Source of the DNA: Planctomycetota bacterium
Lineage (GTDB): Bacteria > Planctomycetota > JACQVX01
Length of the DNA stretch: 51,999 bases
Assembly: GCA_016209495.1 (NCBI GenBank)
Contig: JACQVX010000140.1
Location: 1 to 51,999 of the forward strand
Reading direction: 5' to 3'
Shown: piece by piece, positions 1-51,999 of the stretch
Position numbering within the stretch: position 1 is the stretch's first letter
How the letters are laid out: every line of letters starts with the position of its first letter
Made by a program: the position numbers and the translations under genes
The notes under the pieces: generated by a model
Databases searched by the model: none
What the model saw: the letters and a program-made list of their open reading frames with translations, nothing else
Told to the model about the DNA's origin: nothing

Positions 1-2
1 AC

Positions 3-146
3 ACCACCCTGTGCATCATCGAGGCGATGAAGGTCATGAACGAGATCAAGGCCGAGGTGGTGGGCGTCGTGCGTGAGGTCCTGGTGGCCAGCGGGGAGGC
101 GGTGGAGTACGGGCAGGACCTCTTCGCCATCGAACCCGCCGGGTAG
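3..146 (+). CDS. accB: Biotin carboxyl carrier protein of acetyl-CoA carboxylase, C-terminal end (partial)
   Basis: Carries the biotin that shuttles carboxyl groups between biotin carboxylase and carboxyltransferase in the first step of fatty acid synthesis. The window begins inside the gene and only the last 47 codons are present. They contain the biotinylation motif EAMKVMNEI, with the acceptor lysine codon at 30-32, followed by the usual second half of the biotinyl barrel and a stop at 144-146. The biotin carboxylase gene starts 6 bases downstream on the same strand, the normal accB-accC pairing. The 5' part lies outside the window, so full length cannot be judged. Confidence 0.93.
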
Positions 147-152
147 GGAGCC

Positions 153-1502
153 GTGACCGCCTTCTCCCGCGTCCTCATCGCCAACCGCGGCGAGATCGCC
201 CTGCGGGTCATCCGCGCCTGCAAGGAGATGGGGCTGGAGACCGTGGCCGTCTACTCCACGGAGGACCGGGACGCGGTCTACCTGCGCCACGCCGACGAGG
301 CCATCTGCATCGGTCCCCCGGCCAGCACCCTCTCGTACCTGGACATCCCGAGGATCATCAGCGCGGCCGAGATCGCCGACGTGCAGGCCATACACCCGGG
401 ATACGGGTTCCTCTCCGAGAACGCCCACTTCGCGGAGGTATGCCGGAGCTGCCAGATCAAGTTCATCGGACCGACCCCCGAGGCCATAGCCGCCGTGGGA
501 GACAAGCAGCGGGCCCGCGACCTCGCGCGCCGCTCGGGGGTGCCCGTGGTGCCGGGCAGCGACGGTCTCGTGGCGTCGGAGGCCGACGCGGCGCGGGTAG
601 CCCACGAGATCGGCTACCCGGTCATGATCAAGGCGGCCGCGGGCGGGGGCGGCCGGGGCATGCGGACGGCCCACAACGACGTGAGCCTCGTCAACGGCTT
701 CCACGCGGCCCGGGCCGAGGCCGAGGCCGCGTTCAAGGATGGGTCCATCTACATCGAGCGCCTGGTGGAGAGGCCCCGCCACGTGGAGTTCCAGATCCTG
801 GCGGACGAACACGGCCAGGTGATCCACCTGGGGGAGCGGGATTGCTCGCTCCAGCGCCGGCACCAGAAGCTCCTGGAGGAGGCACCTTCGCCGGCCCTGG
901 ACCCGGAGATGCGCCGGCGCATGGGGGAGGACGCCAGGCGCGTGGCCCAGGCCGCGGGCTATACCAACGCCGGGACGGTCGAGTTCCTCCTGGACTCAAG
1001 CGGCGGCTACTTCTTCATGGAGATGAACGCCCGCATCCAGGTGGAGCACCCCGTCACGGAGATGGTGACGGGCATCGACCTGGTGAAGGAACAGCTCCGC
1101 GTGGCGGCGGGCGAGAGGCTGTCCATGCGCCAGGAGGACGTGCGGATCCAGGGGGCCGCCATCGAGTGCCGGATCAACGCCGAGGACCCGGACGACGACT
1201 TCAAGCCCACGCCGGGGACCATCACCCGGTGGTTCCCGCCGGGGGGCCCCGGGGTGCGCCTGGATTCCCACGCCATGGCGGGATACCGGGTCTCCCCCTA
1301 CTACGATTCCATGATCGGCAAGTTGATCGTGCACCGGGGCGACCGTCCCCAGTGCGTGACAGCGATGCGGAGGGCCCTGGAGGAATTCGTGGTGGAGGGC
1401 ATCCGGACCACCATCCCCCTGCACCTCGACGTCCTGAACCACGTCCAGTTCCAGGAGGGGAGGGTGGACACGCATTTCATCGAGGACTACTTCGTAGGCT
1501 AG
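153..1502 (+). CDS. accC: Biotin carboxylase subunit of acetyl-CoA carboxylase
   Basis: ATP-dependent carboxylation of biotin on AccB using bicarbonate; cytoplasmic. The 449 residues match the family length. Visible landmarks are the N-terminal [14 protein letters not shown] segment, the ATP-grasp glycine-rich loop [10 protein letters not shown] (about residues 167-176) and the catalytic segment [18 protein letters not shown] (about residues 291-308). The start is a GTG six bases after accB, so the two are probably co-transcribed and translationally linked. The carboxyltransferase genes accA and accD are not in the window. Confidence 0.97.
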
Positions 1503-1520
1503 GTCGTGGAGGAGATTCCC

Positions 1521-2123
1521 ATGGACGTCGTGGAGAGGCGTGGCGTGACCCTCGTGAACCTGGCGGCGGTGGGCGCGGCCGTGGGGTTGCTCGCGGTATG
1601 GGCCGTCCTCGGCGACCAGGGGCGGATGGGGCCCTGGCTGCGCTCCCGGGACTGGTTGCGCTACGGTCTGTACGCCGGCGGCTCCCTCTGGTTCGCGGTG
1701 AACCTGTGGGCCACCTGGCGGGAGTTCGCCGTGGACGACGCGGCGGCCTTCGTGCGCGTGACGAACGCCGATGGAGAGGTGGCCGTGGCCGTCCGGGCCA
1801 TCGAGCTCAGTCTCGCGCGGAACGTGGAGGGGCTGGGGGATCTGCACGAGGTCCGGGTGGCGGTGGACCGACCCTCGGACCCCAAGGGTAGGCTGCAGGT
1901 CAGGGCCTCCTGCTCCACCTGGGAGGGCGTCAACGTGGCCGAGACCTACGAACGGCTCCAGGCCCTGCTCAAGGCACGGTGGCGCGAGATCGTCCCCGGC
2001 CCGGACGTCCCCGCGTTCGACGTGAGGCTGGTCTCCATCGACAGGAGGCGCGAGCTGACCGCGCCTCGGGGCAAGGCGCCTCCGGAGGCCGACCCCTACA
2101 CGCAGCCCCGTTACCTGGAGTGA
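1521..2123 (+). CDS. AmaP-like membrane protein with two N-terminal membrane segments
   Basis: A 200-residue protein of uncertain role. The ATG at 1521 is chosen because GGAGGA lies 8 bases upstream; an in-frame GTG at 1506 has no such site. Two hydrophobic segments (about residues 12-30 and 46-64) are separated by a short charged loop, and a soluble alpha/beta region follows (about 75-170) with a long helix near AETYERLQALLKARWREI. This resembles the alkaline-shock membrane anchor AmaP family, in which a hairpin anchor carries an Asp23-like domain. The match is by layout rather than by a diagnostic motif. It follows accC by 18 bases and may share its transcript. Confidence 0.55.
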   Translation: MDVVERRGVTLVNLAAVGAAVGLLAVWAVLGDQGRMGPWLRSRDWLRYGLYAGGSLWFAVNLWATWREFAVDDAAAFVRVTNADGEVAVAVRAIELSLARNVEGLGDLHEVRVAVDRPSDPKGRLQVRASCSTWEGVNVAETYERLQALLKARWREIVPGPDVPAFDVRLVSIDRRRELTAPRGKAPPEADPYTQPRYLE

Positions 2124-2133
2124 GCAGGCGCGC

Positions 2134-2162
2134 TTGATCCCGCCAGGGGTGGCCCCTATCAT
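2134..2162 (+). promoter_or_regulatory. Sigma-70-type promoter of the GGDEF/sigma-54 activator gene
   Basis: TTGATC at 2134-2139, a 17-base spacer and TATCAT at 2157-2162, in the 93-base gap before the activator gene. Transcription would start near 2169, about 48 bases ahead of the TTG start codon. Spacing is ideal and each hexamer is 4/6 or better. It separates this gene from the acc cluster. Confidence 0.6.
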
Positions 2163-2216
2163 TGCCCCGGCCGTCTGGAACCACCCCATCGCGGCCAGGG
2201 AAGGACCGGGCGCGGT

Positions 2217-5015
2217 TTGAGCGAAGACAATTTCTTCGAGGGTCTGGAGGAGCTGAAGGAGAAGCTGCGTACGCGGGGCGCGGTCCCGGTGGCCCCCACG
2301 GGCAAGTCCGCCGCCCCGGAGGCGGCCCGGACCTACAAGGACGACTCGTCGTCCTCGATCCTCTATGACGTCATACGCCAGATCAACTACTGCACGGTCA
2401 ATTTCGAGGAGACCCTGGCGAGGATCCTGGAGAGCACCGTGGCCCTGGCGGACGCCGAGAGGGGGCTGCTCTTCCTGTTCGACGCCCAGAACGAGCTGGT
2501 CCCGAAGGTGTCGCACCGGACGGACTACGAGCGCCTCTCGGACGAGGAGCGCTCCGCGGTCGACGACCTGGTCAAGACGGCCCTGCGCTCGGAGCGGATC
2601 CTGGCGGGCGAGACCTCCCTGAAGGGAGGTTCGCGGCTCTCGATCCGGACGCGTACCATGGCCGCCATGGCCATACCCCTGCGCGTGGCGGTGAAGGAGG
2701 AGCGCAAGGGGGACCGGGAGCGCCGAAGGTTCTTCCTGCCGCTTTCGAGGGCCACCATCGGCGCGCTGTACGTGGACTCCTTCGAGCGCCCCCGGACCCA
2801 CTTCACGGAGCTCCAAGCCGTCTTCGAGGTCCTTTCCCAGCAGGCCACGACGGCCATCGTCAACGCCCAGATCCATCGCCAGGCCACCACGGACCCCCTC
2901 ACGGGTCTATACAACCGGGCCTATTTCGAGCAGTGCCTGGAGAACGAGCTCCGGTTCGCCAAGGACACGGGGACGCCGCTCTCCCTGGTGATGGCCGACA
3001 TCGACTATTTCAAGATCCTCAACGACCGCTACGGCCACCAGGTGGGGGACCAGGTCCTGGCCCAGACGGGCGGTATCGTGAAGGCCCGCACGCGGGACCT
3101 GGACTGCTCGGCGCGTTACGGCGGGGAGGAGTTCGTCGTCATCCTCCCCCAGACCGACGCCAAGGACGCGCAGGTCGTGGCGGAGAAGATACGCGCCGGG
3201 ATCGCCGACGCCTCCTTCACGGACCAGGACATAAGCCTCACCGTGAGCCTGGGCATCGCCTCCTTCCCCGTCAACGCCGCCTCGGCCGCCGAGCTGATCC
3301 GGAGGGCGGACCAGGCCCTCTACCAGGCCAAGAAGGACGGGAAGAACTGCTGGCGTTCCTGGGACCCCAGGCTGGGCGAGTTCGCCCGGCGCACGGACGC
3401 CCTGGCGGGCATCGTGGTGGGGGACACCGCCAAGGACTATCGCAACATCCAGATGCTCCTGGAGGCCATCTCCATGGTCAACTCGACCATGGAGGTGGAC
3501 GACCTCCTCCTCCTGGTGGTGGACATGCTCATCGACATCACCCAGGCGGAGCGGGGCATCCTGATGCTCCTGGACGACGGCGACCGGCTGGCCATCCGGC
3601 TGGCCCGCGACGCCGAGAACAACACCCTGGAGAACGTCACCTTCTTCAGCCACTCCATCCCGAACAAGGTGGTGGAGACCGGGGCCCCGGTCTGGGTCCT
3701 GGACACCATGAGCGAGGACAACGTGGACGCCCAGTCCTCCTCCATCGCGGAGTTGCAGCTCCGCACGGTCATGTGCGTCCCGCTGGAGGCCAGGGACAGG
3801 ATCATCGGGGTGATCTACGTGGACAGTCACAGCGCCACGAAGGCCTTCAGCGAGACCCTCTTCACCTTCTTCTACGCCCTCTCGCGCCAGGTGAGCGTGG
3901 CCATCGAGAACGCCCGGCTCCTCGCCGAGAGCGTGCACCAGCGCGAGGAGATCGAGCGCCTGAACCGCGAGCTGGAGAGGAAGCTGGAGAAGACCGAGGC
4001 GGACCTGGCCGTGGTCAGCGAGGAGCTGAACGAGCGGCGCAAGGAACTCTCGTTGAAGTTCAACTACGACAACATCGTGGGCGCCTCGTCCAAGATGCAG
4101 GAGATCTTCCGCCTCCTGGACCGGGTCACGGAGAGCGACGTGCCGGTCCTGATCCAGGGGGAGAACGGGACGGGCAAGGAGCTCATCGCGAAGGCCATCC
4201 ATTACAATGGCCCGCTCAAGGAACGCCGCATCGTCAGCGAGAACTGCGCCGCCATCGCGGAGAGCCTGCTGGAGAGCGAGCTTTTCGGCCACGTGAAGGG
4301 GGCCTTCAGCGGGGCGGACCGGGACAAGAAGGGACTCTTCGAACAGGCCAGCGGGGGCACGCTCTTCCTGGACGAGATCGGGGAGATGTCCCTGGACATG
4401 CAGAAGAAGCTCCTCCGGGCCCTCCAGGAGGGGGAGATCCGCCCTGTGGGCGGCAACGAGGTGATCCACGTGGCCGTGCGGCTCATCTCGGCCACGAACC
4501 GGGACCTGAAGGAGATGGTCGCCGAGGGGCGATTCCGGGAAGACCTCTACTACCGTCTCAACGTGGTGACCATCCGCATCCCCCCGCTGCGCGAGCGGCG
4601 AGAGGACATCCCGCTCCTGGTGGACTATTTCCTGCGGATGGTCGCGGAGGAGAAGGGTGGCATGGCCCTGCGGATCGGCGACGACGCGATGCGGATCCTC
4701 GTGGCCTACGACTGGCCCGGCAACGTGCGCGAGGTGCAGAACCAGATCCGCAAGGCCTGCGCCCTCGGGGGCGAGACCATCACCGCGGAGGTCTTCGGCG
4801 ACCTGGTCCCCGGGCGCAAGGCCGTCGGGGCCGGGGGCGGATTCCAGCTCCGTCCCATGCGGGACATCGAGCGCGAGGCCATCCAGGCCACTCTCGACGC
4901 GGTCCACTGGAACAAGGTCGAGGCCGCCAAGCAGCTGCGCATCGACCGCACCACCCTCTACAACAAGATCGCGAAGTACAAGCTGAGTCCGGCCGGCGGC
5001 GAAGCCGGGGGCTGA
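2217..5015 (+). CDS. GAF-GGDEF-GAF-sigma-54 activator (AAA+/Fis) fusion protein
   Basis: A 932-residue cytoplasmic regulator combining c-di-GMP synthesis with sigma-54 transcription activation. Order: GAF (about 50-210); diguanylate cyclase with active-site GGEEF at 302-306 and an inhibitory RxxD-type site (RDLD) five residues before it; second GAF (about 405-570); coiled coil (about 575-620); AAA+ sigma-54 interaction domain with Walker A GENGTGKE (648-655), sigma-54 contact loop GAFSGA (695-700, usual form GAFTGA) and Walker B LFLDEIGEM (D719/E720); C-terminal Fis-type helix-turn-helix (about 885-925). There is no receiver domain, so input is presumably a small ligand at the GAF domains. 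The start is a TTG. It is the only enhancer-binding protein in the window and so a candidate activator of the sigma-54 promoters in the Tad locus; that link is inference. Confidence 0.93.
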   Translation: MSEDNFFEGLEELKEKLRTRGAVPVAPTGKSAAPEAARTYKDDSSSSILYDVIRQINYCTVNFEETLARILESTVALADAERGLLFLFDAQNELVPKVSHRTDYERLSDEERSAVDDLVKTALRSERILAGETSLKGGSRLSIRTRTMAAMAIPLRVAVKEERKGDRERRRFFLPLSRATIGALYVDSFERPRTHFTELQAVFEVLSQQATTAIVNAQIHRQATTDPLTGLYNRAYFEQCLENELRFAKDTGTPLSLVMADIDYFKILNDRYGHQVGDQVLAQTGGIVKARTRDLDCSARYGGEEFVVILPQTDAKDAQVVAEKIRAGIADASFTDQDISLTVSLGIASFPVNAASAAELIRRADQALYQAKKDGKNCWRSWDPRLGEFARRTDALAGIVVGDTAKDYRNIQMLLEAISMVNSTMEVDDLLLLVVDMLIDITQAERGILMLLDDGDRLAIRLARDAENNTLENVTFFSHSIPNKVVETGAPVWVLDTMSEDNVDAQSSSIAELQLRTVMCVPLEARDRIIGVIYVDSHSATKAFSETLFTFFYALSRQVSVAIENARLLAESVHQREEIERLNRELERKLEKTEADLAVVSEELNERRKELSLKFNYDNIVGASSKMQEIFRLLDRVTESDVPVLIQGENGTGKELIAKAIHYNGPLKERRIVSENCAAIAESLLESELFGHVKGAFSGADRDKKGLFEQASGGTLFLDEIGEMSLDMQKKLLRALQEGEIRPVGGNEVIHVAVRLISATNRDLKEMVAEGRFREDLYYRLNVVTIRIPPLRERREDIPLLVDYFLRMVAEEKGGMALRIGDDAMRILVAYDWPGNVREVQNQIRKACALGGETITAEVFGDLVPGRKAVGAGGGFQLRPMRDIEREAIQATLDAVHWNKVEAAKQLRIDRTTLYNKIAKYKLSPAGGEAGG

Positions 5016-5019
5016 GGCC

Positions 5020-6060
5020 GTGAGCCGCTGCGTGGAGGCCGTCCTGGCCTGCGTCCTCCTGGGGGCCTGCACGCCCTCCCCGGGCGTGACGGAGGAGGAG
5101 CGGGGTCTCCTGGCCCGGTTCCACGCGAGCCAGGGCGCGGGGGACGTGGCCTACGCGCGAGGCGACCGGGAGGCGGCCCTCGCCGGCTATCGCGAGGCGC
5201 GGTCGGCCTACCGGGAGCTGGCGAGGGGCTACCCGCACAGCCGCCTGCTCTCGGAGGTGGCGTGCGACCACTGCGTGGAACGCATCGCGGAGCTGGAGCC
5301 CGAGGTGGAGCGGATGCGGGCCGAGGCCAGGCGTCCGGTGCCCCTGGCACTGCCGGAGGCGGGGTGGCGGGAGGTCCTCGAGGCGGCGCTGTCGGATCGC
5401 CGCGTCCGCGTGTCCTGGCCCCACCGGCCACTGCCGGTGGTCATCGACGGGCTGGCCAACCACACGGGGGTCCCCATCTCGTGGGACCCCCGCGCCCTGG
5501 AACGGGTGCGCTCGGATGAGGTCCTGGCGCGGCTGGACTCCCAGGGGGAGACCCTGCGCGCGGTGCTCGCCCGGGTGCTCCCCGAGGGCTACGCCTTCAC
5601 CCTGGAGGGGCGCTCGGTCCGCGTGATCCTCTCGGACGGCTCACCGACCGTCGTGTCGCAAGGCGGCACGGCGAGCGAGATACCCTCCGAGACACCCGGC
5701 GAATCCCCCGCGGCGGCGAGGCTCGAGGCTCTACGCCAGGAGGTGCGCGCGGGCATGGCGGGGATCCGCGTGACGGTGGACCTGGAGCCCCAGGGCCTGG
5801 CCGAGTTCCTCCTCGAGGTCTCGCGCTGGACAGGCCGGCGCGTCCGGGTCTCCGCGCGCCTGGACGACGCCCACGGCACGACGGTGCGGGTGCGCTGCGA
5901 CGACCGGCCCGCCCTGGAGGTCTTCGAGGGGGTCCTGGAGGACCTGGACCTAGGGTGGTGGCCCGTGGAGACCGACGAGGGCCTCGAGGTGGTGGTAGGC
6001 CGCCGGGTTTCCATGGGTCTGGACGGCGAACCCGACCCAGGCGGGGCCAGGGGCGAATAG
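5020..6060 (+). CDS. Lipoprotein with two secretin N-domain (STN)-like repeats
   Basis: A 346-residue exported lipoprotein. The N-terminus ends in a lipobox, LLGAC, with the acylated cysteine at residue 17. A helical TPR-like stretch (about 25-110) precedes two beta-alpha repeats (about 115-205 and 245-335) resembling the STN/N0 domains of secretins and TonB receptors. The secretin pore itself is absent. It starts with GTG 4 bases after the activator's stop, so the two are co-transcribed. A periplasmic role near a secretin is suggested by fold resemblance only. Confidence 0.6.
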   Translation: MSRCVEAVLACVLLGACTPSPGVTEEERGLLARFHASQGAGDVAYARGDREAALAGYREARSAYRELARGYPHSRLLSEVACDHCVERIAELEPEVERMRAEARRPVPLALPEAGWREVLEAALSDRRVRVSWPHRPLPVVIDGLANHTGVPISWDPRALERVRSDEVLARLDSQGETLRAVLARVLPEGYAFTLEGRSVRVILSDGSPTVVSQGGTASEIPSETPGESPAAARLEALRQEVRAGMAGIRVTVDLEPQGLAEFLLEVSRWTGRRVRVSARLDDAHGTTVRVRCDDRPALEVFEGVLEDLDLGWWPVETDEGLEVVVGRRVSMGLDGEPDPGGARGE

Positions 6061-6081
6061 CCTCTCGCCGGGCCCGCCCCC

Positions 6082-8103
6082 TCACCGCCCTTCCAGGCCC
6101 TCGGCCAGGGAGAGGGCCCGATCCACGAGGCTCGCCGGGTGGGGGAATCGGGCGAGCTCCGGTCCCAGCATCGCGACGATCCGGGGCGCGTGGCGGACCA
6201 GGCGCGGGTCGAAGGGGAGGCCGCGCAGCCCGCATTCCACCATCTGGACCCGCTGCCGGGCGTACTCCACCGCGTCGATGACGTCCAGGGCGAGGTAGGC
6301 CCGTTCCATGGCCCGGTATTCCTGCAGCGCCCGGTCCGTCCAGCCCTTCTCCTCGTAGGCCATGGCCAGGCGCCGCCAGGCGTCGGCGGCGGCGATGGGG
6401 CCCTTGGTGGAGCTGCGGGTGTCGTCGAAGTCGAACTCGATCCGGTCGGCCTCGGCGCGGCCGAAGAGGCCCAGGAGGGTCTTGTGCCTGGCCTTCAGGA
6501 CCTCCTGGCGGACCTCCGCGTCGCTCACGTTGGCGAGCTGGGTGTCCATGAGTACGTCCTGCATGAACCGGGCGGCGGTCCAGTTCGTGAGGGGGAAGCG
6601 GTAGAGAAGGCGTATCCCTTGGAGTGCCTCCCGGGTCACCGCCGGGTTGATAGGGTGGTCCGCCAGGGTCTGGCGGTAGGTAGCCAGACGCATGGCATCG
6701 AACTGTTCCAGGCGCTGATCCTCCAGGCGCAGGTCCTCGGGGAAGTAGTCGTAGAAGGCGGTCGTGCGGTCCGTCCGCAAGGCCCGGACGTAGCGGCGAA
6801 ACTCGCGCGGGTAGCGATCCATGAGGAGGCTCACGAAGACCCAGGACTCGGCATACTGGTGGCCGCCGAATCCCAGGGCGTAGGTCTCCTTGCGGAGGAG
6901 ATCCCCGATGGTGTCATAGCCCCCCGCGCGCAGCAGGGTCTCCACGGTCCTCACGCAGTCGTCATCCTTGAATTCGTTCCGGCCGTAGCCCATGTCCATG
7001 AAGTGGCCCAGGGCGAAATAATGCGCCAGTCCCTCGTCGATCCAGCGGGGACCGTACTTCAGTACGCGGTTGAAGAAGACGTGGCCCATCTCGTGGATAT
7101 ACACGGCCATGACGGACCACCTCTCGGTGGAGTCCTGCAGGTAGGTGTGGAGCACGAAGTCGTGGTCGCGGAGCGTGTGAGTCACCCCGAGCCCCCCCGG
7201 GGGCCCCCCCATGCGGAGGTAGGAGACGTAGTCCCGGGCGACATAGATCCGCACGTGGTCGCGTTCGGCCTTGACGGTCTCGCGGCGGGGCAGGGTGGTA
7301 TCTCCCCGGGACTCCGGTATGCCGACCTGGATGACACCCGGGTCCTCGCGGTCCTTCACCCCGTAGATGTCCTCGTAGGCCTCGTAGACCTGGCCTGTCT
7401 TGAAAGCCAGCCAGGCGAGCCAGCGGTCCTCGGCATTCGGTACATTGGTCCAGATCTCGAAGTTCTTCTCCCGGACCTGCCCCTCGTAGTAGGTATTGTT
7501 GGCCAGCCAGCGCTCGTGCCCCGCCCGGTCGTGCCAGGTGCCCAGGTAGCGCACCTTCCCCTCGCGTTCCTTCACCTGCTCGGGGGTGAGCCACTCACCG
7601 TCCACCTCGATCAGGCCCAGGGACTGCAGGTAGTCGGCGCGGTACTGGGCCAGGCGCTCACGGGCGAGACCGGCCTCCCGGGAGGCGGGGTAGAGGGAAA
7701 GGAGCAGCTCCAGGACGCCGACGGCCTCCTCGTGACGCCTCGAGCTGCGGAGCCTGGCGGCGGAGGCGAGCATCCCCGCGGCGGGGGTATCGTCGGCCTT
7801 GGTGCCGGAGCCTGCCCCGGGGACGGGCTCCTCGGGACGCGTCTCGGGGGTCGTCCCGGGGTCCGTCGGTGCACGCTCGTCGAGTCGAACGGAGTCCACC
7901 TCGGACCTGGGGACCCGGATCGTGGCGTAGCGCTGCTGGAGGACGAGGACGTCACCCTCCTCGGAGACCTCGCCCTCCAGGGCCCGCCCGTCTCGCAACA
8001 CGACGGTGTCGCCCGCGGCCGGGCCGGCCCCCGCGGCTACCAGGACCGCAAGGCCGAGGGCCCGGGCCGCCGTTCCTCCTGCACCCATCCTGATGTGTCG
8101 CAT
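6082..8103 (-). CDS. Secreted gluzincin metallopeptidase-like protein with TPR-like repeats
   Basis: A 673-residue protein with a cleavable signal peptide (about residues 1-31, ending AAG-D). A small beta domain (about 32-75) precedes a helical region. The peptidase core has zinc motif HEMGH (337-341) and a downstream glutamate ligand at E357 in WIDEGLAHYFA, the gluzincin arrangement (DUF1570/MA-like). The C-terminal 150 residues look TPR-like. All expected zinc ligands are present, so it is probably active in the periplasm or outside; the substrate is unknown. It is transcribed away from the phosphatase gene, and the 293-base gap between them must hold both promoters, though no convincing hexamer pair is visible there. 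Confidence 0.75.
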   Translation of the reverse strand: MRHIRMGAGGTAARALGLAVLVAAGAGPAAGDTVVLRDGRALEGEVSEEGDVLVLQQRYATIRVPRSEVDSVRLDERAPTDPGTTPETRPEEPVPGAGSGTKADDTPAAGMLASAARLRSSRRHEEAVGVLELLLSLYPASREAGLARERLAQYRADYLQSLGLIEVDGEWLTPEQVKEREGKVRYLGTWHDRAGHERWLANNTYYEGQVREKNFEIWTNVPNAEDRWLAWLAFKTGQVYEAYEDIYGVKDREDPGVIQVGIPESRGDTTLPRRETVKAERDHVRIYVARDYVSYLRMGGPPGGLGVTHTLRDHDFVLHTYLQDSTERWSVMAVYIHEMGHVFFNRVLKYGPRWIDEGLAHYFALGHFMDMGYGRNEFKDDDCVRTVETLLRAGGYDTIGDLLRKETYALGFGGHQYAESWVFVSLLMDRYPREFRRYVRALRTDRTTAFYDYFPEDLRLEDQRLEQFDAMRLATYRQTLADHPINPAVTREALQGIRLLYRFPLTNWTAARFMQDVLMDTQLANVSDAEVRQEVLKARHKTLLGLFGRAEADRIEFDFDDTRSSTKGPIAAADAWRRLAMAYEEKGWTDRALQEYRAMERAYLALDVIDAVEYARQRVQMVECGLRGLPFDPRLVRHAPRIVAMLGPELARFPHPASLVDRALSLAEGLEGR

Positions 8104-8396
8104 GCCTGTCCCCCCTCACCCGGGCAAGGGCGACCGCCATGCCGAGACCCCGGGCGATCCATCCGAAGGGCGGCTGCGGTCAGGGCCTCCCGCGCCCGCC
8201 GCACCCTGTGGCGCTTCCCGACAAATGTGGGCATCCGCCACGGGACAGGGGCAAGGCCTGGGTCGGCGGCAGTCTTCGGGACGGGGCGCCATGCGCCCGC
8301 TTGGGGCCGCCCGCGGGAGTTCCCTGGCGCGGGCATGGGCCTTGAGCGAAGTGGGAGGGAGCGGGGATCTCCCGCGGGCCCGGGGGGCAAGTCCGC

Positions 8397-9269
8397 ATGG
8401 ACGTCCGGTTCTACGGCCAGAGCGATGTGGGGCGCCGCCGGGAGGTGAACGAGGACGCCTACACCATCTCCGAGGAGAACGGCCTGATGATCCTGGCGGA
8501 CGGGATGGGCGGCCACGAGTCGGGAGAGGTCGCGAGCCGCATGGCCGTGGAGGGGATGCTGGAGCTGGTGCAGACCTGCCGGCCCACCCATGTCCCCGTG
8601 GAGCACCCGGCGGAGCGGGAACGGTTCCGGGCCATGATCACCTGCCTATTCAACGAATGGGTGCTGCGTACGAACTCGCGGATCCACGCGGAGGGCGTGC
8701 GGCGCCAGCTTCCCCGGCGGATGGGCACGACCCTATGCTGCCTCTATTCCTACGAGGACATGGTGGTCCTCTGCCACGTGGGCGACAGCCGGATCTATCG
8801 CCTCCGCCGCGACGTGCTGGAGCAGGTCACCACGGATCACTCGGTGGCCAACGAGCGTCTCCGCGCCCAGGAGGTCACGCGTGCCGAGGCCCGGACCCTG
8901 GGGCACCACCACGTCATCACCCGGGCCCTGGGGACCCAGTCCGTGGTGAGGCCCGAGATCCAGGTCCAGGACCTCTGCCCGGGCGACGTCTACCTGCTGT
9001 GCAGCGACGGATTGCACGACCTGGTGCAGGACCGGGAGATCCGGGAGGTCCTGATGGCCTTCCGGGACCGCCTGGACCGAGCCGCCGGCGTCCTGGTGGA
9101 CATCGCGAACCGCCGCGGGGGGCACGACAACATCACCGTGGTGATCGGGGAAATGGCCGAACGCGGCGTCCTGGGCGGTGTGCGCCCCGGCGTGCACCTC
9201 GAGGACACGGAGGCGCTGGACGAGACCACCGAGTGCATGGAGGACCTGCGTGCCTTCGGCGCCGCCTGA
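8397..9269 (+). CDS. PP2C-family Ser/Thr protein phosphatase
   Basis: Metal-dependent removal of phosphate from Ser/Thr residues, the counterpart of Hanks-type kinases. The 290 residues keep the PP2C motifs: VNEDAY, ILADGMGGHESGE, the core MGTTL...VGDSR, ITRALGT, LLCSDGLHDLV and HDNITVV, so all metal-binding aspartates are present. No membrane segment. About 18 kb downstream are two kinase genes, with three FHA-containing proteins between, so the natural targets may be the Tad-associated phosphoproteins. About 20 residues after the last motif are unassigned. A Flp-like gene and a STAS gene follow at short distances, probably in one operon. Confidence 0.93.
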   Translation: MDVRFYGQSDVGRRREVNEDAYTISEENGLMILADGMGGHESGEVASRMAVEGMLELVQTCRPTHVPVEHPAERERFRAMITCLFNEWVLRTNSRIHAEGVRRQLPRRMGTTLCCLYSYEDMVVLCHVGDSRIYRLRRDVLEQVTTDHSVANERLRAQEVTRAEARTLGHHHVITRALGTQSVVRPEIQVQDLCPGDVYLLCSDGLHDLVQDREIREVLMAFRDRLDRAAGVLVDIANRRGGHDNITVVIGEMAERGVLGGVRPGVHLEDTEALDETTECMEDLRAFGAA

Positions 9270-9282
9270 GTCCTGCCTGGCG

Positions 9283-9465
9283 GTGCGGCGCCGCCGGGGA
9301 CTGAAGGCCTTGTTCCAGGAGGACCGGGGGCAGGCCCTGGCGGAGTATGCCGTCGTGGTGGCCCTCTGCTTCGCCGTGGGGGTCGCCGTCTACGGCCGTC
9401 TCCCGGCGGCCGTGATGGGGTATTACCGAGGCGTGATCCACGTGGTCGCGCTCCCGATCCCTTAG
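9283..9465 (+). CDS. Small Flp-type pilin-like protein
   Basis: A 60-residue protein starting with GTG 13 bases after the phosphatase stop. After a basic leader, DRGQALAEYAVVVAL has the Flp prepilin form: a glycine-glutamine cleavage site, glutamate at mature +5 followed by tyrosine, then a hydrophobic helix of about 20 residues. It is clearly related in layout to the Flp pilins at 10866 and 15564 but more divergent. An upstream reading-frame extension overlaps the phosphatase gene and gives an implausible arginine-rich sequence, so the short form is preferred. Probably a minor pilin; a prepilin peptidase is not encoded in the window. Confidence 0.72.
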   Translation: MRRRRGLKALFQEDRGQALAEYAVVVALCFAVGVAVYGRLPAAVMGYYRGVIHVVALPIP

Positions 9466-9476
9466 GAGACGAACGG

Positions 9477-9881
9477 ATGCGCTGTCCCGTGGAGCTGTGC
9501 CCCGATTCCATAGCCGTCCTGAGGCCCAAGGGAGACCTGAGCGGTTCCAGGGCCAGGGCCCTGGGAGAGCGACTCACGGAGCTGGTCCGTTCGGGGACGC
9601 GCCGCTTCGTGCTGGACTTTTCGGGTTGCGAATCGGCCGACGCCTTCGGCGTGGCCGTCCTGGTCGAGCTGGCATCCCGCAGGGCCACGAGTTTCAGCGG
9701 CCTGGGCAGGGCCCTGGCCGCCGATCTCGGGCGCGGTGGTCTCCCGCCGTCCGGCGATCGTTTCCACCGGGACGTGGCCAGGGCGCTCGCCTGGCTCCGG
9801 GCCGACGGCCGGCACGGGCGCACCTGGGTGGAGCTTGCGCCGACCCCGTCCTGGGACGTGCCCGGTCTCCGGGTCGCTTGA
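9477..9881 (+). CDS. STAS-domain protein lacking the usual phospho-acceptor serine
   Basis: A 134-residue protein with an AGGAG site 7 bases before its ATG. Residues about 1-100 look like an anti-sigma-factor antagonist (SpoIIAA-like) STAS domain: a VLRPKGDLSG strand and the segment LDFSGCESADAFGVAVLVEL. In classical members this reads DSSG, with the first serine phosphorylated by an anti-sigma kinase; here it is DAFG, so regulation by serine phosphorylation at that position looks impossible. No anti-sigma kinase gene is nearby. It sits with the phosphatase and mini-pilin genes, suggesting a scaffolding or partner-switch role in that set. Confidence 0.72.
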   Translation: MRCPVELCPDSIAVLRPKGDLSGSRARALGERLTELVRSGTRRFVLDFSGCESADAFGVAVLVELASRRATSFSGLGRALAADLGRGGLPPSGDRFHRDVARALAWLRADGRHGRTWVELAPTPSWDVPGLRVA

Positions 9882-9901
9882 GCCCGACGCACGCACCCTC
9901 C

Positions 9902-10540
9902 TCAGTAGACATAGGGACAGAGCCTCCAGCGGACCCGCCGGAGATACTCCGCGTACTCCGGGTTCCGCCCCAGCAGCGCCTCCTCGCTCCGCAGACGGAA
10001 AACCTGGCAGACCAGGGCGACCCCCATCACCGCGAGGTTGAAGTGGCTGTAGCTGGAGAGGAGGAAGCCCAGGTTGGCGACCTGGTAGCTGCCGTAGAGG
10101 GGGTGACGGACCAGGCGATACATGCCGCCCGTCTTGATGCCGCGGTCGGTGGGCAACAGGCCGAAGCTCGTGTTCAGGGACAGGGCGGACAGGAAGACCA
10201 TCACCGTGGCCGCGGTCATGAGGACGAGGGGAAGCGGGTGGTCCCAGCCTACCTCGGTGCGACTCGCCAGCAGGGGGCCGAACGTGCCGACCAGGGTCGT
10301 GGCGATGGTCCAGGGTGTCGCGGAGATGCCCGTGTAGGGCCGCCGGATGACGAACAGGACCATCACCACCAGATAGTCCAGGAGGAAGAGCGCCGTGCAG
10401 ACGAGGTCCAGATCGAGGCCGCGCCCTTCCTCCAGGCGACGGGCCATGGGAAGGACGCAGGCCCTCAAGGCCATGTAGCCCCAGAGGGCAGCCGGGACCA
10501 GGTTCTCCGCGGCGCGCCGAAGGGCCCGGAGCCATTCCAT
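9902..10540 (-). CDS. Isoprenylcysteine methyltransferase/PEMT-like membrane methyltransferase
   Basis: A 212-residue integral membrane protein with about five hydrophobic segments. The C-terminal half has the family signature: GGMYRLVRHPLYGSY (S-adenosylmethionine binding near RHP.Y) and a final amphipathic part with EEALLGRNPEYAEYLRRVRW. This is the phospholipid/isoprenylcysteine methyltransferase-like fold; substrate cannot be told from sequence. Transcribed opposite to the Tad genes, its start faces the 325-base regulatory region of the first Flp gene. Confidence 0.82.
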   Translation of the reverse strand: MEWLRALRRAAENLVPAALWGYMALRACVLPMARRLEEGRGLDLDLVCTALFLLDYLVVMVLFVIRRPYTGISATPWTIATTLVGTFGPLLASRTEVGWDHPLPLVLMTAATVMVFLSALSLNTSFGLLPTDRGIKTGGMYRLVRHPLYGSYQVANLGFLLSSYSHFNLAVMGVALVCQVFRLRSEEALLGRNPEYAEYLRRVRWRLCPYVY

Positions 10541-10654
10541 GGGGGTCTACCTCCGCGTTCCCTTATAACCGCTCGGGGTGCCCGGCGCGCCCGTCCCCTG
10601 CGACAGCGTCGTTTCCCCCCGTGTCCGACCCGGCCGCTGCCCCGTCGGGCCTCG

Positions 10655-10690
10655 TGTGGGGCCGGCCCACAGCTGTGGGACGGCCCCACA
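10655..10690 (+). promoter_or_regulatory. Paired enhancer-like dyads upstream of the first Flp gene
   Basis: Two 17-base palindromes of form TGTGGG-N5-CCCACA lie side by side at 10655-10671 and 10674-10690, centres 19 bases apart. They are 107-126 bases upstream of a sigma-54-type promoter, a normal distance for binding sites of a sigma-54 activator acting by DNA looping. The same paired arrangement with the same 19-base spacing occurs at 14072-14107, and a single copy at 15399-15415. The rest of 10541-10865 shows no gene. Confidence 0.75.
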
Positions 10691-10780
10691 GGAGGCGAAG
10701 CAAGGGGACAGGCCGTGCGGGCTGCTCGGATCTCCGTGCCGCCTTTGGAAGGGAAGGAGTTGAAGCGAACCTGGAGACGA

Positions 10781-10795
10781 TGGCACCAGGTATGC
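10781..10795 (+). promoter_or_regulatory. Sigma-54-type promoter of the first Flp pilin gene
   Basis: TGGCAC, 5 bases, ATGC at 10781-10795: the -24 element is perfect and the -12 element differs from TTGC by one base, with the GG/GC spacing required by RpoN. The Flp start codon is 71 bases downstream. The paired dyads about 100 bases upstream support the call. Confidence 0.72.
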
Positions 10796-10865
10796 GCCCT
10801 CTTCCTGGCGAACCGGGCCAGTGAACTAGAGAACTTCCAAGGAACTGAACGAGGAGGATAGGACC

Positions 10866-11060
10866 ATGAAGCGCACGAACCTGCTGAAGACGGACCGGAA
10901 GAGTGGCCAGGGCCTGACGGAGTACCTGATCATCGTCGTCCTGGTGGCCATCGCCCTGATCACCGCGGTGGGGGCCTTCGGCGGCAAGGTCGAGGAGATC
11001 TTCACGAACTCCGAGTCCGCGCTGGACACCGGCGTCGCGCAGAAGATCCCGGGCGCCTAG
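10866..11060 (+). CDS. flp: Flp-type pilin (major pilin candidate 1)
   Basis: A 64-residue type IVb prepilin of the Flp family. A basic leader ends at glycine, the mature protein begins QGLTEYLIIVVLVAIALI with Glu5-Tyr6 and a long hydrophobic helix, and a short polar tail follows. Gene start is supported by GAGGAGGA 7 bases upstream. A strong hairpin directly follows (11099-11131), which would let this pilin be made in excess over the downstream genes. Bases 10914-10960 are almost identical to the matching part of the second Flp gene (15596-15642), pointing to a recent duplication or selection on the helix. Confidence 0.95.
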   Translation: MKRTNLLKTDRKSGQGLTEYLIIVVLVAIALITAVGAFGGKVEEIFTNSESALDTGVAQKIPGA

Positions 11061-11098
11061 CCTACAGCCTCGTCGAGACAGGTACGGCGCTTGGATGC

Positions 11099-11131
11099 AA
11101 GGTCCCCGGAGACGTTCTCCCCGGGGACCTT
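11099..11131 (+). terminator. Strong hairpin between flp and the TadE-like gene
   Basis: Perfect 11-base arms (11099-11109 and 11121-11131, AAGGTCCCCGG and its complement) with an 11-base loop, 38 bases after the flp stop. There is only a weak T-rich tail (GTCATTCC), so it may be a partial terminator or an RNA-stabilising hairpin that protects the flp message while some transcription continues into the TadE/TadG genes. Confidence 0.7.
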
Positions 11132-11154
11132 GTCATTCCGGGGACGAGAAGGGC

Positions 11155-11673
11155 ATGAGGAAGTCGGCGAGGGGAGAGGCCGGATACGCCATGGCGGAGT
11201 TCGCCATCGTGTTCCCGGTCCAGATCTTCATCACCCTGGCGGTGATGCAGCTCTGCCTCATCTATGCGGGTCACGAGGTGGTCCAGTACGCCGCCTTCGC
11301 CGCGGCCAGGGCCCGGATGGTGGGCGAGGATCCGCTCCGTGCCGCCAAGGTGGTCACGAGCGCGGTGGCGGGCACCACGGGCCCGCAGGGGGTCGCGGTG
11401 GATGTACCCGGCTGGGGGCCGCTGCCGCGGTCCCCGGCCGCCGACACCAAGACCCGCGTCGTCGACGAGTCCTCGGGTCCGACGGTGCAGCTCACGGTCG
11501 AGCACGACTTCGAGCTCTCCATCCCGGTGATCAACACCTTCTTCGCCCTGGGGGCGAAGTTCCTCTACCTGGGCGACGGGCAGGGCCGCCCGCTACGCGG
11601 TCCGATCTACGACGGGGTGCCGCACCTGACCATCCGGGAGCGCTGCGCCCTCTACAGGCCCTGGGAGGATTGA
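11155..11673 (+). CDS. tadE: TadE-like pseudopilin
   Basis: A 172-residue minor pilin-like protein of the Tad machine. After a short basic leader, GEAGYAMAEFAIVFPVQIF gives a TadE-type prepilin cleavage site (glycine, then glutamate at +5 and phenylalanine) followed by one membrane helix and a soluble domain with an HDFELSIPVINTFFALG segment typical of the family. The ATG at 11155 is chosen because an upstream in-frame ATG at 11095 would place the start inside the hairpin. Its stop overlaps the next start (TGATG), so the two are translationally coupled. Confidence 0.85.
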   Translation: MRKSARGEAGYAMAEFAIVFPVQIFITLAVMQLCLIYAGHEVVQYAAFAAARARMVGEDPLRAAKVVTSAVAGTTGPQGVAVDVPGWGPLPRSPAADTKTRVVDESSGPTVQLTVEHDFELSIPVINTFFALGAKFLYLGDGQGRPLRGPIYDGVPHLTIRERCALYRPWED

Positions 11674-13322
11674 TGGCGCCCGCGCGGCGGATCGCACGCG
11701 TCCTGGGCCGGGCCTGGGCCGATGAGCGGGGTCAAAGCCTGGTCTTCGGGGCCATCACGGCATTCACCCTGGTCCTCTTCGTCTCCCTCGCCTTCCACGT
11801 GGGCCGCGTGACGGCCTCGCGGGTGCGGGTCCAGAACGCCGCCGACGCCTCCGCCTACGCGGGGGCGCTGGTCGAGGCCAATGGTCTCTCGGCCATCGCC
11901 TGGCTGAACGACGGCATGGCATACACCTACTACCGGCTCATGCGCTACGCGGTGGACTACGTGGTCTTCGACACCCTGAACGGCTTCCTCGAGTGCTCGC
12001 CCCCGGCGGACGACCTCATCGCGGGGGGCGCCGAGGTCTGGGCCGTGCGCGCGCGCTACCAGCTCGCGAGGCAGCGCTACGAGGACTGGGTGGTCTCGCC
12101 GGGCGGCGGGGACGGTCGCGGGAAACGGTGGATCAAGCGCATGGGCCGCCTGGCCCGGGGCATCGCCACCCTGACCCCCGCGGTCATCCGCGAGGAGGTC
12201 TGGCGCGTGGCCCAGGCCAACGGGGCCGAGCGGGTGGCCATGCTCCCCGAGGCCGAGTCGGACTGGGACAACGGCTATTTCGTCTTCCGGGACGGGGCGC
12301 GTCCCATCCCGGTCTTCCGCGCGGACGACGTATACAACTTTGCCGTCACCAACGCCACCCGGCGCATCGGCCAGGACGAGCTGCCATACTGGGGGGGGGG
12401 CGGATCCGAGTCCTCGTGGTTCGACCCCGAGACCGGCAACCTCTGGTATCGGGGCGCCTATCACCAGACCCGGGTCTGCTGGCACCCCCAGGACCTGGGG
12501 CACGTCTCCATGGGGCCTCCGCTCCACGTCACCGACGACTACCGCAGGTTCTACGCGCCCTTCGGCCCCAATCACCACTGGCACCACGAGCACTTCCACC
12601 TGACCTCCGACTTCCCCTTCTTCCTCGTCCACGAGAACGGGCACTATCCGCCGGAGATGGAGGACCCCAAGCAGGGGCCCCACGAGGAGGTGATTGACAT
12701 CCCGGACTGGTATCTCCCCCACCACGCCATAGAGGAGTGCCCCCTCTGCGCGGAGGATGAGTGGGAGGAGGACGGCCGGTCGGACGTCAGGGTGTGGCCC
12801 CAGGCCGGCACCCCGAGGCAGAACCGCTATCAGGAGCGCGATCTGGAGGACATCTTGGACGGCCCCATGCGCGACCTCTACATGCCCCTGGTCGTGAACC
12901 CGGAGGCCCTCGGGGTAGGAATCAACGTGGGCGTCTACAGCCCCCCCCTCGCCGGCGGGACGTTCGAGGCGGGCTTCGGAGACCCGGACTGGGGCTACGT
13001 GGCCCTGGCCAGCGCCCACGTGGGGATCGACGACGGCGGACGCGTCCAGGAAGACCTGGCCGGCTGGGCCTCGGACACCGAGGAGAACCTCTATACGCGG
13101 GTCCGCTGGGGGGCGAAGCTGGTGTCCACGCGCTCTCCGCATACCTACTTGGGCCGGCCGGCGTCGGAGCTATGGCAAGGCCTCGCCCAGGCCCGCTGGA
13201 GGGAGGACCCCATGGGCCCGCCGGACCCCTCGGTGCGGGTGGCCCTGGCCCGGATGGCCGACCCGGCGAGCGGCAGCCCCTTCCAGTTCGGCTCGGGACT
13301 GGACGCGGTGGTGAGCCACTGA
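11673..13322 (+). CDS. TadG-like pilus assembly protein
   Basis: A 549-residue protein with the Tad-related N-terminus: DERGQSLVFGAITAFTLVLFVSLAFHVGRVTASRVRVQNAADASAYAGAL in parts, a single membrane helix followed by the AADA.AYAGAL segment shared by TadG/DUF2134 proteins. The remaining 450 residues form a large extracytoplasmic domain rich in Trp, His and Tyr (for example NHHWHHEHFHL near residue 305) with no recognised family. The His-rich part could bind metal. Start and stop both overlap neighbouring genes by a few bases, so it is part of a tight operon. Confidence 0.78.
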   Translation: MAPARRIARVLGRAWADERGQSLVFGAITAFTLVLFVSLAFHVGRVTASRVRVQNAADASAYAGALVEANGLSAIAWLNDGMAYTYYRLMRYAVDYVVFDTLNGFLECSPPADDLIAGGAEVWAVRARYQLARQRYEDWVVSPGGGDGRGKRWIKRMGRLARGIATLTPAVIREEVWRVAQANGAERVAMLPEAESDWDNGYFVFRDGARPIPVFRADDVYNFAVTNATRRIGQDELPYWGGGGSESSWFDPETGNLWYRGAYHQTRVCWHPQDLGHVSMGPPLHVTDDYRRFYAPFGPNHHWHHEHFHLTSDFPFFLVHENGHYPPEMEDPKQGPHEEVIDIPDWYLPHHAIEECPLCAEDEWEEDGRSDVRVWPQAGTPRQNRYQERDLEDILDGPMRDLYMPLVVNPEALGVGINVGVYSPPLAGGTFEAGFGDPDWGYVALASAHVGIDDGGRVQEDLAGWASDTEENLYTRVRWGAKLVSTRSPHTYLGRPASELWQGLAQARWREDPMGPPDPSVRVALARMADPASGSPFQFGSGLDAVVSH

Positions 13323-14023
13323 TGGGCGGCCTGCGACGTGCGCTCCGCGACGAGGGCGGGAACGCCATGGCGGAGATGGTGGTCCTCCTGCCGGTCTACC
13401 TCCTGCTCATCGTGGGGGCCATCTACCGGGGCGACCTGGGGCTTGTCGCCCAGCGCGCGGAGATTGCCGCGCGCTATACGGCCTGGCAAACGGCAGGAGG
13501 CGTGAACGCCACGCCCTTCTTCGGGAACTTCCGCGGGCTGGCGCGGGAGGGGTCCGGCGGGCCCGCCACGCAGGTCTATACCATCGGGGCGACCATCCTC
13601 CACCTCGGTCGGGCGCAGGCCTACCGGGGCGACCCGGGGCGCGACGGTTCCGAGGAATACTACGTGACCGCCATCCTGGACGGCCGGCTTGGGCCCGGCG
13701 CCTGGCTCGAGGGTCGCGAGTCCCAGGTGGACTTCCAGTATACGTCCTACACCGCCGGGTCCAGGAACGTCATGGAGCTGCCGGACGCCACGGTCTCCAG
13801 GGCGCACACCACCCTGCTAAAGACGCCAGCCCATCGAACGCTCGGGGACCCCTCCCGCCACGACGTGGAGGGCGTCCTCTTCCGTGATTTCCTCGTCTAC
13901 GACCTCTCCCGGGGGCTGGAACGGGGCATGTTCCCCGAGTACCTGCTCCCGGAGCCGGAAGATCGGAACGGGGCCTGGGAGCGCGATTTCGCCGCGACCC
14001 GGCAGCTCCGGTTCGGCTTCTGA
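13322..14023 (+). CDS. Second TadE/TadF-like pseudopilin
   Basis: A 233-residue protein whose ATG overlaps the TadG stop (TGATG). The leader ends EGGNAMAEMVVLLPVYLLLIVGA, again glycine-X4-glutamate before a hydrophobic helix, as in TadE/TadF minor pilins. The soluble part has no other recognisable motif. Last gene of this transcription unit; a new sigma-54-type unit begins in the 215-base gap that follows. Confidence 0.75.
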   Translation: MGGLRRALRDEGGNAMAEMVVLLPVYLLLIVGAIYRGDLGLVAQRAEIAARYTAWQTAGGVNATPFFGNFRGLAREGSGGPATQVYTIGATILHLGRAQAYRGDPGRDGSEEYYVTAILDGRLGPGAWLEGRESQVDFQYTSYTAGSRNVMELPDATVSRAHTTLLKTPAHRTLGDPSRHDVEGVLFRDFLVYDLSRGLERGMFPEYLLPEPEDRNGAWERDFAATRQLRFGF

Positions 14024-14071
14024 CCTTCCCTTCCCGCGTCCCACGTCCTTGTCCGACCGCGGCGAACTTCC

Positions 14072-14107
14072 TGTGGAGGCGCTCCACAGGCGTGGACTCG
14101 GCCCACA
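14072..14107 (+). promoter_or_regulatory. Paired enhancer-like dyads upstream of the secreted protein gene
   Basis: TGTGGA-N5-TCCACA at 14072-14088 (perfect palindromic arms) and CGTGGA-N5-CCCACA at 14091-14107, centres 19 bases apart as at 10655-10690. They lie 103-122 bases upstream of the sigma-54-type element at 14194. Confidence 0.7.
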
Positions 14108-14193
14108 GGAAGACGTGGAACGAGGGTCGGGCCCGGCGGCCTGCAAGTCCACATTCCAGCTTCTCTTGAGGTGAACCCTCACCATCGTGAAGC

Positions 14194-14208
14194 CGGCACC
14201 GGCATTGT
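14194..14208 (+). promoter_or_regulatory. Sigma-54-type promoter of the secreted protein gene
   Basis: CGGCAC, 5 bases, TTGT at 14194-14208; one mismatch in each of the -24 (TGGCAC) and -12 (TTGC) elements, spacing exact, start codon 31 bases downstream. Confidence 0.62.
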
Positions 14209-14238
14209 TCCTTCGCAGGGCAAGGAGAGGTGAGCACG

Positions 14239-15237
14239 ATGAACAGGTTCATGCAGTCCAGGCACACCATCGCGGCCATCAGTCTGTCCTTCGTCGTCGT
14301 GACGGTTGGACCCCTCTACGCCCAGGAGGCCCCGCCCCCGGCTACCACGCCTGACCCGGCACTGTCCGGTGCCCCGGCGGCGCCCGCGGCCCCGGCGCCG
14401 CGCAGTGCGCGCTACCGGGAGGAGTACCTGGTCATCGAACGCGCGAACGCGGAATACAACCAGGCGGTGAAGGACCTGCAGCAGGCCGTCGACGCGAAGG
14501 ACTACGAGGCATACAACGAAGCCCTGGGCCGGGCCGAGGCGGCCGTCACGAAGATGGAGAAGGCGAACATCGCCCTCGACCAGATCACTAAGCAGGAGCT
14601 CACCTCGCAGCTCGACACCATCGACCGGCGCATGGAGGAACGGCGCCAGCACCTGGGCGTCCTGGGCCAGATGGACAAGGTAGGACGTCGCGCCGAGGAG
14701 GTGGCCACGACGACGGGTCGCCGCACCGAGGGCCGGCCGGCGACCACCCAGGGCCGGCGCGCCGAGGGTACGCCCCAGGTGGGCCGGACCCCCGAGCTGG
14801 AGCGCCGGATGGAGGGGACACGCCGGCAGGTGGAGGCGACGCGCCAGCAGGAGGCCTCCCGCGGCGGCGAGAAGGAGAGCGGTGGCTTCATGTCCACCCT
14901 CGGCAAGATATGGGATGTCGCCAAGACGGTCTGGAAGACCGTCGACGCGGTGGCAGACGTGGGCGTGGGCATCGCATCCATGAAGCAGGGCCTCGACCGG
15001 CTCCGGAACTTCGGGAAGAACAAGCAGGGCTTCTTCGCCAAGTTCACGGACATCGCCTACGGGACGAAGCAGCTAAGCTGGGGTGGCCAGTCCATCCAGC
15101 GGGGCGTGCGCCACCTGGGCGAGGTGAAGGACAAGGTCTTCCCTCCCACCGGGGGCACGACCAGCACCGGGACCAACGGCGGCCGCCGGACCGAGGAGGA
15201 GATCCTCCTGGACCAGGGTCTGCAGCAAGGGCTCTGA
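14239..15237 (+). CDS. Secreted protein of unknown function, co-regulated with Flp pilins
   Basis: A 332-residue exported protein not recognised as any family. The ATG at 14239 is preferred over a GTG at 14230 because AAGGAGAGG ends right at the GTG but is well spaced from the ATG. A signal peptide ends near VGPLYAQ-E (about residue 30). Then come a Pro/Ala-rich linker, a helical region (about 65-150), an Arg/Gly/Thr-rich low-complexity part with repeated GRR motifs (about 153-200), and a hydrophobic-amphipathic C-terminal third. The sigma-54-type promoter and paired dyads shared with the Flp genes suggest a structural or secreted component of the Tad system. Confidence 0.7.
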   Translation: MNRFMQSRHTIAAISLSFVVVTVGPLYAQEAPPPATTPDPALSGAPAAPAAPAPRSARYREEYLVIERANAEYNQAVKDLQQAVDAKDYEAYNEALGRAEAAVTKMEKANIALDQITKQELTSQLDTIDRRMEERRQHLGVLGQMDKVGRRAEEVATTTGRRTEGRPATTQGRRAEGTPQVGRTPELERRMEGTRRQVEATRQQEASRGGEKESGGFMSTLGKIWDVAKTVWKTVDAVADVGVGIASMKQGLDRLRNFGKNKQGFFAKFTDIAYGTKQLSWGGQSIQRGVRHLGEVKDKVFPPTGGTTSTGTNGGRRTEEEILLDQGLQQGL

Positions 15238-15294
15238 TGGCTCGGGGGGGCTCCTCGGCGGCGTCCCCCCGATGTCCCCCACAGAGAGTCGCGA

Positions 15295-15323
15295 CGAGGC
15301 CCGCCCATCGGGGGCGGGCCTCG
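15295..15323 (+). terminator. Terminator hairpin after the secreted protein gene
   Basis: Perfect 12-base GC-rich arms (15295-15306 and 15312-15323) with a 5-base loop, followed by GCGTTTCC. Located 58 bases after the stop codon and before the regulatory sites of the next gene. Confidence 0.8.
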
Positions 15324-15398
15324 GCGTTTCCATGCGAGCCGACGTGCGGCGCATGGGAGTCACTTCCAGTGTCGAGGGGTGCGGGAGGATTCGGCGGC

Positions 15399-15415
15399 TG
15401 TGGGACGGCTCCACA
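15399..15415 (+). promoter_or_regulatory. Enhancer-like dyad upstream of the second Flp gene
   Basis: TGTGGG-N5-TCCACA, 99 bases upstream of the sigma-54-type promoter. Exactly 19 bases before it is a lone half-site TGCGGG (15380-15385), in the register of the second dyad seen at the other two promoters, so the pair may have decayed here. The other sequence in 15324-15498 shows nothing further. Confidence 0.65.
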
Positions 15416-15497
15416 CGGGCCTCGGGCCAGGGAAGGGCGGAGCGGATGCAAGTGAAGGCGAAGGAACTGCATGCGCGCGGTGGCTACGGGACGGGGG

Positions 15498-15512
15498 CGG
15501 CACCGGGGTTGC
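15498..15512 (+). promoter_or_regulatory. Sigma-54-type promoter of the second Flp pilin gene
   Basis: CGGCAC, 5 bases, TTGC at 15498-15512: perfect -12 element and one mismatch in the -24 element, exact spacing, 52 bases before the start codon. Confidence 0.72.
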
Positions 15513-15563
15513 CCATTCCTTCCTGTGCAACGAGATCCTAGAGGTCGGGACGAGGACACACCC

Positions 15564-15806
15564 ATGTTGGGATACGGACGCCGCAGGGGACAGGGGTTGA
15601 CGGAGTACCTGATCATCGTCGTCCTGGTGGCCATCGCGCTCATCGTCGCCGTGGGACGCTTTGGTGGCGAGCTGGACGCGATCTTCCAGGGGACGCAGGG
15701 TCCCATGACCGCGGTGGGAAACAAGGCGAAGCCGGTGAACACCAATCCCGCGCCAGCGCCGGGGCCCGCGCCAGCGCCGACGGTCCCGCCGGTGCCGAAC
15801 GGGTAG
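15564..15806 (+). CDS. flp: Flp-type pilin (candidate 2) with Pro/Ala-rich tail
   Basis: An 80-residue Flp prepilin. Leader of nine residues up to glycine, then QGLTEYLIIVVLVAIALI, identical in the core to the first Flp. It differs by a C-terminal extension of alternating Pro and Ala (about residues 58-80), which may lie on the pilus surface or block packing. The ATG at 15564 fits the prepilin leader length; upstream in-frame starts would give an improbable leader. Followed by a terminator hairpin at 15826-15850, so it is a single-gene unit. Confidence 0.93.
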   Translation: MLGYGRRRGQGLTEYLIIVVLVAIALIVAVGRFGGELDAIFQGTQGPMTAVGNKAKPVNTNPAPAPGPAPAPTVPPVPNG

Positions 15807-15825
15807 CGGCAGCGGCCAGGTCACG

Positions 15826-15850
15826 CGGGGCGCCCCAAAGGGGCGCCCCG
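15826..15850 (+). terminator. Terminator hairpin after the second Flp gene
   Basis: Perfect 11-base arms of CGGGGCGCCCC type with an AAA loop, 20 bases after the stop codon. No T-run follows, as is common in very GC-rich genomes. Confidence 0.75.
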
Positions 15851-15878
15851 TGTCGCTGGATGGACGAGGCATGAAGTC

Positions 15879-16457
15879 ATGACCACCCGACTCCTGAAGG
15901 GTATCGCGATCGCCAGCCTGGCGGTGCTCCTGTCCATGGCCGCGGTGGCCCAGGGCACCGTGGGGTGCGACGTCTTGTTGCTGGCATTGGCCGCCGGCGG
16001 CTCACGGGCCTTCGAGAGCGAACTTTCCCCTCCCCCGGATGCCCGGTGGAAGACCGTCCGCATGGACGGCGAGACGATCCCCCTCCGGGAGGGAGTCTCG
16101 CCTCTCGCCCCCGCGGCACTGGTGTCCCTCATGACGCGTCAGCTCGCGGGCCGGGGCTATGTCCCCCTCCGGTGGGTACCGCGAGGCGACCCGCGGGTCG
16201 CCCCGCACCTCCTTCGCAGGGGGGCCTACGTGGAGCTGCTGGGGGCCTCGATGGCCTCCCTCGGCTACATGGACCCGCGCGGGCGGACCGCCGCCGCCGT
16301 GGCGTGGCCCGGGCCGGGTGGGGTCGGTTCGCGCTACGTCATCGGGGGACTCGTCGAATGGGACGCCGCTGTCTGCGACGGACAGGGCCTGGACACTACC
16401 CTGGACTCCCTGGAGTCCGGTGGCCCCCACCTGAAGGAGCTGCTGCTCGGTCGCTGA
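15879..16457 (+). CDS. Exported protein of unknown function in the Tad locus
   Basis: A 192-residue protein with an N-terminal signal sequence (basic start, hydrophobic stretch to about residue 24, AVAQG). The mature part shows no motif I recognise; two hydrophobic patches (LLLALAAGG and the GAYVELLGASMASLGYMD region) and a cysteine near each end (C29 and C165) that could form a disulfide. Lying between the second Flp gene and cpaB on the same strand, it is likely a Tad-associated periplasmic protein, by position only. Confidence 0.55.
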   Translation: MTTRLLKGIAIASLAVLLSMAAVAQGTVGCDVLLLALAAGGSRAFESELSPPPDARWKTVRMDGETIPLREGVSPLAPAALVSLMTRQLAGRGYVPLRWVPRGDPRVAPHLLRRGAYVELLGASMASLGYMDPRGRTAAAVAWPGPGGVGSRYVIGGLVEWDAAVCDGQGLDTTLDSLESGGPHLKELLLGR

Positions 16458-16491
16458 GGTCGCGCCGCCCCTTTCCTCCGAACGGGTCCAT

Positions 16492-16521
16492 TTGCATCGC
16501 GCGAACGCCCTGCGCTAGGAT
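16492..16521 (+). promoter_or_regulatory. Sigma-70-type promoter of the cpaB-tadABC operon
   Basis: TTGCAT at 16492-16497, 18-base spacer, TAGGAT at 16516-16521; transcription would start near 16528, 12 bases before the cpaB start, with GGAGG in between. The same TAGGAT -10 form occurs at two other promoters here (29264 and 34509). It implies the assembly machinery is expressed by the housekeeping factor while the pilins are under sigma-54. Confidence 0.65.
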
Positions 16522-16539
16522 TCAGCGGCTGGAGGCAGG

Positions 16540-17334
16540 ATGCGCAACAAGATCGCCCTCGTCATGGCCATCATCATGGGCGTGGTCGCCGTGGTCGCCA
16601 TGAAGCTCTATCTAGAGCAACAGCGGGACAAGATCCGGGCGGAGCAGGTCCAGTATCCGGTGCTGGAGGCCGCGGAGGACCTCAAGAGCGGCGACCTTCT
16701 GGGCCCGACTTCCGTGCGAGTCACCAAGTACCCCAAGACGTGGATCGACGCCCTCGGAGGGGCGGTCATCGAGGAGGCCTACAAGGACAACTACGTGGGC
16801 AAGCGGAAACTGGTGGCGGACGTGAAGGAGGGGAAGGTCCTCCTCGTCCACCACTTCGCCCTTGGGGCCGAAGGGCCGCGAGGGGGATTCACCCTGGGGG
16901 CCGGACAGCGCGCCGTCACCGTGCAGGTCAGCGAGACCAGCGGCCTGGCAGGTGCCCTCAAGGTGGGCGACTTCGTGGACGTCCTGGCGACGTTCAAGGT
17001 CCAGCGACTGAACTACGAGTTCACCGTCACCCTCGCGGAGAAGAAGCTCGTCCTGTCCCTGGGTCAGGCGGGTGCGGCGTCGCCGACGGGGCTCTTCGGC
17101 GGCGGAGGTCCGGCGTCCGCGTACGGCACCGTGACGCTCAAGGCCAGTCCCGAGGAGGCCCAGAAGCTGATCCATGCCCAGACCTTCGGGTCCCTCTCGC
17201 TGGTGCTGCGGGAGGCGGCGGACTCCCAGCTCGACCCGAAGCGTCCCTCCTTCGACTCCAACGACGCCATACGCCAGGCCATCGAGAACAAGGAGATCTT
17301 CAACCCCCTGGAGCACCTCCAGCCCGGTAGGTAG
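16540..17334 (+). CDS. cpaB: CpaB/RcpC-type Flp pilus assembly protein
   Basis: A 264-residue membrane-anchored periplasmic protein of the Tad outer-membrane side, thought to work with the secretin. One N-terminal membrane helix (about residues 5-22), a SAF domain (about 38-110, with the AAEDLKSGDLLGPTSVRV strand pattern) and the RcpC/CpaB domain with AGQRAVTVQVSETSGLAGALKVGDFVDVL (about 125-153). Well spaced GGAGG precedes the ATG. First gene of the assembly operon; the next gene starts 5 bases after its stop. Confidence 0.9.
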   Translation: MRNKIALVMAIIMGVVAVVAMKLYLEQQRDKIRAEQVQYPVLEAAEDLKSGDLLGPTSVRVTKYPKTWIDALGGAVIEEAYKDNYVGKRKLVADVKEGKVLLVHHFALGAEGPRGGFTLGAGQRAVTVQVSETSGLAGALKVGDFVDVLATFKVQRLNYEFTVTLAEKKLVLSLGQAGAASPTGLFGGGGPASAYGTVTLKASPEEAQKLIHAQTFGSLSLVLREAADSQLDPKRPSFDSNDAIRQAIENKEIFNPLEHLQPGR

Positions 17335-17339
17335 ACCCA

Positions 17340-19064
17340 TTGCTCGGTGGGGCGGCCCCGGCGGCTGCGCCGAACGGGACTGCCGCTGGCAATCCCTCCC
17401 GTCGGGCGCTCGTGGCGCCCGATGGAGGCGCGGCTCCCCCGATGCTTGTCAAGGATCTGGCCGTGTCCGCACTGCTCATCCGGGACAGCAGAGACGGGAA
17501 GACCAAGAGGATCCTCCTCAACAAGACCAAGCTCACCATTGGCAAGAAGGAGGGCAACGACCTTGTCCTCCCGCGCAAGAGCGTCTCGCGGGAGCACTGC
17601 GTGATCTTCTTCTATAACAACAAGTTCATCATCCGGGACCTCGGGAGCGCCAACGGGACCTTCGTCGGCGGCTCGCGCATTGAACGCGACACACCGCTTT
17701 CGGACGGGGCGACGGTGCGCATAGGCGAGTTCGACCTGGTCTTCCAGGCGGACGGCAAGGGCGACGAATCGGCCCTGGGACTCGCGGGGGAGAGGCCCGA
17801 GCAGGTCCCGCCGGAGATCAAGCGGAAGGTCCACGAACGGCTGATCCAGAACAAGACCATCAAGCAGATGGACCTGGACGCCGTGAGCGAGCAGGAGGCC
17901 AGGCTCACCACCACCCAGGTGGTGACCCAGGTGGTGAAGGAGCTGGCGGCGGAGATCCCGAGATGGGTCTCCCTGGAGAGGCTCTGCAAGGAGGTCGTGG
18001 ACGAGGCCCTGGGGCTGGGGCCGCTGGAGGAGCTCCTGGCGGACGAGTCGGTCACGGAGATCATGGTCAACAACTGGGACCGGGTCTATGTCGAGCGCAA
18101 CGGGAAGCTGGAGATTACCGGCGCCCGTTTCACGGACAACGACAACCTCTTGAATGTGATCCGGAGGATCATCTCCCCGGTGGGGCGGCGGGTGAACGAG
18201 CAGACGCCCATGGTGGACGCGCGGCTCAAGGACGGCTCCCGGGTGAACGCCATCATCCCCCCCCTCGCGGTGAGCGGCCCCTGCCTGACCATCCGCAAGT
18301 TCCCCAAGGAGCGGCTGAAGACCGAGGACCTGGTGGCCTTCGGGACCTTGACGCGGCGCATGGCGGACTTCCTGTCCCTGGTGGTGAGGCACCGCCAGAA
18401 CGTCCTCATCAGCGGCGGGACCGGGTCGGGCAAGACCACCCTGCTCAACGTCGTCACCGCCTTCATCCCCGTCGAGGAGCGGATCGTCACCGTGGAGGAC
18501 GTGAGTGAGCTTCAGCTCCCCCAGGATCACGTGGTCTCCCTGGAGGCCAAACCGCCGAACCTGGAGGGCCAGGGGGCCATCCCCATCCGCCAGCTGGTCA
18601 TCAACGCCCTACGCATGCGCCCGGACCGCATAGTGGTGGGGGAGTGCCGTGCCGGCGAGGCCATCGACATGTTGCAGGCCATGAACACGGGCCACGACGG
18701 TTCTCTCACCACGGTCCACTCCAACTCCCCCAGGGACTGCCTGGCCCGCCTAGAGACCCTGGTCCTCATGAGCGGCGTGGAGCTGCCATCGCGCGCCATC
18801 CGCGAGCAGATCTCCAGCGCCGTGAACTTCATCGTCCAGCAGGCGAGGCTTCCGGACGGGAGCCGCAAGGTGACGCACATCAGCGAGGTGGTGGGGATGG
18901 AGGGGGACGTCATCACCCTCCAGAACATCTACCAGTTCGTGCAGACGGGGGTGGATGCGGAGGGCCGCATCAAGGGGGGGCACAAGGCCACCGGGGTGGT
19001 GCCCAAGTTCGTGGAGGAATTGAAGCGCCGGGGGATACCGGTGGACATGGCGCTGTTCAGCTAG
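17340..19064 (+). CDS. tadA: TadA/CpaF-type secretion ATPase with N-terminal FHA domain
   Basis: Motor ATPase that powers Flp pilus assembly, here 574 residues with an added phosphothreonine-binding FHA domain. FHA (about residues 40-138) keeps IGKKEGNDLVL, SVSREHC and GSANGTFV, so the phosphopeptide site looks intact. The CpaF part follows (about 155-560): Walker A GGTGSGKTT at 359-367, Asp box VTVEDVSELQLP and Walker B/His box region MRPDRIVVGECRAGEAIDM, MNTGHDGSLTT. The annotated start is TTG at 17340; an ATG at 17442 just before the FHA domain is a fair alternative, since the intervening 34 residues are Ala/Gly/Pro-rich. The FHA fusion ties the motor to the Ser/Thr kinases encoded downstream. 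Confidence 0.95.
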   Translation: MLGGAAPAAAPNGTAAGNPSRRALVAPDGGAAPPMLVKDLAVSALLIRDSRDGKTKRILLNKTKLTIGKKEGNDLVLPRKSVSREHCVIFFYNNKFIIRDLGSANGTFVGGSRIERDTPLSDGATVRIGEFDLVFQADGKGDESALGLAGERPEQVPPEIKRKVHERLIQNKTIKQMDLDAVSEQEARLTTTQVVTQVVKELAAEIPRWVSLERLCKEVVDEALGLGPLEELLADESVTEIMVNNWDRVYVERNGKLEITGARFTDNDNLLNVIRRIISPVGRRVNEQTPMVDARLKDGSRVNAIIPPLAVSGPCLTIRKFPKERLKTEDLVAFGTLTRRMADFLSLVVRHRQNVLISGGTGSGKTTLLNVVTAFIPVEERIVTVEDVSELQLPQDHVVSLEAKPPNLEGQGAIPIRQLVINALRMRPDRIVVGECRAGEAIDMLQAMNTGHDGSLTTVHSNSPRDCLARLETLVLMSGVELPSRAIREQISSAVNFIVQQARLPDGSRKVTHISEVVGMEGDVITLQNIYQFVQTGVDAEGRIKGGHKATGVVPKFVEELKRRGIPVDMALFS

Positions 19065-19076
19065 GCCGCGTGCACA

Positions 19077-19937
19077 ATGGAAGACCTCGCGGCCCAGGGC
19101 TTCGTCCTCTCCTTCATCTTCGCGGCGGTGACCATCTTCGTCACGGTGGGCTTCAGCCTCTTCAGCGAGGGCTGGACCACCTACGAGGAGAAGTACGTGT
19201 CCGGGGCGGAGAGGACCCTGGAGTCCATGTTCCTCTCCATCCCGCCGCAGCAGCTCATCTATCTCTCGGCCTTCACCGGGACCCTGGGTTTCTTCGGGGT
19301 GCTCCTCGCGACGCAGGAGATGGTGTGGTCGGTCCTCACCGGCCTGGCCGGCGTCTTCGTCCCGGAGGTCACCATCCGGCTCCTGCGTTGGAAGCGCGCG
19401 CGGCGCTTCCAGGAGCAGCTCGTGGACCTGCTCCAGAGCCTCACCAATTCCCTGCGGGCCGGCATCGCCTTGCCCATGGCATTCGAGTCCGCGCGCCACG
19501 AGATGCCCAACCCCATGGCGCAGGAGATCGGTCTGTTGACGCAGGAGTTGAAGCTGGGGGCCTCCCTGGACGCGGCCCTGAGGCACATGTTGGAGCGCAT
19601 GCCCGGCGAGGACCTGGACCTCGTGATCACGGCCATCGAGATCTCCGGGGAGGTGGGGGGCAACCTCACCGAGGTCTTCGGCAAGATCAGCCACACCATC
19701 CGCGATCGCAGCCGGATCGAGCGACGCATCAGCGCGCTGACGGCCATGGGTCGGCTCCAGGGCCTGGTGATGGGCCTCCTGCCGCTGGCCTTCCTGCTGG
19801 GCATCTACCTGATGCAACCCGAGTACATCCTGCCCCTGTTCACGACGTGGACAGGCAACGCCATCCTGGGCGTCATCGCTGTCCTGGAGGTCATGGGGTT
19901 CTGGTTCATCCGGAAGATCGTGAATATCGAGGTCTGA
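19077..19937 (+). CDS. tadB: TadB-type inner-membrane platform protein
   Basis: Inner-membrane partner of the TadA motor (T2SS-F family). The 286 residues have four hydrophobic segments (near residues 10-28, 58-75, 78-97 and two at the C-terminus about 220-285) around a cytoplasmic helical domain with LVDLLQSLTNSLRAGIALPMAFE and the EISGEVGGNLTEVF segment, both family hallmarks. Starts 12 bases after the ATPase and precedes tadC by 11 bases. Confidence 0.93.
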   Translation: MEDLAAQGFVLSFIFAAVTIFVTVGFSLFSEGWTTYEEKYVSGAERTLESMFLSIPPQQLIYLSAFTGTLGFFGVLLATQEMVWSVLTGLAGVFVPEVTIRLLRWKRARRFQEQLVDLLQSLTNSLRAGIALPMAFESARHEMPNPMAQEIGLLTQELKLGASLDAALRHMLERMPGEDLDLVITAIEISGEVGGNLTEVFGKISHTIRDRSRIERRISALTAMGRLQGLVMGLLPLAFLLGIYLMQPEYILPLFTTWTGNAILGVIAVLEVMGFWFIRKIVNIEV

Positions 19938-19948
19938 GCCCACAACCC

Positions 19949-20878
19949 ATGAACCCTCTGGTCATCTACGTCTTCACCGGATCCTGCGTGAGCCTCTTCG
20001 TATGGTCGACGGTTTCCATCTACCACGAGACGGTATCGGTGGACTTCCGCAAGGAGCGGGAGGAGCGGTTCGTCGGCAACTTCCTCTGGAGCCTCATCCA
20101 CCCATTCGTGCAGCTCGTGGCCTACGCCATCGGCAAGGTCCCCACCCGCGCCAGTACCCGCGCGCCGCTCGCGGGCTGGGGAGACACCGTCGTGGCCCTG
20201 TTCGATGCCCTGCGGGCGCGCTGCCGCGACCTCATCCTGAATGCGGGGAAGGGCGGGGCCATGACCCCCGACGAGCTCATGGCCACGGTGGTGGTGGGCG
20301 GCGCACTGGGGAGCGCCATCGGCTCGCTCATGTATGTCCAGGTCCCCCACTGGGCCGTCTACGGCCTTTTCGCCGGGACAGGCCTCATCCTCCCCTTGGT
20401 CTATCTGGGGGAGGCGGCGCGGCAGCGCCAGTTCCAGATCCGTAAGGCCCTGCCCTATTCCATGGACCTGCTCACCCTCTCGGTGGAGGCGGGGCTGGAC
20501 TTCACCGCGGCGGTGGAGCGCATCGTGGAGAAGCAGCACAAGAACGCCCTGGCCCAGGAGTGGTCCCTCCTCCTCCGGGAGGTGCGCATGGGGAAGACCC
20601 GCAGCCAGGCCCTGAAGGACATGGCCCGGCGGGCGAACCTCGACGAGGTGCGTTCCCTCTGCTCGGCCATCGTGCAGGCGGACGAGCTGGGGGCCAGCCT
20701 GGCGCCGACCCTCCGGATCCAGTCGGAGCAGCTCCGTGAGAAGCGGTCCGTCCGCGGGGAGACCCTGGCGCAGAAGGCCCCGGTGAAGGTCATGCTCGCC
20801 CTCATCGCCTTCATCTTCCCCACGGTCGTGCTGATCATCTTCAGTCCGATGGTGATCAAGACCTTCCGGCTCCCCTGA
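19949..20878 (+). CDS. tadC: TadC-type inner-membrane platform protein
   Basis: Second platform protein of the Tad motor. The 309 residues contain a T2SS-F domain with LPYSMDLLTLSVEAGLDFTAAVERIV and SAIVQADELGASLAPTLRIQ, and membrane helices at the N-terminus (about 4-22), middle (about 110-150) and C-terminus (about 280-300). Last gene of the operon. Genes for the secretin (CpaC/RcpA), prepilin peptidase (TadV/CpaA) and TadZ/CpaE are not in the window and must lie elsewhere. Confidence 0.93.
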   Translation: MNPLVIYVFTGSCVSLFVWSTVSIYHETVSVDFRKEREERFVGNFLWSLIHPFVQLVAYAIGKVPTRASTRAPLAGWGDTVVALFDALRARCRDLILNAGKGGAMTPDELMATVVVGGALGSAIGSLMYVQVPHWAVYGLFAGTGLILPLVYLGEAARQRQFQIRKALPYSMDLLTLSVEAGLDFTAAVERIVEKQHKNALAQEWSLLLREVRMGKTRSQALKDMARRANLDEVRSLCSAIVQADELGASLAPTLRIQSEQLREKRSVRGETLAQKAPVKVMLALIAFIFPTVVLIIFSPMVIKTFRLP

Positions 20879-20899
20879 GGCCCCCCGGGGCAAGGAGTC

Positions 20900-21050
20900 G
20901 TAACGAAACCACTGCGTCAACACCGAGGCCGAGCGAGAAGGTCGATGGCTAGGAGCGACGACGACGCGTGTCAATGGAAAGACACGCGGAGGCGGAGCGA
21001 CGACGCCAGCGGCCTTCGTAGCCGGCCGAATGTAGCAGTGGTTTCGTTAC
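20900..21050. repeat. Nested inverted-repeat element (MITE-like or structured RNA)
   Basis: Perfect 16-base inverted arms (20900-20915 and 21035-21050, GTAACGAAACCACTGC and complement) enclose about 120 bases. At the centre is a second hairpin of 8-base arms (20965-20972 and 20981-20988, CGCGTGTC and complement) with an 8-base loop, and flanking that a 12-base direct repeat GGAGCGACGACG (20952-20963 and 20994-21005). No coding capacity. Such a nested dyad is typical of non-autonomous mobile palindromes or of a folded RNA; it sits between the Tad operon and the FHA genes. Confidence 0.7.
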
Positions 21051-21325
21051 GGCGACTAAGGTGGTTTCGCACCGCGCCCGCGGGGTCGCACCGGGCGCCC
21101 ACCCACCCTGTGGCGAGCTTCGACGCGTGTGGTGACCCTCGACGTTTGCCGGGGTCCCGGAACGGGGCCAATCCCCTGGAAGTAGAAGGGTTGAGGGTCA
21201 TTCATGGGGGGCCACCACGGCAACGGGCTTGCGTCCTTCATCGAGCAGCGGACGTAGAGGGGAGACGGGGACCGGACCCATGGGCCTTGCCAATGGCCCG
21301 ACGGCTCCCCGAGGGAGACACGGCC
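21051..21325. other. Non-coding stretch before the FHA membrane protein gene
   Basis: No credible gene, promoter or repeat seen. An open frame on the plus strand continuing upstream of the FHA gene crosses the inverted-repeat element and has no family-like content, so it is not used. Confidence 0.5.
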
Positions 21326-23278
21326 GTGACGCATAGCGCCCGACTCGTCATGCCGCTCGGCCAGGACATGGAGGCCGAATACCACCTGCGCGCTGGCGCA
21401 CGGTTCACCATCGGGCGCCACCTGGACAACGACATCGTCCTGGAGAAGCCCTACATCTCGAGGCAGCACGTGGCCATCGAGGCCACCCACCAGGGCTTCG
21501 TCATCCGCCAGCTCAGTCGAAAGAATGGCGTATGCATCAACGGCCGCTCGGTGAGGCAGGGCCTGCTGAAGGACGGTGACGCCATCCGGGTCTGCGACTT
21601 CGAATTCACCTTCCACCAGCCGAGCGTCACGGAGGTGCTGGCCCAGGAAAGCGGTGGATTCGAGGTCGCCAGCTGGGAATCCAATGAGGACCTCGTGACC
21701 CAGGACCCCCGGGAGGGACACGACGCGGAGGGGGAGTTCGCTCTGCCTCGCGACGACGAGGAGCAGGAGGAGGAGGAGGAGGAGGAGGGCCGGCCGCTTC
21801 CCGACCTGCCCGACGCGGGGTTCGCGGTGGCTCCGCCCCAGGTAGACGAGCACGAGGGCACCACCCTGCTCCCCCTGGACGAACTGCCCGGTGGGGGTCG
21901 GTCGCCCCTCCCGGCCGAGGCCGTGTCCGAGGCCGTGGCCGAGGAGGTGGCCGAGGAGGTGCGGTTCGAGGCGGACGCGGACCTGGACGCCGATTCGGAG
22001 CTGCTGGGCGAGGCGGCGGCGGAGCCTGGACCGGAGCCGGCGGAACCGCCGGCCGCACGCGTGGATCTCGCGGAGGGGGTGGAGACGGCGGGGCTGGAGG
22101 AGGAGAGGACCGACCAGGTGGAGCTGGACCATCTTCCACTCCCCGAGGCCGAGGAGGGGACCGAACTCGTGGAGCTGGAGCCCCAGGAAGCCAGGGACGA
22201 GTCCGGGGTCCGGTTCGCGGAGGGGATCCAGGTGGACGAGCTGGAGGCGTCACGGCCCCGTCCTGGCAGCTCGCGGCCCCAGACCCCCAGCGCCCGCGTG
22301 ACGCCCGTGGGACCCACCGCCCCCGAAGGGACCATGGGAGAGCCTCCGCGCGCGGCCACGGACTCGAGCGAGGAAGGGACCGAGTTTATCGACATGAGCG
22401 AGGTCCTGGTGCAGCGCAGGAGGCGTGAGAAGCACGACCTGGGCGAGCTGAAGCGAATGGTCGTGGACCGCACCGAGGACGGGCACGTGAGGCTCAACTG
22501 GTTCATGGCCATCCCCCTGGTCACGTTCCTCGGCCTCGCCTACCTGGCCTTCCTCCTGGCGCCGAGCCGCAAGGAGGCCGTGCTCATGGAGGACCGGCTC
22601 GCCCTGCAGGAGGGGAGGGCGGTCCTGGTGAAGAAGACCGTCTACGGCGAGATCGTCAACCCACGGGACGATCGCTTCATCGTCCACGACGACGCCCTGG
22701 TCTCGGTGGAGCAGGTCCTGCCGGGCAACAACCCCGCCCTCTTCATCGTCGTGGCGAAGGGGACCGGGGAGACGGTGTTCCCGATCCTCTTCAAGGGCGG
22801 CGACCGGCTGGACCTACACATCGACGTGAAGCCGCGCATGGCGGACCCGGACGACCCGGCCCTGAGCCCCACCCTCACCGTCGAGGATCGCATGGCCACG
22901 GCCCGGAAGCTCATGGCCGAGGGCGAGCTCCTGGCCGCGCAGCGCGACGACGCTGCGCAGGAGGAGAACTACTTCAAGTCCCTGGCGAAGTTCCGCGAGG
23001 CCGTGCGTTATCTGGACGTAGCGCTGAAGGACATCCATCCCGCCTTCGTGGCCTTGAAGGCCGAGGCGCGGACGCGGACCGAGGAGTCCGAGGGCGACTG
23101 GGCAGGCTTCTGCGACGACCTCCAGAACCTGTTCCGAGAGCAGTACGAGAAGGAGGACACGGCCGCCGCCGAGGCCACCCTGCGGAGGATGCTGGCCGCG
23201 GTGCAGGACCCGAACGACGTTCGCTACTTGCGCTGCAGCGCCTACCTGGAGTACCTCTTCAAGGACGGCTCCAAGTAG
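21326..23278 (+). CDS. FHA-domain transmembrane protein with acidic linker
   Basis: A 650-residue single-pass protein. GTG at 21326 is chosen because GAGGGAG lies 8 bases upstream, and the FHA domain begins at once (about residues 5-100: FTIGRHLDNDIVL, YISRQHVAIE, LSRKNGVCINGRSV). A very acidic low-complexity linker follows (about 115-360, with runs of Glu), then a membrane helix (about 391-413) and a C-terminal extracytoplasmic half. The strand-rich part near 430-500 (DDALVSVEQV, LFIVVAKGTGETVFPILF) recalls the pilus-assembly N-domain of Tad secretins; the last 100 residues are TPR-like. It could pass a cytoplasmic phospho-signal to the Tad apparatus across the membrane; that is inference from context. 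Confidence 0.8.
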   Translation: MTHSARLVMPLGQDMEAEYHLRAGARFTIGRHLDNDIVLEKPYISRQHVAIEATHQGFVIRQLSRKNGVCINGRSVRQGLLKDGDAIRVCDFEFTFHQPSVTEVLAQESGGFEVASWESNEDLVTQDPREGHDAEGEFALPRDDEEQEEEEEEEGRPLPDLPDAGFAVAPPQVDEHEGTTLLPLDELPGGGRSPLPAEAVSEAVAEEVAEEVRFEADADLDADSELLGEAAAEPGPEPAEPPAARVDLAEGVETAGLEEERTDQVELDHLPLPEAEEGTELVELEPQEARDESGVRFAEGIQVDELEASRPRPGSSRPQTPSARVTPVGPTAPEGTMGEPPRAATDSSEEGTEFIDMSEVLVQRRRREKHDLGELKRMVVDRTEDGHVRLNWFMAIPLVTFLGLAYLAFLLAPSRKEAVLMEDRLALQEGRAVLVKKTVYGEIVNPRDDRFIVHDDALVSVEQVLPGNNPALFIVVAKGTGETVFPILFKGGDRLDLHIDVKPRMADPDDPALSPTLTVEDRMATARKLMAEGELLAAQRDDAAQEENYFKSLAKFREAVRYLDVALKDIHPAFVALKAEARTRTEESEGDWAGFCDDLQNLFREQYEKEDTAAAEATLRRMLAAVQDPNDVRYLRCSAYLEYLFKDGSK

Positions 23279-23310
23279 GGAGGCGCCGTCCGGACGGGGC
23301 CCTGGTCGCC

Positions 23311-23335
23311 GTGAAAGAATCACCGATTCCTTCAC
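23311..23335 (+). promoter_or_regulatory. Hairpin or operator-like palindrome between the two FHA genes
   Basis: GTGAAAGAATC, 3 bases, GATTCCTTCAC: 11-base arms with one mismatch, in the 85-base gap. AT-richer than its surroundings, with a CTCCTTCCC tract after it. Could be a terminator or a dimeric repressor site; the sequence alone does not tell. Confidence 0.5.
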
Positions 23336-23363
23336 GACTCCTTCCCGGGGCGGACGGGGTGCG

Positions 23364-25526
23364 ATGAAGTTCACCTACGAAGAACTGGGGATCAAGCGCC
23401 ACTACCTCATCGGCAAGGGCGAGTTCTCCATCGGCCGGGACGCCAACTGCGACCTGGTCCTGGCCGACAAGCTGGTATCGAAGAAACACGCCATCTGCGT
23501 CTCCAGCCAGGGCCGCCTCACGGTGAAGGACCTGGGGAGCCGGAACGGCATCCTCGTCAACGGCGAGGTGTCCCGGGAGGCCACGCTCTCGGACGGAGAC
23601 GAACTCCGGGTCGGCGGCATCGCGTTGACCTTCGACATGGAGCGCCAGTCCTCGGAGGACCTGTCCCTGCCCGCGGAGGACGAGCTCGCCCGGGACCGGC
23701 GGGTGTTCCTGCGGGTCCTGCGGGGGGGGGCGCGGCGTAACCAGATACACGAGGTGACCCGGGGGAGCATCACCCTGGGGACCCGCGAGGGCAACGACGT
23801 GGTCCTGAAGGGGGAGGGCGTCTCCCGCTTCCACGCCGAGATCTTTTGCAAGTCCGGGGGCTGGTACGTCAAGGACCTGGGTTCGCGCAACGGGACCTTC
23901 GTGAACGGGCAGGCCCTCTCCACGGCCCAGCTGGCCCCGAAGGACGAGGTGCAGCTCGGGACGGCCCTGGTGCGGGTGGAGATCCGCTCCCGGCTCGACC
24001 TGGCGGGCCGCTTCGCGTCGCTCGGACCCCGCGGGCGGATCCTCTCCGTCGGGGTGCCCCTCCTGGTGGTGTTCATCCTGGCGATGCGGTTCGTGGCGCC
24101 ACGGGATCAGGTCCAGACCACGCCGGGGTCGCCCGACCAGGACGCGGCCTGGCGCATCGAGGTGCGGGAGCTGCTCGGCTACGTCAACGGCGGGGACTTC
24201 CCCAATGCGGGATACGCGGTCGAGCGCCTCGCCGCCACGCATGGGCAGCGCCCCGAGTCGGGGCTCCTCAAGGCGGCCACGGATCACTGGAGGCGCCGCG
24301 CCCAGCACTTCTGGGAGGTCACGCGCTGGGGTGACGCCCGGCAGTCGTTCCAGGACCTCCTCGACGCCCTTCGAGGCCAGGAGGGGCAGGAGGAGCTGGT
24401 GGAGTTCGCCCGGCGGGGCGTCGCCGTGTGCTCCCTGGAGGAGTCGGCCTACGGGGACTACACCACCGGGGTCTCGCTGGAACAGTCGGGACAGCCCGAG
24501 AAGGCCCTGGAGCGCTTCCAGCTCGTCCCCAGGGGCAGCGGGTACCACGACAACTCCCAGGAGAGGCTCGCGGTCCTGCGCGGGACCCTGAGCCAGGACT
24601 ACCGCGACCTGGGCGAGGGGCGCAAGCTCGACAGGGACTGGGCGGGGGCGGTGGTGGCATTCCAGACGTCGATCCAGTACGCGGGGGGAGATCGCACGAC
24701 GGCGGGGAGGCAGCTCACGCTGCTCATCCGGGAGTGCGAGCTCAACGCCGAGGGCAAGTTGCACCACGACGCCGGCTACGACCTCTACAACGAGGGGCGG
24801 TTCGAGGAGGCCGTGGCGGAGTTCCGCCAGGTGTCCGCGGACAGCGTCTACCGTGGGGCCGCGGAGAAGATGGCGCGGGGCATCCAGGAGGAGGTGGAGT
24901 TCTCACGGGCACGGGAGGCCTACGGCCGCGGGGATGGGGCCCTGGCCCTGCGCTACATCGGGGAGCTCATGGAACAGAGCCCCAGCTCCAAGATCGAGCG
25001 CCTGCGGGACCGCATCGTCGAGGTCCTGCAGAGCTACGAGGCCGGCCGCCGGGCCTACGACCGCAGGGACTTCCTCAATGCCATGGAGCCCCTCAAGCGC
25101 ACGACCGTCCTGGAGCCGGAGCTGAGCAACACCTACACCGCCCAGGCCCGGGAGATGCTGGCCGCCTGTGCGCGCGAGGTGGAGCAGATGGCCTCCCGCC
25201 GCTTCGAGGACGGCATGAAGGCCCTGGAGGCCGAGGAGTGGGCGTCGGCCAAGGCGGCCTTCGACGAGATGCAGCGGTTCGACCTGAAGAGGCACTACCT
25301 GGCCCAGGTGCAGGCGCGGGTGGCGTCTATGGCAGTGGGGCTGTACAACGAGACGTATTTCCAGATCCAGCTCGGCGGCGACAAGGACCGCTACCCCATC
25401 GCCTACGACATCTACGACCTCCTGGCCTCCTACCTGGCCGACGGCCACGAGGTGAAGGCCGAGGCCGCCCGGCAGCGGGAGATCATCAAGAAGTCCCTCG
25501 GGCCCGCCTCGCCGGCGGGGCCCTGA
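23364..25526 (+). CDS. Tandem-FHA transmembrane protein with TPR-like C-terminal half
   Basis: A 720-residue protein. Two FHA domains lie at the N-terminus: about 5-92 (FSIGRDANCDLVL, LVSKKHAICV, LGSRNGILVNG) and about 115-208 (ITLGTREGNDVVL, GVSRFHAEIF, LGSRNGTFVNG), both with phosphothreonine-binding residues. One membrane helix (about 226-246) is followed by some 460 residues of helical repeats resembling TPRs. It shares the FHA-TM-TPR layout of the preceding gene and probably forms an operon with it. Likely a membrane scaffold recruiting phosphorylated partners such as the kinases encoded just downstream. Confidence 0.85.
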   Translation: MKFTYEELGIKRHYLIGKGEFSIGRDANCDLVLADKLVSKKHAICVSSQGRLTVKDLGSRNGILVNGEVSREATLSDGDELRVGGIALTFDMERQSSEDLSLPAEDELARDRRVFLRVLRGGARRNQIHEVTRGSITLGTREGNDVVLKGEGVSRFHAEIFCKSGGWYVKDLGSRNGTFVNGQALSTAQLAPKDEVQLGTALVRVEIRSRLDLAGRFASLGPRGRILSVGVPLLVVFILAMRFVAPRDQVQTTPGSPDQDAAWRIEVRELLGYVNGGDFPNAGYAVERLAATHGQRPESGLLKAATDHWRRRAQHFWEVTRWGDARQSFQDLLDALRGQEGQEELVEFARRGVAVCSLEESAYGDYTTGVSLEQSGQPEKALERFQLVPRGSGYHDNSQERLAVLRGTLSQDYRDLGEGRKLDRDWAGAVVAFQTSIQYAGGDRTTAGRQLTLLIRECELNAEGKLHHDAGYDLYNEGRFEEAVAEFRQVSADSVYRGAAEKMARGIQEEVEFSRAREAYGRGDGALALRYIGELMEQSPSSKIERLRDRIVEVLQSYEAGRRAYDRRDFLNAMEPLKRTTVLEPELSNTYTAQAREMLAACAREVEQMASRRFEDGMKALEAEEWASAKAAFDEMQRFDLKRHYLAQVQARVASMAVGLYNETYFQIQLGGDKDRYPIAYDIYDLLASYLADGHEVKAEAARQREIIKKSLGPASPAGP

Positions 25527-25566
25527 GGGCGCGTAGGCGGACGTTGTAGGTGCAGGTGGCCGGGAT

Positions 25567-25617
25567 GCCCACGGCCCAGGCCCACGCCCACGCCCACGCC
25601 CACGGCCACGCCCACGG
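25567..25617. repeat. CCCACG hexanucleotide tandem repeat tract
   Basis: Eight or so units of CCCACG/GCCACG in a non-coding gap between converging genes. Shorter tracts of the same hexamers occur at about 26162-26180 and 51485-51505. On the plus strand it happens to encode an Ala-His run, but no gene there is credible. Confidence 0.7.
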
Positions 25618-25654
25618 AGCCGATGTCCAGGGTAAGGCGTGGGGCGGGCTGCCA

Positions 25655-25972
25655 TCACCCATCCCCCTCGCAATCCAGCAAAGGGAGGGGATCCTTGGTG
25701 CATGCGGGGACGTACTCGCTGTTCCACTTCTTGATGCGCTCGTTCCACTCGCCGCACCGGACCTCGTCCGGTTCACCGTAGAGGGCGTTCATCGCCTCCA
25801 GGATCGAGCGCAGCTCGTCCAGACCCTTCCTGCAATGGACGCCGGTCATGTCCGCGGCCTCGAGCCGCTCACGACGGAGTGCGGAGTTCTCGCGAGCGAA
25901 GTGGAAGATGATCGCCAACAGTATCAACGCCGCGACGACCGCCACGATGGCCAGGACATACTCGATCGGCAT
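25655..25972 (-). CDS. Small single-pass membrane protein, unknown function
   Basis: A 105-residue minus-strand protein. Its ATG is preceded by GAGGGA 7 bases upstream. One N-terminal membrane helix (about residues 5-26, YVLAIVAVVAALILLAIIFHF) is followed by a charged helix ENSALRRERLEA, then a soluble part with three cysteines (about residues 47, 73 and 88) and a fourth near the C-terminus. No family recognised. It faces the FHA gene and lies between it and the kinase genes. Confidence 0.62.
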   Translation of the reverse strand: MPIEYVLAIVAVVAALILLAIIFHFARENSALRRERLEAADMTGVHCRKGLDELRSILEAMNALYGEPDEVRCGEWNERIKKWNSEYVPACTKDPLPLLDCEGDG

Positions 25973-26004
25973 GCCGGATCCCTCGGGATCCCACTATAGC
26001 ACCC

Positions 26005-26133
26005 ATGCCCCTGAGGGGACGCCTGGTGGCGAAGGTGGCGCGGCTGGCCCGCGACAACCCGCGGGACCCGGAGGTGGAGGCCATGACCGAGCCGCGGCTG
26101 CTGGTGCTCCGGAAGGCTCAGGACGCGGGCTGA
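26005..26133 (+). CDS. Possible small basic protein (42 residues)
   Basis: ATG to TGA open frame encoding a charged helical peptide (VAKVARLARDNPRDPEVEA region) with codon usage like that of real genes here: G or C at nearly every third position. No ribosome site is obvious and no family is recognised. It begins 33 bases from the divergent small membrane protein gene. Tentative; it may be a remnant of a longer gene. Confidence 0.3.
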   Translation: MPLRGRLVAKVARLARDNPRDPEVEAMTEPRLLVLRKAQDAG

Positions 26134-26252
26134 GGCGGCTGCGCCCCACGTCCCCGTCCAAGCCCACGGCCACGGCCACGAGGATCGAGTCGTCCCCCCC
26201 CGGTCACTAGCGGTCTTGCATCGTCGGCGACGATCCCTCAATCTTGCCCTTC

Positions 26253-27101
26253 ATGGCGGAGACCACGATCCCGCGTCGCCTCGGGAAATACACCATCGAG
26301 GGACTCATCGACCGGGGGTCCATGGGGATGATCTTCGAGGCCCGACAGGAGATCGTGGACCGTACGGTCGCGATCAAGGTCCTGCACCCCAGCGTGGTGA
26401 AGATGTTCCCGCACGGCCTAACCCGGTTCACCAACGAGGCCAAGTCCGTGGCGCGCCTCCTCCATCCAAATATCGTCCCCATCTACGACATCGGCACCGA
26501 CGCGGGCTTCCACTACTTCGTGATGGAGTACTTCCGGGCCCGTTCGCTGCGCGACGTGTTGCGCGAGCGAGCGCCGTCCGTGCGCGAGGTCTGTTCGATC
26601 TTCGCGCAGGCGGCCTGCGCCCTGGACCACGCGGGGGGGATGGGCATCGTCCACCGGGACATCAAGCTCACCAACATCCTCCTGGACCCGAGGGGGCTGG
26701 TGAAGGTCCTGGACTTCGGGATCTCCAAGGCAAAGGACTCGGACGACCTGACGCGGACGGGATTCGTCGTGGGCTGTGCCAACTACATGTCGCCGGAACA
26801 GGCCCGGGGCGAGAAGGTGGACATCCGCTCCGACATCTTCAGCCTGGGTGTCGTGGCCTACGTCCTCCTCACGGGCCGGCGGCCCTTCGAGGCGGCCTCG
26901 AAGAGGGATCTGATCCTGGAACGGGGCCGCATGGCCGGCCTGCCCCGGGAACGGCTCCCCAGGCCGTGCATCGAGCTCGTCTCCGCGGTGCCACGGCGCC
27001 TGGACGCCATCGTGCGCCGCTGCATGGCCCCCCTGGCCCGGGACCGTTATCCCCGGGCCGGTGCCATCCTGGACGACCTCAGGGCCGTGCCGGTTTGGTA
27101 G
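26253..27101 (+). CDS. Hanks-type Ser/Thr protein kinase
   Basis: A 282-residue soluble kinase consisting of little but the catalytic domain. Motifs are complete: nucleotide loop DRGSMGMIFEA, VAIK lysine K42, catalytic HRDIKLTN with D136, DFG in VLDFGISKAKD, and activation segment with CANYMSPEQARGEKVDIRSDIFSLG. No membrane segment or sensor domain, so activity is probably set by partners. ATG at 26253 is preferred over a TTG three codons earlier; neither has a strong ribosome site. The tandem-kinase gene starts 5 bases after its stop. Likely phosphorylates ligands read by the neighbouring FHA proteins. Confidence 0.94.
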   Translation: MAETTIPRRLGKYTIEGLIDRGSMGMIFEARQEIVDRTVAIKVLHPSVVKMFPHGLTRFTNEAKSVARLLHPNIVPIYDIGTDAGFHYFVMEYFRARSLRDVLRERAPSVREVCSIFAQAACALDHAGGMGIVHRDIKLTNILLDPRGLVKVLDFGISKAKDSDDLTRTGFVVGCANYMSPEQARGEKVDIRSDIFSLGVVAYVLLTGRRPFEAASKRDLILERGRMAGLPRERLPRPCIELVSAVPRRLDAIVRRCMAPLARDRYPRAGAILDDLRAVPVW

Positions 27102-27105
27102 CGCC

Positions 27106-29175
27106 ATGGCCAGCGCCGGCGAGGCGGCCCCGGGGGCCGCGCCCCCGGAGGGAGGCGAGCGACCCAGGTCCGAGCCGCCGCGGGCCTCCCAGCCCCCCAC
27201 CCTGGGACCCGCGGACCTGGCCCTGGTGCGGGCGGTCTCCGAGGTGTTCCCCGAGTACCGCCTGTCCTCCCGCCTGGGGGGCGGGGCCTGCGGGTTCGTG
27301 TTCATCGGGCGCCACATGACCCTGGACCGGGTGGTGGCCCTCAAGGTCCTCACGCCGGAGGACGTCATCGAGGACCCCGCGCGGGAAGAGCGCTTCATCG
27401 CCGAGGCGCGGTGTCTGGCCCGCCTGGATCACCCCGGGGTGGTGCGCATGCTCGACTTCGGAGAGCGGTCCTCCTTCCTCTATTTCTCCATGGAATACCT
27501 GGATTGCCCGACCATCGCGAGGCACCTGCGAAGGGGCGGCGCCCTCGGGGTCCTGCGGGTCCTGGCGCTCGCGAGGGACCTGGCCGGGGTCCTCGCCTAC
27601 ATCCATGGCCGGGGCCTGGTGCACGCGGACCTCAACCCCAAGAACGTCCTCCTGCCCCGCGGGGGCGAGTTCGGCACCGCCCCCGACTACCCGTTCCTCC
27701 CGCCCCAGCCCGTGGTGCGGCTCCTGGACTTCGGGGACGCGGTCGCCTCCGGCTCGCCCGGGGCGCGGCCCTACACGGGGGAGGAGGCCTACGCCGCGCC
27801 GGAGGTCCTCTCGGGCGCCGTGCTGGGGCCCCAGGCGGACGCCTGGTCCCTGGGTCAGATCCTCCAGCGGCTCCTCAAGGGGGCGGTGGTGGGCCCAGGG
27901 GGGGCGACGGGGGAGGAGAGCCGCATTCTGAGGGACGTGGGCCCCCTCCTGGCCAGGCTCCTGGAACGGGACCCGGCGGCACGGGAGGCCGACCTCTCCC
28001 GGGCGGCCAGGGACCTGGAGGGCCACATCGCGACCCTGGAGGTCGTCCGGCCTCCCGTGGCGGCGCGGGTCATGGCGGCAGTGAGGGGGATCTTCGATAG
28101 GCGAGCCCCGGTCCCGTCGGACTCGCCGACGGCCCCCCTTGCCGGGGCCGCCGTCACCCCGTCGGCCCTGACGTCCCCCGCGCCCCGTCCCGCCGAGCCG
28201 CGTTCGCGGCGGGCGGCGGGGGCGGAGGTGGACGTGGGGGAGATCATCCGCGCGGAGAAGGAGCGCCTGGCCACGAAGCCCCCCGAGGCCGCCGATGGGG
28301 ACGAGCGGGAGATCCAGGGCCAGGGGTGGTTCGGGAAGTTCCAGATCCTGACCCGGGTGGGGCGGGGCGGGATGGGCGTCGTCTACCGAGCCCTGGACAG
28401 CGTCGCCCACGAGGAGGTGGCACTCAAGGTCATCAAGGCCGCCGCCAGCTCCAGCGCCGTCTTCATCGATCGGCTGCGCCACGAGGCCGAGAACGCCCGT
28501 TCCCTGGACCACCCGAACATCGTGAAGGTGCACGAATTCGGCTGCGTGGACGGGGTGCACTACCTCTCCATGGAGTTCATCGAGGGGGAGACGCTGCGGG
28601 AGCGGGTGCAGCGGGAACCGCTGTCTCTCCCGGACTCGGTCCACGTCCTCAAGGAGGTGGTGCGGGGCCTTGCCTACGCGCACGAGCAGGGGATCATCCA
28701 CCGGGACATCAAGCCCTCGAATGTCATGCTCTCCTCCTACAAGTCCCGCTTCGGATTCCTCCTGGACGGGGAGAGCGACCTCCTGGTGCGGATCACCGAC
28801 TTCGGCCTGAGCCGCAAGGCCGAGGAGGGGAGGCGGGCCCAGGGCGGGGATACCTTCGGGACGGCGAAATACCTGTCCCCGGAACAGATTCGCGGAGAGT
28901 TCGTCGCCGGGCGGTCGGACATCTTCAGCCTGGGCATCGCCGCCTACGAACTCCTGACGGGACGCGAGCCCTTCCAGGTCTCCCACTCGGTGGGCTACCT
29001 CCACTGCAATGTGGAGGAGGTGGAACTCCCGGCCCACATGGTCAACCCGGTGGTGCCGGAGGGGCTGTCCCGGGTCATCGCGCGGATGATGGCCAAGCGA
29101 GTGACGGACCGCTACAGCGCCGGGGCCCTGCTGGCTGACCTCACGAGGCTCGAGGGGGAGCTTTTCCAGTCCTGA
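27106..29175 (+). CDS. Tandem Ser/Thr kinase protein: atypical and canonical kinase domains
   Basis: A 689-residue protein with two kinase domains. The first (about residues 50-310) has loop GGGACGFVF, VALK, and DFG in RLLDFGDA, but its catalytic loop reads HADLNPKN: aspartate D175 is kept while the usual Arg (HRD) is Ala and the usual Lys two residues on is Asn, so it may be weakly active or a pseudokinase. The second (about 412-675) is canonical: RGGMGVVY, VALKVIK, HRDIKPSN with D534, TDFGLSRK, GTAKYLSPEQIRG. The 100-residue linker is Pro/Ala-rich. No membrane helix. Directly downstream of the single-domain kinase; allosteric control of one domain by the other is a reasonable guess. Confidence 0.92.
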   Translation: MASAGEAAPGAAPPEGGERPRSEPPRASQPPTLGPADLALVRAVSEVFPEYRLSSRLGGGACGFVFIGRHMTLDRVVALKVLTPEDVIEDPAREERFIAEARCLARLDHPGVVRMLDFGERSSFLYFSMEYLDCPTIARHLRRGGALGVLRVLALARDLAGVLAYIHGRGLVHADLNPKNVLLPRGGEFGTAPDYPFLPPQPVVRLLDFGDAVASGSPGARPYTGEEAYAAPEVLSGAVLGPQADAWSLGQILQRLLKGAVVGPGGATGEESRILRDVGPLLARLLERDPAAREADLSRAARDLEGHIATLEVVRPPVAARVMAAVRGIFDRRAPVPSDSPTAPLAGAAVTPSALTSPAPRPAEPRSRRAAGAEVDVGEIIRAEKERLATKPPEAADGDEREIQGQGWFGKFQILTRVGRGGMGVVYRALDSVAHEEVALKVIKAAASSSAVFIDRLRHEAENARSLDHPNIVKVHEFGCVDGVHYLSMEFIEGETLRERVQREPLSLPDSVHVLKEVVRGLAYAHEQGIIHRDIKPSNVMLSSYKSRFGFLLDGESDLLVRITDFGLSRKAEEGRRAQGGDTFGTAKYLSPEQIRGEFVAGRSDIFSLGIAAYELLTGREPFQVSHSVGYLHCNVEEVELPAHMVNPVVPEGLSRVIARMMAKRVTDRYSAGALLADLTRLEGELFQS

Positions 29176-29240
29176 TCCGTCACCAGCCCAGCGGGATACG
29201 CGGCAGGCGGCGGGTTCTGCTCACATCCGTGAATTTCTCC

Positions 29241-29269
29241 TTCACATAGGTGTCCGGCCGGGCTAGGAT
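29241..29269 (+). promoter_or_regulatory. Sigma-70-type promoter of the subtilase fusion gene
   Basis: TTCACA at 29241-29246, 17-base spacer, TAGGAT at 29264-29269. Predicted start near 29276, about 60 bases before the ATG, which has GGGGAG 6 bases upstream. Confidence 0.65.
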
Positions 29270-29336
29270 GCATCGGATCGCGGGACCCGGGGGACGCCAC
29301 GGGAGTCGGGCGCACCGGCATGATGGGGAGGACGCG

Positions 29337-32300
29337 ATGCATTCGGTAATGATGAGCGAGCAACCGGAGGTTGCGCAGCGAGTGATGTCGCGCAGGCCGC
29401 TGCTCCTGGCAACGGCCATCCTGGTGATTTGCGCGGCGTTCGGCGCCAGGGTCTTGCTCTACGAGCTACCCCGCACCCACGCCACGGCACGCCGGGTCCT
29501 GGAGGTGGAGGGCCGCGCCGAACGCACCGAGCTCACCCGCTCGCGGGCACGACCCACGCACCGGACCGAGGTCCTCCGCAGCTCGGGGGCCGTCCTCGCG
29601 GTGGAGGGGCAGCTCAACGTCGCCTTCCGCCGGGAGCCCACCGTCGGCGAGTTGACGGACCTCGAGGACGCCCACGGCCTGCACCTCGTGGGGGCCAACC
29701 GGGCACTGGCGGTCTACACCTTCGAGGCCTCCCGGATGGAGAGCCCGGTGGACCCGGCGGCGCTCGCCCTACACCCGCTGGTGCGCTACGCCGAGCCCAA
29801 CCTGCTGGCCAAGCCCTGCGCCTACGTCCCCGGCGACCACCTCTACCCCGACCAGGAGTCCCTGCGCGAGGCCCGGATCGACGAGGCCTGGCGGCTCGGC
29901 ACCGGGGACCCGTCGGTAGTGGTGGCGGTGGTGGACACGGGGGTGGACGCGAGCCACACGGACCTGGCGGGCCGCGTCCTGGCGGGCTGGAACTTCCACG
30001 AGGGGACCGTCGACACGGCGGACCACCTGGGCCACGGGACCGCCATGGCCAGCATCATCGCCGCGGCCGGCGACAATGGCTGGGGGATGGCGGGGGTAGC
30101 CTGGGGCAGCGCCGTCCTTCCGGTCAAGGTGACGGATGCCAATGGGCATGCCTCTTTCGCAAACCTGGCCTCGGGGATCGTCTATGCCGCGGACCGCGGT
30201 GCACGGATCATCAATGTCTCCATGGGCGCCCGGGTAGGGTCCCGGCTCCTGCGGGACGCGGTGGACTACGCCCGCGCCCGCGGGGCCCTGGTGGTGGCCT
30301 CCGCGGGGAACGAGGCCACGAACGTGGAGATGTACCCCGCGGCCTACCCCGGGGTCCTGTGCGTGGCCGCCTCGGGACGCAAGGGCCCCATCGGCGGCTT
30401 CACCAACATCGGGAACCGCACGGACCTCCTGGCCCCGGGCGAGGACGTGACGGTGGCGGTCCCGGGCGCCTTCGGGACCGGCTCCTGCTGCCACGACGAC
30501 GACCTGCCCACGCACGTCACGGGCGACGGCGCCTTCACGCGGATCCACGGCACGAGCGCCTCGGCGGCCCTGGTCTCCGGCGCCGCGGCCCTGGTCCTGG
30601 CCCACAGGCCCTCCCTGGGGCCGGCCCAGGTGGCGGCGGCCCTGGTGGCTTCGGCCCGCGCCGTGCCCGGCATCGAGGGGGCCGTGAGGGCCGGGGCCCT
30701 GGACGCCGAGGCGGCCCTGCGTCTGGCGGAGCGGGGCGGCTCGGACCTGGCCGTGGAGCGGGTGGAGATGTACCCTGCCCGCCCCCTGCCCGGGCAGGCC
30801 GTGGTCGTCGTGGCGCGGGTGGCAAACCACGGCATCGACGCCCTGGGGGCATGCACGGTGGCCGTGGACGGGGGCGGCTCGGCCGGCGTCGCGGCCCTGG
30901 GTCCGGGCGAGGCCGTCGAGGTGGAGGTTCCGTGGACGGCGCCACCGGCGACGGGTCCGGCGACCCTCACGCTCAGGGCCACGCCTCCGGTGACGGACCC
31001 CACCCCGGCCGACAACGTGCGGCTCATCGCGGTCCCGGTGGACCCTGTGCCGGCGGTGGACCTGGCGGTGACGCGCATCGCCATGGGCGAGCCCCGCGCC
31101 TCCGACGGCGCCATCCCGCTGGAGTTCACCGCCCGAAACCGCGGGAGCGCCCTCGCGCGCGACGCGGAGCTCCTCGCGGTGGTGGACGGGATGGTCGTGG
31201 GCGGCGAGCGCCTGGACGGCATGGCCCCCGGGGAGTCCCGCACGGTGCGGGCCGCGTGGACGGTGCCCGCCTCCCTCCCGGACGGGGTGCTGGTCTACGC
31301 CGCTCGGGTCCGCGCGCCGGGCGACGTGCGCGCGGACAACGACGAGGCGTGGATGGACTTCCTCGTGGCCGGGGAAGGGAAGGCCCCGGTGGAGACCCAG
31401 TACCAGCAGGGGGGCGACGTGGACATCATCGTGGATGCCCCGTACCGCATCGAGCCCCTGCGGCCCTACGTCCCCCTCATGATCTTCGTCCCCGATAAGG
31501 GGGCCAAGAGCCACGAGGCCTTCCTGACCTTCCACGGCATGGACGTGGTGGTGAAGGACGACCCGGCCTACACCTCGCCCGGAAACCGCATCTACGAGGA
31601 CGGGACCGGCCGGGAGCCCTCGACCATCCCCCATGGACTCGAGGTGGTCGACGAGAACGGCCAGGTCCTGACCCGCGGCGGGCTGCCCAATCCGAACCTC
31701 TTCCAGGACGACGAGCTCCGGGTCCGCGGCCGGTCGAACATCCTGCGCATCACGCGGGACACCCTGGGGGTCCCCCCGGTCCCCTCCGCGACGGTGACCA
31801 AGTATCTGGACGTCAACCTGCGCTGGCGCTTCGCCCGGAAGCTGCTCTTCTTCTACACCTACAGCGACGGCGTCCACCGCAGCGTCCTCCGGGTGCAGTT
31901 CGCCTCGGACCCTCTCCCCGCCTTGCCGGGGGAGGCGCGCTACTACGACACCCACGTCCACACCATCGCCGAGTGGTTCTTCGGCTCGACCTTCAACCTC
32001 CTGGCCCCGCGCAAGGCCTATGGCGGCCCCGTCCACATGTACAAGGAGACCGCCTACGCCATGGGGATCATCGACCGCTTCGGGAACTTCGAGAACGCGG
32101 TCATCACCACGGACCACAACCTCTTCTTCAACCGCCAGGTCTCGGACCCCAACGACGAGGACGTCCGCCCCCCCTTCGGCCCCACCTCCCAGGGCTCCAG
32201 CCAGTCCCCGGACGAGTTCGACGCGAACCGCGCCTACTTCGGCGGCCTCACGGCAGGGCAGGAGGTGGCGTTCAACGAGCTGGCCATGGGCATCGCCCCC

Positions 32301-34187
32301 CTCGGGGGCCACATGCTCACCTACCGCGGCGAGCACATCGAGGGGCCCTGGCACGGGGGGAGCACCATCTCCCAGTGGCTGGGCCAGGGGAGCCCGGTGG
32401 AGCTGAAGGACGTCCTCACCCGGCTGGCGCGCCAGAACCAGCAGACGAACGCCGACGCCTTCACCTACGCCGCGCATCCCTTCAGCAGCCAGGGCTGGGG
32501 CAAGGACAAGTTCGAGATGGTCCTGGGCATCGACCCGGCCCACCGCACGACGGACTTCGTGAGCGCCACCAAGGACGAGTTCGTCTACAAGGGTCTGCAG
32601 CTCTACAACGGCCGCAACGCGCGCCACCTGGACTCCTCGAAGGTCGACTTCGACGAGCTGAACCCCTGGGCCGATGCGGCCTTCGCCGGCGGCAACCCGG
32701 ACTGGGACAAGCCGGTCCAGGAGGGCCTGGTGCGCTGGCACGAGCAGCTCTCCCAGACGCTGGCCTGGTCGTTCAACAACACGCCCGGCCGGCGCTTCAT
32801 CCGCAAGCACTACATCGAGGCGGGGAGCGACGCCCACGGGGACTTCAACTTCGGCGTGGGCCGCCTGGCCACCTTCGTCCCGCTCCAGTCCACGTTCTCC
32901 GTGGACGACAACGCCTACGGCAAGGTGCGGACCTACGTGTTCTCCGAGGGGTCGGCGGGGACCAGCCCGGCGGAACGGGGTATCCACGCCCTCTCCGACG
33001 GGAACTCCTGCATCACCGACGGGCCCCTGGCGCGCTTCGCCATGGACGCGGAGGGGCGCTTCGACTCGGACACCCTGGCCTGGCACGACCTCTCGGGCCG
33101 CTTCGAGAACGAGGACGGGCGCATGGGCGGCTCCGGGCCCGCCTTCGACGGGGGCGGGACGATGCTCGTGGAGCGGGGCAACCCCTACGTCCTCTATCGC
33201 TACCGCTACACCAACACGCCCGAGTTCGGTTCGGCCGGCGGGCTCGTCCAGGCCGTCCAGATCTACAAGACCGAGCCCAACCTCCCCAACCCCACGAGGG
33301 CCCGGGGGAGCTTCCACCAGATCGTGGGCCGCGGCACCCTCCGGGCGATCGCCCCGGACACGGACCTGGTGGAGGAGATCAACCCCTCCCAGGAGGGGGC
33401 CGTCAACGCCGTGAGCGCCTTCGCCCTCGGGGCCTTCACCGGCGGCGACCCGGACACCACGGCCCTGGGGGTGGACGAGTACCGCTGCTACACGAACCCG
33501 GTCTGGGCCATCCCCTACGACGCACGCGTCGAGGTGGCCGGCATCGACACGGCGCGGGGAGTCATCCCCCGCGGGAACGCGCGGCTCACGCTGCGCTTCG
33601 ACCTCTCCATGGAGCCCCGCGCCTACACCGTGGAGGTGAAGCGCCTGGACCGCCAGGGCCGCTCCACGGGCTCCAGCCAGGCCGCCCTGGGGACCTTCTC
33701 CTCGGCCGCCGGCTGGGCTGCGGCGGGCGGGGTGGACGACGCGGCCTGGGTCCTGACCAACGATCAGGACCTGGGGCTGGCCGGGGAGGAGTACCCCTCC
33801 GCAGGCTGGTTCTCCTTCGTGGTCTACACCCGGGAGCCCTTGCGGGACACCCACGGGAACGCCCTGCACCCCATCGCGCGGACCTTCCGCGTCCAGTACG
33901 CGGGCGGCGCGGTGCTCGGGCTGACCGGGACCGGCCCCGGCACCGGCACCGCGGGCGGCGGCGGGACGACCGTCGCCCCCAGCCTGCCGGCGGCCCCCAC
34001 GGCGGGCCAGACCGCCTCGGCCCCGAAGGCACCCAAGGGCGGCGGCCGCAAGGGCTGCGAGGCGGCCTCGGGCCACGTGGCGCCGGCCGAGGCCCTCGGG
34101 GCCCTGCTCCCGCTCGCCCTGCTGGCGGCGCTCCTGGCGGCCGCGCGCAGGCGCGTCAGCGGCCGGCGGTGCGGGGTTTCAGGCTGA
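29337..34187 (+). CDS. Exported subtilase-CARDB-PHP metallohydrolase fusion with MYXO-CTERM-like tail
   Basis: A 1616-residue surface or secreted protein. An N-terminal signal/anchor (about 18-40) and a propeptide-like region (to about 160) precede an S8 subtilisin domain with full triad: D200 in VVDTGVD, H233 in LGHGTAMA, S407 in HGTSASAALVSG. Two CARDB-like beta domains follow (about 475-690). The third part has the scattered metal motifs of PHP-type phosphoesterases (CehA-like): DTHVHT (H873, H875), TTDHN (D926, H927), AAHPF and GSDAHGDF (D1165, H1167). The end has a Gly/Ala/Pro spacer, GC motif, hydrophobic helix and Arg-rich tail, as in MYXO-CTERM sorting signals. Subtilase plus PHP in one exported chain is unusual. 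The start is fixed by GGGGAG 6 bases before the ATG. Confidence 0.9.
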   Translation: MHSVMMSEQPEVAQRVMSRRPLLLATAILVICAAFGARVLLYELPRTHATARRVLEVEGRAERTELTRSRARPTHRTEVLRSSGAVLAVEGQLNVAFRREPTVGELTDLEDAHGLHLVGANRALAVYTFEASRMESPVDPAALALHPLVRYAEPNLLAKPCAYVPGDHLYPDQESLREARIDEAWRLGTGDPSVVVAVVDTGVDASHTDLAGRVLAGWNFHEGTVDTADHLGHGTAMASIIAAAGDNGWGMAGVAWGSAVLPVKVTDANGHASFANLASGIVYAADRGARIINVSMGARVGSRLLRDAVDYARARGALVVASAGNEATNVEMYPAAYPGVLCVAASGRKGPIGGFTNIGNRTDLLAPGEDVTVAVPGAFGTGSCCHDDDLPTHVTGDGAFTRIHGTSASAALVSGAAALVLAHRPSLGPAQVAAALVASARAVPGIEGAVRAGALDAEAALRLAERGGSDLAVERVEMYPARPLPGQAVVVVARVANHGIDALGACTVAVDGGGSAGVAALGPGEAVEVEVPWTAPPATGPATLTLRATPPVTDPTPADNVRLIAVPVDPVPAVDLAVTRIAMGEPRASDGAIPLEFTARNRGSALARDAELLAVVDGMVVGGERLDGMAPGESRTVRAAWTVPASLPDGVLVYAARVRAPGDVRADNDEAWMDFLVAGEGKAPVETQYQQGGDVDIIVDAPYRIEPLRPYVPLMIFVPDKGAKSHEAFLTFHGMDVVVKDDPAYTSPGNRIYEDGTGREPSTIPHGLEVVDENGQVLTRGGLPNPNLFQDDELRVRGRSNILRITRDTLGVPPVPSATVTKYLDVNLRWRFARKLLFFYTYSDGVHRSVLRVQFASDPLPALPGEARYYDTHVHTIAEWFFGSTFNLLAPRKAYGGPVHMYKETAYAMGIIDRFGNFENAVITTDHNLFFNRQVSDPNDEDVRPPFGPTSQGSSQSPDEFDANRAYFGGLTAGQEVAFNELAMGIAPLGGHMLTYRGEHIEGPWHGGSTISQWLGQGSPVELKDVLTRLARQNQQTNADAFTYAAHPFSSQGWGKDKFEMVLGIDPAHRTTDFVSATKDEFVYKGLQLYNGRNARHLDSSKVDFDELNPWADAAFAGGNPDWDKPVQEGLVRWHEQLSQTLAWSFNNTPGRRFIRKHYIEAGSDAHGDFNFGVGRLATFVPLQSTFSVDDNAYGKVRTYVFSEGSAGTSPAERGIHALSDGNSCITDGPLARFAMDAEGRFDSDTLAWHDLSGRFENEDGRMGGSGPAFDGGGTMLVERGNPYVLYRYRYTNTPEFGSAGGLVQAVQIYKTEPNLPNPTRARGSFHQIVGRGTLRAIAPDTDLVEEINPSQEGAVNAVSAFALGAFTGGDPDTTALGVDEYRCYTNPVWAIPYDARVEVAGIDTARGVIPRGNARLTLRFDLSMEPRAYTVEVKRLDRQGRSTGSSQAALGTFSSAAGWAAAGGVDDAAWVLTNDQDLGLAGEEYPSAGWFSFVVYTREPLRDTHGNALHPIARTFRVQYAGGAVLGLTGTGPGTGTAGGGGTTVAPSLPAAPTAGQTASAPKAPKGGGRKGCEAASGHVAPAEALGALLPLALLAALLAAARRRVSGRRCGVSG

Positions 34188-34193
34188 GTGCTC

Positions 34194-34220
34194 GGGGGGG
34201 GGCCGGAGACGGTCCCCCCC
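34194..34220 (+). terminator. Terminator-like hairpin after the subtilase fusion gene
   Basis: A run of G (34194-34202) pairs with a run of C (34214-34220) across a short loop, 7 bases after the stop. No T-tract. Confidence 0.5.
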
Positions 34221-34485
34221 GAAGTCCCCCCCGCGCTCGCACGGTTTCCTCGGTCCTTCGGCTGTCCGTCCCTTGCCATCGTGTGGTCATGGCTGGTGGC
34301 CGCCATGAAGCAGCGTGCCTTCGGGGAGATTCTCCCGTTCGGCTTGGGCTTGGGCTTGTGCTTCGGGGGGATCCAGACGATCCGGGTCGCATAGGGGGTG
34401 GGCTCCGTTCCGGTCCTCAGGCCGCGCGAGGTGACGCGGCGATCCATGACCCCCTCCCCCGGGTCCACTCTACCACGGTTTCCGT
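34221..34485. other. Non-coding stretch before the PilZ operon
   Basis: No supported gene. A 68-codon plus-strand frame (to 34394) and a minus-strand frame with Lys-Pro repeats cross it, but neither has a ribosome site or recognisable content. A short GGGCTT direct repeat is present near 34345-34365. Confidence 0.5.
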
Positions 34486-34514
34486 TTGACCCTGCCGCGG
34501 GGGCTACGTAGGAT
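34486..34514 (+). promoter_or_regulatory. Sigma-70-type promoter of the PilZ-histone operon
   Basis: TTGACC at 34486-34491, 17-base spacer, TAGGAT at 34509-34514; the best-matching promoter in the window. Start near 34521, about 24 bases before the PilZ ATG. Confidence 0.72.
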
Positions 34515-34544
34515 TCGGCGCGTCGCGTCGGAGTGGGGGCCCGC

Positions 34545-35030
34545 ATGAACGAGCGCTCCATCGAGGAGGAGATCCACCGGGAGGTGGAGAAGGTGGTCGA
34601 CGACCGCCTGCGGGCCGAGGAGCGCGAACGCCAGGCCGCGGAGAGACGCCGCTACGAGAGGGTCGCGTGCCGCTTCGTCGGGGTGCTGGTGGAGCGGGAG
34701 CCGCCCCGGGAGGTCCTCTTCTACCTGGAGAACTTCTCCAGCGGGGGGGTCTTCGTGCGGACGGAGGCGCCGAGCCAGGTGGGGGGTCTCGTGAAGCTGG
34801 TCTTCCGCGAGGCGGGCGGGCGCGAGGTGCGCGCCCTGGGCGTGGTCCGCTGGACCGCCGGCGCGGGCGACGAGGGTGGCGCGGGGATGGGGATCGAGTT
34901 CCTGGACGTGGACGACGAGGAGAACCGGGAGGTGATGGCCATCCTGCGGGATCGGCTGACCGACCGGGAGGCGTGGTTGTTCCCGAACGAGCGAGCAACC
35001 CCGGGTTGCGAGCAAGACAAGGAGGAGTGA
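34545..35030 (+). CDS. PilZ-domain c-di-GMP-binding protein
   Basis: A 161-residue cytoplasmic protein. A charged coiled N-terminal helix (about 1-38, IEEEIHREVEKVVDDRL) leads into a PilZ domain with both ligand motifs: RRYER (the RxxxR arginine pair, about residues 36-40) and NFSSGG (the D/NxSxxG motif, about 63-68). It should therefore bind c-di-GMP. Effector partners are unknown; motility or pilus control is common for the family. Its ATG at 34545 is 30 bases after the promoter; a GTG 12 bases upstream is possible. The histone gene begins 5 bases downstream. Confidence 0.85.
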   Translation: MNERSIEEEIHREVEKVVDDRLRAEERERQAAERRRYERVACRFVGVLVEREPPREVLFYLENFSSGGVFVRTEAPSQVGGLVKLVFREAGGREVRALGVVRWTAGAGDEGGAGMGIEFLDVDDEENREVMAILRDRLTDREAWLFPNERATPGCEQDKEE

Positions 35031-35035
35031 GGTCC

Positions 35036-35236
35036 GTGGCGAAGAAGAAGGGTGCGGGTGCAAGGGATCTGCTGGTGGTCCAGAGCAAGCTCAAGGACTA
35101 CATCAAGGGCAAGGACATGATGAGCGGGGCCGAGGTGGTCGAGGCCGCCTCGCGAATCCTCTACGCCAAGCTCGACATGGCCGTGAAGCGGGCCCAGGAG
35201 AACGGCCGCAAGACGGTCCGGGCCCACGACCTCTAG
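35036..35236 (+). CDS. Bacterial histone (single histone fold, Bd0055-like)
   Basis: A 66-residue DNA-binding protein with a single histone fold. After a basic start (MAKKKGAGA), the segment DLLVVQSKLKDYIKGKDMM, then SGAEVVEAASRILYAKLDMAVKRAQENGRK in parts, and the closing NGRKTVRAHDL reproduce the alpha1-alpha2-alpha3 pattern and the RKTV.A.DL ending of archaeal and bacterial histones. It resembles the Bdellovibrio histone Bd0055 from memory of that sequence. GTG start with GGAGGAG 7 bases upstream, inside the end of the PilZ gene. As a dimer it should coat or bend DNA as a nucleoid protein. Confidence 0.82.
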   Translation: MAKKKGAGARDLLVVQSKLKDYIKGKDMMSGAEVVEAASRILYAKLDMAVKRAQENGRKTVRAHDL

Positions 35237-35255
35237 GCGGGGAGGGGAGGGGGCC

Positions 35256-35750
35256 GTGCGCCGCGCCGCGAAGTCCGGCGGCCGGCGAGTCCGGTCGCGC
35301 TACGTCCGCGAATCCGAGGTCCACTCCTCCTTCATCGTGATGCCGGAGATGGCCAACCCCCTGGGTACCCTCTTCGGCGGGGCCCTGATGGCGGAAGTCG
35401 ACAAGGCGGCGGGCATGTGCGCGCACCGGCATGCCCGCCGTCCCGTCGTCACGGCCTCCATCGAACACCTGGACTTCATCTCGCCGGTCAAGGTGGGCTG
35501 GTTCGTCAGCCTCCATGCGCGGATGCGATACGCGGCCCGCACCTCCATGGAGGTGGGAGTCACGGTGACCGCCGAGGAGCCCGACTCGGGGCGCTGCTGG
35601 AATCCGTGCAACGCCGTCCTCACCTTCGTGGCCATGGACCGGGATCGGCCCGCGCCCATCCCGGAACTGCTGCCCCTCACGGATGAGGAGCGAGCCCGCC
35701 ACGCGGAGGCGAGCGAGCGCTACGCGGCACGGCGGAGGGGCCGCCCGTGA
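35256..35750 (+). CDS. Acyl-CoA thioesterase (hotdog fold, YciA-like)
   Basis: Hydrolyses acyl-CoA to free acid and CoA. The 164 residues hold one hotdog domain: NPLGTLFGGALMAEVDKAAG carries the family motif with the catalytic aspartate in EVDKAA, followed by VVTASIEHLDFISPVKVGWFV and an alpha/beta end typical of the acyl-CoA hydrolase group. Basic N-terminal extension of about 20 residues. GTG start with GGAGGGG upstream. Its stop overlaps the ThyX-like start (GTGA). Confidence 0.85.
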   Translation: MRRAAKSGGRRVRSRYVRESEVHSSFIVMPEMANPLGTLFGGALMAEVDKAAGMCAHRHARRPVVTASIEHLDFISPVKVGWFVSLHARMRYAARTSMEVGVTVTAEEPDSGRCWNPCNAVLTFVAMDRDRPAPIPELLPLTDEERARHAEASERYAARRRGRP

Positions 35751-37357
35751 ATCCCACCGTGGCGGCGCCGGCCTTCCTCTCGGCGCCGCCCGAGGTCCGC
35801 ATCATCAACCGCTTCGAGCGGCCCTTCGACAACGCCGTGGCGACGGCGCGCACCTGCTACAGCGGCCGCGGGATCGTCTACCCCGAGCAGGTCGCCCCGG
35901 AGCTGGCCCGGGACGAGGAGGGGGCCGAACGGCGTCGCGAGCTGCGGGACCGGATTGCCCGATCCATCTACAGGGCGGGCCATCACACCACCTTCCAGCA
36001 CGCCCACGTCCAATTCGCCCTTGCCAACGTCTCGCGGCACTTCATCTGGGGCTTCCTCCACAGCCACCCGTTCTACAACTCGGAGCAGGTGAGCCAGCGC
36101 TACGTGGAGGTCCGCGAGGGCGCCGTGGCGGTGCCCCCCCTGGAGGGCGAGGCCCTGGAGATCTACCGGGCCACGGTGGGGCTCCAGGGGGAGGCCTACG
36201 CGCGGCTGAACGGCCTGCTCCACGGCACCGTCCAGGAGGCATACCTCGAGGTCTGGCCCTACTACGGGCGCATCGTGGAGGGGAAGCGGTGCCAGTCGGT
36301 CATCCAGAAGAAGACCCAGGAGGTCGCGCGCTACGTCCTCCCGGTGGCCACCCTCGCCTACCTCTACCACACGGTGAGCGCCCTCACCCTCCTTCGCTAC
36401 TGGCGTAGTTGCCTCATGGCCGACACGCCCCTGGAGCAGAGGCTGGTGGTGGGTCGGATGGTGGAACTGCTCCTGGAGGCGGACCCCGACTACGCGACGG
36501 TCCTCCAGGAGCCCTTGCCCCCGGAGGCGGCGCCCGAGTTCCCCTACCTCCAGGACGCGGCGGGGGCCCTCGAGGACCGGCGGGCCTTCGCCGAGGAATT
36601 CGACCGGCGCCTGGGCGGCCGGGTCTCGCTCCTGGTGGACCGGAAGGGACACAACGAGGAGGTCCTGGCGGACGCGGTACGGGAGGTCCTGGGGAAGCCG
36701 CGCGGCGCGCTCTCCGACGACGAGGCCATACGGCTGGCCCTGGACCCGGCGGCGAACGCCCTCCTGGGGGAGTCCCTGAACCTGCGTCCCCACGGGAAGC
36801 TCACCCGGGCCCTGGTGCACCCCTCCTACACCTTCGCCCGGAGGCTCAGCCACACGGCCGACAGCCAGGACCAGAGGCACCGGATGACGCCGGCCTCCCG
36901 CCCCACCGTGCGGGCCTACCTGACCGACGGACCCGACTACGTGACGCCCGTCGTGGTGCGACGGAATCGGGAGGCCCTGGCCCTCTACGACGAGACCATG
37001 GCGCGCACGTGGGACGCCATCGCACGGCTGCGCGTCCTGGGGGCCCCGGAGGAGTTCGCGGCCTACATCCTCCCCAACGCGGTGGCCCTCCGCTACACCG
37101 AGAGCGCGGACCTGGCGGCCCTGCACCACAAGCACGCCATGCGGCTCTGCTACAACGCCCAGGAGGAGATCTGGCGGGCCTCGCTGGACGAGGCGGAGCA
37201 GATCCGCGAGGTGGAGCCGCGGATCGGCCGCTGGCTGCTCCCCCCCTGCGGCCTCCGGGCGCGCTCCGGGACGAGGCCCGTCTGCCCCGAGGGGGACCGG
37301 TTCTGCGGGGTGCGCGTGTGGAAGCTCGACCTGAAGGAGTATCGACGGACCCTGTGA
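35747..37357 (+). CDS. Tandem ThyX-like protein (FAD-dependent thymidylate synthase family)
   Basis: 536 residues, about twice the size of standard ThyX (about 220-260), with two ThyX-like halves. Standard ThyX makes dTMP from dUMP with FAD and methylene-folate, using the motif RHRxxSxNExSxRY. Here the first half (about 20-235) keeps the second part, EQVSQRY (Y119), with HSHPF in place of RHR; the second half (about 345-530) carries RHR at 377-379 in DQRHRMTPASRP but lacks the SxRY end. FAD and substrate residues are thus spread over the two halves. Either it is an active fused dimer or a divergent relative. The gene overlaps both neighbours by a few bases. Confidence 0.78.
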   Translation: MNPTVAAPAFLSAPPEVRIINRFERPFDNAVATARTCYSGRGIVYPEQVAPELARDEEGAERRRELRDRIARSIYRAGHHTTFQHAHVQFALANVSRHFIWGFLHSHPFYNSEQVSQRYVEVREGAVAVPPLEGEALEIYRATVGLQGEAYARLNGLLHGTVQEAYLEVWPYYGRIVEGKRCQSVIQKKTQEVARYVLPVATLAYLYHTVSALTLLRYWRSCLMADTPLEQRLVVGRMVELLLEADPDYATVLQEPLPPEAAPEFPYLQDAAGALEDRRAFAEEFDRRLGGRVSLLVDRKGHNEEVLADAVREVLGKPRGALSDDEAIRLALDPAANALLGESLNLRPHGKLTRALVHPSYTFARRLSHTADSQDQRHRMTPASRPTVRAYLTDGPDYVTPVVVRRNREALALYDETMARTWDAIARLRVLGAPEEFAAYILPNAVALRYTESADLAALHHKHAMRLCYNAQEEIWRASLDEAEQIREVEPRIGRWLLPPCGLRARSGTRPVCPEGDRFCGVRVWKLDLKEYRRTL

Positions 37358-38433
37358 GCCGCGCCACGGTCGCGCGCCTGGGGCGCCTCCTCGTGCGCTG
37401 GTACCGTACCCACGCCCGCGACCTGCCCTGGCGCCGGACGCGGGACCCCTATCGAATCTGGGTCTCCGAGGTCATGCTCCAGCAGACCCGGGTGAAGGCG
37501 GTGGTTCCCTACTACGGGCGCTTCCTGGAACGCTTTCCCACCCTGGAGGCGCTGGCCGGGTCCTCGGAGGAGGCGCTGATGGCCGTGTGGCAGGGGCTCG
37601 GCTACTACGGCCGGGCCCGAAGGCTTCAGGAGGCCGCGAGGGAGGTGCGCGCCCGCTACGGGGGTCGCCTGCCGGCCGAGCCGGAAGGCCTCGCCCGGTT
37701 GCCGGGGATGGGGGCCTACACCGCCGGGGCCGTGGCCAGCATCGCCTTCGGGGCCGAGGTCCCCGCGGTGGACGGGAACGTGGCGCGCGTCATCGCCCGG
37801 CTCCATGCCCTGGAAGGGCCCGTGGGCTCCGCGGCCGAGCGCCGGGCCGTGGCGGCGCGGGCGGCGGCCCTCATCCCACGCGGCCAGGCCGGCGCGCTCA
37901 ACCAGGCCCTCATGGAGCTGGGGGCCACGGTCTGCCTGCCCCGGCGGCCGCGCTGCGACCTCTGTCCGCTCGGCGGCGATTGCCGGGCCCGCGCCCTCGG
38001 GGCGACGGGGCGGATCCCGGAGCCCGCGCGGCGGGCCACGCCCCGGCGCGTGCCGGCGGCCTTCGCCGTGGTGCACCGCGGCGGACGGCTGGCGCTGGCC
38101 CGCCGGGCTCCGCGGGGGCTCCTGGCGGGCCTCTGGCTCTTCCCCGGGCTGGAGGGGGCGGGGGAGCCCGGGCCGCTGGAGGGGCACCTCCGCGCGGCCC
38201 ACGGCCTGGACGTCCGCCTGGAGGGGCCGGTCCTGGAATTCCGCCACGCCTTCAGCCACCGGCGCTGGGAGGCCTCCGTCTACGGCGGGCGGCTGGCCGC
38301 GGGGCAAGGCCCCAGGCGGTGCCGCGGCCTGGTCTGGGTCCGCCGGTCCGAGCTGGACCGCCACGCCATACCGTCGGCCCACCGGCCCATCCTGGAGTGG
38401 TTACGAGCGAGCCAACGGGGCTTCCGAGCGTGA
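37354..38433 (+). CDS. mutY: A/G-specific adenine DNA glycosylase MutY
   Basis: Removes adenine mispaired with 8-oxoguanine in base-excision repair. The 359 residues are normal for MutY: catalytic E39 in WVSEVMLQQT, helix-hairpin-helix LPGMGAYTAGA (with the Tyr), catalytic D140 in VDGNVARV, and an iron-sulfur cluster loop of C194-x6-C201-x2-C204-x5-C210. The C-terminal 130 residues form the MutT-like lesion-recognition domain (FRHAFSHRRWEASVYGG). The GTG start overlaps the ThyX-like stop. A separate Nudix gene follows with an overlap. Confidence 0.95.
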   Translation: MSRATVARLGRLLVRWYRTHARDLPWRRTRDPYRIWVSEVMLQQTRVKAVVPYYGRFLERFPTLEALAGSSEEALMAVWQGLGYYGRARRLQEAAREVRARYGGRLPAEPEGLARLPGMGAYTAGAVASIAFGAEVPAVDGNVARVIARLHALEGPVGSAAERRAVAARAAALIPRGQAGALNQALMELGATVCLPRRPRCDLCPLGGDCRARALGATGRIPEPARRATPRRVPAAFAVVHRGGRLALARRAPRGLLAGLWLFPGLEGAGEPGPLEGHLRAAHGLDVRLEGPVLEFRHAFSHRRWEASVYGGRLAAGQGPRRCRGLVWVRRSELDRHAIPSAHRPILEWLRASQRGFRA

Positions 38434-38876
38434 GGCGGCGACCCGCAGCCCCCGCCGACGCCATCGCCGCCGTCCTGGGGCGCGAGGACGGGTGCTACCT
38501 CATGGTGCGCCGCGCGGAGGGGGGCACCTTCCCCGGCTACTGGACCCCCGTGACGGGGGCGGTCAAGCCCGGCGAGGCCATCCCGGACGCCGTGGCGCGG
38601 GAGGTGCACGAGGAGGTGGGGCTGGTGGTGCTGCCCCTGCGGAAGGTCTGGGAGTGCCGGACCCAGGACGCGGCCTACCTCCTCCACTGGTGGCTGGTGG
38701 AGCGGGTGGGGGGCGAGATCCGGCCGGACCCGCGCGAGGTGGCCGAGTGCCGCTGGGTCCTGCCCCCGGGGCTGGCCTCGCTCCGGACGTTTGCCTCGGA
38801 CCTGGAGTTCTTCGGGGAGGTGCTCCCGCGCCTCCTCCGCTCGACGGGAGGTGGCGCGGATGGTCGTCCAGCTTGA
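38430..38876 (+). CDS. Nudix hydrolase
   Basis: 148-residue hydrolase of nucleoside diphosphate-linked compounds. A complete Nudix box is seen: GAVKPGEAIPDAVAREVHEEVGL, split as G-x5-E-x7-REVHEEVGL (about residues 38-60). The substrate is not evident; next to mutY an oxidised nucleotide is an attractive guess (MutT-like role) but many Nudix proteins act on other substrates. Starts with GTG overlapping mutY's stop and overlaps the methyltransferase gene by 17 bases. Confidence 0.88.
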   Translation: MRRRPAAPADAIAAVLGREDGCYLMVRRAEGGTFPGYWTPVTGAVKPGEAIPDAVAREVHEEVGLVVLPLRKVWECRTQDAAYLLHWWLVERVGGEIRPDPREVAECRWVLPPGLASLRTFASDLEFFGEVLPRLLRSTGGGADGRPA

Positions 38877-40113
38877 CCTCTTCCGGGGCGCCGCGCCGGC
38901 CACGGCCCTGGCCCGGGAGCTGGCGCGGTTCCGCCGGTTCGGGACCTCGACCCGGGTGGGGGCCACGGTGGTGGGCCCCCTGAGGGTGGAGACCTTCGTC
39001 AACGAGTTCTGGACCTCCCGCCAGCGGGCGGCCCACAGCCTCCACGAGGTCTCCTACCGGGCCTGCTTCAAGCCCCAGCTACCGCGCTTCTTCATAGACC
39101 GTTTGAGCAGGCCCGGGGAGGTGGTCCACGACCCCTACATGGGGCGGGGCACCACGGCCCTGGAGGCGGCCCTGTCGGGGCGGGTCCCCGCGGGCGGGGA
39201 CATCAACCCCCTCTCGCGGATCCTCCTGGAGCCTCGCCTCCGGCCGCCCCGGGAGGACGAGGTGCGCGAGCGCCTCGAGGCCCTGGACCTGGCCCGTGAG
39301 GCAGACGGCGTCCCCGAGGACCTCGGCGTCTTCTACCACCCGGAGACCCTGCGGGAGATCGGCGCCCTCCGGGCCTGGTTGCTCTCGCGCGAGGCCTCCG
39401 GGACGATGGACCCGGTGGATCGATGGGTGCGTATGGTGGCGGTGAACCGGCTGACGGGTCACTCGCCGGGCTTCTTCTCCGTCTACACCCTCCCGCCGAA
39501 CCAGGCGGTCTCCGTGGCCTCCCAGCGGCGGATCAACGAGCGGCGCCGCCAGACGCCGCCGCGGCGCGACGTGCGCGAGCTCATCCTGGCCAAGACGCGC
39601 TCGCTCCTTCGCTCCCTGGGCGACGAGGCCCGAGGCGCGCTCTCCGCCGTGGCGGGGCGGGCCCGGTTCTACACGGGCCCGGCCGGGTCCACCCCCGAAC
39701 TGGAGGATGGGTCCGTGCGCCTGGTGGTCACCTCGCCCCCCTTCCTGGACGTGGTGGACTATGCGGGCGACAACTGGCTCCGGCTCTGGTTCTCGGGCCT
39801 GGACGCCGAGGCGGTGGGGTTCTCCCAGCACCCGCGTCTGGAGGACTGGCGTGCCGAGGTGACCGCCGCCCTGGCGGAGCTCCGCCGGGTGGTGGCCCCC
39901 GGGGGCCACGTGGCCTTCGAGGCCGGGGAGGTGCGAGGGGGGCGGCTGCGCCTGGAGGAGGAGGTCCTCCCCTGTGGCGCGGCGGCGGGACTGGAGCCGC
40001 TCCTGGTCCTGGTGAACGCCCAGGCCTTCACCAAGACCGCCCACTGCTGGGGGGTCGACAATCGCCTGAAGGGGACCAACACGAACCGGGTGGTCCTCTT
40101 CAGGAGGGCGTGA
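38860..40113 (+). CDS. DNA methyltransferase (amino-methylating type)
   Basis: S-adenosylmethionine-dependent DNA N4/N6 methyltransferase family, 417 residues. The SAM-binding motif DPYMGRGTTALEAALSGR (from D91) comes before the catalytic motif TSPPFLDVVDY (from T291), with a long helical insert between and a C-terminal VAPGGHVAFEAGEVR and TNTNRVVLFRRA end. The TSPPF form fits N4-cytosine or N6-adenine enzymes. ATG at 38860 has GGGAGG 8 bases upstream. No restriction endonuclease gene is adjacent, so an orphan regulatory or protective methylase is likely. Last gene of the run that begins at the thioesterase. Confidence 0.8.
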   Translation: MVVQLDLFRGAAPATALARELARFRRFGTSTRVGATVVGPLRVETFVNEFWTSRQRAAHSLHEVSYRACFKPQLPRFFIDRLSRPGEVVHDPYMGRGTTALEAALSGRVPAGGDINPLSRILLEPRLRPPREDEVRERLEALDLAREADGVPEDLGVFYHPETLREIGALRAWLLSREASGTMDPVDRWVRMVAVNRLTGHSPGFFSVYTLPPNQAVSVASQRRINERRRQTPPRRDVRELILAKTRSLLRSLGDEARGALSAVAGRARFYTGPAGSTPELEDGSVRLVVTSPPFLDVVDYAGDNWLRLWFSGLDAEAVGFSQHPRLEDWRAEVTAALAELRRVVAPGGHVAFEAGEVRGGRLRLEEEVLPCGAAAGLEPLLVLVNAQAFTKTAHCWGVDNRLKGTNTNRVVLFRRA

Positions 40114-40125
40114 ACGGCCCCCGGC

Positions 40126-40332
40126 TCACCTCCTCGGCCCCTCGTCCGCGGGCGTGAAGGTGGCGGCGAGCTCCCGCATGGCGCGGCGGATGATCTCGAT
40201 GCGGCGCGGGTCCTCCCGTAGCGCCTCGTATGCCTCCTCGTAGGCGACCTGGGCGAAGGCGGTCTGGTAGGCCGCCAGAAACGGCTGCCCACTGCGCGCC
40301 TCGACCCTTCTGCGCCTCGCCTTCCTCGCCAT
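40126..40332 (-). CDS. Small charged helical protein, divergent from the cas operon
   Basis: A 68-residue protein of unknown function. Arg-rich N-terminus (ARKARRRRVEA), then a helical middle YEEAYEALREDPRRIEIIRRAMREL. The start is supported by AGGGAG 7 bases upstream and by a good promoter on the same strand (40351-40379). No family recognised. It ends 12 bases from the end of the methyltransferase gene (convergent) and its promoter lies back to back with that of the cas operon, so a regulatory link is possible but not shown. Confidence 0.6.
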   Translation of the reverse strand: MARKARRRRVEARSGQPFLAAYQTAFAQVAYEEAYEALREDPRRIEIIRRAMRELAATFTPADEGPRR

Positions 40333-40350
40333 GCGCGGCTCCCTGATCGA

Positions 40351-40379
40351 ATTGTACGCAGCCCTGGGCGTCGGTCCAA
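40351..40379 (-). promoter_or_regulatory. Sigma-70-type promoter of the small divergent gene
   Basis: On the minus strand, TTGGAC (40379-40374), 17-base spacer, TACAAT (40356-40351). Transcription would begin near 40344, 12 bases before the ATG. Confidence 0.68.
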
Positions 40380-40463
40380 TGGTCGGCGCGGGACGCCACC
40401 ACGCCGGTCCCGGCCGCACGGCCGGCACGGTGACGAGATGCCCCTTCCTCGTCGTGGCGCCGC

Positions 40464-40491
40464 TTGACAGCCCCGGCCGACCCCCTAGACT
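40464..40491 (+). promoter_or_regulatory. Sigma-70-type promoter of the type I-G cas operon
   Basis: A perfect TTGACA at 40464-40469, 16-base spacer, TAGACT at 40486-40491. Start near 40498, 25 bases before the cas3 ATG. Confidence 0.65.
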
Positions 40492-40522
40492 GCCCGTCGC
40501 CCCGGGGGGATCGCGCTCGCGC

Positions 40523-42310
40523 ATGGAGGACTACCCTGCCTTCTTCGCCCGCCTGACTGCCGGCAGCGCGCCGCACGACTGGCAACGGGACCTGGCCTCC
40601 GACGAGCGCTGCCGCGACCGGCTCATTCGCGTCCCGACCGGCTTCGGCAAGACCGCGGGCACGGTCCTGGCCTGGCTATGGCACCGCGTGGTGCGGAACG
40701 ACGAAGGCTGGCCGCGGCGGCTGGTCTTCTGCCTGCCCATGCGCGTGCTGGTGGAACAGACCGAGCACGCCGTGCGGGGATGGCTGCGCCGGCTCGGCCT
40801 GGAACGGGCTGGCGGGGACGATCCCCGCGGGAAGGTCGGCCTGCACCTCCTCATGGGCGGCTGCGATGCGGGGGACTGGCACCTCTACCCCGAGGCCTGC
40901 GCGGTCCTCGCCGGCACCCAGGACATGCTGCTCTCCCGCGCCCTCAACCGCGGCTTCGCCTGCCCGCGCGCGCGCTGGCCGATGGACTTCGGCCTGCTCC
41001 ACCACGACGTCCTCTGGGTCATGGACGAGGTCCAGCTCATGGACGTGGGCCTCGCCACCAGCGCGCAGATCCAGGCCTTCCGTGCCGCAGAGGTCTCGAA
41101 GGGCCTTCGTCCCAGCCACACCTGGTGGATGAGCGCCACGCTACAGCGCGACTGGCTCCGGTCCGCCGACACCGCGCCGATGCTGGACCAGGCGCCGGTG
41201 CTGGCCATCGACCCCGCGCGACGCACGGGCCCGCTCTGGGAAGACGTTGCCAAACCCTGCCGGGTCGTACCGCCCGCGAGCGACGCCGAGCAGGTCTCGG
41301 CTGTCGTGGAGGCCTGGCGGATCGACGGCCGGGGCCACTTGACGCTGGTCGTGCTCAACACCGTGGAGCGCGCCTGCGGTTTCTACGTGGCCCTGGAGCG
41401 GACCCTGCGCGGCGAGCTGCCGGGCGAGGGCCTGCACCTGGTCCATAGTCGCTTCCGGCCGGCCGAGCGGACCCTCTGGCGCGAGGCCTTCCTGCGCCGC
41501 GATGCCCCGCTGCCCGCGGCGGGGCGCATCATCGTCGCCACGCAGGTGGTGGAGGCCGGCGTGGACCTGGACGCCCGGCTGCTCGTGACCGATCTCGCCC
41601 CCTGGCCGAGCCTCGTGCAGCGATTCGGACGGGCCGCCCGGGGCGGGGGGCGTTCGACGATCCTGGTGCTCGACCGCGAGCCCAAGGACGACCGGGCGGC
41701 GGCGCCCTATTCCAAGGGTGAGATGGACGCCGCTCGCGAGGCCCTGGGCCTCTTGGACGACGTCTCCCCCTCGGCCCTGGAGCGCTTCGAGGAGGAACAC
41801 CCGCACCTGCTCCCCAGGCTCTACCCCTACGCTCCCGCGCACCTGCTGCTGCGCCACGAGGTGCAGGAGCTCTTCGACACCACCCCCGACCTGACCGGCG
41901 CCGACGTCGACATCAGCCGCTACATCCGCAGCGGCGACGAGCGCGACGTGCACGTCTTCTGGGCCGAGCTGGCGCCCGACGCCGACCCGCCGAGCGCACT
42001 GCAACCCGGCCGCGAGGCGCTGTGCGGCGTCCCGTTCCTGGCGGCGCGGGAATGGCTCTGCGGCCCAGGGAAGGCGGAGCGCCTGCGGAGCGGCGTGCGG
42101 GCATGGGTCTGGGACTGGCTGGAGGGGGCCTGGGCCGGGTGCGCGCGTTCCTCCGTGATCCCCGCAGCGTCCTGGTCGATGCCCGCTGTGGCGGCTACCA
42201 CCCGCAGCGCGGGTGGGATCCGGCGGCCAGGGGCGCGGTGCCTGCGGTCGCCCCCGCGGCCATCGCCCCCGATGCGGCCGCGGACTCCGCGCATGACACC
42301 GAGGCCCTGA
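40523..42310 (+). CDS. cas3: Cas3 helicase part of type I-G CRISPR system (frame-broken from its HD domain)
   Basis: Superfamily 2 helicase that unwinds and feeds target DNA for degradation after Cascade binding. Motifs: PTGFGKT (38-44), WVMDEVQLMD, MSATL, QVVEAGVDLDARLLVTDLAPWPSLVQRFGRAAR in parts. Good similarity to I-G Cas3 extends to about 42120 (VWDWLEGAW). After that this frame turns into an Arg/Ser/Pro-rich string to 42310, while the family-like sequence continues in the -1 frame (VRAFLRDPRSVLVDARCGG). The normal I-G Cas3 is one chain with the HD domain at the C-terminus, so the gene appears broken by a one-base loss or split in two. Unless the two parts work as separate subunits, this would disable interference. 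Confidence 0.88.
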   Translation: MEDYPAFFARLTAGSAPHDWQRDLASDERCRDRLIRVPTGFGKTAGTVLAWLWHRVVRNDEGWPRRLVFCLPMRVLVEQTEHAVRGWLRRLGLERAGGDDPRGKVGLHLLMGGCDAGDWHLYPEACAVLAGTQDMLLSRALNRGFACPRARWPMDFGLLHHDVLWVMDEVQLMDVGLATSAQIQAFRAAEVSKGLRPSHTWWMSATLQRDWLRSADTAPMLDQAPVLAIDPARRTGPLWEDVAKPCRVVPPASDAEQVSAVVEAWRIDGRGHLTLVVLNTVERACGFYVALERTLRGELPGEGLHLVHSRFRPAERTLWREAFLRRDAPLPAAGRIIVATQVVEAGVDLDARLLVTDLAPWPSLVQRFGRAARGGGRSTILVLDREPKDDRAAAPYSKGEMDAAREALGLLDDVSPSALERFEEEHPHLLPRLYPYAPAHLLLRHEVQELFDTTPDLTGADVDISRYIRSGDERDVHVFWAELAPDADPPSALQPGREALCGVPFLAAREWLCGPGKAERLRSGVRAWVWDWLEGAWAGCARSSVIPAASWSMPAVAATTRSAGGIRRPGARCLRSPPRPSPPMRPRTPRMTPRP

Positions 42311-43152
42311 GCGCCTATCCCTGGAAGACCATCGCCACCCATGGCGGCGAGGTGGCGGCGCTGGTGGGCGCGCTGGCCGGCTCCCTGGCCCCGGACCTGC
42401 GCCCCATCCTGGAGCTGGCCGGCCGCTGGCACGACCTGGGCAAGGCCCACGCGGCCTTCCAGGGCTCGATCCGCGGCGCCGGGCGGCCGGACCGGACCGA
42501 CCTGGCCAAGGCCCCCGGTGGCGCCTGGCCCCGGAAGTCCCTCTACCGATACCAGGACAACAGCGAACGGCGCCCCGGCTTTCGCCACGAGCTCGCCAGC
42601 GCCCTGGCCCTCTTCGCCGTCCTGGCGCGCCACCGTCCGCGACACCCCGCACTCCTTGGCCCTTGGGTGGAGTTGCTCGCGGCACTGGGCCACGAGATCC
42701 CCGAGCCCGCCACGGATGGCGAACCGACGGGCGTGGAATGCGAGATCCTCGCGCTCGACGCGCCCTCCTTCGACCTGGTGGCCTACCTGGTGGCGAGCCA
42801 CCACGGGAAGGTGCGCGTCGGCCTGCACGCCGCCCCGGCCGACCAGGACTACGTCGATGGTGACGGGCGCGGCCTGCCCATCCGTGGCGTGCGCGAGGGG
42901 GACACGCTGCCCGCCGTCACCCTCGACAGCGGCGCGACCCCCCTGCCGTTGCTCGCGCTGGACCTGTCGCCCGCGACCCTGGGCGTCTCGCCCCGCACCG
43001 GCGCCTCCTGGACCGAGCGCGTCCTCTCCCTGCTCGAGCGCCACGGTCCCTTCGCCCTGGCCTACATCGAGGCCCTGTTGCGCGCCGCCGACATCCGTGC
43101 CTCGCGCCTGAAGACGCCCGATCCGCTGCTGCCGGGAGCGGGCACGCCATGA
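42103..43152 (+). CDS. cas3: Cas3 HD-nuclease part of type I-G system (separate frame)
   Basis: C-terminal HD nuclease of Cas3, in the -1 frame relative to the helicase. Up to 349 residues from ATG 42103; GTG 42139 is an alternative, and the true start is unknown. HD motif in GRWHDLGKAHAAFQ, preceded by the ATHGGEV histidine and followed by SHHGKVRVG, so the metal ligands of a Cas3 HD domain are present. It cuts single-stranded DNA exposed by the helicase. Its stop overlaps the csx17 start (ATGA). If it is translated alone the system has split Cas3' and Cas3'' subunits; if not, this is the downstream part of a frameshifted gene. Confidence 0.8.
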   Translation: MGLGLAGGGLGRVRAFLRDPRSVLVDARCGGYHPQRGWDPAARGAVPAVAPAAIAPDAAADSAHDTEALSAYPWKTIATHGGEVAALVGALAGSLAPDLRPILELAGRWHDLGKAHAAFQGSIRGAGRPDRTDLAKAPGGAWPRKSLYRYQDNSERRPGFRHELASALALFAVLARHRPRHPALLGPWVELLAALGHEIPEPATDGEPTGVECEILALDAPSFDLVAYLVASHHGKVRVGLHAAPADQDYVDGDGRGLPIRGVREGDTLPAVTLDSGATPLPLLALDLSPATLGVSPRTGASWTERVLSLLERHGPFALAYIEALLRAADIRASRLKTPDPLLPGAGTP

Positions 43153-45290
43153 CCCTGCACCTCCACCACCTGGGCGGCTGCGCCCCCGAGCCGCTGGCGC
43201 ACTACCTGAAGGCCCTGGGTATCCTGCGCGTCCTCGACAACCAGCACCACGCTCACCGGTTCCGCGGCCGCTGGGATGGACGCAGCTTCGTGCTGATCAC
43301 AACCGCCAGCCGGGACGAGATCATCGAGTTCTTCCGAGAGTCCTACGCACCGAGCCCGGTGTTCAATCCGTGGGGCGCGCGCTCCGGGTTCTATGGCGGC
43401 GGCTCGGAGTCGGGTGCCCGTAGGGCCATGGAAGCGATCGCCTCAAACATCTCTCCGCGCCTCATACCGTTTAAAGAGGCCCTCGCCGCCGTTCGGAAAA
43501 TCGTGGCCGAGATGGGCGGGGCCAAACCCGGAGAGGATGACAAGCGGGAGATGCTGCGACGCCTGCGGGCCACGGTGCGTGGGCCAGGCAGGCTCTGGCT
43601 CGAGACCTGTGTGGCGGACCTCGGGGAGCGATTCAAGGCACCCGCCATCCTGGGCACCGGCGGCAACGAGGGCAGCGGCAGCTACACCAGCGCCTACATG
43701 TCGGCCGTCGTCGAGTGCCTCGTCGATCGAAGATGGGACCACGACATCGAGCGCTGCCTGTTCGGCCAGTTCCCATCGACCGGCTCCCGCTGGGACGGGA
43801 GCTTCGGGCAGTTCATCCCCGATCAGGCCGGAAGCCCCTGGGACTTGCTGCTGGCCCTCGAGGGCGCACTGCTCGTTCGCTCCGCCGTGACGCGCTGGCA
43901 CGGCGCCGGCGGGAGCCCCTTCGCATCTTCCCCCTTCTACTTCGCCCCGGTCGCCGCGGGATACGGAAGCTGCGGCGAGTTCGATGAGTTCGTCATTAGC
44001 AAGGGGAGGCGCCAGCCGGGCCGGGGGGAGCAGTGGTTCCCCCTGTGGCACCAACCACTGGCCGCCGGCGAGATCGAGCAGATGTTCGGCGAGGGTCGCT
44101 GCACTGCACGGCGCCCCAGGGCCGGCGACGCCACCGCCCTGGACGCCGCGCGCGCCATCTCGCGTTGGGGCTGCGCGCGCGGCATCACGGCCTTCGCGCG
44201 TTTCGGCTACCAGCAGCGGAACAACCTCGCGACCCACTTCGCTGTTCCCCTCGGGCAGGTCCTCGTACGCACTCACCCCAGGGCGAAGCTGCTCGACGAC
44301 CTCTCCGCCTGGCTCGACCGCCTGCACCGCGCCGCCCGCGACAAGCACGCCCCTGCCCGGCTGAAACAGGCCGAGCGCCGCCTGGCGGATGCCGCCTTCG
44401 CCGCGCTGACCCACGACGACCAGCCCGGCCGCTGGCAGGTCCTCCTGGTCTCCGCAGCCGGCGTGGAGGCGGTCCAGGCCGGCGGGACCGGCATTCGCGT
44501 GGGACCGATCCCGAAGCTCTCACCCGGCTGGGTCGTAGCGGCAGACGACGGCTCGGTCGAGTTCCGACTGGCCCTGGCCCTGGCCAGCGCCGCCGCGGGG
44601 TACAGGCGCGAGGGCCGCCCGATCGATCCGGTGCGCCATCACTGGCTGCCGCTGGAGCCCGGCGCACGCCGCTACGCCACCCGCGAGGGCCGGCTGGCGC
44701 TGGACCCGCGCGTGGTCTGCCGCGGCCGCGACCCGGAAGGTGACCTCCTCGCCCTGGGGATGCGCCGGCTGGTCGAGGCCGGCCGGGGCGCCGAGCGGCG
44801 GGTGCCCGTGGAGGCGGCGCGCGGTTGCGGGGCGCGGCTGGCGGACCTGGCGGCGCTGGTCGCCGGCGAGGTGGACCTCGGGCGCTCGCTGCAGCTTGCC
44901 CGCGGCCTGATGGCCTTGGACTGGGGCGCCTGGCGAGGCCGGCCGCGGCCTGCCAGCCCGCTGGCCGTCGGCGCAGTGCCCGATGACGCCTGGATGTGCC
45001 TGCGCCTGGCGCTGCTCCCCTGGCCCCTGGACGACGCTCGGCGCATCCCGGCCGACCCGGCCATCGTGCGGCGCCTGGCGGCCGGCGACGCCGCGGGCGG
45101 CGTGCGCCTCGCGCTGCGGCGCCTGGCGGCCGCGGGCCTGCGCGTCACGCTCGCCGCCGGCGGCGCCGACCCAGCGACCGCGCGGCGCTGGGGCGCCGCC
45201 CTGGTCTTCCCCATCGACCGTCGCACCGCCCGCCGCCTGGCGCGGAACCTGGACCCCTCGATCGCAAAGGAGCCCGACCATGCCCGTTGA
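43149..45290 (+). CDS. csx17: Csx17, large subunit of the type I-G effector complex
   Basis: 713-residue Cas8-like subunit of I-G (formerly I-U) Cascade, expected to recognise the PAM and recruit Cas3. The N-terminus HHLGGCAPEPLAHYLKALGILRVL is the Csx17 hallmark, followed by the FNPWGARSGFYGG segment and a long helical C-terminal region. Start overlaps the HD-domain stop and its end overlaps the csb1 start by 11 bases. Position cas3-csx17-csb1-csb2 is the I-G order. Confidence 0.9.
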   Translation: MTLHLHHLGGCAPEPLAHYLKALGILRVLDNQHHAHRFRGRWDGRSFVLITTASRDEIIEFFRESYAPSPVFNPWGARSGFYGGGSESGARRAMEAIASNISPRLIPFKEALAAVRKIVAEMGGAKPGEDDKREMLRRLRATVRGPGRLWLETCVADLGERFKAPAILGTGGNEGSGSYTSAYMSAVVECLVDRRWDHDIERCLFGQFPSTGSRWDGSFGQFIPDQAGSPWDLLLALEGALLVRSAVTRWHGAGGSPFASSPFYFAPVAAGYGSCGEFDEFVISKGRRQPGRGEQWFPLWHQPLAAGEIEQMFGEGRCTARRPRAGDATALDAARAISRWGCARGITAFARFGYQQRNNLATHFAVPLGQVLVRTHPRAKLLDDLSAWLDRLHRAARDKHAPARLKQAERRLADAAFAALTHDDQPGRWQVLLVSAAGVEAVQAGGTGIRVGPIPKLSPGWVVAADDGSVEFRLALALASAAAGYRREGRPIDPVRHHWLPLEPGARRYATREGRLALDPRVVCRGRDPEGDLLALGMRRLVEAGRGAERRVPVEAARGCGARLADLAALVAGEVDLGRSLQLARGLMALDWGAWRGRPRPASPLAVGAVPDDAWMCLRLALLPWPLDDARRIPADPAIVRRLAAGDAAGGVRLALRRLAAAGLRVTLAAGGADPATARRWGAALVFPIDRRTARRLARNLDPSIAKEPDHAR

Positions 45291-46320
45291 CCTCGAACCC
45301 ATCGCGCACGCGACGCGCCTGCTCTTTGCCGTCCCCCTGCGCCCCCTCCAGGGTGCGCGCTTCCAGCCCACCGGCTTCCCCAACCTGGGCGCGGCCACCT
45401 ACCAGACCCCCGAGGGCACCAGCCTGCTCGTGGAGAGCGCCCAGAGCATGGCCAACCGCCTGGAGGCCACCTGCTGGGCCCCGGCCACGAACGACGTCAT
45501 CGAGGAGCTGCGCGGGGTGTCCCACGTCACGGTCGAACGCAAGGGCAGCTTCCTGACCGATACGACCCTGGAGAGCCACCGGCTGAATAGTGTCTATGTC
45601 GAGAAGGCGGAAGGCGGCAGATTCCACGAGGCGCTTGCCACGGAGATCGGCGTATCCGACCAGCGGCCCGTGGATAGGGCCAAGCTCATCAGGACCCTTT
45701 TTAAGTATGACATCGGTTCACTCGTCCACGGGGTATTCCTCGAGAGCATCGACGGTCGCCTCCGCATTGCGCGGGCGCTCTCGGCATTCGTCGAGGCCGA
45801 TGGGGTCCAGGTCGTGGCCTCTGGCGGCGTGAAGATCGACCGCATCCAGCCGGGCAAAGAAGAGGGCCAGGGGAGCAGCGAGGGCTTCGGCAACGTCCCC
45901 TTCGCCCGGGACGAGTACACGGCGCAGTCCATCACCCTCTACGTGAACCTCGACCTGGCCCAGATCCGCGGCTACGGCCTGGGCGGCCCGGCCGAGCGGC
46001 TGCTGGTGCTCCTGGCGCTCTACAAGCTGCGCCGGCTCCTGGACGGTGACCTGCGCCTGCGGACCGCCTGCGACCTGGTGAGCGTGGAGCGCGGGGCCAT
46101 CCCCGCCCAGGCCCCGGAGGGCTTCGTGCTGCCGGCCGCCGCGGGCCTGGAGCACGACCTGCGCACCGCCATCGACGCCTGCCAGGATGAGATGACCCAT
46201 ACCACCGTGACCTTCGACGATGCACTCAAGAAGGCCAAGAATGCCAGGAGTGCCGACCAGGCCGAGGACGACCAGGCCTCCGAGGACCAGGACGACCCGG
46301 AATCCGGCGCCGGCGACTGA
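45280..46320 (+). CDS. csb1: Csb1 (Cas7), backbone subunit of the type I-G effector
   Basis: 346-residue Cas7-family RNA-binding subunit that lines the crRNA. Recognised by LLVESAQSMANRLEATCW (Csb1 signature), the N-terminal RLLFAVPLRPLQGARFQPTGFPNLG and the glycine-rich ASGGVKIDRIQPG part. AAGGAG precedes the ATG, inside the end of csx17. The last 40 residues are a very acidic tail (Asp/Glu/Gln) of no known function. Confidence 0.92.
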   Translation: MPVDLEPIAHATRLLFAVPLRPLQGARFQPTGFPNLGAATYQTPEGTSLLVESAQSMANRLEATCWAPATNDVIEELRGVSHVTVERKGSFLTDTTLESHRLNSVYVEKAEGGRFHEALATEIGVSDQRPVDRAKLIRTLFKYDIGSLVHGVFLESIDGRLRIARALSAFVEADGVQVVASGGVKIDRIQPGKEEGQGSSEGFGNVPFARDEYTAQSITLYVNLDLAQIRGYGLGGPAERLLVLLALYKLRRLLDGDLRLRTACDLVSVERGAIPAQAPEGFVLPAAAGLEHDLRTAIDACQDEMTHTTVTFDDALKKAKNARSADQAEDDQASEDQDDPESGAGD

Positions 46321-46322
46321 GC

Positions 46323-47915
46323 ATGCCCGCCATCGAGTTTCGCTTCCCCGGCGGCCGCTACCACGCCACCCCCTGGGGCCACCACGTCAACGAGGGTCTG
46401 GTGGAGTGGCCCCCCAGCCCCTGGCGGCTCTCGCGCGCCCTGGTAGCCTGCGGCTACACGACCCTGGGCTGGACCGAGGTCCCGCTCGTCGCGCGCTCCC
46501 TGCTCGTGCGCCTGGCGGGGTGCCTGCCGCGCTACAGGTTGCCCCCGGCGATCCTGGCCCACACCCGCCACTACATGCCCCTGGGTGTCCTGGACCAGGG
46601 CCGCGAGAAGCCCACCCTGGTGTTCGACACCTGGGCCCGCCTGGGGGACGGTGTCCTGGCCGTCTCCTGGGACTGCGGGCTGCCGGCGGAAGAATACGCG
46701 CTGCTCGCCACACTGGCCGGGAACCTGGGGTACCTGGGCCGCGCCGAGGGGCGCGTGGTCGCGCGGATGGTGGAGGGCGTGCCCCGGTGTGACGATGCCT
46801 TCCCGGACGCCGAGGGCCGCCACCCCGGCCCCGGCTGGGAGCAGGTCCCGCTGCTGGCGCCCCTCTCGGCGGAGGCCTACGCCGCCTGGCGCGCCTCGGC
46901 CCTGGAGGAGGCCCTCCGTCCCTTGCCCCTGCCCGAGGGCCGCAGGCCCCCGAAGGCCCTGCTCGCGAAACGCGCGCGGGCCGAGGCCCCCTACCCCGCC
47001 GACAGCCTCGCGTGTCTGCAAGTCGAGACCGCCTGGCTGAAGCGCCACGGCTGGAGCCACCCCCCCGGCTCGCGGCGCGTGCCCTACTGGCGCAGGAGCG
47101 AGGCCCTGAGCGCCGGCGCGCCGTGTCCGGCCCCGCCGCGCCGCGCCCGACCGCCGGTAGAGGCCATGCTCCTCGCCCTGGCCACCGCCAGCGGGAACCG
47201 CCACGGCCTGCCCGCCGTGACACGAACCTTGCCGCAGGCCGAGCTCCTCCATCGGGCCCTGGTCGGGATGCTCCACCGGCGCGGGACCAGCGGCCAGGCC
47301 CTGGAGCTCATTGGCCGGGACTCCGCACGTCGACCGCTCACGGGACACCGCCACGCCCACCTCCTGCCGTTGGACCTCGACGCGGACAGCCACCTCGACC
47401 ACGTGCTCGTCTGGGCCCCCGATGGTCTGTCGCCGGCCGCGCAGGAGGCCGTGCGCGCCATCCGCCGCACCTTCACCAAGGGCGGCGTCGGAGACTTGGG
47501 GGTCGCCCTCGCGGGCCTCGGAGACCTGGAGGCCCTCGGTCGGCTTGACGACCCCTGGGGCCGGGCCCTGCGGCGCCTCATAGCCCGGAGCGAAGGCGCC
47601 AGGACCTGGCGCAGCATGACCCCCCTGGTGCTGCCGCGCCACCGCAAGCGCCGTGGCCCCCATTCCCTGGCCGGGCAACTACAGGCGGAACTTGCCTCCC
47701 GCGGCCTCCCGGAGGCCGGCGTGGAAGAACTGCGGGACGAGGCGCCGGGGCGGCCGGGTTTCCGCCACTACGTCTGCGTGCGCCGCCACGGCGGCCCACC
47801 CCCCCCCGTGGTCCGCCCGCTGTCCGTGCGGCTCTGCTTCGAGCGCCCGGTCAACGGCCCCATCGCCCTGGGTTACGGGAGCCATTTTGGACTGGGCCTA
47901 TTGGGCGCCGAGTGA
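46323..47915 (+). CDS. csb2: Csb2 (Cas5-Cas6 fusion) of type I-G
   Basis: 530-residue protein combining the Cas5 cap with a Cas6 crRNA-processing domain. Cas5 part: FRFPGGRYHATPWGHHVNEGLVEWPPSPWRLSRALVA in parts, including the PSPWRL hallmark. The C-terminal half has the Cas6-like RAMP ending NGPIALGYGSHFGLGLL, whose glycine-rich loop binds RNA, and several conserved histidines. It probably cuts below the repeat stem formed by GTGGCC/GGCCAC. Starts 2 bases after csb1. After its stop a 131-base gap with nothing recognisable leads to the toxin gene on the other strand. Confidence 0.92.
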   Translation: MPAIEFRFPGGRYHATPWGHHVNEGLVEWPPSPWRLSRALVACGYTTLGWTEVPLVARSLLVRLAGCLPRYRLPPAILAHTRHYMPLGVLDQGREKPTLVFDTWARLGDGVLAVSWDCGLPAEEYALLATLAGNLGYLGRAEGRVVARMVEGVPRCDDAFPDAEGRHPGPGWEQVPLLAPLSAEAYAAWRASALEEALRPLPLPEGRRPPKALLAKRARAEAPYPADSLACLQVETAWLKRHGWSHPPGSRRVPYWRRSEALSAGAPCPAPPRRARPPVEAMLLALATASGNRHGLPAVTRTLPQAELLHRALVGMLHRRGTSGQALELIGRDSARRPLTGHRHAHLLPLDLDADSHLDHVLVWAPDGLSPAAQEAVRAIRRTFTKGGVGDLGVALAGLGDLEALGRLDDPWGRALRRLIARSEGARTWRSMTPLVLPRHRKRRGPHSLAGQLQAELASRGLPEAGVEELRDEAPGRPGFRHYVCVRRHGGPPPPVVRPLSVRLCFERPVNGPIALGYGSHFGLGLLGAE

Positions 47916-48046
47916 CCGATGTCCGGGAAACAGCGCGCCATCCCGCGGGCCATCGAGCCGTGAAGCCGATCACGGGGCGGCGATGGATGAGCGTGCTCCC
48001 TCCGCGCCCTGATCCGCGGGCGGTGGCCGTGACACCCCGGCCTCCC

Positions 48047-48307
48047 TCAGTGGCCCCGGTAGACCTCCCGCCGGTGTCCCACGCGATAGATTCGCACCGT
48101 GTGCGTCGGGTCGTCCACCGTGTAGAGGACCCGGGAGTCGCACTGGCGGATCCGGTAGCCGTCCTGTCCTACCAGCCTCCGGGCGCCGCTCGGGCGCGCC
48201 TCGCGTGCCAGGTCATCGATGGCCTCGGCCAGGCGCCGGCGGACCTCGGCGGCCAGCTTGAGGAACTCGCGGCGGGCGCGGGTCTCCAGTTCGACGCACC
48301 AGCTCAA
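48047..48307 (-). CDS. RelE/ParE-family toxin
   Basis: 86-residue type II toxin. The RelE fold is recognisable from RREFLKLAAEVRRRLAEAIDDLA (long helix) followed by ARRLVGQDGYRIRQCDSRVLYTVDDPTHTVRIYRVGHRREVY in parts; the Arg-rich sheet and VGHRREVY end are RelE-type, so cleavage of mRNA at the ribosome is likely. The TTG start overlaps the antitoxin stop by 3 bases (antitoxin first, toxin second), the usual coupled order. It runs opposite to the cas genes. Confidence 0.85.
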   Translation of the reverse strand: MSWCVELETRARREFLKLAAEVRRRLAEAIDDLAREARPSGARRLVGQDGYRIRQCDSRVLYTVDDPTHTVRIYRVGHRREVYRGH

Positions 48308-48534
48308 CGGCGGCGGCCCTGGCCCGAGTCCCTCTTCACCGCCTCCCAGGGGTGGAATCCCGTCGCCTCGCGGATGGCCTCGCGCAGGTCCTCGGAGTCA
48401 AGCAGGTCCTCTATCTTCTGGCGCAGGGCCTGTTCGACCACGAAGTTCTTCCGCAGACCCAGCCGGGCGCAGACGGCGTCCAGCGCGTCGGCCAGGTCGT
48501 CGGGGATCTTGGTGGCAAAGGGGCGGGCGGGCAT
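48304..48534 (-). CDS. Antitoxin of the RelE/ParE pair
   Basis: 76-residue partner. N-terminal FATKIPDDLADALDAVCARLGLRKNFVVEQALRQKI has the ribbon-helix-helix pattern of DNA-binding antitoxins (hydrophilic strand then two helices); the C-terminal part is a flexible charged tail that should cover the toxin. ATG is supported by CAGGAG upstream. Two TCTAGA palindromes just upstream (48596-48621) are candidate binding sites for autoregulation. Confidence 0.8.
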   Translation of the reverse strand: MPARPFATKIPDDLADALDAVCARLGLRKNFVVEQALRQKIEDLLDSEDLREAIREATGFHPWEAVKRDSGQGRRR

Positions 48535-48574
48535 GGCGATGCTCCTGGGGGGACGGGGACCTCGTAGGAAGCGT

Positions 48575-48621
48575 ATCATACCGCAATGGTACTTGTCTAG
48601 ACGAGGAAAGTTGTGTCTAGA
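48575..48621 (-). promoter_or_regulatory. Promoter/operator of the toxin-antitoxin pair
   Basis: On the minus strand a TATGAT -10 element (48580-48575) is 41 bases before the antitoxin ATG; a matching -35 is poor. Immediately upstream are two TCTAGACA-type sites (palindromic cores 48596-48601 and 48616-48621, 20 bases apart), about two DNA turns, as expected for paired ribbon-helix-helix dimers. The same sites lie 80-105 bases upstream of cas4-cas1 on the other strand, so the antitoxin could also affect that gene; this is inference. Confidence 0.55.
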
Positions 48622-48700
48622 TACGATCCGCCATGCCCCCCAGGGCCGTGACGGCCGGCCTGCGCGCCCAGGGGAGCTTGCGCCGGAGGCGTAGCGTTCT

Positions 48701-50446
48701 TTGACAACCGGCTCACACGCTGCGGACGCGCCTCCCCCCGGGGACCAGGCCGGCGAGCCGGCCCCGGACCTGGTCCCCGCGCGCATGCTGAACGAGTTCG
48801 CCTACTGCCCGCGGCTCTTCTTCCTGGAATGGGTGCAGGGCGAGTTCGAGGACTCGGCAGACACCGTCCTGGGGCGCGCGGTGCACCGCCGCGTGGACCG
48901 GGAGACCGGCGTCCTGCCCCTGCCGCCGGCCGCACCCGGCCAGGAGGGCACAGCCGGGGCGACCGTCCCCGAGACCATCCATGCCCGCTCGCTGCTCCTC
49001 TCCTCGGCCCGCCTGGGTCTCATCGCGCGCATCGACCTCGTCGAGGGCGAGGGCACGCGGGTCACCCCGGTGGACTACAAGAAGGGCAGCGTCCCGGACC
49101 TGCCCGAGGGGGCCTGGGAGCCCGAGCGCGTCCAGCTCTGTGTCCAGGGCCTCATCCTGCGCGAGACCGGCTATGACTGCGACGGGGGCGTGATCTACTA
49201 CGCCGCCTCGCGGCGGCGCGTCCCGGTCGCCTTCGAAGAAACCCTCGTGGCCCGCACCCTGGCCCTGCTGGCCGAGGCCCGGCGTATTGCCACCGCTGGC
49301 GTGATCCCACCGCCCCTGGTGGATTCGCCCAAGTGCCCGCGCTGTTCGCTGGTGGGCATCTGCCTGCCCGACGAGGTCAACCTGCTCGCCGCCGAGGGCG
49401 AGGCGGCCGTAGAGGTCCGCCGCCTCTACCCCGCCCGCCCCGATGCCGCCCCGCTCTACGTGCAGGCCCAGGGCATGACGGTCGGCAAGGACGGTGATCG
49501 CCTGGTCGTGCGGCAGAAGGGCAAGGTGGAACAGGCGGTCCGGCTCATCGACGTCTCGCAGGTCTGCGTCTTCGGCAACGTCCAGGTCAGCGCCCAGGCC
49601 ATCGCCGAGCTGACCGCCCGGGGCCTGCCCCTGTGCCACTTCTCCTACGGGGGCTACTTCCGCGGCCTGACGGTGGGGATGGGCCACAAGCACGTGGAGC
49701 TGCGGCGCCGGCAGTTCGCCGTGGCCGCCGACCCCGACCGCTCCCTGCACCTGGCCCGGGCCTTCGTGGTGGGCAAGGTCAAGAATGCCCGCACGCTCCT
49801 GCGGCGCAACCACGATCAGGCCCCGCGCGCCGCCCTGGGGGAGATGGCGCGCCTGGCGCGGCTGGCCCGCAGGGCGGCGGCGGCCGAGACGCTGCTCGGC
49901 CTCGAGGGCGCGGCCGGGCGCACCTACTTCGCACACTTCGCCGGCATGCTGCGGCCGCGGGAGGGCACGGCCCCGGTCTTTGACTTCGAGGGGCGCAACC
50001 GCCGCCCCCCGCTGGACCCCACCAACGCCCTGCTCTCCTTCGTCTACGCCATCCTCGTCAAGGATCTGACCGTGACCTGCTCGGCCGTGGGCTTCGACCC
50101 CCTTCTGGGGTTCCTGCACCGCCCGCGCTACGGCCGCCCGGCCCTGGCCCTGGACCTGGCCGAGGAGTTCCGGCCGCTGGTCGGAGACTCGGTGGTCCTG
50201 GGACTGGTCAACAACGGCGAGGTGCGCCCCGCGGACTTCGTCCGGCGCGGCGGCGCCGTGGCCCTGACACCGGAGGGGCGAAGGCGCGTGCTCGCGGCCT
50301 ACGAGCGCCGCCTCGACTCCCTGGTGACCCACCCCCTGTTCGGATACGCGGTCTCTTACCGGCGGGTCCTGGAGCTGCAGGTGCGCCTCCTGGCCCGGCA
50401 CCTGCTCGGCGAGATCCCGCGCTATCCGCCCTTCACGACCAGGTAG
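48701..50446 (+). CDS. cas4-cas1: Cas4-Cas1 fusion protein (CRISPR spacer acquisition)
   Basis: 581-residue adaptation protein. The Cas4 half (about 25-225) has LNEFAYCPRLFFLEW, GRAVHRRVD, the RecB-like DYKKG and CPRCSLVGIC, giving four cysteines for an iron-sulfur cluster; it trims prespacers and selects the PAM. The Cas1 half (about 245-575) keeps the integrase residues E402 (LEGAAGR), H473 (GFLH) and D485 (ALDLAEEF). Fusion of cas4 and cas1 is typical of type I-G. TTG start; upstream in-frame alternatives are not seen. Cas2 follows after 2 bases. All catalytic residues are intact, so acquisition looks possible even if cas3 is broken. Confidence 0.95.
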   Translation: MTTGSHAADAPPPGDQAGEPAPDLVPARMLNEFAYCPRLFFLEWVQGEFEDSADTVLGRAVHRRVDRETGVLPLPPAAPGQEGTAGATVPETIHARSLLLSSARLGLIARIDLVEGEGTRVTPVDYKKGSVPDLPEGAWEPERVQLCVQGLILRETGYDCDGGVIYYAASRRRVPVAFEETLVARTLALLAEARRIATAGVIPPPLVDSPKCPRCSLVGICLPDEVNLLAAEGEAAVEVRRLYPARPDAAPLYVQAQGMTVGKDGDRLVVRQKGKVEQAVRLIDVSQVCVFGNVQVSAQAIAELTARGLPLCHFSYGGYFRGLTVGMGHKHVELRRRQFAVAADPDRSLHLARAFVVGKVKNARTLLRRNHDQAPRAALGEMARLARLARRAAAAETLLGLEGAAGRTYFAHFAGMLRPREGTAPVFDFEGRNRRPPLDPTNALLSFVYAILVKDLTVTCSAVGFDPLLGFLHRPRYGRPALALDLAEEFRPLVGDSVVLGLVNNGEVRPADFVRRGGAVALTPEGRRRVLAAYERRLDSLVTHPLFGYAVSYRRVLELQVRLLARHLLGEIPRYPPFTTR

Positions 50447-50448
50447 AC

Positions 50449-50745
50449 ATGCGCCACCGACACCTGGTTGCCTACGACGTCCGCGACGCGCGCCGCCTAC
50501 GGCGCGTGCACAGGGAGATGCGCGGCTTCGGCGACGCGCTCCAGTATTCGGTGTTCCAGTGCGATCTTTCGACGAAGGAGCGTGTCCTGATGGAGGAGGC
50601 GCTCAAGCGCGAGATGAACCTGAAGTTGGATCGGGCCATGATCGTCGATCTGGGGCCCGTGGCCGGCGGCGTGGCCGAGCGGGTGGCCTTCATCGGCGTC
50701 GTCCCGGCGGAGGACGTCGGTGCGGGCGGCGCGGTCATCGTGTGA
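50449..50745 (+). CDS. cas2: Cas2
   Basis: 98-residue adaptation partner that bridges Cas1 dimers. LVAYDVRDARRLRRVHREM gives the ferredoxin-like first strand with its conserved Asp, then ALQYSVFQCDLSTKER, and the closing region VAFIGVVP. The last 12 residues (EDVGAGGAVIV) are a short variable tail. It is 178 bases before the array. Confidence 0.93.
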   Translation: MRHRHLVAYDVRDARRLRRVHREMRGFGDALQYSVFQCDLSTKERVLMEEALKREMNLKLDRAMIVDLGPVAGGVAERVAFIGVVPAEDVGAGGAVIV

Positions 50746-50923
50746 TTCGAGCGCGGCGGTGGTGCGCGCCAGCCCCCACGGGCGCACTACCCCGTGGACC
50801 AAGGCCGGCCGGACGGTTACGATTCCCCGCGACCGGACGGTGTGCAATCGAGGAACGACCGATTGAGCGGCGCTCGCAGGAACCCCCGCAACCCTCTGCT
50901 GGCCAGGCGCCCAGGGGGTCGCA
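50746..50923 (+). promoter_or_regulatory. CRISPR leader
   Basis: 178 bases between cas2 and the first repeat, on the side opposite the degenerate end repeat, hence the leader where new spacers are inserted. It contains a 9-base direct repeat CCGGACGGT (50809-50817 and 50833-50841, 24 bases apart), a possible IHF-like or Cas1-related site. No clear promoter hexamers. Confidence 0.7.
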
Positions 50924-51394
50924 GTCTCCGTGGCCGAAAGGCCACGGCCCCATTGAAGCGATGAGGAACGCACCCCCACCGCCCTCGTCCGACGGGTCTC
51001 CGTGGCCGAAAGGCCACGGCCCCATTGAAGCAAGTGGTACGGCGTACCCGCGTCCATCCTCACCTCCTCGTCTCCGTGGCCGAAAGGCCACGGCCCCATT
51101 GAAGCAGCGCCTTGTCGAATCGACCTGTCCCCTTTTCGGTCGTCTCCGTGGCCGAAAGGCCACGGCCCCATTGAAGCTGAGGTTCCCCGGCCAGGAAGGC
51201 CCCTCGGTACGCCTGTCTCCGTGGCCGAAAGGCCACGGCCCCATTGAAGCGTCGCGCGGCATGCCGGGGGTAAGCACCACAGCGGCGTCTCCGTGGCCGA
51301 AAGGCCACGGCCCCATTGAAGGCGGCCACCGGCGACTGGACCCCGGTGCCGCTCCCGGTTCTCCGTGGTCGAAAGGCCACGGCCCCGTTGAAGC
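50924..51394 (+). CRISPR. Type I-G CRISPR array, 7 repeats and 6 spacers
   Basis: 36-base repeats start at 50924, 50996, 51070, 51142, 51215, 51287 and 51359; spacers are 50960-50995 (36), 51032-51069 (38), 51106-51141 (36), 51178-51214 (37), 51251-51286 (36) and 51323-51358 (36). The repeat contains an 8-base stem (CCGTGGCC/GGCCACGG) closed by GAAA and ends ATTGAAGC, giving the 5' handle of the crRNA. Repeats 1-5 are identical; the 6th differs only in its last base (C to G); the 7th differs at positions 1, 11 and 29, marking the old end. Leader and transcription are therefore from the left, on the plus strand, as for cas genes. Confidence 0.97.
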
Positions 51395-51508
51395 CGGTCC
51401 AGTTCGGACCGCAAGGCCTTGAGTATCCGTGCACGGGGCGTACGGCGCAAACAGACATGTGTGGTGGGGGGGTACGCGGGGCGTCCACGCCCACGGCCAC
51501 GCCCGCGG

Positions 51509-51904
51509 CTACGGCGAGCGGGCCGAGCGCTCGTAGGCGACGAGCATCGCGTTGACCCGAGCGAGGAGCGAGCGGGCCTTGGCATGGGCGGCCGGCGCGA
51601 GCGCCCGGCGGTGGGCCAGTAGGTCCAGCACCGCGCCGCACTCCAGGGCGCTGCCCCGGGCGATGCGGGCGTGGTGGGCGCGGTCCGCGCCGCGGCGGCC
51701 CGCCGACTCGGCGATCGACAGTGCAACGCCCGCGGAGGCCCGGGCGAGCTAGTCGGAGAGGCCGGCGCAGCCGCGAGGGAGCCGGCGGAGCAGCGTGACC
51801 GCCAGCCGATCGAAGGCCAGGGCGGACTGGTAGACGCGCAGGCGCTCGTGGTCGAGCGTGGGGACGTCGGGGGTGGTGGGCCGTTGGGGGCTGGGATGGG
51901 GCAT
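51509..51904 (-). pseudogene. Four-helix-bundle protein (S23 rRNA intervening-sequence family), interrupted by an amber stop
   Basis: On the minus strand from ATG 51904 (GGGAGGAAAA upstream) a 131-codon frame encodes a four-helix-bundle protein: LDHERLRVYQSALAFDRLAV, then LPRGCAGLSD, a TAG at 51751-51749, then LARASAGVALSIAESAGRR, ARIARGSALECGAVLDLL and a final helix to the stop at 51509. In relatives the position of the TAG is Gln in a DQL motif, so one C-to-T change (CAG to TAG) explains it. Everything else is intact, which suggests recent loss or amber read-through. The family is found as free-standing genes of unknown role as well as in rRNA inserts. Confidence 0.8.
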
Positions 51905-51916
51905 GTGCGTTTTCCT

Positions 51917-51997
51917 CCCTGCGGGCGAGCACCGCGCCCGCCTCGCACCCGAGGGCGCCGAAGGCGCCTCGGGGGCGGGCGCGGTGCGGTCGCAGGG
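51917..51997. repeat. Long imperfect hairpin at the window end
   Basis: Nested complementary blocks: CCCTGCG (51917-51923) with CGCAGGG (51991-51997), GCACCGCGCCCGCC with GGCGGGCGCGGTGC inside it, and CCGAGGGCGCC with GGCGCCTCGG around a GAA loop at the centre. Total length 81 bases. It overlaps the ribosome site of the four-helix-bundle gene, so its right part would be in that gene's leader. It may be a bidirectional terminator or a repeated palindromic element. Confidence 0.7.
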
Positions 51998-51999
51998 AG

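Follow-up and report, generated by a model that had tools for sequence, protein, structure and literature searches.

Tad/Flp pili govern attachment and biofilm formation, and their regulators include PprAB in Pseudomonas and CtrA in Caulobacter. Sigma-54 and its enhancer-binding proteins (EBPs) are known from the control of type IVa pilin, flagella and nitrogen genes: NtrC-type enhancers lie upstream of sigma-54 promoters such as glnAp2, and PilS-PilR together with sigma-54 control the type IVa pilin gene pilA. A survey of sigma-54 reports enrichment of PilA (PMC12316311). In Pectobacterium, the flp/tad regulator is an OmpR-type response regulator, and the sigma-54 activator VasH, tested by qPCR, did not control flp/tad (PMC3767616). 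For Liberibacter, a title cited in PMC10934763 names VisNR as the Tad/Flp regulator, and the table for an rpoN mutant of P. fluorescens PF07 contains no flp/tad change (PMC9207406).

The locus considered here lies in a window of 51,999 nucleotides (the whole stretch of DNA that was analysed) from a Planctomycetota contig. The kind of system, an enhancer-type sigma-54 regulon, is known; what we describe is a putative variant of it with Tad targets. As with NtrC at glnAp2, there are 17-bp palindromes (6-base arms, 5-base centre) arranged as tandem sites ~100-140 bp upstream, a Fis-type HTH and a -24/-12 promoter, whereas the half-site is TGTGG instead of TGCACC, the centres are spaced by 19 bp, the targets are others, and in the candidate activator GGDEF and GAF domains take the place of the receiver domain of NtrC. 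As with PilS-PilR and pilA, a pilin gene is predicted to be under sigma-54 and an EBP; unlike in that system, the pilins are of the Tad/Flp type, the promoters are several and dispersed, a kinase gene is included, and the candidate activator is without a receiver domain. Dedicated transcriptional control of flp/tad genes would be shared with the OmpR-type, VisNR, PprAB and CtrA cases, but for none of these is a combination of enhancer and sigma-54 described.

Dyads and sigma-54-type elements at the Tad promoters

Pfam matches and a gene order common to relatives identify a Tad/Flp locus in which Flp pilin genes (with Flp_Fap scores below the Pfam cut-off) occur together with TadA-, TadB/C-, TadE/G- and RcpC-like genes, all on the plus strand. 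The gene flp1 (10866-11060) encodes a Flp/Fap-type pilin of 64 aa (Flp_Fap 2.7e-06, under the gathering cut-off) that resembles pilins in relatives. It is followed by genes for a tadE-like pseudopilin (11155-11673; PF07811) and a tadG-like protein (11673-13322; PF13400), both with counterparts in relatives, and for a TadE/F-like small membrane protein (13322-14023) that has no Pfam match and is conserved in relatives. Then comes a secreted protein of unknown family (14239-15237, from an ATG at 14239 within a reading frame that opens with GTG at 14230), for which tblastn found no match in the relatives' Tad loci. The second Flp-type pilin gene, flp2 (15564-15806; 80 aa, again like pilins in relatives), precedes cpaB/rcpC (16540-17334; PF16976), a tadA/cpaF ATPase gene with an N-terminal FHA domain (17340-19064), and tadB and tadC (19077-20878), the ATPase, tadB and tadC being assigned by domain search and by comparison with relatives. 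The transcription units probably extend from flp1 to tadEG and from flp2 through cpaB to tadABC. The genome encodes one other full TadA-like ATPase (C285), but with neither Flp nor TadE/G genes beside it, this was rejected as a second Tad locus.

Upstream of flp1, two 17-bp dyads (10655-10690) are separated by GC: TGTGGGGCCGGCCCACA at 10655-10671 and TGTGGGACGGCCCCACA at 10674-10690. A second pair (14072-14107), separated by GG, precedes the secreted-protein gene, with TGTGGAGGCGCTCCACA at 14072-14088 and CGTGGACTCGGCCCACA at 14091-14107, and a single dyad, TGTGGGACGGCTCCACA, lies upstream of flp2 at 15399-15415. Re-reading the sequence bore out the letters and coordinates that the original prediction had given for the dyads and for the -24/-12 elements, and the 19-bp spacing is exact in both in-window pairs. 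Its consensus TGTGGG-N5-CCCACA needed revision: the dyads are present, but the pair at 14072-14107 deviates from it, and the core is better written TGTGG-N7-CCACA. A degenerate partner proposed for the flp2 dyad, a TGCGGG half-site at 15380-15396, does keep the 19-bp register, yet its position-matrix score of -0.3 bits is no better than chance (the window's five strong dyads reach 17-23 bits), and the flp2 promoter has just one good dyad.

How unusual are these sites? In a pattern search of the whole 4.08-Mb genome, the exact dyad TGTGG-N7-CCACA was found at 8 sites, compared with ~3.3 expected from composition and 1 for a reversed-pattern control. Far from being frequent away from sigma-54-type elements, six of the eight fall in four intergenic promoters (four sites in promoters of the window, two at one off-window promoter), namely those of flp1-tadEG, the secreted protein, flp2-cpaB-tadA and a Ser/Thr kinase; the remaining two (C76, C250) are inside long reading frames. 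Pairs at 19-bp spacing with no more than one mismatch occur at three places in the genome, all at promoters (flp1, secreted protein and kinase), where ~2e-4 (0.0002) would be expected from composition and the reversed control yields 0. Across 391 other genomes of the phylum such pairs were found at 1 place, in G179. When a position matrix was run over 1.09 Mb of the genome's own sequence (27% of the genome, the pattern searches covering all of it), the seven strong dyads all ranked within the top eight matches, the eighth lying within a long reading frame. Among sites near other genes, L216:4365, which is in a long reading frame, and C238, a poor match, were rejected.

Similar sequence at several intergenic places might also be what a mobile repeat family left behind, without any part in regulation. 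Yet the dyads have only the TGTGG/CCACA arms in common, their 7-base centres and flanks differ, and the copies are restricted to these promoters, so that we give this explanation next to no credence. Scarcely more credible is the idea that the dyads act as RNA hairpins, be it terminators or leader structures. Perfect G+C-rich inverted repeats, one set of which begins at 14072, ~50 bases past a stop codon, would fit such a role, but scans of the window returned neither a terminator call nor an Rfam family at the dyad sites, and the arms keep their sequence and their 19-bp register, not merely the ability to pair. Moreover, two of the four dyad sets, at flp1 and at the kinase, sit between divergent genes and therefore are not terminators of an upstream gene.

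Downstream of the dyads, on the plus strand, lie sigma-54-type -24/-12 elements: TGGCACCAGGTATGC at 10781-10795 for flp1, CGGCACCGGCATTGT at 14194-14208 for the secreted-protein gene (with GT instead of GC at -12) and CGGCACCGGGGTTGC at 15498-15512 for flp2, which would place transcription starts at ~10807, ~14220 and ~15524, respectively. Start-to-start distances between dyads and elements are as claimed (126/107, 122/103 and 99), and the last dyad base is 83, 87, 91 or 93 bases from the start of the element when all four promoters are considered. Each of the three elements is the best in its own region (P ~0.01, one strand); against random 300-bp windows of the contig the values are 0.02-0.03 each, and jointly Fisher p is 0.001. 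The element at the kinase promoter, CGGTCCCGGGATTGC, is weak (best-in-region P 0.31). We conclude that three of the four promoters have a convincing sigma-54-type element and that the kinase promoter has a weak one. Sigma-54-like elements can also be proposed for the divergent genes 8103(-) and L007:3184(-), with scores of 6.4 and 7.0, as suggestions only.

Taken singly, the three elements score moderately (9.5-9.6, approximate values from a matrix based on general knowledge of the consensus and not trained on this phylum), and the window contains several higher-scoring chance sites. Together with the weak kinase element, this gives some footing to the view that an ordinary non-EBP regulator, either a repressor or a sigma-70-type activator, uses the dyads as operators and that the sigma-54-like elements are coincidental. 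We consider this unlikely: the distance to the GG-N10-GC elements is nearly constant at four promoters, the dyads are far upstream, a scan of the window found no sigma-70 promoter match at the dyad promoters, and relatives have sigma-54-type elements at their flp genes (see below).

Our preferred reading, in which we have considerable confidence, takes the dyads for enhancers, or upstream activating sequences, through which one Fis-type sigma-54 activator would jointly switch these units. Its target would be the 17-bp palindrome TGTGG-N7-CCACA. In the usual case two dimers would occupy a pair of dyads with a spacing of 19 bp, centred ~115-145 bp upstream of the inferred transcription start, and the activator would remodel the RNA polymerase-sigma-54 waiting at the -24/-12 promoter. 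The outcome would be joint activation of two Tad units (flp1-tadEG and flp2-cpaB-tadABC), of the secreted protein and of the Ser/Thr kinase encoded elsewhere in the genome. As judged from sequence, an enhancer-type regulon is well supported; that sigma-54 and an activator truly act here, and that one protein binds all sites, is what we infer.

The predicted regulon of two Flp pilins and a secreted protein holds up as a non-random set but looks larger than first thought. A double dyad upstream of the Ser/Thr-kinase gene, on another contig outside the window, adds that gene, and a PP2C-type protein phosphatase gene (8397-9269, plus strand; domain search) is a possible further member. Upstream of the latter, between divergent genes, the matrix and pattern searches point to degenerate paired dyads at 19-bp spacing with 2 mismatches (8207-8242), followed by a weak sigma-54-like element, GGGCATGGGCCTTGAG (8331-8346, plus strand), without the -12 C. 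The kinase may act on FHA-domain proteins of the same Tad locus.

Candidate activators

The genome has one rpoN match and 36 matches to the sigma-54-activator domain (PF00158), many with Fis HTHs, corresponding to roughly 30 activators. Among these, the best single candidate is a GGDEF-GAF-AAA+ (sigma-54 interaction)-Fis HTH protein encoded at 2217-5015 on the plus strand (PF00158 8e-71, HTH_8 7.8e-14), plausible on account of its Fis-type HTH and its location on the same contig. It has a GGEEF motif with RDLD upstream, and its GAFSGA loop is a conservative change from GAFTGA.

Several observations sit better with a different EBP binding the dyads, the 2217-5015 protein regulating something tied to biotin carboxylase instead. 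This alternative, to which we give almost even weight, leaves the main claim intact and changes just the identity of the binding protein. Besides the abundance of EBPs, a pattern search of the window found no dyad directly before the 2217 gene. Furthermore, the GGDEF-GAF-AAA orthologues in G018, G157, G142 and G186 (44-46% identity) adjoin biotin carboxylase (65-68%); these loci contain no Flp or TadE/G/B/C genes, and the orthologues end in a winged-helix-like C-terminus instead of a Fis HTH; linkage to Tad, present here, was not seen in the relatives' loci examined. Against this, the 2217-5015 protein is the sole EBP found in the window, ~6 kb from flp1, and its orthologues recur in several genomes with a like Tad locus, although most of those genomes are of one family. 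This genome is also unlike that family in C-terminus as well as in operator, the pattern to be expected had the two changed together. That the 2217-5015 protein is the one that binds the dyads we put forward tentatively, with slightly less weight than the alternative. GAF-AAA-Fis homologues in named Planctomycetota contigs were rejected (other recognition helix, no Flp genes nearby). G081 (L304) has a recognition helix almost the same as that of the candidate, with no dyad in the 3.4 kb examined there.

Sigma-54-type elements at flp genes in relatives

In nine relatives whose Tad locus is syntenic, sigma-54-type elements are enriched at a total of 13 flp promoters, before flp1 and flp2 alike (Fisher p 4e-7, from promoters that are not independent, seven of the nine genomes being one family); internal tad genes, used as a control, give 0.047, which is itself marginal. 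No TGTGG dyads were found at these relatives' flp promoters. Instead, another candidate motif, GA[CG]ACG-N-A[CT]C, is common to the flp promoters of G157 and G186 and to flp2 of G126. None of the other genomes examined yielded the dyad set, and there is therefore no phylogenetic footprint of the operator. Given sigma-54-type elements without this dyad, sigma-54 control of Tad looks older than the operator. The original prediction gave Tad pilins under sigma-54 with such a defined operator as not known to be described for this type of organism. The open-access papers searched contain no description of sigma-54 control of Tad, but since sigma-54-type elements before flp genes recur in the phylum, this feature is not restricted to the present organism.

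A wider scenario, which we regard as speculative and rather improbable, would have a sigma-54 Tad regulon throughout a large planctomycete-like clade. In it, a single protein, diguanylate-cyclase domain and sigma-54 activator in one, would couple pilin transcription to c-di-GMP and to Ser/Thr phospho-signalling (kinase, PP2C, FHA-TadA), and operator and DNA-binding domain would have been replaced in concert from one lineage to another; the link to both kinds of signalling is conjectural.

More immediately, the results suggest a single sigma-54 activator as the switch for surface attachment. As the operator can be counted genome-wide, the way in which an uncultured lineage controls its attachment to surfaces becomes testable by simple reporter assays and binding assays. 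Comparing relatives would, in addition, provide a useful case of regulatory rewiring, in which sigma-54 control seems to have outlasted a change of operator.

Paired dyads in the Tad locus and beyond

The original prediction described two Flp pilins and a secreted protein as one regulon under a dedicated activator, and all its dyads (pairs at 10655-10690 and 14072-14107, a single copy at 15399-15415) and -24/-12 elements were found in the sequence. The dyad is indeed shared, with TGTGG-N7-CCACA a better common core than the proposed TGTGGG-N5-CCCACA; the supposed half-site at 15380 is in the right register and scores -0.3 bits, which is chance level. The exact core occurs eight times in the entire genome (4.08 Mb, 291 contigs, completeness 86%, the window being one complete contig with 71% G+C), where composition predicts about 3.3 and the reversed pattern occurs once. 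Four of these sites lie in the window (10655, 10674, 14072 and 15399), two form a further perfect pair on another contig, C197 (3302 and 3321 of stretch L007), again with 19-bp spacing, and two (C76, C250) fall within long reading frames, so that the dyads are not frequent away from sigma-54 elements.

A genome search for dyad pairs 19 bp apart, allowing one mismatch, returns three places: flp1, the secreted-protein gene and a kinase gene. The expectation for this 36-bp double pattern is 2.7e-6 + 1.9e-4, the reversed pattern has no match in the genome, and 391 other genomes of the phylum, all outside the organism's own class, contain one place. When 1.09 Mb of the organism's sequence was scanned with a position matrix built from the seven strong dyads themselves, all seven ranked among the top eight matches, and the sole other match at their level lies within a long reading frame.

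The third pair (L007:3302-3337, or G000:C197:22301-22336) is a perfect double dyad between a PknB-like Ser/Thr-kinase gene (+, predicted start at about L007:3471, with a short leader) and a divergent gene (-, L007:3184) for a probably secreted protein of 588 aa. On the kinase side, CGGTCCCGGGATTGC keeps GG-N10-GC but makes a weak -24/-12 element (P 0.31). A sigma-54-like CGGCATGGACCTTGAC lies on the divergent side, 69 bases from the dyads. The predicted set stands as far as its full dyads and -24/-12 elements go, and it looks wider, probably taking in this kinase gene.

Sigma-54-type promoters here and in relatives

The locus runs flp1 (10866), tadE (11155), tadG (11673), a TadE/F-like gene (13322), the secreted-protein gene (14239; no family match), flp2 (15564), an uncharacterised gene (15879), cpaB (16540) and FHA-tadA (17340), followed by tadB and tadC and then by FHA proteins and kinases. 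An approximate sigma-54 matrix, weighted according to the generally known consensus, ranks each of the elements at 10781 (flp1), 14194 (secreted protein) and 15498 (flp2) first in its region (P ~0.01; 0.02-0.03 each against random 300-bp contig windows, Fisher p 0.001). No sigma-70-type promoter matched in 8100-15600, and no Rfam family was found in 8000-16000. From the last dyad base to the start of the element is 83 bases at flp2, 87 at the secreted-protein gene, 91 at flp1 and 93 at the kinase gene; these distances would place dyad centres some 115-145 bp upstream of putative transcription starts, which the elements put at ~10807, ~14220 and ~15524.

Nine genomes of the phylum were compared by reading the contigs that carry flp-type pilin genes. 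As far as these contigs reach, they show the order flp1-tadE-tadG-(TadF-like)-flp2-cpaB-FHA-tadA-tadB-tadC, FHA-tadA included (tadA identity 53-59%). Sigma-54-type elements, such as TGGCTCCCGAGTTGC and TGGCCCTGGCTTTGC in G126, are enriched at their thirteen flp promoters (Fisher p 4e-7; internal tad genes, p 0.047), which are not independent, since the choice of genomes required an activator orthologue plus a pilin, and one family accounts for seven of the nine. Strong elements are also present at one Desulfobacteraceae locus and at further pilin loci within the phylum. The TGTGG dyad is absent from all the relatives' loci read. The flp promoters of G157 and G186 instead hold the only three occurrences of GAGACG[AT]ATC in 205 kb from seven genomes of their family, and the looser GA[CG]ACG-N-A[CT]C lies upstream of flp1 and flp2 in both (L334, L335) and of flp2 in G126 (L332). 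This may be a different, candidate operator, a suggestion only, because the motif was itself spotted visually in these promoters.

Candidate activator and phospho-signalling neighbours

The only sigma-54 activator (enhancer-binding protein) found in the window, at 2217-5015, combines GGDEF, GAF, AAA+ and Fis HTH domains; its GGEEF and RDLD I-site-like motifs suggest a seemingly intact diguanylate-cyclase domain, GAFSGA replaces GAFTGA in the sigma-54 loop, and its best long matches among named genomes are Planctomycetota MAGs. These matches, together with the planctomycete-like appearance of Flp pilins in other genomes of the phylum, suggest that the organism probably belongs to Planctomycetota. 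Position and fold make the protein at 2217-5015 a plausible but tentative candidate for the protein that binds the dyads. Against this, orthologues in G018, G157, G142 and G186 adjoin biotin carboxylase in loci without other Tad genes, and eight orthologues in relatives (plus L302) keep the front part but carry a different C-terminus, apparently winged-helix-like, in place of the Fis HTH. Contig C102 encodes a paralogue of the same architecture, and the genome has many further Fis-type activators.

A degenerate dyad pair (8207-8242; 19-bp spacing, two mismatches) precedes a PP2C phosphatase gene (8397) with a poor -24/-12 element, a possible further regulon member. The product of the divergent gene at 6082-8103 (-) matches TPR weakly and is probably secreted; a sigma-54-like CGGCATGGCGGTCGCC for this gene lies in 8104-8206, 62 bases from the degenerate pair. 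Across 17340-29175, TadA has an N-terminal FHA domain and two FHA proteins and Ser/Thr kinases adjoin the Tad genes. Phospho-signalling may be tied to the Tad locus, an attractive possibility because TadA itself has an FHA domain. A second FHA-T2SSE ATPase (L203, G000:C285:5023-6672), 39% identical to TadA, lies away from other Tad genes. Elsewhere in the window are a Thy1-type thymidylate synthase followed by a MutY-like HhH-GPD and NUDIX protein (35747-38433), and CRISPR-associated genes (38791-50446) for a Cas3-like helicase (40331), a Cas_GSU0053 family protein (44983) and a Cas4-Cas1 fusion (48701), alongside an N6/N4 methylase-like gene (38791).

A putative Tad operator of its own

Tad pilins under sigma-54 with such a defined operator are not known to be described for this type of organism, and a search of the open-access literature returned no case of sigma-54 control of Tad genes. 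The Pectobacterium Tad regulator is OmpR-type, the sigma-54 activator VasH having been tested there and its effect not confirmed (PMC3767616); a study of a P. fluorescens rpoN mutant does not include flp/tad among the changes listed (PMC9207406); and a sigma-54 regulon survey covering Planctomycetia names PilA and not Flp/Tad in its main text (PMC12316311). None of the Tad regulators in these papers is a sigma-54 system. Judged from sequence, a putative enhancer-type operator specific to this organism's genome, coupled to sigma-54-type promoters, serves its Tad genes along with one or more kinase genes.

Follow-up and report, generated by a model that had tools for sequence, protein, structure and literature searches.

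A mobile hairpin element family with a conserved core and exchangeable ends, widespread in Planctomycetota genomes

The palindrome between the T2SSF and FHA genes

The window, by which we mean the whole stretch of 51,999 nucleotides analysed here, is one contig (C103) of a 4.08-Mb Planctomycetota draft genome (G000) that comprises 291 contigs and is 86% complete. Genes for a T2SSE ATPase and two T2SSF proteins lie 5' of a long palindrome, which begins 15 nt after the last of them, a T2SSF (PF00482) gene, reaches its stop codon, and two FHA-domain genes lie downstream. The ATPase gene (17340-19064) is of Tad type and itself encodes an N-terminal FHA domain, with further FHA genes after it, a domain arrangement that suggests phospho-regulated secretion or pilus assembly.

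A sequence-only reading had placed a nested inverted-repeat element at 20900-21050. The element is real, but it is larger than this: it occupies 20894-21056 of the + strand (163 bp), forms a single long interrupted hairpin with the ends GGAGTCG and GGCGAC, and is flanked by an imperfect 3-bp duplication, CAA on the left and TAA on the right. Its parts are as follows.

20894..21056, + strand: whole element, one interrupted hairpin (covariance model R1 match of 175.9 bits, the model having been trained on the window copy among others; fold; end positions fixed by comparison with 32 other own-genome copies)
20891..20893, no strand: left target-site copy CAA, imperfect duplication (sequence; anchored ends)
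21057..21059, no strand: right target-site copy TAA (sequence; anchored ends)
20894..20915, + strand: left terminal arm, outer stem P1 (lineage-variable, yet complementarity to the right arm is kept)
21035..21056, + strand: right terminal arm, outer stem P1 (inverted-repeat match; covariation)
20921..20937, + strand: conserved core, left side, CACCGAGGCCGAGCGAG (invariant or near-invariant columns of alignment A1)
21021..21032, + strand: conserved core, right side, GCCGGCCGAATG (invariant or near-invariant columns of alignment A1)
20937..20949, + strand: second stem, left side, partner of 21005-21017 (fold; covarying pairs)
21005..21017, + strand: second stem, right side (fold; covarying pairs)
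20952..20964, + strand: purine-rich tandem G-A internal loops, left side, containing one 12-nt direct repeat (sequence; hairpin alignments)
20989..21004, + strand: purine-rich tandem G-A internal loops, right side, overlapping the other 12-nt direct repeat (sequence; hairpin alignments)
20965..20988, + strand: apical hairpin, 8-bp stem and 8-nt loop (sequence; fold)

The outer arms are perfect, as had been claimed, over 17 rather than 16 nt (20899-20915 and 21035-21051). The inner hairpin of 8 bp is present as described, with CGCGTGTC at 20965-20972 pairing with GACACGCG at 20981-20988, and so are the 12-nt direct repeats GGAGCGACGACG (20952-20963 and 20994-21005), which turn out to be both purine-rich sides of one stem.

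The RNA fold of the + strand, at -98.3 kcal/mol, is far more stable than chance predicts: shuffled sequences average -56.9 (z -12.0), and none of 200 is as low. That of the - strand reaches -78.5 kcal/mol (z -7.1). The element is non-coding, as that reading also held: no call of a crude gene finder overlaps it, and the same program puts the start of the FHA gene 236 nt past the element, although a mechanical open reading frame from 20945 traverses it into the FHA gene. Across 4227 Rfam models the element scores above no gathering threshold, the only above-threshold match being a tRNA elsewhere in L172.

Copies across the phylum and their insertion sites

The palindrome is one copy of a mobile element family, usually about 160 bp long, that is widespread in Planctomycetota genomes. 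BLAST finds 44 matches to it in the draft genome to which it belongs; of 40 genomes taken as relatives, 5 have matches, its own included. A covariance model built from 38 chosen copies (alignment A1) detects the element (E <= 1e-4) in 77 of 392 Planctomycetota genomes, that is, its own and 76 others from 70 of 267 genera in all, and in 40 of 217 genomes when only those of good quality are counted; E-values in this survey are rough, and since at most seven candidates were scored per genome its copy numbers are lower bounds. The near-complete genome G154 has 167 terminal-repeat matches. The element is therefore neither a single copy nor unconserved.

An exact-pattern scan of named genomes returned 45 stretches. 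Those with the element's fold belong to Planctomycetota MAGs and to a single MAG that bears the label Candidatus Schekmanbacteria (JACPHN; L110, L111, L114, L121, L139 and others), which holds many copies with an arm sequence of their own; either the family occurs in more than one phylum or this MAG is mislabelled. Chance matches to the pattern in Burkholderiales (L124), Roseateles (L129), Humibacillus (L130) and Acidimicrobiales (L138) fail to fold as the element, and two in Planctomycetota records (L118, L128) were likewise dropped after folding. None of the dropped matches reaches E 0.05 with the covariance model, the best being L130 at 0.057, and in a control run over 21 sources including the window the window copy scored 5.6e-38 and the next, L093, 0.031, with no other below 0.03. 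The plasmid and phage collections gave no match to the element, and the single pattern match among viral contigs (L146) was rejected as lacking the hairpin. Half-matches in G036, examined as possible autonomous elements (L075, L077, L079, L082), end at contig ends.

Several copies depart from the usual form. The apical hairpin is absent from L027, L038 and L053 through an identical deletion, such as slippage between the 12-nt direct repeats is expected to produce, while L043, L051 and L057-L061 are length variants whose apex or 3' arm holds further hairpins, among them a 27-nt apical insertion in five of the seven G003 copies read. At L103:2409-2747 and L172:450-960, two or three copies stand in tandem or head to head, joined at short flanking sequences.

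The element is mobile, with a TNA target-site duplication in most lineages and CTAG in one. Among 106 copies read in TNA-type lineages (a count that omits G154, G235, G328, G208, G289 and G019), TNA flanks 50 at both ends, and in 41 of the 50 the two trinucleotides agree, against 26.4 expected by within-genome shuffling and with 41 reached in 0 of 2000 shuffles; the other 56 are without TNA on both sides, partly through misplaced ends in G000. Because the ends of many G000 copies were misplaced in this count, the genome was redone with sequence-anchored ends: 40 sequences were aligned, and of the 33 with both ends readable 13 have identical flanking trinucleotides (shuffled 5.4, p 0.0006) and 20 do not. 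In G154, where the duplication is CTAG, excising the inner copy of a nested pair together with one CTAG yields a 159-nt copy that is 98.1% identical to an intact one. The suggestion of a non-autonomous mobile palindrome, made along with a call to look for further copies and target-site duplications, is strongly supported by the copies in its own and 76 further genomes, the TNA or CTAG duplications, this restored empty site and the ends shared with insertion sequences.

Gene interiors are avoided: with the crude gene finder, a gene call extends across 5 of 29 empty sites, compared with a fraction of 0.84-0.88 of control sites. In G000, 15 of the 29 readable empty sites abut stop codons (7 sense only, 4 antisense only, 4 both), a modest enrichment when set as 15 of 24 non-disrupting sites against 0.236 or 0.371, depending on the motif definition. 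The corresponding value in G154 is 7 of 23 against 0.289 for control CTAG sites, which is no enrichment and is explained by the target motif together with gene avoidance. Insertions in G000 often fall exactly on stop codons (for example L021, L024, L025 and L052), four of them at the overlapping stops of a convergent gene pair. Neither the window copy nor the other copies checked are followed by a consistent T-run.

Variable ends and a conserved, strand-specific core

The terminal arms look borrowed from insertion sequences. They vary by lineage, being GGAGTCG or GGACCCG in the window's own genome, GGGCCCGCGCAGAAAC in G003, GGGGCTGTGAGGAAAT in G036, GAGCGCCTAACAGAAT in G224, CAGCCTGTTGAAAAAG in G235 and TGTCCTGGATCAGAAA in G154, and in three cases they correspond to the termini of an IS5- or IS1182-type insertion sequence. 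The element of G235 starts with CTAG followed by CAGCCTGTTGAAAAAGTC, and an IS1182-type insertion sequence of the same genome with CTAG followed by CAGCCCGTTGAAAAAGTC; the transposase gene after the latter matches PF05598 above cut-off and, as a 275-aa piece, scores 151.7 bits with NF033551, under the 270-bit cut-off. The G224 element GAGCGCCTAACAGAATGG resembles the end of a complete 901-bp DUF4096 (IS5-type; PF13340) insertion sequence in G001, which has TAA followed by GAGCGCCTAACA at one end and the inverted end before TAA at the other. The G313 element GAGCCTATTTCAGTAG resembles an IS5-family insertion sequence in G003 with a TTA duplication, whose right end GAGCCTATCTCAGTAG reads inward from TTA, whose left end, slightly different, stands after another TTA, and whose transposase matches NF033580 above cut-off. 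One of these three links lies within the element's own genome (G235), and the other two are between genomes and extend over 12-16 nt. The window's own genome, an 86% complete draft broken at repeats, has no match to PF01797, PF01609, PF13340 or PF05598; in G154 no partner transposase could be linked, its sole PF01609 match having different ends and PF05598 giving none.

Arms and interiors also reassort. Each of two arm classes in the window's own genome is found with each of two interior classes, the four combinations numbering 3, 2, 9 and 15 copies, while a further 4 of the 33 copies are unassigned. L038 and L053 are hybrids whose arm class differs between the two sides. This reassortment and the hybrid arms fit the capture of a new end on one arm followed by arm-to-arm copying, which may be the mechanism.

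Unlike in an ordinary MITE, conservation is higher inside the element than at its ends. In an alignment of 30 loci, one per genome (A3), which was fitted to the covariance model and so leans towards structure, the 14 pairs of the outer stem have a mean identity of 44% and are nonetheless paired in 409 of 420 cells, compared with 63% identity in the unpaired inner columns. Over all 48 pairs, 95.3% of cells are paired and 44 pairs vary at both positions; covariation scores 0.789, against 0.193 when shuffled and at most 0.097 with partners slid. The core motifs CACCGAGGCCGAGCGAG and GCCGGCCGAATG are near-invariant in A1.

Mismatches within the hairpin differ between its strands. In the tandem G-A loops, which recur at regular intervals in the core, the purines are retained while the intervening pair flips between C-G and G-C, and G-A mismatches outnumber T-C in all 32 genomes compared, with the purines on the same strand. 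Isolated in-helix mismatches, counted as genome by column in 104 copies (23 genomes) whose orientation was set only from the core sequence, are G-T in 57 cases and A-C in 19 (p 1.5e-5; G-T is ahead in 16 genomes and behind in 2, with 5 ties), an excess suggesting selection on the fold of one strand; G000 taken alone has 10 against 8. When all mismatches are counted, loops included and with 3 of the G154 matches used, there is no G-T excess (15 genomes up, 14 down, 3 tied). Selection on spreading lineages, with near-neutral decay of resident copies, would explain this pattern. Covariation and strand asymmetry thus indicate that the fold of one strand seems to be selected, as RNA or as single-stranded DNA; the folded RNA raised by the sequence-only reading is supported in part, the two kinds of molecule being indistinguishable here.

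How the family may move and persist

We consider it probable (about 0.82) that these are phylum-wide, non-autonomous, MITE-like hairpins whose structured core is conserved while the ends can be exchanged, and that various DDE transposases mobilise them in trans. Like MITEs, they have terminal repeats matching insertion sequences (three cases, one in the same genome), TNA or CTAG duplications and dispersed non-coding copies. The DDE transposases of local insertion sequences would move the element in trans, and it would outlast changes of transposase by gaining new terminal arms.

Comparison with described systems places the family nearest to MITEs while setting it apart. For the IS1031 subgroup of the IS5 family, an excerpt of PMC12016507 gives a TNA preference and a 3-bp repeat. 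MITEs of this subgroup resemble the element in being non-coding and about 160 bp long, with terminal inverted repeats, a 3-bp TNA duplication and IS5-type ends; the element differs in that its interior is more conserved than its ends, that these ends vary by lineage, one being IS1182-like, and that it has a strand-specific, covarying fold. TIMEs, miniature elements derived from Tn3, have Tn3-type ends and longer duplications. They too are non-autonomous miniature inverted-repeat elements, and a conserved core is absent from their description in the available part of PMC4133298. 'Rhodopirellula-1', a structured-RNA candidate from Planctomycetes and Proteobacteria, appears without an Rfam number in a table row of PMC2864571; both are structured candidates in Planctomycetes, and the row neither shows nor excludes identity. 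That row apart, our literature search on Planctomycetes MITEs, palindromes, RNA motifs, IS5/IS1182 targets and MITE RNA structure found no description of the family.

That the element is a plain MITE with a functionless inner fold is unlikely, though not negligible; on this account template switching during replication corrects one arm against the other and so mimics covariation. The long inverted repeats and the near-equal in-helix counts in the window's own genome (10 and 8) speak for it, as do the one-arm hybrids L038 and L053 and the reassorted arms, which resemble the products of such exchange. Correction should, however, erase unpaired loops, yet the purine mismatches persist in 32 of 32 genomes while the pair between them flips; it should be strand-symmetric, yet G-T outnumbers A-C by 57 to 19; and it does not account for an inner sequence more conserved than the ends that face the transposase. 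We regard as improbable a structured RNA in the service of host genes, such as a stabiliser of mRNA 3' ends or a terminator, that transposition later spread: stop codons often adjoin the copies in G000, but the 15 such sites show no clear orientation bias, the fraction in G154 equals that of control CTAG sites and no consistent T-run follows the copies. For want of an orientation bias, a role as host regulator was dropped.

A long hairpin with one preferred strand and short flanking tetranucleotides also recalls single-stranded elements of the REP/RAYT or IS200/IS605 type, moved by a Y1 (HUH) transposase. Target duplications of 3-4 bp are not expected of Y1 transposition, but here they are present, and PF01797 has no match in the 86% complete own genome. 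REP elements measure 20-40 bp and carry a GTAG or CGTC tag according to PMC3733652; REP/BIME sequences with RAYT share with the element that they are interspersed palindromes outside genes, whereas the 163-bp element is several times the REP size, with neither tag on its own-genome ends and with target-site duplications. We therefore hold movement by a Y1 enzyme to be very improbable.

To return to MITE-like hairpins moved by DDE transposases, the lack of a clear orientation bias relative to neighbouring genes is consistent with a fold that acts while the element spreads; that the + strand fold would do so as an RNA transcribed from the element and not as single-stranded DNA, we put at about even odds. 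More tentatively, and with somewhat more doubt than conviction, we propose that a mobile structured nucleic acid persists phylum-wide by swapping its terminal repeats: the inherited unit would be the strand-specific folded core, as RNA or single-stranded DNA, and successive insertion-sequence families would be its interchangeable engines. A new end would be captured on one arm and then copied onto the other by template switching, which the hairpin enables, and the core would be kept because its fold would actively assist the element's spread, for instance through binding to a transposase or host protein.

MITEs are usually seen as internally deleted insertion sequences and are defined by their ends. 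The family described here works like a MITE but adds a conserved structured core and exchangeable ends; the conserved part is the interior and the ends are replaceable, so that a non-coding parasite has apparently survived changes of transposase throughout a phylum. This would make testable both the switching of engines by non-autonomous elements and a possible role of a folded RNA or single strand in DDE-type transposition.
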